A stretch of DNA of 40,655 bases from Bacteroidetes bacterium HGW-Bacteroidetes-17 (GTDB taxonomy: Bacteria; Bacteroidota; Bacteroidia; Bacteroidales; GCA-2711565): the NCBI GenBank assembly GCA_002840985.1, contig PHDM01000017.1, forward strand, positions 1-40,655. Reading direction: 5' to 3'. Numbering within the stretch: the first letter of the stretch is position 1; every line of letters begins with the position of its first letter. Shown in pieces: positions 1 to 40,655 of the stretch. A program made the position numbers and the translations under genes. A model generated the notes under the pieces. The model worked only from the letters and a program-made list of their open reading frames with translations. It was not told the DNA's origin and did not search any database.

Positions 1-3000
1 AGCCTAACATCCTTTTCATTGGCTTTTGAGGAGAATTGCTCTTTTATAAGGTCGCATACCAAATTAATATTGATTTGATTTTCCTGAATTTTTTCCTGCC
101 CTGCCTCAATAGAGGCAATGCGAATTATATCATCAATAATGGCAAGCAACTGATCGCTGCTTTGAAGGATGATATCGGTAAACTCCTGACGTTTTTCGGG
201 TTTCAAATCGGGGTCGTTAAGAAATCCTGAAAAGCCCATTATAGCATTCAAGGGAGTTCTGATTTCGTGCGAAACATTGTTCAGAAAGGCTGTTTTTAGG
301 CGGTCGCTTTCCTCGGCTCTTTCCTTGGCTTTAATCAATTCGTTTTCTAATTTTTTTCGTTCTGAAATATCGCGGCAACTGCCGTAAATCCATCCATTGG
401 GAAGCTGAACGGTATTCAGGTCGGTGTCTACGTAGCTCCCGTCTTTCTTCACAAGTTCTATCTCAGAATAGGAACTGCTGGTTATAAACAATTGCTGAAA
501 GATTTGAAAATACTCTTCCATTCTGTTTTTTGGTGTTATATCGGCAATTGTAAACTTCAGTAATTCTTCCTTTGAATAACCCAATAAATCAACAGCCTGT
601 TTATTGACGTATATGTATTTGCCTTCTTTATCGGTAATAAAAATTGCATCAGCGGAATTCTCGGTAATTGTCTTGAATTTTTCTTCGCTTTCTTTAAGTT
701 TATTTTCAGAATTTTTACGTTCGGTTATATCGGTTGCAACACCAATAAGCCCTAATATTTTATTGTCTTTGTCCTTTACAACGGTTGTTGAAAGGTAAAC
801 AGTGAATTCACTCCCATCTTTTCTTTTGTTAAATAGCTCACCATGCCATTCACCTCTAATTGTGGCGGGTAGAATTTCACTAACCTGGTTCTGCTCATTT
901 TTAGTAGAATGCACCAAACTAATTGGTTTTCCAATCAACTCTTTAAGCTTATAGCCATAATTATCTAAAAACGCTTGGTTCACGAAAATGATTTTATCCT
1001 CCAGATCGGTAATGCTTACACATTCATTTATACTCTTCAACGAATGAGCAAGCATTGCGATTTCTTTTTCTGCCTGTTTTCGCCCAGAGATGTCTCTTGC
1101 TATACCCAATACGATACTTTGATCCTGTATTTTTATTGGGTACGAGCTGATTTCAACCGTAATTTCTGAACCATTTTTATGTTTTATTACAAATTCATTG
1201 GGACCGGTAGCCTTGCCCAATAAATTTTCAGCAAGTAGCGTGGTTGCTTTTAAAAATTGATTCGGTGAAATGAGTTTTAACTTAAAAAAATTTTTTCCAA
1301 TCATCTCAATTTTACTATAGCCCAGCATTTTTTCTGCTGCAATATTGCCGTCGATAAATGTACCTTTCAGGTCAGTCAGATAATAAGCATCCGGTGCGTA
1401 ATCAAATAAAATCTTAAATTTTTCTTCAGAATTTTTCAATTTCTCCTCTGCCTGCTTCCGTTCAGTAATATCTTCAGCCATTCCTAATATTTCTATTATA
1501 TTGCCGCTAACATCCCTCAGCAAAGAGACACTTATATTAACCCATACAATAGCTCTGTTTTTATGAATATATCTTTTTTCCATAGTATATGAATTAATTT
1601 TTCCGTTTATCAAATCAGTAAAACTATTCATATCCTTATCAATATCTTCGGGATAAGTAAAATCTGTAAACTTTAATTTAGATAATTCATCTAAACTATA
1701 ACCGATCATTTTAGATAATCCTAAATTCGAAATTCGAATGTTACCTTGAGTATCAATCAGTGCTATTGCAATCGGGGCTTGGTCGAATATTGCTCTAAAA
1801 CGTTTTTCGCTATCTTTAATTTTCTGTTGAATCTGTTTGCGTTCAGAAATATCGCGAATGATCATACTGGTGTGTTCAATGCCATCGCGATTCTTAAAAA
1901 TTGCAGATGAAATTTCACATGGGAATTTTGTTCCGTCTTTGTGAATAAATGTTAGTTCGCAGCGTGCTTTACCTTTTGCTGCCCTTTCTGTCAACAAAAA
2001 AGATAATTTCGGATCCGATGTATCTACTATTCCTGTTCTGCCTAAATTGATCAATTCATTTTCATTATAGCCAAGCATTTTACAAGCGGCCAGGTTTGCC
2101 GATATTATTTTTCCGTCTGGTCTCGTTAAAAGTATGCCATCTATACTGTTTTCAAAAAACGATCTGTATCTTTCTTCACTTTCTTGCAATAATTCTTCAA
2201 CTTTTTTACGCTCTGTGATATCCCTAATATTACATTGAATAACCTTACTGTTGTTTACTAAATAAACATTGCTAACGAACTCAACATGAATTTCACGTCC
2301 ATCTGAGGTCGCAAGCGGTAAATCATCATAGCGAACATATTCTTTTTGTTGCAATTCCAGAAATTTTTCTTTGTTCTCATAAAAATCACGAAAAGAGCCT
2401 ATTTCCCAGATTGATTTATCAGTAAAATCCTGCTTCGTGTAGCCAAGCAAATCAATTAAAAACGGATTAACATCGACAATCTTCCCTGTTTCTGCATCAA
2501 GGATCAGAATTCCGTCTTTAGCCGACTCAAAAAGGCGTCGGTAGCGGGTTTCCGAAAAGTTCAATGCATCCTCTGAGAGCTTGCGACTTGTTATATCCTG
2601 TGAAATTGTTGCAATAATATTATTTCCTTCCTCATCCAGAATACGCGATGAATTCCATAAAACTGTTTTGATATGATTGTCTTTTGTTAAAATGTCTATT
2701 TCATCAATATCTTGTTCATCGTCAAGATGATTTTTTAGCAATTCAAGTGTTGCAGCAATTTTTTCTTTTGGAAAAAGAAAATCAATTTTTCTACCGATAA
2801 CTTCAGCCGAATCATAACCGCTCAATAGTTCAAATTTGTGGTTGAAACGTTTTATGATCATGGAATTGTCCCATATAATAATTGGTGTGTGCATATGGTC
2901 CAAAAGAGAGTTTAAAGAAACACTTGTTTCCCTTTGTGTTTCTTGTAAGGAATCTTCTTTGGCTTTTCGTTCAGTAATGTCCTCAATGGCAAGAAGAATG

Positions 3001-3791
3001 ATCTTTTCTTTACCAAATGCACTTTTTACCTGACGTGCATTTAAAAGCATCACCCGTTTACCAATGGTAGAAAAAGTGTGTTCAACCTCGTAATTATCAA
3101 AGGAATTTTTCTCAGGAATGATTTTATCCAATAATTCTTTCAGTTTTGGAATATCCCATTGGTGATTTCCCAATTCATAGATAAGCTTACCTATTGTTTC
3201 TTCAGCGCTTACTCTGAAAAAATTATAGAATGAACTACTGGCCTTTATTACTCTTAAATCTTTGTCAATTGCAAGTAATGGTTCACGCACCGTATCAATC
3301 ATATTCTCAGTAAATTCATTTAATTCATCTGCGGATGTTTTAATCTTCGCTAGTTCTTTTCTGGTTTTTTCGAGAACAGCTTCGATCTCTTTTCTTTCAG
3401 TGATATCGCGTATATTGCATTGAATAACCTTAGTGTTGTTTACTAATAAAACATTGCTGACAAATTCAACATGGATTTTACGTCCGTCCGATGTTTCCAA
3501 TGGTAAATCTTCATAGCGAACATATTCTTTTTGTTTCAATTCCTGGAATTTATCTATGTTTTCAATAATATCCTGAAAAGCGCCAATTTCCCAAATTGTT
3601 TTTTCAATTAATTCTTTTTTTGAATAGCCCAGCAAATCAATTAAAAACGGGTTAACGTCAACAATCTTCCCTGTTTTAGCATCCAAAATAAGAATTCCGT
3701 CTTTTGTTGATTCAAACAAAAGGCGGTACCAGAGCTCAGAAGCATATGATTCATCTTTTGAGACTGATCCCTTTTTTGAATATTTTTCCAT
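1..3791 (-). CDS. Multi-PAS sensor histidine kinase, C-terminus cut by window edge
   Basis: Start codon at 3791 (MEKYSKKGSVSKDESYASELWYRLLFESTKDGILILD...). The H-box NNVSHEIRTPLNAIMGF at about 230-285 lies in the same frame (3791-236 is divisible by 3). About nine DITERK-type PAS/PAC linkers recur roughly every 370 nt (near 3400, 2975, 2590, 2215, 1845, 1460, 1085, 720, 360). Absent from the ORF track, probably because no stop codon lies inside the window. Confidence 0.93.
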   Translation of the reverse strand, partial: MEKYSKKGSVSKDESYASELWYRLLFESTKDGILILDAKTGKIVDVNPFLIDLLGYSKKELIEKTIWEIGAFQDIIENIDKFQELKQKEYVRYEDLPLETSDGRKIHVEFVSNVLLVNNTKVIQCNIRDITERKEIEAVLEKTRKELAKIKTSADELNEFTENMIDTVREPLLAIDKDLRVIKASSSFYNFFRVSAEETIGKLIYELGNHQWDIPKLKELLDKIIPEKNSFDNYEVEHTFSTIGKRVMLLNARQVKSAFGKEKIILLAIEDITERKAKEDSLQETQRETSVSLNSLLDHMHTPIIIWDNSMIIKRFNHKFELLSGYDSAEVIGRKIDFLFPKEKIAATLELLKNHLDDEQDIDEIDILTKDNHIKTVLWNSSRILDEEGNNIIATISQDITSRKLSEDALNFSETRYRRLFESAKDGILILDAETGKIVDVNPFLIDLLGYTKQDFTDKSIWEIGSFRDFYENKEKFLELQQKEYVRYDDLPLATSDGREIHVEFVSNVYLVNNSKVIQCNIRDITERKKVEELLQESEERYRSFFENSIDGILLTRPDGKIISANLAACKMLGYNENELINLGRTGIVDTSDPKLSFLLTERAAKGKARCELTFIHKDGTKFPCEISSAIFKNRDGIEHTSMIIRDISERKQIQQKIKDSEKRFRAIFDQAPIAIALIDTQGNIRISNLGLSKMIGYSLDELSKLKFTDFTYPEDIDKDMNSFTDLINGKINSYTMEKRYIHKNRAIVWVNISVSLLRDVSGNIIEILGMAEDITERKQAEEKLKNSEEKFKILFDYAPDAYYLTDLKGTFIDGNIAAEKMLGYSKIEMIGKNFFKLKLISPNQFLKATTLLAENLLGKATGPNEFVIKHKNGSEITVEISSYPIKIQDQSIVLGIARDISGRKQAEKEIAMLAHSLKSINECVSITDLEDKIIFVNQAFLDNYGYKLKELIGKPISLVHSTKNEQNQVSEILPATIRGEWHGELFNKRKDGSEFTVYLSTTVVKDKDNKILGLIGVATDITERKNSENKLKESEEKFKTITENSADAIFITDKEGKYIYVNKQAVDLLGYSKEELLKFTIADITPKNRMEEYFQIFQQLFITSSSYSEIELVKKDGSYVDTDLNTVQLPNGWIYGSCRDISERKKLENELIKAKERAEESDRLKTAFLNNVSHEIRTPLNAIMGFSGFLNDPDLKPEKRQEFTDIILQSSDQLLAIIDDIIRIASIEAGQEKIQENQININLVCDLIKEQFSSKANEKDVR

Positions 3792-3809
3792 GGTGTTTTG
3801 TTTTACGAC

Positions 3810-4661
3810 TTATTTCTTGGCAAATTTTATCAATTCTGAATTAAATTTGTCCGTTTCCTCCAGAAACATGCTGTGGCCGCTATTTTCAAAAACAACAATA
3901 TGTGAATTTTTGATACCGGCATTCATTTGTTCGGCTAATTCAAAAGAACATATTTTATCTTTTTTACCATGCATGATCAAAGTTGGAATGTTAATTTTCT
4001 TCATGTCGCTTCGTAGGTCGGTATCGCGTAAAGCAATTAAACATTGGGCTGTGGCATAAGAAGATGCACTGAGATTAATGCCATTTAACCAATTACGTAT
4101 TCCTTCATTTAATGAATTTTCGGTTGCAGAGAAAATCTTTCCAAAATTGGCCAATAACTGCGGCCTGTCCTTATCGTTCAATGCAATTAATTCATCAACT
4201 GCACTTTTGGGGAGGTTGTATTTGAAATCGTCGCGTTGTGTCCAAATGGGGGCTGCTGCTCCCGCCAAAACCAACCTGGAAACATGAGCTCCATCGTCCA
4301 CTGAAACATACCGGATCGCTATAGAGCCACCCATCGAAAAACCTACCAAAACAGCGTTTTTAACATCCAGTTTACATAAAACCTCTTTAATATCCGAAGC
4401 ATGTACGTCGTAATCATATGCTCCGTAGGGTTTATCTGATTTGCCGAAACCCCGTAAGGTTATGCCTATCACCCTGAAGTTATTTTTTATCAAAGTATTG
4501 TATTGGTATTCATACATTTCGTCACTTAAGGGCCAACCGTGTATCATAACAACTGGCCTGCCTTCACCTGCATCTGTAATATGAAGGCGGACATTAGGTT
4601 TAACTTCAATGTATTCTGCCCTGGCCTTACCGGAAATTAAATTTTCAGTTAATTTTTCCAT
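3810..4661 (-). CDS. Alpha/beta hydrolase, haloperoxidase/perhydrolase-like
   Basis: 283 aa. VVMIHGWPLSDEMYEYQ, GFGKSDKPYGAYDYDVHASDI, nucleophile elbow GFSMGG and C-terminal ENSGHSMFLEE resemble cofactor-free haloperoxidase-type hydrolases. Confidence 0.9.
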   Translation of the reverse strand: MEKLTENLISGKARAEYIEVKPNVRLHITDAGEGRPVVMIHGWPLSDEMYEYQYNTLIKNNFRVIGITLRGFGKSDKPYGAYDYDVHASDIKEVLCKLDVKNAVLVGFSMGGSIAIRYVSVDDGAHVSRLVLAGAAAPIWTQRDDFKYNLPKSAVDELIALNDKDRPQLLANFGKIFSATENSLNEGIRNWLNGINLSASSYATAQCLIALRDTDLRSDMKKINIPTLIMHGKKDKICSFELAEQMNAGIKNSHIVVFENSGHSMFLEETDKFNSELIKFAKK

Positions 4662-4703
4662 TATGTTGAATATTAAATTATTTTGATGTTACTTTAAATG
4701 ATT

Positions 4704-6176
4704 CTATTTCTTCTCGTTAATAATAACTCCCAATCCTTTTGCTACAGCCATTCCTAACTGATGATCGGCACGTAAAAAATGAGACAGTTGTCGGTTGATA
4801 ATTTCATCTTTCTTTTCTCCGGAAATGCCTTTCATTGAACTTACAATATTGTCGACAAGGTTTTCTTTGTCCCTTTTACTCATAACCTTGCTATACAACA
4901 AGCCAGGTTGTGTGAAATGGTCATCATCGTTTTCGTTGCGGTCAAACCAATCGGCAATATTTGATTCCAATGGCATCGGAGGTTCTTTATAACTTTCGTC
5001 TACTACAATACCATCAAAACTATTGGGGCGATAATTCGGATTGGCACCACCATTATCTCCAACCTGCATGAGTCCATCGCGTTGGTAATTTGAATATCCG
5101 TAAGGACATTGGTTTACAGGAATCTGTTCATAGTTCACCCCTAAGCGATAACGCTGTGCATCGGGATAAGAAAGTAAACGACCCTGTAGCAGTTTATCGG
5201 GCGAATAACCAATGCCATCGACAACATGGGCCGGGTCAAATGCCGCTTGTTCTACATCGCGAAAATAATTTTCAGGAATTTTATTTAATTCCATGATACC
5301 CACGTCAATCAATGGAAATTCTTTGTGAAACCATACTTTAGTGATATCAAATGGGTTCCATTTAAATGTTTTAGCCTGTTCGTCGGTCATTACCTGAATT
5401 TTTAAGGCCCACTTTGGAAAATCATTTTTGGCAATGGCTTCCACCATATCCCTTTGTGCCTGATCAAGGTCAATACCTTTCATTTCATCGGCTTCTTTTG
5501 CAGTAAAATTTTTTACCCCTTGTAAGGTTACAAAATGAAATTTTACCCAAATCCGCTCATTGTTTTTATTGAAAAGAGAAAAGGTATGGCTACCAAAACC
5601 ATGCATGTGCCGATAGGAAAACGGAGTTCCTCTGTCACTCATCAGGATGATTACCTGATGCAAACTTTCTGGATTCAAACTAAAATAATCCCACATCATG
5701 GTAGGGCTTTTACAATTTGTTTTAGGATCCCGCTTTTGCGTGTGTATGAAGTGAGAGAATTTTTTCGGGTCCTTTATAAAAAATATCGGTGTATTATTAC
5801 CCACTAAATTCCAGTTGCCGTCTTCGGTATAAAACTTCACTGCAAAACCACGTGGATCTCTTTCACTGTCGGCTCCTCCTTTTTCACCTCCAACAATGGA
5901 AAAACGGGCGAATAATTTTGTTTGCTTTCCAATTTTTGAGAATATTTTTGCCTTAGTGTATCGGGTGATGTCATGGGTTACAGTAAAGGTGCCAAATGCA
6001 CCTGTCCCTTTTGCGTGAACTACTCTTTCAGGAATACGTTCCCGATTGAAATGCGCCATGTCTTCGTGCAGAAAATAATCCTGTAATAAAATGGGTCCAC
6101 GGTTGCCGACAGACATAGAGTTATCGAATTCAGTGTAAGGTCTGCCACTTGCAGTTGTTAATTTTTTCTTTTCCAT
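4704..6176 (-). CDS. katA: Monofunctional heme catalase
   Basis: 490 aa with typical clade 3 catalase signatures: LLQDYFLHEDMAHFNRERIPERVVHAKGTGAFGTFTVTHDITRYTKA, FARFSIVGGEKGGADSERDPRGFAVKFYTEDGNWNLVGNNTPIFFIKDP, LQGRLLSYPDAQRYRLG. Confidence 0.98.
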   Translation of the reverse strand: MEKKKLTTASGRPYTEFDNSMSVGNRGPILLQDYFLHEDMAHFNRERIPERVVHAKGTGAFGTFTVTHDITRYTKAKIFSKIGKQTKLFARFSIVGGEKGGADSERDPRGFAVKFYTEDGNWNLVGNNTPIFFIKDPKKFSHFIHTQKRDPKTNCKSPTMMWDYFSLNPESLHQVIILMSDRGTPFSYRHMHGFGSHTFSLFNKNNERIWVKFHFVTLQGVKNFTAKEADEMKGIDLDQAQRDMVEAIAKNDFPKWALKIQVMTDEQAKTFKWNPFDITKVWFHKEFPLIDVGIMELNKIPENYFRDVEQAAFDPAHVVDGIGYSPDKLLQGRLLSYPDAQRYRLGVNYEQIPVNQCPYGYSNYQRDGLMQVGDNGGANPNYRPNSFDGIVVDESYKEPPMPLESNIADWFDRNENDDDHFTQPGLLYSKVMSKRDKENLVDNIVSSMKGISGEKKDEIINRQLSHFLRADHQLGMAVAKGLGVIINEKK

Positions 6177-6177
6177 A

Positions 6178-7002
6178 TTAAGTATGCTTTATTAATGAAA
6201 GAAATGCCGTTAGGTGATTGTTGAATTCCTTTGAATTTTCCAGATTGCTTAAATGCCCGGCATGGTCAATAATCTGAATGGTGGAACCATATATTTTTTC
6301 ATGCATCAACAATGCTACAGCAGGAGGCGTAATTTCATCTTCTTTCCCCACCATAATAAGTACCGGCACCTTTATTTGATGAAGTTTAGAGCAGGTTTCT
6401 GAACGTTCAGCTAATGCATGCAAGGTTTTGTAGAGCGATTGTTCGGGCGTTTTCATGATCATTTCCTTCACAATTGCTATTTCTGCTATTTGTTTTGAAA
6501 AAGATATTGGAGCAAAAAGTTTTTTCAGACTTTCTTCCGCATATTGGTCCAATCCTTTTTCCTTGATACTTTCAATAGCTTTCATTCTTTTTTCTTTTGC
6601 TTCGGGCTTATCGTCAGCGCAATTTGTATCAAATAAGAGCAGCGCGATAAAACGCTCGGGATGGTTTTCAATCGCGTTTAAAGCGATGTATCCGCCCATG
6701 GAAAAGCCACAGAGGATGGTTTTATCAATCTTTAGGGCATCCATCAAACTAAGCAGATCATTTACAAAAAGACCAATCGAGAAATCCTCATCACCGGCAT
6801 CCGATTTTCCATGCCCACGAATGTCATAGGCAATTACACGGTAATTTTCTTTTAATTCTTCGACCTGTCTGTTCCATATCGATTTATTCAAAGGAAAACC
6901 ATGAATAAAAATGATTGTTGGAGCATTGATTAATCCTTCATCTAGATAACTAACAGTTTGATTGTTAGCGATTATTGTTAGTTTTTTTTCTGTGTATTGC
7001 AT
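6178..7002 (-). CDS. Alpha/beta hydrolase
   Basis: 274 aa; IIFIHGFPLNKSIWNRQ, YDIRGHGKSD, GFSMGGYIA, DHAGHLSNLE. Confidence 0.92.
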   Translation of the reverse strand: MQYTEKKLTIIANNQTVSYLDEGLINAPTIIFIHGFPLNKSIWNRQVEELKENYRVIAYDIRGHGKSDAGDEDFSIGLFVNDLLSLMDALKIDKTILCGFSMGGYIALNAIENHPERFIALLLFDTNCADDKPEAKEKRMKAIESIKEKGLDQYAEESLKKLFAPISFSKQIAEIAIVKEMIMKTPEQSLYKTLHALAERSETCSKLHQIKVPVLIMVGKEDEITPPAVALLMHEKIYGSTIQIIDHAGHLSNLENSKEFNNHLTAFLSLIKHT

Positions 7003-7016
7003 AATGTGCGCCGTTG

Positions 7017-7688
7017 TTAAAATGCTTCTTCTATGATGTTTTTCTTATCTATGTTCAAATGAATCAATTGTTTTTCGATTGAATCCATCATTGGTGGAGG
7101 TCCGCAGATATAGATTTTTTTAACAGAGTTACTTATGTGAATTTTGATAAAATCTTCTGTGATCAGACCATGAGCATAATCATCTGCTTTTTCGTCAGAT
7201 AAAATATTGATGAAATTTTCCCCTAACATATTTTTAAATTCCTCTTCAAGTATTATATCATCTTTCGTTTTGTTGGCAAAAATGAGTTTATTGTTACCTG
7301 TTTCTTTCATTGATTGAAGGAACCTGAAGATGCAAATAAAAGGGGTAACCCCAGCGCCTCCTGCTATGAATATACCTTCTCCTTTATAGGTGATGGCACC
7401 AAAAACATCGTGCAAAATCAACTCATCATCTTTTTTTAGTTTCAAAAGTTGATTCGTTACACCTTTGTGGGGTGGATAAGTTTTGATGGTAAATTCGAGA
7501 AAGGCACTATCAGGAAGGCTTGTAAAAGTAAAAGGCCTTTTTTCGTTCTGCCAGCCATCTTTGTTTATTGATATTTCTGTAGCTTGCCCTGGAGTAAACC
7601 TGAAATGTGTCGGTTTTTCGGTTACAATCTGCAGTACATCATAAGTGAGGTGCTGAATTGATTTAACTTTTACTGTATATGGTTTCAT
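7017..7688 (-). CDS. FAD/NAD(P)-binding oxidoreductase (ferredoxin/flavodoxin reductase-like)
   Basis: 223 aa; FTPGQATEISI, KRPFTFTSLP, GIFIAGGAGVTPFICIFR, KKIYICGPPPMMDSIEKQL. Confidence 0.92.
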   Translation of the reverse strand: MKPYTVKVKSIQHLTYDVLQIVTEKPTHFRFTPGQATEISINKDGWQNEKRPFTFTSLPDSAFLEFTIKTYPPHKGVTNQLLKLKKDDELILHDVFGAITYKGEGIFIAGGAGVTPFICIFRFLQSMKETGNNKLIFANKTKDDIILEEEFKNMLGENFINILSDEKADDYAHGLITEDFIKIHISNSVKKIYICGPPPMMDSIEKQLIHLNIDKKNIIEEAF

Positions 7689-7700
7689 TGTATGAATAAA

Positions 7701-8036
7701 TTATTTTGTACCTGGTGTTTTCTTCGGCATCCTTTGCTTTATCTTCTTGATTTCCGTTTCGACTTCTTTTGCTCCTTTCGCATACAATTTTTCCTCATCC
7801 GGTGAAAGTTCGTAGACCAAACGCAAAAACTCGCCTGCATGTACACGCTCCTCATCGGCTATATTTTTAAGAATTTCTATAGCGAGTTTATTGTCGGTTG
7901 ACTCGGCAAGCTGCATGTACAATTGAGTTGCTTCATATTCTGAAACTACCATAAAACGTATTGCTCTGACAAGCTCCGCGTCTGTTAGCTTTCTGTCTTT
8001 TGCTAAACCCGAAAAAGCGGATCCAAATGTTGGCAT
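7701..8036 (-). CDS. Ferritin-like / rubrerythrin-family protein (resembles encapsulin-associated ferritin-like proteins)
   Basis: Preferred start at 8036 (MPTFGSAFSGLAKDRK...), with AAAGGAG about 7 nt upstream (8041-8050). The ORF track starts at 8078. The E-x6-Y...EExxH motif pair (SEYEATQLYMQLAE...ADEERVHAGEFLRLV) is seen. Confidence 0.88.
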   Translation of the reverse strand: MPTFGSAFSGLAKDRKLTDAELVRAIRFMVVSEYEATQLYMQLAESTDNKLAIEILKNIADEERVHAGEFLRLVYELSPDEEKLYAKGAKEVETEIKKIKQRMPKKTPGTK

Positions 8037-8526
8037 ATTAATTCTCCTTTCACTTTTATTCAGGCTTCCACCCATCAATACGATATTGTTTAAGACTGAT
8101 ATAATACTCTACCTCCCTAAGTTTGGAGAATGATTTATACTAAAACTTATTGAAAATGCAAATCATTTTTGATAAAGTTTCAGTTATGCCGAGAGGAACA
8201 GAAGCTTTAATGACGCAAAACTGTTCCGTCTTGGTATAATCATTTATTAGTTTTCAAAGATGAGCATAGTAATTACGGAAAGCGTTACATTTTTACAGAA
8301 TAAATTTACATCATTCACACATTATCATCACCCAAACTATTGGCTATTCTTCACTTTTTTTATTAGGCACTCAATAAAACTAAATATTCAAAAACAGGTT
8401 AAGCGCTACCTGAGCTTGCTTTTTAAAACCGCATTAATAGTTTTATACATTATGGATGGATGAAGACTTTTGCGTCATAAATTTGCATTGCATTTTTTTC
8501 TGCACGCTTTAATAGCTACACTAAAA

Positions 8527-8906
8527 AACATAGTGTGGATTTTGCTTTTTGGGCACGGACTACAAGTCCGCCGCCAGCAGGGGAGATTGAATTGTGCCTT
8601 TTGGCACAGAATATGGGTAGTATGTTCATTTGTATGGGCGACCTTCCGTCCCGTCCGGGACGGAAAACAAGGATCCTCGATTCAATTTGCTACCGACATT
8701 CAATCCCTAACGGGATTTTATTGTGAACATACATCATTACAGAACCTGAATTATCCTGGGACCCATTTTCAAAAATCATCTCGGTAAAATCAGGTCTTCT
8801 AGGGGCATTTTTTTAATAGTGCAGAAAACAGAAGTAACATAGCGTTGATTTTGTGGCTATTAAGGATTCTGGAAGGCACGAACTACAAGTCAGCTCCAGT
8901 GGAGCG
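8527..8906. repeat. Two diverged direct copies of a hairpin-forming element
   Basis: 8527-8581 (aacatagtgtggattttg...ggcacggactacaagtccgccgccagcag) and 8836-8906 (aacatagcgttgattttg...ggcacgaactacaagtcagctccagtggag). The left copy carries hairpin CGGACT/AGTCCG (8556-8570); the right carries GCTCC/GGAGC (8893-8905). Confidence 0.75.
8620..8732. repeat. REP-like palindromic element bounded by a 9-bp inverted repeat
   Basis: gtatgttca (8620-8628) and tgaacatac (8724-8732) bracket two internal hairpins: TTCCGTCCC-gtcc-GGGACGGAA (8644-8665) and AATCCC-taac-GGGATT (8702-8717). Confidence 0.75.
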
Positions 8907-8943
8907 GAAAGATTTTCAAGAAATAAAGATAGGGAAAAATTTC

Positions 8944-8983
8944 GAATGTAGAATGCTAAATGTAGAATGTAGAATGTAGAATG
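8944..8983. repeat. Short tandem repeat, unit TGTAGAA
   Basis: gaatgtagaatgctaaatgtagaatgtagaatgtagaatg. Confidence 0.8.
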
Positions 8984-9096
8984 AAGGAGTTGAAAAGTCA
9001 AAAGTTCAAAAGTTTTATTATTTCATTTTTTCACTATTTCCTTATTTCACTATTTCTTGTAAAAGCCAATAGTGAAGCTGTGGAAAGTGATGGGTT

Positions 9097-9450
9097 TCAA
9101 TTATTCAATTTTAAAAAATCTCCGTCGATTATTAACAGCAAAGCACCTTCTTTGGTAACCGAACGATGCGAACTGAGTTCATCGCTAACCACATAGGTCA
9201 TTCCGGTTGTAAGAACCCTGCTGCTACCATCTTCAAACTCCGTGGTAACACCACCTCTCAGGCAATGAACAATATGGCCTTTTTGGCACCAATGATCGGC
9301 CATATAATTTTTTGAATATTCAACCATTCTAACCCTTAACCCGGCAAATTGAACCGTTTGCCAATATGCAACTCCGGTTTCGCCCTGATGTTCTGTTTTC
9401 GGAACTTTGCCCCATTCAATATTTTGAAAAGGAATATTTGCGTTATTCAT
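9097..9450 (-). CDS. DHCW-motif cupin fold protein
   Basis: 117 aa; EHQGETGVAYWQTVQFAGLRVRMVEYSKNYMADHWCQKGHIVHCLRGGVTTEFEDG matches the DHCW-motif small cupin family as I know it. Confidence 0.85.
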   Translation of the reverse strand: MNNANIPFQNIEWGKVPKTEHQGETGVAYWQTVQFAGLRVRMVEYSKNYMADHWCQKGHIVHCLRGGVTTEFEDGSSRVLTTGMTYVVSDELSSHRSVTKEGALLLIIDGDFLKLNN

Positions 9451-9462
9451 CTCAGTATAGCA

Positions 9463-10128
9463 TTATTTTAACTTATAAGTTTTATGATCAATTTTGTATT
9501 CATCGTCATTGATCCATTGCAGGATCGGGATGCCCGTCCAGGAACTGATTTGTTTTAATTCGCTCTTTTTAAACAGTCCATAGTAATTTTTTTCAAGATA
9601 AACCATCGTGTTTCCAACAGCAGAACCTGCAACTTCACGCTTGGTTACCAGCTTGTGGATTTCGTTTGGAGAAGCTGATTCGTCGATTATTTTCAGGTTG
9701 GTATTGCCCGAATATTTGATTGAGAAAAAAGAAAATACAATGGATATGATGTATAAAAAAATAATCAAAAATGAATACTGCCAGTTTTTCTTATTGAGCC
9801 ATAAAATCCGATCACTTGCGATCAGATAAATTATAATGATACATAAGCTCATGGTGGCTTTCATTAAGAAGGCATCCATAAACCCGAAAACAGGTAAAAA
9901 AGGAATGAATATAATCATTGCCTTGGCGGGAATGTCGATTTGCTGTGTATTTGCCTGAATAAAAAAGCTGATAAAAACAAGTGCCAGAAGCGTATAAAAT
10001 GCCCATAATAATATTCCGGAAACTATGGTAAACCCCATCGTTCTGAACAAAATCGACAGCAATATGAACAGAATGAGAATGATGCTGCTGTTTTCCCTGA
10101 ATTTTTTTAAGATTCTTTTTACCATCAT
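9463..10128 (-). CDS. Hypothetical multi-pass membrane protein
   Basis: 221 aa; several hydrophobic helices in the N-terminal ~135 aa and a soluble C-terminus; 12 bp upstream of the cupin gene on the same strand. Confidence 0.75.
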   Translation of the reverse strand: MMVKRILKKFRENSSIILILFILLSILFRTMGFTIVSGILLWAFYTLLALVFISFFIQANTQQIDIPAKAMIIFIPFLPVFGFMDAFLMKATMSLCIIIIYLIASDRILWLNKKNWQYSFLIIFLYIISIVFSFFSIKYSGNTNLKIIDESASPNEIHKLVTKREVAGSAVGNTMVYLEKNYYGLFKKSELKQISSWTGIPILQWINDDEYKIDHKTYKLK

Positions 10129-10243
10129 GATGTAAACTTATAGATAAAAAAGAAGATGGGCAATAGACCAGAAGTAAAATCGACAGAACTTATATTGTAG
10201 AATATCAGATCGTAAGTTTTACACGACAAACCATCATTCCAAT

Positions 10244-10951
10244 CTATACAAAACGCTCTCTTCTTTGTAAATTGGTTAGACTCCACAATATCGAAATAAT
10301 TGTGCCTACCAATAAAAAAATCCTGTTTTCACGAATTACATTTTGCCAAATGGTTTGGCTCATTTCCGAAGGGGCATTGTACGGATTCAGAAAGATGTTC
10401 CATTTACTGTATTGCAGCGGTTCGGCCAATATCAAAAAGGTAAGGCCAATGATCACCATGATTGCCGCGGTTGAATTTGCATTTTTAATTAAGGTGGAAA
10501 ACATAAATGCCAATCCAGATAAAAATAACAGGGGATACATCAGTTGATAAACAATTGGGATCACATTTACCCTGGCAACAGCAAAAACGGCAAACCAGCC
10601 CATCAGCATCAAAAACACGAACATCATGACCATGGTAATGGCAAAACGAACCAGATACACCTTATAGCGATAATTAGGTATCCCAAAAATGATTTCAAGC
10701 ATCCGTGCATCTTTATCGTTTTGTATGTTAAAAATTACCGGATAAAAAAGAATGAGTATGCCAGGGAAAATTAAAGTATCATAAATATCTTCAGTATTTA
10801 TCGCGTTATCATCAAAAAGCATGATCCCTATTACCATGAGGTAAAAGGCAATGGCAGCGATCAGGAAAAATATAAATTTGTTTGCAAAAATAATCTTCAG
10901 ATTGTAAGTAATGCTGCGCAATATGAGTTGATATCTATCTTGTGTTTTCAT
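10244..10951 (-). CDS. ABC-2 type transporter permease
   Basis: 235 aa, about six hydrophobic segments. Starts 9 bp after the stop of the RND-ABC fusion gene. Confidence 0.8.
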   Translation of the reverse strand: MKTQDRYQLILRSITYNLKIIFANKFIFFLIAAIAFYLMVIGIMLFDDNAINTEDIYDTLIFPGILILFYPVIFNIQNDKDARMLEIIFGIPNYRYKVYLVRFAITMVMMFVFLMLMGWFAVFAVARVNVIPIVYQLMYPLLFLSGLAFMFSTLIKNANSTAAIMVIIGLTFLILAEPLQYSKWNIFLNPYNAPSEMSQTIWQNVIRENRIFLLVGTIISILWSLTNLQRRERFV

Positions 10952-10960
10952 GCTCTCAGT

Positions 10961-13900
10961 TTAATTATTGGGTTCAACTTCGTCATCTTCCTTTTGCAAT
11001 AAGCATAAATAGGCATCTTCCAGATTGGCCTTCACAATGTTGGCATCAGGATGTGGTTTTTTATTCGACAAACAACGCATCCTGATTGTTTCTCCATCTC
11101 TCATGTGGTGAATAATGGTAAGTTTATCCTTAATCTCTTCAAATTCCTCATGAGGGATTTGCAAGTTCCAGATTTTGCCTTCTGCAATTTTTGCCATTTC
11201 AATCGGTTTCCCAAGATATTGCAGGTAACCTTTTTTCATCACGGCAACATAATTGCACGAACTTGCCACATCTTCGATAATATGAGTTGAAAAAATTACA
11301 ATCCGATCCTTGCTTAACTCAACTAACAGATTCCTGAATCGAATCCTTTCTCGAGGGTCCAATCCGGCGGTAGGTTCATCAACTACCAGTATTCTTGGCA
11401 GATGCAGCAGAATTTGGGCGATTCCTATACGTTGTTTCATCCCTCCTGAGAAAGAGCCGATTTTATCATTCCGGCTGTTCCACATATGTACCGCATTTAA
11501 TACGTATTCAACCCTTTTGTTCCGTTCCTCGGTATCGAATAATTTCTTTAACAAACCCATATAATGCAGAAAATCCCAGGCACTCATATTTTCGTACATG
11601 CCAAATTCCTGGGGCAGGTATCCAATGAGACTCTGCAATTCTTCCCGTTTTTCACGAACATCGATTCCATTGATGGTAATTTGACCGTAACTTTGATCTA
11701 AGATGCCACAAATAATTCGCATTAAAGTGGATTTACCTGCTCCATTTGGTCCCAATAAGCCAAACATTCCGTGTTCAATATTAAACGAAACTCCTTTAAC
11801 AGCCTTAAAAGGAATCTTCTTTTTCCCAATAACAGGGATGATTAATACAAATCGGCTAAAAGCCTTGCGAATTCCTTTGAATCTTCCACTGATGCGGTTA
11901 ATATTGATTTTCTTCTTATAAATATTGTCGGATGTGACTTTAATCAAAATGGCTAAATACCAAAGAAATCCATATGGAATTATTAATCCGATATTGCCAT
12001 ATTTTAGATACATCATGGCCAGTGCAATCATCGGGAAGAACCAACGGATCATTTTCAAGAAGGCTGCAATTAGTATTCTGACAAATTTTTTCTTTTGATT
12101 TTCCTTCAGATTATTTACAAACAGTTTCAATGGTCGTAGGATACCCATTAAAATGAGATATAATCCAACCGGCAACACAAAATACCAAAAACCGCTTTCG
12201 AGATGGAAATAGATGAAATAAACAGCAAAACCTATCAATGGCAATTGCCAGATTAATTTCTCAAGATCTTTAACTGAGTTAAATTCCAAGTCTAAACCCA
12301 ATCGTTTTCGCGTTTTTAATCCTGATTTCCATTCGAGAATAAATCGACTATCCCAGTCATAAATTTTTACAAGGTTTCTGATTTCGATTCGTAATGGGGT
12401 TTGTGGATCAATTAGAGTTTCATTGGCTCTTCTTAATGAGTTCTTGATAAAGTAAATACTTGCGGGAACTATGATCATCCATAAAATGAATTCTATAATT
12501 TGCCATATTTTACTGTCAACTTCTGCATAAATATAATAGGAGCCGATGAGCCACAATACCACGTGGATTGTTTTTATAAATCTGGATTGTGAACGAATCC
12601 ATTTTAAAGAAGTTTGTAAACCTGAATTGAGAGTTGGTATAAATACCAATGTGAGCAAAGTGCTTACTGCAAGTCCTCCAATAACCGTTATGGCAAAAGG
12701 TACCCCAATTTGAGTTACATATTCTGCCTTGCCAAGGGCCAAAGGTACTAATGCGATGATTGTTGTGATTGCAGTGATCAGGATCGGACGAATCCGTGCC
12801 AGGCCGGCCATCATTAGTGCCCTGGATTCATTATAACCTTGTTTTTGAAGAACTCGGGTATAGTCGATCATGATGATCCCATTGTTTACTACTATTCCTA
12901 ACAAAATCAGAAACCCGGTAAATACATTGGCATTCATAATAGACGTACCTGTGAGGATAAGCAAAATTAACGAACCAATAGCTGCCAACGGAATCGAAAA
13001 CATCATGACTAAAGGCACTGTAAAAGATTCGAATACAGAAGCCAGGATCATAAATATCAAGACGAAAGCCATGCTAAGCAAAAATCCGAATTCACCCAAA
13101 TCGTTTTCTTCGTGAATTACTTCGATCGCTATATCTGAAGGAAGGTTGATATTAGCCATGAGTTCGTCCACTTCTATTCTTGAATTGTTCAGTAGGTCAT
13201 TGTCATCATTGACTTCTGAAATGAATTCGTAATTAATGGTGAGCTGTTTTTCCTGATTTGTCCGGTTGATAGTTGATAAACCTTCGGTGAAATTGAATTT
13301 ACTGATATTTTGGATTTCAAATCGGGCATTTTGATTACTGCGAACGTTCAGATGTTTTAAATCGTAGATATTTCTTGCCTTTTGTTTTTCAGTCAGTTCA
13401 GTCGTAATTTGAATGTCATATTCTTCGCCGCCTTGTTTAAACAAGATTCCACTCGAAAACTCTTTAGGAAATGAATTTAATTCAGAAAGGACCGAGGTGA
13501 CCGGGATATCATAAAGCGACATCAACTGCTTGTCGAAAGTCAGCATGAGCTCAGGTCGTTTATCGGGGGTATTCAAATTTACACGCGACATTGAACTTAG
13601 TTGTTTTAAGTAGTATTCAATGTCTTTGGCAATGTCAAGCATCTTATCAAAATTCTGACCTTTGATCACGACTTTTTCCTGTTGAATCCCAATTCCCAGC
13701 ATCCTGGAAAAACCATCATCATTTTCAAATCCGCCTGTTCCAAATCGTTGTCCCGAAGCCGGTGGATCCCAGCTAAACTCAGCCTGGCGTAAATCTGTTA
13801 ATTTTTCGAGGATATTATTTTTAATCCGGGGAATTGAATAATTCCTGATTTTTCTGTAATCATCAACTAATGAAATCGTAACAATCGCCTCTTCCTCATA

Positions 13901-15688
13901 AACCTGACTGATAATATCTTTCTTCTCTTCTAAATCAGCCAATTTCTTTTCGACTTCCCTCACAAAAACATCGGTGTTTTCAAGGGTTGTTCCACTGGTC
14001 AGCGTAACATATAATTTCATCTCCTTAATTTCAGCCTCTTGCGATGAAATAACGCTAATGCCAAGACTTATAAGTAAAGTAAGAAAGAAAATGCCCAATG
14101 CACCCAGAATGGTTTTACCCGGATTTCGCATACAGGTTTTAAGTAAAACCCTATAAATTTGTATTAAGCGATTATCGTATGAAATACTTTCAAAATTTAT
14201 CGGTTTAATCGGATTTCTCTTCTTAAGAAATGCATGCGTGATCATTGGAACCAATAGTAAAGCTACTATTAGGGATACCAATAAAGTTGAAATAATCGAA
14301 ACACCAATGTGTTTTCCCAATAAACTGATAAAAAAGTTTGTTGAAAAAACAAAGGGTAAAAATACGGTGATTGTTGTCAGAGTTGCTGCAAATATAGAAC
14401 GCCAAACTTCTTTGGTTCCTTGAATTACAGCTATATCAGGACTGATTTTTTTAGCCGCCAATCGATAGATATTTTCCAAAACAACTACGCTGTTATCGAG
14501 CAACATACCTATAGCTAGTGCCATCCCCAAAAGGGTTAGCGTATTGATGGAAATATCAAATGCATAGAAAAAATTGAAAGCTGTATAAACCGAAATCGGA
14601 ATAGCCAAAGCTATGGCTGCCACCAACCGTAAATTTCTGAGGAAGATCCATAAAATGAAAATGGACAAGATACCGCCGACGACTGCCAGATTAATGATCA
14701 GGTCGATGTTTTTTTCCATGGTATCCGCAGAATTAAGTTGAACTACCAGTTCAACATCCTTTTCAGCTAAATCAGCATTTAATTGGTCAATCCGCTTGAT
14801 TACCTCATGCGATAACTCAATAATATTGGATTGCGCATCACGGGTCAATTGTATTGTAACAGATTCTTGTCCATTTACACGGCTGTATGAATCTTCTTCT
14901 TTAACACCATAATGAATCTCGGCGATATCCTTAAGTTTAACGGGACCGTTGGCTTTAACTACCAATTCATAGAGGTCCTCAATATTGTTGAATTCAGAAA
15001 CTACATTGACAAAATAAATTTGATTATGCTCGTTTACCTTGCCTGCGAAAGTCCGGGATAGTTGATTATTGTTTATGGCAGTTCTGATATCGGCAGGGGA
15101 GAGGCCATGACTTTTTAATACTTCTTCGTTTAGTTTTATTTCAATCGACTTTTCCCTGCCACCAAATACCTGAGCGTTAGCAACTCCATCGATGTTTTTC
15201 AGTGGATCCAAAATTTCCTTATCCACAATTTGCCTGACCCTGTCAACTCCTCCGCTGCCACGTACTTCAACCGACATAAACATATTGTTTATTTGCTCCA
15301 GATCAAATTTAAATACCTGAACAACAAATTCCGGCGGTAGGTTGCGTTTTACTTCATCAACTTTTTCTGCCAGTTTGAGATAGGCAAATTTGATATTGGA
15401 AGAGGGTAGATATGAAATCCGGATGCTGCCCTGACGCTGTCCTGCAGATGATTCGATTTTATCAACTCCTTCGAGGGTGCCAATGGCTCCTTCTAGAGGG
15501 ATAATAGCCTGACTTTCCATGTAACGGGGATCAACTTCGATACGGCTCCCAACCTGAACAAACAGGAAAGGCAGTTGTGCATTCGGAATCAGTTCTACCG
15601 CTAAGTGTTTGTACGAAAAATATCCTAACATACTCATGCTGGTAAACAGCATGGCAATTAAAACCTTTCTTTTGATTATGAAACTCAT
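10961..15688 (-). CDS. RND efflux permease fused to an ABC transporter ATPase domain
   Basis: One uninterrupted 1575-aa frame. Residues ~1-1020 are RND/HAE1-like (MSFIIKRKVLIAMLF..., LLGMALAIGMLLDNSVVVLENI, GIVVNNGIIMIDY, ARIRPILITAITTIIALVPLALG). Residues ~1313-1575 contain Walker A GPNGAGKST (11726-11752), signature FSGGMKQR, Walker B RILVVDEPTAGLD and the H-loop STH. Confidence 0.95.
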   Translation of the reverse strand: MSFIIKRKVLIAMLFTSMSMLGYFSYKHLAVELIPNAQLPFLFVQVGSRIEVDPRYMESQAIIPLEGAIGTLEGVDKIESSAGQRQGSIRISYLPSSNIKFAYLKLAEKVDEVKRNLPPEFVVQVFKFDLEQINNMFMSVEVRGSGGVDRVRQIVDKEILDPLKNIDGVANAQVFGGREKSIEIKLNEEVLKSHGLSPADIRTAINNNQLSRTFAGKVNEHNQIYFVNVVSEFNNIEDLYELVVKANGPVKLKDIAEIHYGVKEEDSYSRVNGQESVTIQLTRDAQSNIIELSHEVIKRIDQLNADLAEKDVELVVQLNSADTMEKNIDLIINLAVVGGILSIFILWIFLRNLRLVAAIALAIPISVYTAFNFFYAFDISINTLTLLGMALAIGMLLDNSVVVLENIYRLAAKKISPDIAVIQGTKEVWRSIFAATLTTITVFLPFVFSTNFFISLLGKHIGVSIISTLLVSLIVALLLVPMITHAFLKKRNPIKPINFESISYDNRLIQIYRVLLKTCMRNPGKTILGALGIFFLTLLISLGISVISSQEAEIKEMKLYVTLTSGTTLENTDVFVREVEKKLADLEEKKDIISQVYEEEAIVTISLVDDYRKIRNYSIPRIKNNILEKLTDLRQAEFSWDPPASGQRFGTGGFENDDGFSRMLGIGIQQEKVVIKGQNFDKMLDIAKDIEYYLKQLSSMSRVNLNTPDKRPELMLTFDKQLMSLYDIPVTSVLSELNSFPKEFSSGILFKQGGEEYDIQITTELTEKQKARNIYDLKHLNVRSNQNARFEIQNISKFNFTEGLSTINRTNQEKQLTINYEFISEVNDDNDLLNNSRIEVDELMANINLPSDIAIEVIHEENDLGEFGFLLSMAFVLIFMILASVFESFTVPLVMMFSIPLAAIGSLILLILTGTSIMNANVFTGFLILLGIVVNNGIIMIDYTRVLQKQGYNESRALMMAGLARIRPILITAITTIIALVPLALGKAEYVTQIGVPFAITVIGGLAVSTLLTLVFIPTLNSGLQTSLKWIRSQSRFIKTIHVVLWLIGSYYIYAEVDSKIWQIIEFILWMIIVPASIYFIKNSLRRANETLIDPQTPLRIEIRNLVKIYDWDSRFILEWKSGLKTRKRLGLDLEFNSVKDLEKLIWQLPLIGFAVYFIYFHLESGFWYFVLPVGLYLILMGILRPLKLFVNNLKENQKKKFVRILIAAFLKMIRWFFPMIALAMMYLKYGNIGLIIPYGFLWYLAILIKVTSDNIYKKKININRISGRFKGIRKAFSRFVLIIPVIGKKKIPFKAVKGVSFNIEHGMFGLLGPNGAGKSTLMRIICGILDQSYGQITINGIDVREKREELQSLIGYLPQEFGMYENMSAWDFLHYMGLLKKLFDTEERNKRVEYVLNAVHMWNSRNDKIGSFSGGMKQRIGIAQILLHLPRILVVDEPTAGLDPRERIRFRNLLVELSKDRIVIFSTHIIEDVASSCNYVAVMKKGYLQYLGKPIEMAKIAEGKIWNLQIPHEEFEEIKDKLTIIHHMRDGETIRMRCLSNKKPHPDANIVKANLEDAYLCLLQKEDDEVEPNN

Positions 15689-15712
15689 AAAGCTCTATTC
15701 TTTTTTAATGAG

Positions 15713-18700
15713 TTATTCAGATTTAATATCTTCAACTTTAGCGTTTCCGAAAATAAAATCCTTTATATTTTCAAAAATATAATACACACAAGGAATGACG
15801 ATCAGTGTGAGTGTGGTACTGCTTATCAATCCAGCAATAACAGCGATGGCCATGGGCGAACGTAACGATGCACTTTCCCCAATTCCAATGGTTAACGGCA
15901 ATAAAGCCAATATGGTCGTAATACTTGTCATGATAATGGGCCTGATTCGGTTTTCGCCTGCCCTGATAATCGATTCTCGTAATGAGAGGCCCCTTTCTTT
16001 ATTCTGATTGATCGCATCCACCAAAATGATGGAATCGTTTACGGCAATACCAGCCAACATGATGATCCCTATAAAAGCCATGATATTTAATGACAATCCT
16101 AGTATAAAGAATGCCCAAATTGCTCCAATTCCTGCTAAAGGAATGGTAAGTAAAATGGTAAAAGGATGAATTAATGATTCAAATTGTGAAGCCATAACCA
16201 TATAAACGAGGATAATTGACAATAAGAGTGCAAAACCCAAACTTGACATTGCATCCTGGCGCTTTTGTTCAACCCCGACAATCGTAGTTTGATAGCCATC
16301 GGGGATTACCAATGCATCAAGCTGACTTTTAACTTTTTCAACTACTTTATCGAAAGGCATTGATTGATCATAATCGGCTGTAATTTTCCCAATTCGATTC
16401 TGATTTCTGCGAAGCAATTGTTTAGGGGATGTTGTTCTCTTAATATTAGCGACTTCATACAATGGAACTTCCATATTCCCGCTTTTCAATTTGATTGAAT
16501 TGAATTCGAAAAGAGTGATATCCGGTAATTTAACCGTTATATCGCTCATTTCGCCCGATTTTTCGTATTTACCTGCATTTTTTCCCATCAAAATTTCATT
16601 CAATTGAGAAGCAATACCATCTGCAGTTAAATTAAATAAACCTGCTTTGTAGCGATCGATTACCACATCAATTTCCGGGGCACCTTTTTCAATAGAAGTT
16701 TTAATATTTATTAATTCAGGAATTTCGGATAAGTTGGTTTTTATACTTTCGGAAAGACTTTCTAAAATTTCCAGATCTCTTCCCTTAAGCTCAACCACAA
16801 GAGGTGCTTCATCGGTACCTAATGTCGATTGTAATGCGGTTTCATCACGCTGAACAGTTATTTCAGCATCGGGAATAGTGCCTACCAATTCTGTCATTGC
16901 AGCTATAATGCTTTCGGATTGTGGTACTGCTTCTTTTTTTAGCTTCACTTTAATCGTTGCACTATTCTCATTTTTGAATATCGATTTACTTGATGTAATG
17001 GTAGATGCAGGGCCTATTTGACTATAAATGGTTTCTGCATTATCACCCAATACTTCAGCGATCATTTGTTCAATGGCATCAATGGTCGAATTGGTTCTTT
17101 GCAATTCAGTTCCTTCAGTCAAAACGATGTCGAGATTGAATTCGCTGGTTTCTGTTTTTGGCAGATATTCACTTCCTACTAGCGGATAGATGTACACAGT
17201 GGCAAGAATTGCCAATGCTGCAAGAAGTACGACAATATATTTAATATTTAGAAGTTTATTAAGAAAATCACCATACCAACCAATTTTAAAAGATTTAATT
17301 TTTGTGATTGCTTTTTTCTTTCCATACGCAAAATTAAAAAGCATCGGAATTACCAGGATCGCAACAAACAAGGAGGCCAGTAATGAAAATGCAACCGTCC
17401 AGGCCTGATCTTTAAATAAGGCACCTGAAACACCTTGTAAGTATACAATTGGGAGGAACACCACAATGGTTGTAAGGGTCGAAGCCGTAATTGCACCACC
17501 TACTTCAGCAGTTCCTGTAATCGCAGCCTCTTTGACGCTCATGCCCTGTTCCATATTTCTGAAAATATTTTCGACAACCACAATGGCATTATCCACAAGC
17601 ATTCCGGCTCCCAGGGCCAGACCGCCTAAGGTCATAATATTTAGACTTAAACCGTTAAAATACATTAAATTAAAGGTTGCTATGATGGAGATAGGTATTG
17701 CAATACTGATGATAAGGGTAACCTTTAAACGACGCAGGAAAATGAAAAGGACGATGATGGCCATTAGAATTCCTATCAGTGCTGAATCTTCAACTTCATC
17801 AATAGCATTTTGTATAAAAGAACCTTGATTTTGAACAATGATAAATTCATAACCGGGTAAGGCTTTCTGAATAGATTCAAGGGCCTTGTTCAGATTTTTG
17901 ACAGCAGCAACTGTATTAAAACCGGTTTCTTTAAAAATCGAGAGACCAATACAGCGCTGTCCGTTAATGCGAACGATGTTAACAGGGTCTTTATTGATAA
18001 AACTGATGGTGGCAATATCTTTCAAAAAGACTGGTACTTTTTCCGATACACTCGTTGCTCCTTGCTGACCCTGATTATCTCCAACTTGTTTATAGGTGAT
18101 AACCATCTCATTCAAGTCGTCGATATTTTTGATTAAACCGGAGCCTTTGATAATGTATTTCTTTCCCATTTCTACAATGGTACCGCCCGATACATTCCGG
18201 TTCATATTTTGAATTTGCTGAACGATACTGTTTGCGGTTAACCCGAAAGCATCTAAGATATAGGGACTGGTTTCAATCAACACTTCTTTTTCTTCTGTTC
18301 CGGTCAATGTAACATCAGCGATTCCTTCGAGCCTTGTAAGTTCATTCCGGATATAGTTTTCACCAATCTTGCGCATTTCATCCATATCCGTAATTTCGGG
18401 ATGAAGCATGCCCACGATCATAACAGGAGAAGCATTGGGGTCGTGCTGGGTAATGGTAAATTCGTCTATATCTGAGTTCTGACTATAAGTTGTGAGTGCT
18501 TTTTGTAAATCTAAAAAAGCTTCGTCCATATCCATGCCCCAGGCGTATTCAACAGTTACCCGTGCAGATCCGACCATACAAACGGATGAGATTTGAGTAA
18601 CTCCTTTTTGACGGATGGACTGGGCCTCAATGTTTTCTATGTATTGTTTTTCAATTTCTTCAGGAGGACGTTCACCTGCTTTAATTTCCACAAATATCCG

Positions 18701-18832
18701 GGGGGCATTCATGTCGGGGAATAAATCCAGACTTAGTTTTCCGAATGAAATGTATCCAAGCAGCAGAATTGCAATTACAATCATTGAAACTGTAACAGGA
18801 TACTGAACTGAAAAACGCGTAATTTTTTTCAT
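15713..18832 (-). CDS. RND efflux permease (HAE1-like)
   Basis: 1039 aa; LALGAGMLVDNAIVVVENIFRNM, LAGIAVNDSIILVDAINQ, NRIRPIIMTSITTILALLPLTIG. Confidence 0.97.
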   Translation of the reverse strand: MKKITRFSVQYPVTVSMIVIAILLLGYISFGKLSLDLFPDMNAPRIFVEIKAGERPPEEIEKQYIENIEAQSIRQKGVTQISSVCMVGSARVTVEYAWGMDMDEAFLDLQKALTTYSQNSDIDEFTITQHDPNASPVMIVGMLHPEITDMDEMRKIGENYIRNELTRLEGIADVTLTGTEEKEVLIETSPYILDAFGLTANSIVQQIQNMNRNVSGGTIVEMGKKYIIKGSGLIKNIDDLNEMVITYKQVGDNQGQQGATSVSEKVPVFLKDIATISFINKDPVNIVRINGQRCIGLSIFKETGFNTVAAVKNLNKALESIQKALPGYEFIIVQNQGSFIQNAIDEVEDSALIGILMAIIVLFIFLRRLKVTLIISIAIPISIIATFNLMYFNGLSLNIMTLGGLALGAGMLVDNAIVVVENIFRNMEQGMSVKEAAITGTAEVGGAITASTLTTIVVFLPIVYLQGVSGALFKDQAWTVAFSLLASLFVAILVIPMLFNFAYGKKKAITKIKSFKIGWYGDFLNKLLNIKYIVVLLAALAILATVYIYPLVGSEYLPKTETSEFNLDIVLTEGTELQRTNSTIDAIEQMIAEVLGDNAETIYSQIGPASTITSSKSIFKNENSATIKVKLKKEAVPQSESIIAAMTELVGTIPDAEITVQRDETALQSTLGTDEAPLVVELKGRDLEILESLSESIKTNLSEIPELINIKTSIEKGAPEIDVVIDRYKAGLFNLTADGIASQLNEILMGKNAGKYEKSGEMSDITVKLPDITLFEFNSIKLKSGNMEVPLYEVANIKRTTSPKQLLRRNQNRIGKITADYDQSMPFDKVVEKVKSQLDALVIPDGYQTTIVGVEQKRQDAMSSLGFALLLSIILVYMVMASQFESLIHPFTILLTIPLAGIGAIWAFFILGLSLNIMAFIGIIMLAGIAVNDSIILVDAINQNKERGLSLRESIIRAGENRIRPIIMTSITTILALLPLTIGIGESASLRSPMAIAVIAGLISSTTLTLIVIPCVYYIFENIKDFIFGNAKVEDIKSE

Positions 18833-18890
18833 CTAACAATATTTTATGGTAAAGAAGTTTAGAAATACAGAATTTGAAAAATCATCAATC

Positions 18891-19970
18891 CTATTTAACC
18901 ACTTTAACTTTTGAACTATTTCTCAATGTTTCATAACCTTTAATAACGAGTCGTTCATTAAGGTTTAGACCTGAAATGACTTGAACTTCGTTTGGGTTCT
19001 CCAATCCGAATACCAGTATACGTTCTTTTGCTAATCCTTTATCGATCACATAAACCGTATTTCCTTTTTGTTTGGATAAAATCACTTCTTTAGGTATAAC
19101 AATTGTGTTATCAACCGACGCAACAACAATTTCACCTTTGGCAAACATACCGGGTCTTAATTTAAGGTCCGGATTGTCGATGGTTAAAACCGCTTTAAAT
19201 GAGCGTGTATCAGCATTAATAGCAGGGGAGACCTGTGTGATTTTCCCTGTCAATGTATCATCAGGAATGGTATAGTTCATAATTCGGACCGCCTGCTCTT
19301 TCTTTACATCATTAATGTCTTTTTCGGCCAAATTAATCTCCATAATTAATTTACGATAATCCATAATTTTAGCCAATGGAGCTCCGGCGGCAATTGGTGT
19401 TTTAGGCGTTTGATAGGGCAATTCAACGATAATACCCGATATAGGTGTAAGAACAGCCATCTTTCTCAATTTAATGACTGCATCTTCAACTGCATATTTT
19501 GCATTCATATAATTGATTTCAGCGTTTTTCATGTCGCTCATGGTAACGCCACCTTTATCATAAAGGCTTTTTTGTTTATCATAAGTTTGCTTGGTTGTTT
19601 CAAGTTGCAATTCAAGCGAATTATTTTTAATGCCATTTTTGTATTCCGGATTTTCGATCATCACAATAACATCACCGGTGCTCACATAATCACCTAAAGC
19701 ATAGGGTTTGTTGGTTTTTGGGTTTGTCATCAATTCATACAAACCACTTATCTCGGATGGCAATACAACTTCTTTGACCGGTTTTACGGTACCGGTGGTA
19801 CTGATATATCTCTCAATGGATGATGCTTTTATTTCCATAACCGAAACCGGGACCGAAATATCTTTGTTCAGCTCAGTGCTGTTATCATTGCAGGATGCTA
19901 AAATAATCCCTAAAAGAATGATGAGTAATGCTCGTTTCATAATACTTATTGTTTGTATGGTTAATTTCAC
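18891..19970 (-). CDS. RND periplasmic adaptor (HlyD/MFP family), probable lipoprotein
   Basis: 359 aa. Likely true start is the internal Met at 19940 (MKRALLIILLGIILASC, a lipobox). Barrel-sandwich and coiled-coil features; VRIMNYTIPDDTLTGKITQVSPAINADTRSFKAVLTIDNPDLKLRPGMFAKGEIV. Confidence 0.95.
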   Translation of the reverse strand: MKLTIQTISIMKRALLIILLGIILASCNDNSTELNKDISVPVSVMEIKASSIERYISTTGTVKPVKEVVLPSEISGLYELMTNPKTNKPYALGDYVSTGDVIVMIENPEYKNGIKNNSLELQLETTKQTYDKQKSLYDKGGVTMSDMKNAEINYMNAKYAVEDAVIKLRKMAVLTPISGIIVELPYQTPKTPIAAGAPLAKIMDYRKLIMEINLAEKDINDVKKEQAVRIMNYTIPDDTLTGKITQVSPAINADTRSFKAVLTIDNPDLKLRPGMFAKGEIVVASVDNTIVIPKEVILSKQKGNTVYVIDKGLAKERILVFGLENPNEVQVISGLNLNERLVIKGYETLRNSSKVKVVK

Positions 19971-21475
19971 TATTTGTTAATGTTTTTTTGTAATTCCTGA
20001 GGGACAAAAGATGTGTTTTTTTCAAAATCCCAAAGTGATTGAATTTTCATGTTCAGTAGCTCTAATTTATAATTGATCAGAGAATTTGACATTTCCATCT
20101 TTTTGGATGAAAGTTGGGTTTGATACCGTTGAAGATCCATGCTTGTGAGGTCCCCATTTTTATATCGTTCCAGATTGATCTCATAAGTTAGCTGCGCATT
20201 TCTGTCGTTTTGTTCGGCAATCCCTATTTGTAAAACTAAATTGTTAAGATTCCGATATACCTGACGGATGTTAATAATAATATCATCTTCGAGTGTTTTT
20301 TTATCAATTTTAAGGGTTTCAATTTCAATTTCAGCAGCACGGATCCTTGCTTTACGTTCGCCCCAATCAAAAATTGGAATCGAAAAAGTTACGCCAACTT
20401 GTGGGCTTTTGGTGGGTCGTGAATAAATATCCTGAAATTTCTCATTATTACCAATGATCCCAACCGATAAGCGCATATCGCCCCTAAATTCGTTGGTTGC
20501 CGATGTTTCGATTAAATTAAACTGGGCGTTATCCAGATTTATTTGTCGCTGTGATAACTCCAATCGTTGAGAAAGGCCATTCGAAATTGCTTTTTCAAGA
20601 TCAATGCTTACAGGTGCATATTTAATATCCGTAATAACTTCAACTTCTTCGTATAACGACATCCCGATCAGTTGTTTGAATTGATCCTTGGCATTTTCCA
20701 GATTAACCAGACTATTATCCAAACTTGATTTACTGGTAGCCAAATTTAACTCAGCCTGATATAATTCTTCCTTTGCCGATAAATCCCCTTCAACTTTACT
20801 CTCAATAATTTCTTTGCTTACTTTTTGATTCTCATACTCTTCTTTGGCAATTTCATAGGCCATTTGCTTCTGATAAATTGAATAAAAAGCCTGATTAACC
20901 AATCTTTCCAGATTTAACATCTCTATTGCATACGCCAAAGTGGCATTCTCAAGGTTTAATTGATTTTTTTCCAGATTCATTTTGGTGCGGTTGTAGGTAA
21001 ACAACGGCTGGATGTATTGCAAATACAGGTTATTATTATAACCTTTATAATTGTTGTTGCTTGCTTGCGCATAGTTGTCCTGATACCCAAAATCGTTTTT
21101 CAAAACCAAAGTACCATCTGAAAATTTAATGGGCTGGGCAATGGTTAAACTACCGCTTGCACCTTTATTCTCGGAGGTGTACCATTCGGAAAAGTAATCG
21201 TTGTAAGTGTCGGTCTTTGAGTAAGAAAAAGGAGTCACTTCAAAAGAAAATCTGGATTTCAAAGAGGCCAGTTGGGCATTTAAATACTCCTTATTTTGCT
21301 CCATATTTAACCTTGCTTTTGAAATATCGGGGCTATTTTGCAAAGCAATTTCCATCGCATCTTCCAAAGTAAGTTTGGTTTGAGCCGAGGCAAGATTAAC
21401 CGTGAAAAGTATCACGGATGCCATCATTGTAATTTTCAAATATTTCATCTTTCTAAACAATTTATAATATTTCAA
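19970..21475 (-). CDS. TolC-family outer membrane efflux protein
   Basis: 501 aa; signal peptide, LTLEDAMEIALQNSPDISKARL, GVTFSIPIFDWGERKARIRAAEIEIE. Confidence 0.95.
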   Translation of the reverse strand: MKYYKLFRKMKYLKITMMASVILFTVNLASAQTKLTLEDAMEIALQNSPDISKARLNMEQNKEYLNAQLASLKSRFSFEVTPFSYSKTDTYNDYFSEWYTSENKGASGSLTIAQPIKFSDGTLVLKNDFGYQDNYAQASNNNYKGYNNNLYLQYIQPLFTYNRTKMNLEKNQLNLENATLAYAIEMLNLERLVNQAFYSIYQKQMAYEIAKEEYENQKVSKEIIESKVEGDLSAKEELYQAELNLATSKSSLDNSLVNLENAKDQFKQLIGMSLYEEVEVITDIKYAPVSIDLEKAISNGLSQRLELSQRQINLDNAQFNLIETSATNEFRGDMRLSVGIIGNNEKFQDIYSRPTKSPQVGVTFSIPIFDWGERKARIRAAEIEIETLKIDKKTLEDDIIINIRQVYRNLNNLVLQIGIAEQNDRNAQLTYEINLERYKNGDLTSMDLQRYQTQLSSKKMEMSNSLINYKLELLNMKIQSLWDFEKNTSFVPQELQKNINK

Positions 21476-21487
21476 ATTTGTTGTGCT

Positions 21488-24400
21488 TTAATCATTTTTT
21501 ACCCATTTTATTGCATCAGCAAAAATCATTTGCCCTACTGATTTATTCAGCAATTCGACCTTGGCTGATTCGGGATTTATGTAAAATGACCCTAAGTAAT
21601 TCCATCCATTTTCAAGTTCTTCATCCGTCAGGTTAATTTGTTCAACTCCGGCTTCGTGATAAATCTTGAAATTATAGTCGGATTTACGGTTGCGATTCCT
21701 TCGCTGAATATTAATCTTTTCGATATGACAATACACATCGTAATAAGCACCTTCAGTTAAATTTGCATGCCAAACGGCAGTTCGTTCTTCTCCGGCGGAG
21801 CTGGTGTACATAGCAGATCTGACATATTTACCATAAAATCCGGATCGCAATACAGGTTTCCACTCAGTAGGAGGGTTCCAGTATCTTATCCCGACGTATT
21901 TATATGTTTCCACTTTGTTTTTATCAACGAGTGTTTTTAAATAACTTCTATTGGAGGTTTGGATAAACTCAAAGCCGGCATCCTCATTATCGACAATTAT
22001 TTCATCTGGTTCCTGCAAGCTGGTGAACATTTCGCATGATCGGATATTATCGAAAGAGGCAATTTTTTTTATTTCTTCGAATGAATCAAAGTCATAAATA
22101 ATATTGTTTGGGAGGTTTTCTGAAATATGGGTGTAGATATTCATCCGGTTTGGTTCTGTTGAGAATACAAATCCAACTTCTCGTGCCGTATGTGCCGGAA
22201 TATGTATTTCTCTTGAGAAATCGACGGTCACCTGATTATTATCCTGACTTATTTCCTGATTATTTAAATCTATATTTACGGTGACTAAACCATCAATGTC
22301 TTCAGGATTTGAAATTTTAAACTTGAGCTGATATTTCGTAAACTCTCCTTCCAGCACCTTATAAGTCTGAACATCTTTAATCAAAAAGCCCGGGAGTAGC
22401 CTTTTTGAATACCAATCCCTTATTTCAGTAGAAATCGAATCGTTGAATTCTTTTTGAACAGCATTATTAAAGGTTTCAAAGGAGAAGGACTGATGCTGAT
22501 TTTGAGCCATCAGGTTATTCAGGAACCGGTTAAAAGCATCTTTGCCGTATCGGGCTTGGAAAAGTGAAAATAGATAATCTCCTTTTGCAAGTATTACATC
22601 ATTTAACGTCATTAAATCATCGTTTTCTTCACTTTCAGTTTGTTTTGAAATACCTTTACTCATTAATTCTTCCAGGGAATTTTTCTTCAACTCAAGGTTA
22701 ACACGTTCACCTTTACTGATTCCTTCAAAAAACCATCTGTTTGACGAAATGGCATTCTCATTTCGGTCCTTTAAATAAATACCCAGGGCCAAATCAAGCA
22801 TCGGCCAATCTTTTGATCGTAATTGAGTGATGAATGAATAATAATTTGGGAAAATAGAGAATGTGTTTCTATCAACCACTTCATCAAATTGATACCATTC
22901 GCTTGAATTAGCCATGAAATTACCTCTCACAAATCGTTTAAAAATTCTGGTCTGCAATTCTTCAGGTGAGATTTCTTCATTGTCACGTTTCATTTGTCGT
23001 TCCGACTGATTTCTTCTCTTTTTAAAATCAGTTTCTTCCATGGTCACACCTTTTTCCGAATAGAAGACCATCTCGGGTTGTACCGCATCGCTTGTCATTG
23101 AATATGAATGTCTGTCCAAGGCAAATTGAACCGGAACTTCTGCTAAAGAGAATCGTTCGAACGGATAATCTAAACCTATATGATTTTCGTATTCATTTTT
23201 TAAGCTTCTGATAATGGCCGGAAGACTATCAGAAATATTCGTGAAGTGTGAAATATAGTATTCATTTCCTTTAATTGTGAACAAATTGTAATTAATTGAA
23301 TCAACCCGAACAGAATATTTGGTGTAATTTCCTATCAGCAAGCTGATTTTAGGGAGGGGAAATTCAGGTTCAAAATGATAAGTCGATTCATTCAAATCTG
23401 TCATTTTACCTTGAGAGATGGGTAATAAGCCATTTTTTGTTTTAACGGTTAAATGAAACTGTGTTATATCGGGATAATACAAAGAAGGATCGAGCGAGGA
23501 ATATCCAACCCCTGAAACAGGATACCACAACGATTCGCTAGTCAAACATACAAAATCATCTTTTAAATACGCATATCGTTTACGAATTCTAAAGATCTCC
23601 AGCGAAAAATTATCCGTATAATTTTCCAGATCAGTATCCAAAAAATGGGTGTTCTCATTGATGTTTCCTTCATATTCGAGCGTCAAGCTGTAATTATTCC
23701 CGATTGCAATATTTTGTGCAGGAAGGATTTTTATGAGATGTAAATCTCTATTATAAGTAACATCTTTACCGTCGATATTTACAGAAATTATCGAAAGGGA
23801 GGGGTTTAGGCTAAAAATGAGTGTGTCAATAAATTGATTTGAATTATTAGTGAATTGCATCTCAACTTTTGCCTTGATGCTTTCTCCAAGGTGTTGAACA
23901 TCTATTTTAGAATCTGTAATACTTACTTTTGGATAATGAACATATTGGTTGTTCAGACTGATCATTTGTTCTTTAAGATCAACGTTTGATTCCTTTATTT
24001 GAATGTATTGTCTGGCCAACAAACCACCGATTAATATAAATATTATGGCTAATATTAGTGGGAAAGATGTAAGCTTTTTTGCCTGAGGCAATCGTTGCAA
24101 TTTGAAAATCGTGAAGAATACCATTCCCAAACCAATAAAAAAGTACATTCCTCGATGGATGAGCACTTCCTGAATATTTCCGAAACCGGCAATGCTTGAA
24201 TTAAACATCGGAACCTGGTAGGCGATATAATCAAAAATATGATAATATTTTGTGTTAAGATAAAATATGGTAAGCGCAATATAGCCAAGAATTACGATAA
24301 AAGTGATTGCTTGATTCTTGAAAATGGTCATGATAAAAAATGCAAGTCCAAGAATAAATACAAGTGTTGGCAGGCTTATTAATAAAGGATAATAAAAGAA

Positions 24401-24835
24401 TTCACTAATGCCTTTTGCCGAATCGTTACTGATAAACGAAAATCCTATTCCCATGAACAGGATAATAAGATTTAAAACGAGAAAAACGGAGAGTATTCCA
24501 ATTGTCTTCCCGAGAATATACTCAGCATTAGTCATCGAACGTACATAAATTACTTCGATGGTATCGTTTTTACGATCCTGTTTTAAAAATTCGGAAGCAA
24601 GGAATACAGCAACAATAGCCTGACCTAAATTTAAAATGAGCAGATTGACGTAAGGCATTGAAGCGGGTAGGGCTCTGTAAATCCATGGAGAACCACTTGC
24701 TGCTAAAAAAACAGCTAAATTAAAACCACCTAAACTGAGTATGGTTAATCCTGCGAAAATTCTGAAAAACCACCCGCGCAATAAGGTGCGCATTTCGTAA
24801 CGGGCAATGGTTTTTAGGGCGTGGATCGAAAACAT
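21488..24835 (-). CDS. ABC permease fused to a degenerate M1-like peptidase domain and a golvesin-like C-terminal domain
   Basis: 1115 aa. The N-terminal ~270 aa are multi-TM (ABC-2 permease). The middle region has the M1-associated pattern FERFSLAEVPVQFALDRHSYSMTSDAVQPEMVFYSEKG but no HEXXH anywhere. The C-terminus (RTAVWHANLTEGAYYDVYCHI...NGWNYLGSFYINPESAKVELLNKSVGQMIFADAIKWV) has the golvesin C-terminal pattern. Confidence 0.88.
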   Translation of the reverse strand: MFSIHALKTIARYEMRTLLRGWFFRIFAGLTILSLGGFNLAVFLAASGSPWIYRALPASMPYVNLLILNLGQAIVAVFLASEFLKQDRKNDTIEVIYVRSMTNAEYILGKTIGILSVFLVLNLIILFMGIGFSFISNDSAKGISEFFYYPLLISLPTLVFILGLAFFIMTIFKNQAITFIVILGYIALTIFYLNTKYYHIFDYIAYQVPMFNSSIAGFGNIQEVLIHRGMYFFIGLGMVFFTIFKLQRLPQAKKLTSFPLILAIIFILIGGLLARQYIQIKESNVDLKEQMISLNNQYVHYPKVSITDSKIDVQHLGESIKAKVEMQFTNNSNQFIDTLIFSLNPSLSIISVNIDGKDVTYNRDLHLIKILPAQNIAIGNNYSLTLEYEGNINENTHFLDTDLENYTDNFSLEIFRIRKRYAYLKDDFVCLTSESLWYPVSGVGYSSLDPSLYYPDITQFHLTVKTKNGLLPISQGKMTDLNESTYHFEPEFPLPKISLLIGNYTKYSVRVDSINYNLFTIKGNEYYISHFTNISDSLPAIIRSLKNEYENHIGLDYPFERFSLAEVPVQFALDRHSYSMTSDAVQPEMVFYSEKGVTMEETDFKKRRNQSERQMKRDNEEISPEELQTRIFKRFVRGNFMANSSEWYQFDEVVDRNTFSIFPNYYSFITQLRSKDWPMLDLALGIYLKDRNENAISSNRWFFEGISKGERVNLELKKNSLEELMSKGISKQTESEENDDLMTLNDVILAKGDYLFSLFQARYGKDAFNRFLNNLMAQNQHQSFSFETFNNAVQKEFNDSISTEIRDWYSKRLLPGFLIKDVQTYKVLEGEFTKYQLKFKISNPEDIDGLVTVNIDLNNQEISQDNNQVTVDFSREIHIPAHTAREVGFVFSTEPNRMNIYTHISENLPNNIIYDFDSFEEIKKIASFDNIRSCEMFTSLQEPDEIIVDNEDAGFEFIQTSNRSYLKTLVDKNKVETYKYVGIRYWNPPTEWKPVLRSGFYGKYVRSAMYTSSAGEERTAVWHANLTEGAYYDVYCHIEKINIQRRNRNRKSDYNFKIYHEAGVEQINLTDEELENGWNYLGSFYINPESAKVELLNKSVGQMIFADAIKWVKND

Positions 24836-24853
24836 ATGAATTAAATTTTTTCT

Positions 24854-25735
24854 TTAATGGTTAGATAAATATTCCATGAAATAAACATAGGCATGCTCCA
24901 GATTTGGTTCTATCTCGATTGCCTGCTTTGCTTCAATATCCTTTCCAACTAGTTGCACTTCCCAGCCTTCATCAGAAGGGATGGTTGAAATTACCGCATA
25001 TTTATTCTTTAATATATCATATTCGGTACCGGAAGTATTTACCTGCCAAACATGACCTTTGGCCATCTTAATTAGTTCTTCGGGTGAACCATTAAATTGC
25101 ATCCGTCCATCGTCCAGCAAAGCTAAATTCTGACAAACACTCGAAATGTCCCCAACAATATGAGTAGATAGAATAATAATGACATCTTGCTGACTTAATT
25201 CAGATAGGATATTTCTGAAACGAATCCGTTCTTCAGGATCAAGACCGGTTGTTGGCTCATCAACTACAATGATTTTGGGGCTACCGATAAGCGCCTGGGC
25301 GATGCCCAGTCTTCGTTTCATCCCTCCCGAAAGATTATTGGCCTGACGTTCGCGCGAATCAAATAAGCCAACTTTTTCAAGCCATTCATCAACTTTTGTT
25401 AATCTTTCTTTTTTGTTTTTTATCCCTGAAAGTGCCGCAGCATAATCCAAAAATTCCCAGGTTTTTAGTTTTGTGAAAAATCTGAAATCCTGTGGTAAAT
25501 ATCCCAACATTTTTCGAATTTCCTTTCGGTTTTTTGTCAAATCGTAACCGTTGACATTTACTGTACCTGAGCTGGCTTTCATAATGGTAACCAAAATTCG
25601 CATCAGGCTTGATTTACCTGCACCATTGGGGCCAAGCAGCCCAAACATGCCATTCTCAATTTCAAGATTGATATCGGATAAAGCTGTTTTTCCGTTACCA
25701 TAGATTTTGCTTAATCCCTGGATGCTGATCTTCAT
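24854..25735 (-). CDS. ABC transporter ATP-binding protein
   Basis: 293 aa; GPNGAGKSS, LSGGMKRR, KIIVVDEPTTGLD, STH. Confidence 0.97.
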   Translation of the reverse strand: MKISIQGLSKIYGNGKTALSDINLEIENGMFGLLGPNGAGKSSLMRILVTIMKASSGTVNVNGYDLTKNRKEIRKMLGYLPQDFRFFTKLKTWEFLDYAAALSGIKNKKERLTKVDEWLEKVGLFDSRERQANNLSGGMKRRLGIAQALIGSPKIIVVDEPTTGLDPEERIRFRNILSELSQQDVIIILSTHIVGDISSVCQNLALLDDGRMQFNGSPEELIKMAKGHVWQVNTSGTEYDILKNKYAVISTIPSDEGWEVQLVGKDIEAKQAIEIEPNLEHAYVYFMEYLSNH

Positions 25736-25910
25736 GAATTTATTATAATATATTCAACAATATAATATGGTTAAGAATCTGTAATTTGCTAAAACCTTTG
25801 CTGATTAATTTTTAGACGATTGTTTTGTCCTTCCGTTACAACTTATTTCAACATTTTTACAATGTACTCGTAATAAAAAATGATTTATATGATTTTAATA
25901 TAATTGTATT

Positions 25911-25934
25911 AGTGTATTACATAATTAGTACACT
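25911..25934. promoter_or_regulatory. Putative operator, inverted repeat AGTGTAtTA...TAgTACACT
   Basis: agtgtattacataattagtacact. It lies just downstream of the predicted -7 element of the ABC ATPase gene. Confidence 0.45.
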
Positions 25935-25935
25935 G

Positions 25936-25967
25936 CAAATGTATACTTTGGTTTTTAACTTTCCAAA
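25936..25967 (-). promoter_or_regulatory. Bacteroidota-type promoter (-33 TTTG, 20 nt, -7 TACATTTG)
   Basis: On the minus strand: TTTG (25964-25967), 20-nt spacer, TACATTTG (25936-25943), matching TAnnTTTG exactly. Confidence 0.5.
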
Positions 25968-26031
25968 TTTTTTCCGAAATATTTTTTATTTACCACCAAT
26001 TAGCCAATATATGATGAAATTTTGTGCGCAG

Positions 26032-26334
26032 TTATTTATATACTGTCTTAAGAACCAGCAAATGGAGTACCGAATATTCCGACTGCCAATTCGGCCCATA
26101 TAAGCAGGAATACAATAAGGATATAGCTATGAGTACAACACGATTATTCTTCTTTGGAACTATCCTCAATACAAACTCTATTGTAAGGCCTGCACCAAGT
26201 AATAGCACTCCCATCACGAGGAAGTCAAAGAATGACCAATTTACTTCAGATGAAAATTGCATACCAATTAATGGAATGAGTAACAGGAGTAATAGAACAA
26301 GTAGGATTGTAAATAGTCTTTTATTTTTATTCAT
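26032..26334 (-). CDS. Small hypothetical membrane protein
   Basis: 100 aa, three hydrophobic segments; follows the HTH gene by about 10 bp. Confidence 0.7.
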   Translation of the reverse strand: MNKNKRLFTILLVLLLLLLIPLIGMQFSSEVNWSFFDFLVMGVLLLGAGLTIEFVLRIVPKKNNRVVLIAISLLYSCLYGPNWQSEYSVLHLLVLKTVYK

Positions 26335-26343
26335 GATTTTGAT

Positions 26344-26634
26344 TTAATTTAATAATTGCTCAATTGCATTAATGTGTTTTACAAATGCTTTTCTACCAAT
26401 ATCGGTAGAAAAGTATTTAGTGTTTGGTTTCCGATCCAGAAATTCCTTTGTAAAGCATATATATCCTTTTTTTTCCAATGATTTTAGATGGCTGGCCAAA
26501 TTGCCATCCGTAACTCCAAGTAATTCTTTTAAATTGTTGAAATCCAAGAAGTCATTTACTACAAGTGCCGACATGATTCCTAGTCGAATTCTGTTTTCAA
26601 ACGCTTTATCCAACTTATTCAGAAGATCTTTCAC
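26344..26634 (-). CDS. Winged-helix transcriptional regulator
   Basis: 96 aa; RLGIMSALVVNDFLDFNNLKELLGVTDGNLASHLKSLEKKGYICFTKEFLDRKPNTKYFSTDIGRKAF. Confidence 0.92.
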   Translation of the reverse strand: MKDLLNKLDKAFENRIRLGIMSALVVNDFLDFNNLKELLGVTDGNLASHLKSLEKKGYICFTKEFLDRKPNTKYFSTDIGRKAFVKHINAIEQLLN

Positions 26635-27245
26635 GACTTATATTTCATTTTGATAATGAAACCATAAACGATGTGAAGAACACCAAATCCTATAGACCAG
26701 ATGATGAGCCCATAGCCTACCAACTGCAAGGAAAGCAAGCCAAGTAAAATTTCAATTAGCCCTAGGCTCCTAATTTCATTTAGTGTGTATTTGCTCACAT
26801 TAACTAGTGCCATACCGTAGAAAATTAGGGTCATTGGAAGCACAATACCAACATAACCTCTAACAAGAAACATCATTGAAATAATGCCCCCGGCAAGTAA
26901 TGGGATCGATAAGTTGAGAAGTATTCGCTTTGTTTGCTGATCCCAGATTTTTTGCTTCTTCTTTTTTATTTCTTGAGTTGTTAGAAAAATTACCAAACTT
27001 ATGCTTACAACAATTGTCGCACAGGCGATTATTAAAAGTTTGGAGAATTGTTCTGGAGTAAGGATGAGACTTCCAAAAATCAGATAATCATTACCGGCGA
27101 AAATAAATTTATGAGCCATGTACGCACCTATCAGAGCAGTAATGCCGGCTGATATACCCGAAAGGCCACTTAAAGAAATGAATCGTGAAGATCGGTTCAT
27201 GATGTCTTTGATTTCTTTTAGGTCTTCTATGTATTTTTTTTTCAT
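26631..27245 (-). CDS. Multi-pass membrane protein
   Basis: 204 aa, several hydrophobic helices; overlaps the start of the HTH gene by 4 bp. Confidence 0.85.
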   Translation of the reverse strand: MKKKYIEDLKEIKDIMNRSSRFISLSGLSGISAGITALIGAYMAHKFIFAGNDYLIFGSLILTPEQFSKLLIIACATIVVSISLVIFLTTQEIKKKKQKIWDQQTKRILLNLSIPLLAGGIISMMFLVRGYVGIVLPMTLIFYGMALVNVSKYTLNEIRSLGLIEILLGLLSLQLVGYGLIIWSIGFGVLHIVYGFIIKMKYKS

Positions 27246-27252
27246 ATAAAAG

Positions 27253-27271
27253 TACTTTGAAATACAAAGTA
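27253..27271. promoter_or_regulatory. Putative operator TACTTTG-AAATA-CAAAGTA overlapping a promoter
   Basis: Perfect 7-bp inverted repeat 8 bp before the start codon at 27245. On the minus strand one arm overlaps a -7-like TTACTTTG (27265-27272), with TTTG (27293-27296) 20 nt further upstream. Confidence 0.6.
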
Positions 27272-28319
27272 AGTAAATACATTTTTAAACTCCAAATTTA
27301 TTGTCAAAATATTTTTTAAATTTTACTTAAACATAACTTCGTTTGAAAAATACCAATTTAATTTCCGAAATCAGAAAAAAATACCAAAAATCTCCTAACA
27401 TGCTCAGATGAATTAGTATAATAAAGAAGTTTGCAGATAAATCATATGAGATATTTTCGGAACTATCTAGGATTTATTGATTTTGTGTCAATATAATAGA
27501 TCAGATTTATTTTATTCTGAATTTAAGACGATCATATTTATTGCTATGGTTTCAATCGTAATAACTTGATCATCCAAATAAGAGAATTCATTAATTATTT
27601 TTTTTTAAAGCTTCAAATTGTATTTCATACACTTACAATCTTGTTTCAACTGGACAATATTCAGAATTTAGTTCTTTAATCTTTTGGTCAGATAAAAATT
27701 AAACCAAATTGAAAATCATATTCTATTTGAAAGATTTTGATATTCATAAAAATAATTATATTTTTAACGTACCTAATTAATTTGAGGGCTAATTAATAAA
27801 TTTAGCGAAAAATTAATTCAGTTTGAACTAGACTTTACTAATAAAATTACTCCCCACTTAGCTTTATGATTAAGGTTATTATTCTATTGTGAACAATAAA
27901 ATTTTGACTTATTGTAATAATATCAAAACATGGCGAAAATGCAGAAAATACTAATTTGAGCAATAATTTCATAACAGGGACAATCAATATTGCCAAAAGA
28001 TACCATTACTGTTTATACTACTGGTCTACGTTTTCTTAACAATGGAATAATTAATGTCAATATTACTGGTTGAAATGTTAAGCATTTTTTTGAGGCGTCA
28101 CATCTTGCGGATAATTTTAGAGCAAGATTTTAAAGTTGAATTAATAAGTCTTAATTTGATATGAATAAATATCAAAATATCAACAGGATATTTGAAACAC
28201 TAAATGTATCTTATATCAGTTCCAAAATTGAAATAAGTGATGAGATAAAATGTATTGGGATGAAAAACCCCACTTTGAGAGTATAGTTTACAGGAAACAA
28301 TCAAAATAAACCGATTAAT

Positions 28320-31300
28320 ATGAAAATTCTTTTTTTGAATAATTTTAGAAATGCATTAATATTTTGCATAACTGTTTCATTTTCAAATTCTGTTTTCGGT
28401 ATTGATTTGTATGTTAGCGGTGCGTCAAATCCAACAGCAGCAAACGGACGATATATACCAAATGGAACCTACAGTGGATATAATAGTTGGGTGCATGAAT
28501 CGGGGGGATATTACATATACAACGATACCTATGGAACTTCTGGAAGGTATTGGAATCTTGACACGGATTTTACTGATGAAGGTACTGCCCCAACTGTAAT
28601 ATTTTACTCAAGTGCTACTTCTACCGAAGCTTCGCCTGCGTCAGTGACAAATTGGAGCCCTGATACTGGCTATTCTGGGACACTTACTATCACAGAGGGT
28701 GCTCCTATTCCTGAAATTGATATTCAGGGGAATAGTGTTTCTATTACCTCTGGAGGTTCTGCAATTTCAAGTAATAATTTTACTAATCTCGGATCAGCCA
28801 ATATTTCGGGAGCAACGATTGTTCGAACTTATGCCATTAAAAATGTTGGTGGAACTACATTAACCCTAAGCGGGTCATCACCGTATATTACCATTAGTGG
28901 AGCTAATTCTTCCGACTTTTCGATAACTGGGATACCTACTGCTTCAATTGCAGCTAATTCTTCAACTACTTTTCAGATAACTTTTAATCCTTCAGCTTCT
29001 GGTAATCGAAACGCCTCCGTTTCTATCGGTAATAATGATTCAAATGAAGATCCATATACTTTCGCAATTCAAGGGTATGGGTATACACCCAGTAATTTGG
29101 TGATTACGGGTATTACAAGTCCTGCAAACGCCAACGGAACTTATGTTCATCAGGGAACAATTAACAACTTTCAGTACTGGAAACATCAGACCTTGGTTTA
29201 CTATATCTTTAACAACGTTTATAGCGGTACCAGTTACTGGAACATTGATGTAGATACGGATGATACTGATAATGATTACTTATTTGTAAAAGTTTCTGAA
29301 AGCGGTTCGCCTCAGGGGCTTTCAGGGTGGTCAGCCAACACTGCTGATCCGGTTCCTACAGGAAGTCCGGTTATTAATGATGCCAATCCAACACCCGATA
29401 TTGCATTAGCCGGAAACTATATAGATATCATCAATGATGATACAAGCCCTTCGTTTACAGATAACACCAATTTTGGTTCACTTAATGTTTCTTCAGGCAC
29501 TAGGTCACGAATTTTTAAAATTCATAATACGGGTAATTCCACTTTAAATCTTTCAGGAACTTCTCCATACATTACAATTGGTGGCGCAGCAGATTCTGAT
29601 TTCAGTATTACGATTCCTCCTTCACCTAATATTTCTGCAGGTGATTCGACCTCATTTGTGGTTACATTCGATCCAACAGCTGCTGGTACTCGAATTGCAA
29701 CGTTATCAATTGCTAGTGATGATCCGGATGAAAGTCCATACAATATTACGATCCAAGGTGATGGTTTTACTGCCAAAAATCTGATTGTTTCCGGTATTAC
29801 TACCCCTGATGTTGTTAACGGAAATTATATTCATCAGGGTATTTTAAATGAATTTCAATATTGGAAACACGAAACCCTAAATTATTATATTTATAACCAT
29901 AAATATTCCCCTGGAACAACACTTTACTGGAACATTGATAATGATACGGATGATGCCTTTTCTTATTATTATTCACACGATCATAACGAAGATGCTTCAC
30001 CAGTTAATGTTACAGTCTGGGATACTTCCGGAACCCATATGGGTGCAATAGGAATTCCTTTAATTATTTATGCTGGGCCAGAAATGAATGTAGAGGGGAA
30101 TAATGTTTCAATAGCAGATGGGGATTCATCACCTAGTACCACAGATTATACCGATTTTGGAAGTCAACCAGTCAGTAGTGGTAACATTGTAAGGACTTTT
30201 ACAATCGAAAATGCTGGAGCAGAAGCATTAACTTTGACAGGTAGTTCACCCTATGTTGCAATTTCAGGAACAAATGCAGCTGATTTTAGCGTGACTTCAA
30301 CACCTTCAAACAGCATTGCACCTTCGGGTTCAACTACTTTTCAAATAACCTTTAATCCTTCAGGAGGCGGAACGCGTTCTGCAACGATCAGCATAGCGAA
30401 TGATGATGATGATGAAAACCCTTACAATTTTAATATTCAGGGTACTGGATTGGTTCCTGAAATGAACGTCAAAGGCAACTCCGTTTCGATTGCTGATGGA
30501 GATGCAAGCCCCTCTGTAAGTGACAGTACCGATTTTGGAAGTCAAACAGTTAGCAGTGGTACAATTGTAAGATCTTATACCATTGAAAACTTAGGGGGAG
30601 ATGTCTTAAATTTAACAGGGAGTTCACCCTATGTTGCAATATTAGGAACAAATGCAGCTGATTTTAGTGTGACTGCAACACCTTCAAACAGCATCGCTGC
30701 TTCAGGTTCAACCACTTTTCAAATTACCTTCGATCCTTCAGCAGGCGGAACTCGTTCTGCAACGATCAGCATAGCCAATGATGATGATAATGAAAACCCC
30801 TATAATTTCAATATACAGGGTACAGGTTTGTTGCCTGAAATTAATGTAAAAGGGAATGGGACAAGTATTGGCGATGGCGATACGACCCCTAGTACTACGG
30901 ATAATACAGATTTTGGGAAAACAGATCTTGTTTCAGGTATGATAACAAAAACATTCACCATCGAAAATACTGGAGCAGATGTATTGAATATTTCTTCAAT
31001 CACACTTTCATCTACTACACATTTCGCATTTAGTTCCGCATTGCCTACATCTGTTGCAATTGGTGGCAGTGAAACTTTTGATGTCACATTTGACCCTGCC
31101 TCTGCCGGTGATCAAACAATTACTTTAACAATTAATAATGATGACAGTAACGAAGGAACTTACAACTTTAATATCAAAGGCAGGGGAGTGGATGTTGCTG
31201 TGCCTGTCACTCAGGCAAGTTCAGTTTTATTTTCACCCCATGCAACAAAAATGAGTGTGAGTTGGACAAATGGCAATGGAGGGAAACGTGCTGTTTTTGT

Positions 31301-34300
31301 AAAAGCAGCAACAACTGGAACTGCAGCTCCTGTAAATGATTCTGTTTATACTGCTAGTGCGGTTTTCGGAAGCGGGTCCGAAGTACCCTCATCAGGCTGG
31401 TATTGTGTTTACAATGATGTTGGAACAAACGTAAGTATTACAAACTTAATTCCCGGCACTGCATACCGAGTTATGGTATGTGAGTTTAATGAAAGTGAAG
31501 GACTGATTAGATACAACACGAGCACGGCCACAGGAAATCCAGCTAATCAGCAGGCTGTTTTAGTTTTAATAAATGAAGTTGATTCGGATAACCCAGGCAC
31601 TGATACCTTGCAATTCATCGAGTTGTACGATGGAGGAATTGGAAATGTGTCACTTGACGGATTGGCAATTGTTTTATTCAATGGTACCGATGATTTATCA
31701 TATCGTAGTGTCGATCTGGATGGCTATTCTACCGATGCCAACGGATATTTTGTTTATGGTAACCCCGGAGTTTCGGGTGTAGATCTTTCTGAGCTTAATA
31801 GCCTATTAATTCAAAATGGACCTGATGCTGCAGCATTATATTCTGACAACGCGGCAAATTATCCTAACGGAACTGCGATTTCTACAACTAATTTAATTGA
31901 TGCTATCGTTTACGATAATGGTGAGGCAGACGATGCCGGGTTGTTAGTTCTTCTAAATGCCAGTGAACCTCAAGTAAATGAAGATGGTAATTCAAACAAG
32001 CTCTATCATTCCTTGCAAAGAATTCCGAACGGAACAGGTGGGGCAAGAAATACTTCAGCTTATTCTGCAGAATGGCCTACTCCAAAAGCAGCTAATGCAC
32101 AAGCTCCTGAAATCCTTGTAGAAGGAAATAGTATTGAAATCGCTGACGGGGATGTAACGCCAGATGTTGCAGATTCTACTGATTTCGGGAAAGCCGATCT
32201 TCTTTCAGGAACAATCACAAAAACATACACCATTAAAAACTATGGAACTGTTTCGCTAACAATCAGCTCAATAACGCTTTCAGATAATACTCATTTTCAA
32301 ATATCAGGAAGTACGCCAACAACAGTGAGTGCTAATGGTAGCGAATCTTTTAGCATTATATTCGATCCTTCGGCTGCAGGCACTCAAACAACTACCGTTA
32401 CCATTAATAGTAATGATCCTGATGAAGCTGCATTTGATTTTAGTATCAAAGGAACGGGCATCACTGCTCCTGTTTTGGCATCCATTGAAATATCTGCTTT
32501 AAGTTATACTGAAGGAGATACCGCCACCATATTAACAAGTACCATTACAATCAGTGATGATGATGACACAAACATTGATACTGCATCAATACAAATTATA
32601 GGTAATTATCAGAACGGTGAAGATGTTCTCAGCTTTACTAATCAAAACGGAATATCAGGAACCTGGACAGCAGGTACGGGAACAATTTCTTTATCAGGTA
32701 GTGCAAGTAAAACGAACTATGAAACTGCACTTAGGAGTGTTAAATACAATAATTCAGATGAAAACCCGACTACCTTGACCAGAACTGTAAGTTTCATGGT
32801 TAATGACGGGGAACAGAACAGTAATATTGAAACTCGTGAAATTAGTATTTCGTCAATAAATGATGATCCGACAATTACAGGTTTGCCAACAGACATAGCC
32901 GTTTTAGAAGATGTTGCAAGCAGTGTAGATTTGTCTGCGACAACTTTTGGTGATGTTGATGCGGGTTCGGATAGTATTAAGCTTTCCATTAAAGCAGGAT
33001 CGGGTACTCTTTCTGTAGCGGCAAGTGGCGGATTATCGTTTACAGGTAATGCCAGCGATTCTATTACAATAATAGGGACTGCTTCGAACATCGATACATA
33101 TTTAAATACAGCCTCTAACATATTATATACAAGCGCTTCAAATGAAAACGGAAATGATGCAACCACCCTCACTTTAATAGCCAATGATCAGGGTTATACT
33201 GGATCCGGAGGCGGATCAAATGTTACTCTTGGAACAGTTAACGTCGATATAACAGCAGTAAACGATCCACCGGTTGTTGATAGTGTTTTTGGCGATAATA
33301 CAAGTGAGGTTGTAGCCGGATCGGGCGCACAGAATATTACTGATTTTGATGATGCTACAGTCACCAATGTTGATTCGCCAGATTATAATGGTGGCTTTTT
33401 GACAATCTCTCAATCCGTCGGTACGGCAAATGGCAGCTTTGGTGTAGACGGAACGAGTGTTACATCAGGCGGGGATGAAACAATTGCAGCGGGAGAAACA
33501 ATTAGTGTGGGAGGTACTAGTATTGGCACTGTTGACGGGATAGATGACGGCCAAAGTGGAAACTCATTACAAATAGATTTTAATTCAAGTGCGACCAGTG
33601 CGCGTATACAATCGCTCATCAGAAGTCTAACTTATTCGTCACCATCCGGACTTGACTCAAGAATATTCACGCTCACACTTAACGACAATGATGGAACAAC
33701 AAATAGTGGCGATCAGGATGCTTCAGGCAACTTTGTAATTACTGTAACTCCCAATCCTCCGGTTTTAGGAAATATCGATGGAGATAGCCTTTCAATACCT
33801 GTCGGCGGCGCTGCTGTCAAAATAGATATCGGCGGAAACGCTACCGTTACTGATGGAGATTCACCGAATTTTAATACTGGTTTTATTACAATAGTACAAA
33901 ATACCGGAACAGCAAATGGGAACTTTTCCGTTGATGGAACAACTGTTGTCTCCGGAGCAGATGCTGCAATCGTTAATGGCGAAAACATAGTTGTCAGTGC
34001 AATAACAATCGGAACAGTGTCTGCTAATGACGGTCAGAGTGGAAACAATCTCACCATTAATTTTAACTCAAATGCAACACCGGCTAGAGTACAAACACTT
34101 TTAAGAAACATTAAATATGCCGCTCCTTCCGGAGCAGGAAACAGAACATTTACTGTCTCAGTTAAGGATGCCTCCACAAATGGTGCTATTGGCACAGCAG
34201 ATATTACAATTACAGTTGTCCCACCGGAAATGGATTTAAAACAAGGAACAACTGCAATTGCAGACGGTGGCAGTTACAATTTTGGGAGCAAAATCCCTCA

Positions 34301-37295
34301 TTCAAATGCCGATATTATATTCACTATTCACAACACTTTAGCGGGTGTTCTATCCATCACTACACCGCTTACATTGGGTGGTGCAGATGCAGGGCAATTT
34401 AGTATTCAAGCACAGCCTTCCGCTACTGTTGCAGGGAATGATTCTACAACATTCACAATAAGGTTCACACCTACTACCATAGGTTCAAAAACCGCCACAC
34501 TGGCAATTACAAATAGTGATGGGGACGAAAATCCTTACAATGTTACTTTAAACGGAACTGGAGGTACTCCCCCAACCGGATCAAATGAAGCTGACACCAT
34601 TTGCGAAAACCAGTCTTATGCTTTTGCAAGCGATGATTTTACTTTTAACGATGCTGACGGCGACAGTTTTGCTGGAATAAAAATTATTACGCTAGAAACT
34701 GCCGGAGAACTTAAATACAATAATATTGATGTGACAGCCGGACTTGATTGTCCTGATATTTCAAAATTGGTATTTATCCCGCAATCAAATACTAATGGTT
34801 CTCCTTATGCTACTTTTACCTTTAAGGTAAAAGATAATCAGGGAGTTTATAGTGAGGCTACATACACCCTGACTATTTCGGTTCTCCCTGAATTTATTGC
34901 AGGTACGCTCAGCGAAAGTCAAACACTCTGTTACAATATTACTCCAACCAGACTAATAAGTACAACACCTACAGGAGGTTTAGCCCCTTATACCTATCAG
35001 TGGCAAAGTTCGACTGATGGGGCAAATTTTAATGATATTGCAGGAGAAACAACTTTAGAGTATCAGCCTCCGGCTTTAGCACAGACTACTTATTACAGGT
35101 TATTACAAACTTCTTTTACGGGTTGCGGAACTATTGCAACGAATATTGTGACTATAAATGTTCACTCCGAATTTCAGGTTGGTTCAATTTCGGGATCGCA
35201 GGTATTGTATTACAGAACTACACCCGAAAAATTTATTGGTATTGCTCCGACAGGGGGTACAACTCCGTATTCCTATCAATGGCAAAAATCTTATGAAGGG
35301 AATAATTTTACGGATATCCCGGGAGCGACCAATTTGGATTATCAGGCAGGAGGGGAATACAGAACGACCTATTTCCGATTGAGGCAGACTTCTGCCACGG
35401 GTTGTGGAACAGAATTTACAAACAAGTTAAGCATGGTTGTATTTCCGGAGTTTGAAGTAGGGTCAATCAAAGAGGATCAATACATTTCTTACAATAGTGC
35501 TCCTGTAAAATTAATTGGGAAAGAACCCAGGGGAGGGTGGCCTCCATATACTTACCAATGGCAAAGTTCAAATGATGGAACAACCTTTACGGATATAGTT
35601 GGAGCGACAGGTTTGGATTATCAACCGGAAGCCCTGACTGATACCACTTTTTACAGGTTGATCCAATCATCTTCACACGATTATGCAGATAAAGCTACAA
35701 ATATTGTAACTATTTACATTTATCCGGAATTTGAAGTCGGGCGTATTTCAGGAGATCAAACTGTTTGTTACAATACTTCACCCGATTTGATTATTGGTAC
35801 AGAGCCAACAGGTGGAAATCTTCCTTATTCCTACCAATGGCAACAATCTTCAGATGGAGTGAATTTTACGGATATTGCCGGGGCCATTGACTTGAGTTAT
35901 CAAGCTCCTGCAATTACAGAGAAAACCTATTTCCGTCAAATTCAAACTTCTGCTAGCAACTGTGGAAGTTTTGCAACTGAGAATGTAACGATAACAATTC
36001 AATCGCTACCAAACGTAGATATTGGCAATGATCAGGCTATGATTTGTCCAAACCAAGGCTATCAACTATCTGCTGTTGCCGAAAACTACGGGTCATTGAC
36101 ATGGACCAGTTTAGGGGATGGGAGCTTTAGCGATGTAAATATTTTAAATCCGGTTTATATCCCTGGACAGAATGATATAGCAAGTGGTTCAGTAACTTTA
36201 GTTATTAATGCCATCGGAACTTCTCCTTGCGAAATGCTCGCTTCTGATCAAATGATTCTTTTGTTTTATCCAACATTGGTAATAAATGCCGGCAAGGATT
36301 TGACAGTTTATGAGAACTCTCAAATACAACTCAATGCAACGGTTACAGGCACAGGTAATTATTCTTATTTATGGTCCCCGGCCGAATTAGTTTCTGACCC
36401 AACAATCCTAAATCCTGTCACAAATCCTATTACAGATTCAATATCCTATACTTTACGGGTAACCAGTATTGAAACAGGCTGTAGTTTTTACGATCATGTA
36501 ATTTTCAAGATTGAACCGGGCGTGACCTATCAAATTAAAGGTATCATTTCAACAGTGAGTTTAAAAAATACCTTGCCTGTTACCAATGTGTTTTTTACAG
36601 GAATCAATAAAACAACTGTAACGAACGATCAAGGGGAATACATCATGATGGTACCTTCCGGTTATTCCGGTTGGGCAATCCCTTCCCGTCCAGGTTACGT
36701 TTTTGAACCCGACAGCATTGGCTTTTTTTATGTTGCTGAAGATCTTATTGCACAAAATTATGGTGGCGCTTTGTACATGAGGGCTAAAGCTACTCCCGAC
36801 TCGATCATTGCCGGACAAAGTGTTCAATTATCTGTTGAGTTGATTAATTCTACAAATCCGATATCGGCTTGCAGCTGGCAGGATGAAAACGGAGAGTTTT
36901 GTAATGAAAACAGTACTTTTGTAGTACCAACACATACTACACTTTATGTTGTTTATGTCGAGGATGGATACGAAAAAACATTTGATACTGTCAGGGTATA
37001 TGTGTCAACTACTACCAGTATTGATGATCCAAAGACGAATCATGATAAAATATCGATTTATCCAAATCCGACAAAAAATATTGTCCACATCGAAATTGGT
37101 GGCGAATTGAATGCTCAAATGATTTCTATCGTAAATCCAAATGGAATTCTTGTCAGGCAAATAAAGTTGCCAGAATCAATGTATGATAAGAAAGTTGAAA
37201 TCAGCCTTGAAAATCTGATTAAAGGTTCTTATTACCTTTTAATCACAAATAGCAAAGGTGAATTCATTGCTACCAAAAAAGTGATAAAAAACTGA
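28320..37295 (+). CDS. Giant modular secreted/cell-surface protein with type IX secretion C-terminal sorting domain
   Basis: 2991 aa. Signal peptide; three YW-rich modules alternating with ASH/choice-of-anchor-D domains; further ASH domains; lamin-tail-like domain (VLINEVDSDNPGTDTLQFIELYDGG); cadherin-like repeats; four Ig-like repeats of exactly 93 aa; C-terminal ISIYPNPTKNIVHIEIGG...GSYYLLITNSKGEFIATKKVIKN. Confidence 0.95.
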   Translation: MKILFLNNFRNALIFCITVSFSNSVFGIDLYVSGASNPTAANGRYIPNGTYSGYNSWVHESGGYYIYNDTYGTSGRYWNLDTDFTDEGTAPTVIFYSSATSTEASPASVTNWSPDTGYSGTLTITEGAPIPEIDIQGNSVSITSGGSAISSNNFTNLGSANISGATIVRTYAIKNVGGTTLTLSGSSPYITISGANSSDFSITGIPTASIAANSSTTFQITFNPSASGNRNASVSIGNNDSNEDPYTFAIQGYGYTPSNLVITGITSPANANGTYVHQGTINNFQYWKHQTLVYYIFNNVYSGTSYWNIDVDTDDTDNDYLFVKVSESGSPQGLSGWSANTADPVPTGSPVINDANPTPDIALAGNYIDIINDDTSPSFTDNTNFGSLNVSSGTRSRIFKIHNTGNSTLNLSGTSPYITIGGAADSDFSITIPPSPNISAGDSTSFVVTFDPTAAGTRIATLSIASDDPDESPYNITIQGDGFTAKNLIVSGITTPDVVNGNYIHQGILNEFQYWKHETLNYYIYNHKYSPGTTLYWNIDNDTDDAFSYYYSHDHNEDASPVNVTVWDTSGTHMGAIGIPLIIYAGPEMNVEGNNVSIADGDSSPSTTDYTDFGSQPVSSGNIVRTFTIENAGAEALTLTGSSPYVAISGTNAADFSVTSTPSNSIAPSGSTTFQITFNPSGGGTRSATISIANDDDDENPYNFNIQGTGLVPEMNVKGNSVSIADGDASPSVSDSTDFGSQTVSSGTIVRSYTIENLGGDVLNLTGSSPYVAILGTNAADFSVTATPSNSIAASGSTTFQITFDPSAGGTRSATISIANDDDNENPYNFNIQGTGLLPEINVKGNGTSIGDGDTTPSTTDNTDFGKTDLVSGMITKTFTIENTGADVLNISSITLSSTTHFAFSSALPTSVAIGGSETFDVTFDPASAGDQTITLTINNDDSNEGTYNFNIKGRGVDVAVPVTQASSVLFSPHATKMSVSWTNGNGGKRAVFVKAATTGTAAPVNDSVYTASAVFGSGSEVPSSGWYCVYNDVGTNVSITNLIPGTAYRVMVCEFNESEGLIRYNTSTATGNPANQQAVLVLINEVDSDNPGTDTLQFIELYDGGIGNVSLDGLAIVLFNGTDDLSYRSVDLDGYSTDANGYFVYGNPGVSGVDLSELNSLLIQNGPDAAALYSDNAANYPNGTAISTTNLIDAIVYDNGEADDAGLLVLLNASEPQVNEDGNSNKLYHSLQRIPNGTGGARNTSAYSAEWPTPKAANAQAPEILVEGNSIEIADGDVTPDVADSTDFGKADLLSGTITKTYTIKNYGTVSLTISSITLSDNTHFQISGSTPTTVSANGSESFSIIFDPSAAGTQTTTVTINSNDPDEAAFDFSIKGTGITAPVLASIEISALSYTEGDTATILTSTITISDDDDTNIDTASIQIIGNYQNGEDVLSFTNQNGISGTWTAGTGTISLSGSASKTNYETALRSVKYNNSDENPTTLTRTVSFMVNDGEQNSNIETREISISSINDDPTITGLPTDIAVLEDVASSVDLSATTFGDVDAGSDSIKLSIKAGSGTLSVAASGGLSFTGNASDSITIIGTASNIDTYLNTASNILYTSASNENGNDATTLTLIANDQGYTGSGGGSNVTLGTVNVDITAVNDPPVVDSVFGDNTSEVVAGSGAQNITDFDDATVTNVDSPDYNGGFLTISQSVGTANGSFGVDGTSVTSGGDETIAAGETISVGGTSIGTVDGIDDGQSGNSLQIDFNSSATSARIQSLIRSLTYSSPSGLDSRIFTLTLNDNDGTTNSGDQDASGNFVITVTPNPPVLGNIDGDSLSIPVGGAAVKIDIGGNATVTDGDSPNFNTGFITIVQNTGTANGNFSVDGTTVVSGADAAIVNGENIVVSAITIGTVSANDGQSGNNLTINFNSNATPARVQTLLRNIKYAAPSGAGNRTFTVSVKDASTNGAIGTADITITVVPPEMDLKQGTTAIADGGSYNFGSKIPHSNADIIFTIHNTLAGVLSITTPLTLGGADAGQFSIQAQPSATVAGNDSTTFTIRFTPTTIGSKTATLAITNSDGDENPYNVTLNGTGGTPPTGSNEADTICENQSYAFASDDFTFNDADGDSFAGIKIITLETAGELKYNNIDVTAGLDCPDISKLVFIPQSNTNGSPYATFTFKVKDNQGVYSEATYTLTISVLPEFIAGTLSESQTLCYNITPTRLISTTPTGGLAPYTYQWQSSTDGANFNDIAGETTLEYQPPALAQTTYYRLLQTSFTGCGTIATNIVTINVHSEFQVGSISGSQVLYYRTTPEKFIGIAPTGGTTPYSYQWQKSYEGNNFTDIPGATNLDYQAGGEYRTTYFRLRQTSATGCGTEFTNKLSMVVFPEFEVGSIKEDQYISYNSAPVKLIGKEPRGGWPPYTYQWQSSNDGTTFTDIVGATGLDYQPEALTDTTFYRLIQSSSHDYADKATNIVTIYIYPEFEVGRISGDQTVCYNTSPDLIIGTEPTGGNLPYSYQWQQSSDGVNFTDIAGAIDLSYQAPAITEKTYFRQIQTSASNCGSFATENVTITIQSLPNVDIGNDQAMICPNQGYQLSAVAENYGSLTWTSLGDGSFSDVNILNPVYIPGQNDIASGSVTLVINAIGTSPCEMLASDQMILLFYPTLVINAGKDLTVYENSQIQLNATVTGTGNYSYLWSPAELVSDPTILNPVTNPITDSISYTLRVTSIETGCSFYDHVIFKIEPGVTYQIKGIISTVSLKNTLPVTNVFFTGINKTTVTNDQGEYIMMVPSGYSGWAIPSRPGYVFEPDSIGFFYVAEDLIAQNYGGALYMRAKATPDSIIAGQSVQLSVELINSTNPISACSWQDENGEFCNENSTFVVPTHTTLYVVYVEDGYEKTFDTVRVYVSTTTSIDDPKTNHDKISIYPNPTKNIVHIEIGGELNAQMISIVNPNGILVRQIKLPESMYDKKVEISLENLIKGSYYLLITNSKGEFIATKKVIKN
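30078..30833 (+). repeat. Tandem duplication of a 378-bp (126-aa) ASH-domain unit
   Basis: Units start at 30078 and 30456 and end at 30833. Long near-identical stretches, e.g. TGSSPYVAISGTNAADFSVTSTPSNSIAPSGSTTFQITFNPSGGGTRSATISIANDDDDENPYNFNIQGTGLVPE against TGSSPYVAILGTNAADFSVTATPSNSIAASGSTTFQITFDPSAGGTRSATISIANDDDNENPYNFNIQGTGLLPE. Confidence 0.92.
34890..36005 (+). repeat. Four tandem 279-bp (93-aa) Ig-like units
   Basis: Units start at 34890, 35169, 35448 and 35727, each with EF(x)VGxI...PTGGxxPYxYQWQxSxDGxxFTDIxGAxxLxYQ... Confidence 0.92.
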
Positions 37296-37310
37296 TTGGG
37301 TAGTCCGTTA

Positions 37311-39119
37311 TTATTCAACTAGTATTGATACTGCAACAATTCCAGGTCCGGTATTGGCACCCAAAACAGGCGATGCTTCATGAATAAAAAGTGGTTCTTT
37401 TTTAAAAATACCGGTCAGTTCTTTTGCATACTCTTTAGCAGTTATTAAATTATCAGCATGGGTTATGGCATATCCCCATATCTGATTATTTGCAGCTAAT
37501 TTTAGCGCATGCTTTAAAAGATTTTTTTTACTGCCATTTTCAGTAAATGATTTTTCCAATAAAACTGATTTCCCATCTTTATCAATGCTTATGATGGGTT
37601 TTAAATTGAGTAATTTTCCGATAAATCCTTTCAACGGATTTACACGACCACTGCGCGCGATATATTTCAGTGATTTAACACTTACATATATTTCAGATTT
37701 TTGAATCCACTCGTCTGTCATTAAAATCAATTGCTCATGATTATATTCACCTGATTCACTAGCTTTTGCTAATCTTAGTACAATAAGTCCTAGTCCTGCT
37801 GTTAAACGCTTTGAGTCAATAACAGTGATTTTGGTCCTGGTTTGTAAACCAATTGTTTTTGCTGCTTTTTGGCTATTAGAAAATGTACCGCTTAATGCGT
37901 TACTTAGTTGAACTGCAATAATAGAATCGTAATGCGAGCTAAGAAATGAAAATTTATTGGAGAATAATTCAAAAGTTGGTTGAGCAGTTGTAGGATTTTT
38001 TTTAAGGTTAGGAAACATCTTGTAAAATTTTTCCGCTTTTAAAGTCACTCGATCTAAATAATAGCTGTCACCGATATGAACCGTTAGTGGAACAACGTTA
38101 ATTTGATGTTTTTGGATTAATTCATCAGGTAAATCACAGGTTGAATCTGTTACAATAGCAATTGGACCCAATTTATTGGTCATCACTTGATTTTGCATGA
38201 CCATATCATCCACTTTCTGGTAAGTGATATCGCCATACTTATGGATTTCTTCAAATATATTTGCCGGATCATCGGTATGAATGTGAATTCTTAGTTTTGC
38301 CGGAGAACCTGCAATTACTAATGAATCACCCATATCCAGTATCTTGTCTAAAATGACCTTTTTGTCAAGCTTTTCTCCTTCTAACATGGCTTCTGTACAA
38401 TACCGAAAAGTAATCTCATCATGTGATAAAAGTTCTGCCTCAGCTGATTGCACTTTAATAATATTTCGGGCAGGAAGGATTCTTTTAACTTCTCCATGAT
38501 TGAAAAAATCGATCATTCCTTCCAGAAATACCACAAATCCTTTAGCTCCGGAATCAACTACTTTGGCCTTTTTAAGTACATCTAATTTTTCGGTTGTCTC
38601 TTTTAAAGAGGTTCGCGCAGAATGAATCGACTCAGAGATTAGCTTTTTGAAGTCGTCAAATTTATATTTTACTTTATCAATGTGTTCAACCCATTCTCGC
38701 ATCACCGTAATCATAGTTCCTTCCACAGGGTTTGCGATGGCTTCGTACGCATATTTTATGGATTCGACAAGAATTCCTGCGAATGAATTGACATTGACAC
38801 GTTGCCCTGCCTTGATCTCATTACTAAAACCATATAGAAATTGCGCGAAAATAATTCCGGAATTTCCTCTTGCACCAATCAGGGCAGCATTAGCTATAGC
38901 TTCTGCAGTCTGTTTAAGATTATGGGTAGGGATCGATGTATTAATAATAGCACGCATAGTAGAAACCAGATTAGTTCCTGTATCTGCATCAGCCACAGGG
39001 AATACATTTATTTTATTCAACAATTCCTGATTGTCGAAAATTCTTTGTGCCCCGGCCAAAAAGCTAAAATACAATTGCTTTCCATCAAGTTCCTTGCTAT
39101 TGGGTATATAAGTTGGCAA
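37311..39119 (-). CDS. DAK2 (FakA-like) and DegV (FakB-like) fusion protein
   Basis: 602 aa. N-terminal DhaL/DAK2: NVFPVADADTGTNLVSTMRAI, GARGNSGIIFAQFL, HIHTDDPANIF. C-terminal DegV: IAIVTDSTCDLPDELIQKHQINVVPLTVHIGDSYYLDRVTL, LSNALSGTFSNSQKAA. Confidence 0.95.
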   Translation of the reverse strand: MPTYIPNSKELDGKQLYFSFLAGAQRIFDNQELLNKINVFPVADADTGTNLVSTMRAIINTSIPTHNLKQTAEAIANAALIGARGNSGIIFAQFLYGFSNEIKAGQRVNVNSFAGILVESIKYAYEAIANPVEGTMITVMREWVEHIDKVKYKFDDFKKLISESIHSARTSLKETTEKLDVLKKAKVVDSGAKGFVVFLEGMIDFFNHGEVKRILPARNIIKVQSAEAELLSHDEITFRYCTEAMLEGEKLDKKVILDKILDMGDSLVIAGSPAKLRIHIHTDDPANIFEEIHKYGDITYQKVDDMVMQNQVMTNKLGPIAIVTDSTCDLPDELIQKHQINVVPLTVHIGDSYYLDRVTLKAEKFYKMFPNLKKNPTTAQPTFELFSNKFSFLSSHYDSIIAVQLSNALSGTFSNSQKAAKTIGLQTRTKITVIDSKRLTAGLGLIVLRLAKASESGEYNHEQLILMTDEWIQKSEIYVSVKSLKYIARSGRVNPLKGFIGKLLNLKPIISIDKDGKSVLLEKSFTENGSKKNLLKHALKLAANNQIWGYAITHADNLITAKEYAKELTGIFKKEPLFIHEASPVLGANTGPGIVAVSILVE

Positions 39120-39300
39120 AATAGTATGGTTTAGTTATTTAGTGCGTTGCAAATATAATAAATCTTGTAAACTGCTATAAAATCCTTTGAAACTTTAATT
39201 TTTTGTTTCAATACTTAGGATTGGCTTGAATTATGCTTGTAATATTTGCTTATTTTAAATTTCGAAAACTGAAATAAAGAAAATTCTTAAAGTTGATTAT

Positions 39301-39462
39301 CCCCGTGGCAAGTCAAGGGGGTATTTCGCCAACTTTATTTCACCAAAAAAGCTGAAACCCGAATTTTCATTATTTCACCCCCCTGTCAGTCTTTCGACTG
39401 ACATCCCCCCTGATTTTCAGGGGAGAGTACTAGGAAACCTCGCGGCAAGCCACGAGGAATTG
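39301..39462. repeat. Palindrome cluster (REP-like)
   Basis: GTCAGTC-tttc-GACTGAC (39385-39402), CCCCTGA-ttt-TCAGGGG (39407-39423), and CCTCG...CGAGG just downstream, in an ORF-free gap. Confidence 0.8.
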
Positions 39463-39688
39463 TTTGATTAAAACATTCTTCTTTTTTTATCGTTAAAGTT
39501 CATTAATAATTAAGATTTTATATTGTTTAATATTCAAAATTCACAACAGAATTAGTTAACCCGGCAAATTATTTAATGATTGAAATTCATTTTTATTATC
39601 ATCAGAATTGAACGATGACAGTTCAGTTTTACTGGTAAAACTTGAAACAAAATATTGGAAGTTGTTCTTTTGATTAAAATAAATAGTT

Positions 39689-40138
39689 ATGAGAAAAATA
39701 ATAATTGTATTCAGTATGCTTCTTTTTTCCTCAGTGATCTTAAATGCACAAGAGCAAAAAGATGAAAACCCAAATGCAGCTCAAATTAAATTTGAGACCT
39801 TAATTCACGATTATGGCAAAATTTTAAAAGATAGCGATGGTAAATTCAAATTTGTCTTTACCAATACAGGTAAAGAACCTTTAATTTTATCACAACCTCG
39901 TTCTTCCTGTGGCTGCACCGTTCCAACCTGGCCAAAAAAGCCAATACTTCCAGGGAAATCAGATGAAATTGAGGTAACTTATGCTACCAATCGGGTAGGA
40001 CCCTTTGCCAAAACCGTTACAATTATGTCGAATGCCAAAACTCCTGTTGTAGTTTTAAAAATACAAGGTGAAGTGGTTGATAAACTTGTAGATGGTACAC
40101 CATCAAAAAATAGTGGATCAGCACCCACCAATAAATAA
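39689..40138 (+). CDS. DUF1573 domain secreted protein
   Basis: 149 aa; signal peptide; FVFTNTGKEPLILSQPRSSCGCTVPTWPKKPILPGKSDEIEVTYATNRVGPFAKTVTIMSN. Confidence 0.95.
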   Translation: MRKIIIVFSMLLFSSVILNAQEQKDENPNAAQIKFETLIHDYGKILKDSDGKFKFVFTNTGKEPLILSQPRSSCGCTVPTWPKKPILPGKSDEIEVTYATNRVGPFAKTVTIMSNAKTPVVVLKIQGEVVDKLVDGTPSKNSGSAPTNK

Positions 40139-40156
40139 ACCTAATTAAATAACATG

Positions 40157-40190
40157 ATCCCGTCTAAATCAGTCGGGATTTAATTTTTGT
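40157..40190 (+). terminator. Possible Rho-independent terminator
   Basis: ATCCCG (40157-40162) / CGGGAT (40174-40179) followed by ttaattttt, just after the DUF1573 stop. Confidence 0.5.
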
Positions 40191-40196
40191 TTCAGT

Positions 40197-40655
40197 ATGC
40201 CGAAAATTTCATTAAAGGGGCAGAATATGCCCGAATCCCCAATTCGAAAATTGGTGCCTTATGCAGAGAAGGCTAAGAGTAAGGGAATTAAAGTGCACCA
40301 TTTAAATATTGGTCAACCTGATATTAAAACTCCTGAACTTGCATTAAATGCAATTAGAAATTTTGATCAAAAAGTAGTTGCTTATAGTCATTCTGCAGGG
40401 ATCTTGTCTTATCGACAGAAAATGGTTACGTATTATGAAAAACATGATATTCATATCACTGCCGACGATATTATTGTTTCTGCGGGTGCATCCGAAGCTA
40501 TTTTATTTGCAATGCAAACTTGTTTGGATCCGGGAGATGAAATAATTATTCCGGAACCTTTCTATGCAAATTATAATGGGTTTGCTATTAATTCAGGGGT
40601 TACGGTTAAACCTATATTTTCGAGTATTGAAACAGGATTTGCCTTACCCGGCATG
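40197..40655 (+). CDS. Pyridoxal-phosphate aminotransferase class I (aspartate aminotransferase-like), truncated by window end
   Basis: MPKISLKGQNMPESPIRKLVPYAEKAKSKGIKVHHLNIGQPDIKTPELALNAI...VSAGASEAILFAMQTCLDPGDEIIIPEPFYANYNGF; open to the window edge. Confidence 0.92.
   Translation, partial: MPKISLKGQNMPESPIRKLVPYAEKAKSKGIKVHHLNIGQPDIKTPELALNAIRNFDQKVVAYSHSAGILSYRQKMVTYYEKHDIHITADDIIVSAGASEAILFAMQTCLDPGDEIIIPEPFYANYNGFAINSGVTVKPIFSSIETGFALPGM

Follow-up and report, generated by a model that had tools for sequence, protein, structure and literature searches.

The window, by which we mean the whole stretch of DNA that was analysed (40,655 nucleotides), carries a gene that joins an RND permease to an ABC ATPase, and this fusion is the sixth gene of a strictly conserved operon of seven, all on the minus strand. 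Gene 1 (24854..25735), which also opens the operon in relatives, encodes a free ABC-2-type nucleotide-binding domain (NBD) of 293 aa (ABC_tran, E 3e-31). It is followed by gene 2 (21488..24835; 1115 aa), an ABC-2 half-permease with a periplasmic dead M1-like domain and a C-terminal Golvesin_C domain, as judged from family profiles over 10 members; gene 3 (19970..21475; 501 aa), a TolC-like outer-membrane channel (OEP, E 7e-39); gene 4 (18891..19970; 359 aa), a periplasmic adaptor or MFP (HlyD_D23, E 5e-22); and gene 5 (15713..18832; 1039 aa), an unfused RND permease (ACR_tran, E 2e-209). The fusion itself, gene 6 (10961..15688; 1575 aa), is succeeded by gene 7 (10244..10951), a 235-aa ABC-2 (type V) half-permease with six transmembrane (TM) helices recognized with AlphaFold2 and Foldseek. 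The operon thus holds a single MFP and a single TolC for its RND and ABC parts.

The borders of this unit were also considered. A match to the Bacteroidota -33/-7 promoter lies about 200 bp upstream of gene 1 (25936..25967, minus strand), although it is weak, as about three such matches are expected per window by chance. Scans for sigma-70 promoters and for terminators performed no better than on shuffled sequence. As the neighbours downstream are not conserved, the unit ends at gene 7. Flanking genes were inspected for a hint of the substrate, and none was common to most loci.

The sequence-only reading had placed an RND permease followed by an ABC ATPase in one uninterrupted frame of 1575 aa, and its coordinates were exact: the gene runs from an ATG at 15688 to a stop at 10961. 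In Pfam searches, ACR_tran matched residues 2-1020 (E 7e-156; profile positions 3-1016 of 1021), a full-length homology that places this part among the RND (HAE) permeases, which have 12 TM helices and two periplasmic domains, and ABC_tran matched residues 1298-1441 in the same frame (E 5e-30). The RND domain (residues 1-1020; 12629..15688) has MdtB as its best PDB match, and the fused NBD matches the type V (ABC-2) family, including GldA, DrrA, ABCA3 and NosF. The claim that Walker A, signature, Walker B and H-loop are intact was borne out: the set is complete in 84/84 full-length homologues, with little or no variation in each motif. The motifs read GPNGAGKS (Walker A), YLPQEFG (Q-loop), SFSGGMKQR (signature), ILVVDEP (Walker B) and STH (H-loop).

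The NBD does follow the RND domain with its motifs intact, as had been proposed, but it is not simply appended, because its first strand and A-loop are split off by a membrane insert, a feature that the sequence-only reading had not mentioned. Past RND TM12, the AlphaFold2 model of residues 515-1575 (pTM 0.41, too low to place the domains relative to one another) shows two extra helices at residues ~1036-1089 (12422..12583), the second of which also has TM-like hydropathy. Next comes the first NBD strand with the A-loop (IRNLVKIYD), at residues 1098-1111 within TPLRIEIRNLVKIYD (12356..12397), which is a strand in the model. The insert occupies residues 1112-1282 (11843..12355), with four TM helices and K/R-rich cytoplasmic loops, and only then does the NBD core begin (residues 1283-1575; 10964..11842), extending from Walker A to the H-loop and ending in an ABC-2-type C-terminal extension. 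The A-loop aromatic residue, Tyr1110, is present in 84/84 full-length fusion homologues. When strand 1 and the A-loop were joined to the core, most NBD HMM scores rose and the match reached profile positions 1-5. Among 82 sequences the insert measures 110-209 aa (median 182) and usually comprises four TM helices.

The source is a draft genome of 182 contigs and 87% completeness, in which a frameshift, a lost stop codon or an assembly join could in principle create such a frame. This explanation has a negligible probability and is refuted by the comparative data. Of the 393 genomes sampled from the order, 51 had the same intact frame, which also occurs in isolates at some of the named loci and in four genomes outside the order, and no match contained an internal stop. 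Holders include gut members of Bacteroides and Parabacteroides, among them laboratory isolates such as Bacteroides faecis, and also environmental Bacteroidales; no fusion was found on a plasmid. Across 80 named loci the fusion is intact save at contig ends and in one metagenome-assembled genome, where the frame breaks within the RND part (residue ~121) and away from the RND-ABC junction. Relatives with the two parts as split genes were looked for, and the loci and genomes surveyed contained none. Compared with the nearest relative, of the same genus and 96% identical, dN/dS was 0.04 for the RND part, 0.08 for the linker and 0.02 for the NBD, far below 1 across the junction, while linker identity among relatives ranged from 31 to 91%.

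Two kinds of apparent match were discarded. Weak matches at the phylum and class level (E about 1e-4, model positions 271-295) corresponded to the stretch leading into Walker A in ordinary NBDs and not to the fusion. In another genome, one open frame of 1432 aa with an NBD match turned out to be an ordinary NBD gene whose frame happens to stay open further upstream in GC-rich DNA. The neighbour of that NBD gene encodes a stand-alone ABC2-M1 protein.

The fusion has a single origin, and the parts of the operon co-occur and are co-inherited. The same seven genes stand in the same order in relatives within the order and in the four genomes outside it. Gene 7 comes after the fusion in 77/80 loci, the remaining three being contig ends, and among 395 genomes of the phylum the six with the 235-aa permease are the same six that hold the fusion. 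A tree of the fused RND and one of the unfused RND from the same operons branched identically across 11 loci, and these RNDs form sister clades (96/95). Fused NBDs form one clade (100/99) and free NBDs another (99/99), which lies nearest to the ABC2-M1-type NBDs (97/96).

We compared the RND domain with the proton relay of AcrB. TM4 Asp398, the equivalent of AcrB Asp407, and TM11 Arg967 are kept in 84/84 sequences. The relay is otherwise incomplete: the position of the second aspartate (Asp408) holds Asn, Thr or Cys, and that of Lys940 is Asn in 84/84 (Asn935 in the fusion). Since the equivalents of AcrB Asp408 and Lys940 are Asn, proton coupling is not assured. These replacements, together with the covalent link, could be taken to mean that the RND itself is the target of the fused NBD, which would energize or gate it in place of the lost relay residues, with the 235-aa permease as an accessory. 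We consider this improbable, as the unfused sister RND (gene 5) shows the same Asn replacements with no NBD attached, the catalytic Asp of TM4 and the Arg of TM11 are retained, and gene 7, whose ABC-2 fold is normal, occurs at every locus where the contig extends far enough.

The 235-aa frame begins 9 bp past the fusion stop, and its assignment to the ABC-2-type permeases is supported by its fold, with a weak match in Pfam (ABC2_membrane_3, E 6e-5, under the curated cut-off). Its AlphaFold2 model (pLDDT 86) has six TM helices, and Foldseek gave probabilities of 1.00 to ABCG25 and PmtD and 0.95 to NosY, with E-values of only 0.01-0.4. On the other side of the operon, the catalytic motifs of the free NBD are intact in 8/8 aligned sequences. 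Within the gene 2 family, ABC2_membrane_2 was matched in 7/10 members, Peptidase_M1 in 7/10 and Golvesin_C in 10/10, and the HExxH zinc motif of M1 peptidases was absent in 10/10. Gene 2 has a single domain of 6-7 TM helices at residues ~1-290 (5-7 predicted across members), whereas one ABC2-M1 relative that stands alone carries two ABC-2 domains, with 12 TM helices in all, and keeps its HEVAH intact. With one such domain against two, gene 2 would need a second half-permease, and the 235-aa protein can be that partner.

That the fused NBD serves the 235-aa permease, as the sequence-only reading had suggested, agrees with the intact NBD and with the permease that almost always follows, but the ABC side is probably larger than was supposed. 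Because another intact NBD and another ABC-2 half-permease stand at the head of the operon, a heterodimer is the more likely arrangement. As each NBD adjoins a single permease gene and neither lacks a catalytic motif, two homodimeric exporters (fused NBD with gene 7, free NBD with gene 2) might instead dock on one pump. We regard that arrangement as very improbable, given that the stand-alone gene-2-type protein has two ABC-2 domains and the single-domain version in the operon looks like half of a heterodimer.

In our best reading, to which we give a probability of about 0.58, the fusion is a subunit of a hybrid exporter, built from seven proteins, in which an ABC-2 heterodimer is tethered to an RND pump. 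The free NBD and the gene 2 half-permease would make up half of a type V (ABC-2) exporter driven by ATP, the fused NBD and the 235-aa permease would supply the other half, and the fusion would tether this heterodimer to the pump. The pump would comprise the fused RND and its sister, presumably heteromeric as in MdtBC and forming a heterotrimer, and would work through the one MFP and TolC duct in common with the ABC part. The ABC part would most likely move substrate, for which a lipid or peptide is a candidate, from the cytoplasm or the inner leaflet; the dead M1/Golvesin domain may catch it in the periplasm and hand it over, and the tethered RND-MFP-TolC assembly would carry it across the outer membrane, with both ATP and an ion gradient perhaps being used, the dual energizing that the sequence-only reading had suggested.

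The conserved operon and tether, and domains that each appear to be independently functional, would also fit two complete exporters of related substrates that are only co-localised, the fusion fixing their stoichiometry or assembly with no coupling or hand-over. This seems unlikely to us, since the two parts have just one MFP and one TolC between them, and the strict conservation of the tether and the membrane insert within the NBD suggest more than a flexible linker.

Beyond the tethered hybrid exporter, we tentatively propose, at somewhat less than even odds, a new transporter class in which an ABC-2 heterodimer and an RND pump are covalently joined, with ATP driving the inner-membrane step and the gradient the outer-membrane step for one substrate. 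The joint in this proposal is an ABC ATPase in which a membrane domain lies between the first strand and the core. Standard teaching puts RND pumps and ABC exporters in different classes, each with its own energy source, and a conserved gene that joins them offers a direct way to ask if the two sources couple in one envelope-spanning machine, as well as how substrates pass from an inner-membrane exporter to an outer-membrane duct. Routine single-family annotation would not reveal a membrane-interrupted ABC ATPase. We found no description of an RND-ABC fusion among the open-access PMC papers searched, where absence is not proof.

Several known systems resemble parts of the operon. MdtABC-TolC likewise has a tandem RND pair with one MFP and one outer-membrane factor, but none of its components bears an ATPase, whereas the operon has a split NBD on one RND and two ABC-2 half-permeases. 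The type V exporters NosDFY, PmtCD and GldAFG share the NBD family and permease fold; in the operon, however, one NBD is TM-interrupted and a covalent part of an RND pump. ABC-2 permease/M1 aminopeptidase fusions (TC 3.A.1.145) combine a zinc M1 peptidase with 12-13 TM helices (PMC3924187). Gene 2 follows their order, with an ABC-2 membrane part and then a periplasmic M1-like domain, and the NBDs cluster, but it has half the TM helices, lacks HExxH and adds Golvesin_C. MacAB-TolC also combines an ATP-driven inner-membrane transporter with an MFP and TolC. MacB, however, is a 4-TM mechanotransmission ABC protein with an N-terminal NBD fused to its own permease, while the operon has six-TM ABC-2 permeases, an NBD placed C-terminal to an RND, and an RND pump in the set.

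The RND-ABC fusion is encoded on the minus strand from an ATG at 15688 to 10961, as one open frame of 1575 codons. Pfam placed ACR_tran at residues 2-1020 and ABC_tran at 1298-1441, both far over the cut-off, and an ORF of 235 aa starts 9 bp past the end of the fusion. The coordinates and domain composition given by the sequence-only reading were therefore right. That reading had also considered a stop codon or break at the junction in related genomes. Of 149 relatives, the window's own genome counted among them, 19 had the inter-domain segment (residues 1020-1290), and a profile of it matched 51 of the 393 Bacteroidales genomes scanned (E <= 1e-12), none of which had an internal stop in the segment. 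Outside the order, the fusion was found in 2 genomes of the same class and 2 of another class in the phylum. A scan of GTDB species genomes yielded 192 confirmed relatives, and the best 80 formed our locus set. Carriers among these 80 include Bacteroides faecis, B. bouchesdurhonensis, Parabacteroides gordonii, Marinifilum, Labilibaculum and Prolixibacteraceae, with full-length fusions of approximately 1544-1592 aa; the sole broken copy (locus L123) was interrupted at residue ~121, away from the junction. Values of dN/dS against the nearest relative were 0.04 (RND), 0.08 (linker) and 0.02 (NBD, the ABC ATPase domain). A frameshift or assembly artefact was ruled out by the intact frames in the 51 of 393 genomes, the loci of relatives and the low dN/dS; the fusion is genuine.

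The fusion is gene 6 of a seven-gene operon on the minus strand, with starts at 25735 (gene 1, free NBD), 24835 (gene 2, ABC-2/M1-like/Golvesin_C protein), 21475 (gene 3, TolC-like), 19970 (gene 4, MFP), 18832 (gene 5, unfused RND), 15688 (gene 6) and 10951 (gene 7, the 235-aa permease). Neighbouring genes either overlap by 1 bp or are separated by no more than about 60 bp. Relatives had the identical gene set and order where contigs were long enough. Gene 7 directly followed the fusion in 77 of the best 80 of 192 loci; in the other three the contig end was reached, in one beyond an inserted transposase-like gene. At a contig end in locus L047, a transposase gene of REP-associated type (11660-12345), accompanied by short repeats, lies straight after the fusion and ahead of where gene 7 would be expected. 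Across 395 genomes of the phylum, gene 7 occurred in six, the same six that carry the fusion. Genes downstream of the operon were not conserved, and the unit therefore ends at gene 7.

Two ORFs after the operon (9097-10128, minus; 221 aa with multiple TM helices, and 117 aa) had no Pfam match; they are kept in one same-genus relative, outside the seven-gene set. At five Bacteroides loci (L122, L118, L119, L120 and L115), a gene for a patatin-like/outer-membrane protein lies downstream, as does a second RND-MFP(-TolC) set separate from the operon, which could confuse phenotype mapping. Elsewhere in the window, a cluster resembling oxidative-stress functions (3810-8078, minus) includes a protein read from sequence as catalase-like (4704-6176), a rubrerythrin-like protein (7701-8078), an NAD/FAD oxidoreductase (7017-7688) and two alpha/beta hydrolases. 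A predicted secreted protein of 2991 aa (28320-37295, plus) carries HYDIN/ASH/DUF1573-type Ig-like domains in repeated copies, matches to the SprB repeat and a Por_Secre_tail domain for type IX secretion sorting, with a DUF1573 protein nearby (39689-40138, plus). A 602-aa protein (37311-39119, minus) with DAK2, FakA-middle and DegV domains joins both fatty-acid kinase partners, and is unrelated to the RND-ABC fusion.

Trees of the two RND genes had the same branching order over 11 loci, with the fused and unfused clades as sisters (support 96/95). Fused NBDs formed one clade (100/99) and free NBDs another (99/99); the two were weakly sister (85/60), and the nearest relatives of both were NBDs of the stand-alone ABC2-M1 type (97/96). 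These trees fit a single fusion event in an ancestral operon followed by block inheritance.

The fused NBD is interrupted by a membrane insert. The motif I-x-I-x-N-L-V-K-I-Y-D, common to homologues at fusion residues 1101-1111, is strand 1 together with the A-loop of an ABC NBD; its counterpart in the operon's free NBD is MKISIQGLSKIYG. The core, with (P)FKALKGVSF...GMFGLLGPNGAGKS, comes only after an insert, which is 110-209 aa long (median 182 in 82 sequences) and is shortened in one relative (locus L046). Four TM helices are predicted for the insert in the window's fusion, and two further helices lie between RND TM12 and strand 1. The cytoplasmic loops of the insert are rich in Lys/Arg (means 7.3, 4.2 and 9.1, against 0.4 and 1.2 in periplasmic loops), which would be expected with both strand 1 and the core on the cytoplasmic side. 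When the 12 residues of strand 1 were spliced onto the core, most NBD model scores rose by 1-9 bits, and several models matched from positions 1-5. The AlphaFold2 model, which had a mean pLDDT of 73 and a pTM of 0.41 and was therefore usable for local structure only, predicted a strand at 1101-1108 and the following NBD strands from 1297 onward.

Across 84 full-length fusions, the Walker A Lys, Q-loop Gln, SGG signature, Walker B Asp-Glu, H-loop His and A-loop Tyr1110 were invariant, as were TM4 Asp398 (AcrB Asp407) and Arg967 (AcrB Arg971) of the RND part. AcrB residue numbers follow common usage and were positioned through an MdtB alignment. The Asp408 position was Asn in 81/84 and the Lys940 position Asn in 84/84. 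The unfused operon RND matched the fused one in this respect (Asp 81/81, Asn 81/81 and Asn 77/81), so that partial loss of the AcrB relay is common to both RND genes and not caused by fusion.

The gene 7 model (pLDDT 86) matched ABCG25, PmtD, NosY and ABCA transporters in Foldseek (query TM-score 0.40-0.64, probability 0.95-1.00, E 0.01-0.4), and its predicted fold is consistent with a type V half-permease. Gene 2 matched ABC2_membrane_2 (7 of 10 members), Peptidase_M1 (7 of 10) and Golvesin_C (10 of 10), and HExxH was absent from all 10. It has a single ABC-2 domain, compared with two (12 TM helices) in the 1224-aa ABC-2/M1 protein with intact HEVAH that accompanies a stand-alone NBD in another genome, at locus L144 (1422-9117); thus half of its membrane part is missing, and gene 7 can supply it. 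The L144 pair is likely the ancestral form of genes 1-2. Its ABC-2/M1 protein matches a fusion described for TC family 3.A.1.145, which joins ABC-2 and M1 parts and has 13 TM helices (PMC3924187).

We propose that genes 2 and 7 would pair as the membrane heterodimer of a type V exporter, powered by both the free NBD and the fused one; two separate ABC homodimers would be the alternative pairing. Other rival readings, also less probable, are co-localisation alone and an NBD that acts on the RND itself. In the heterodimeric arrangement, the fused NBD would tether the exporter to the RND pump of genes 5 and 6, with the single MFP and TolC as exit channel. In the periplasm, gene 2's dead M1/Golvesin domain might bind substrate and hand it over to the RND pump, ATP and the ion gradient powering successive steps.

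The open-access full texts searched contained no description of the combination of an RND permease and ABC ATPase in one chain, a membrane insert in the ATPase and a fixed seven-gene set. The fusion may have been noticed earlier as a domain architecture, such proteins having long been in public genomes. Every part of the proposed machine is a member of a known family; should the joint machine be confirmed, there is a fair chance that it represents a new transporter class.
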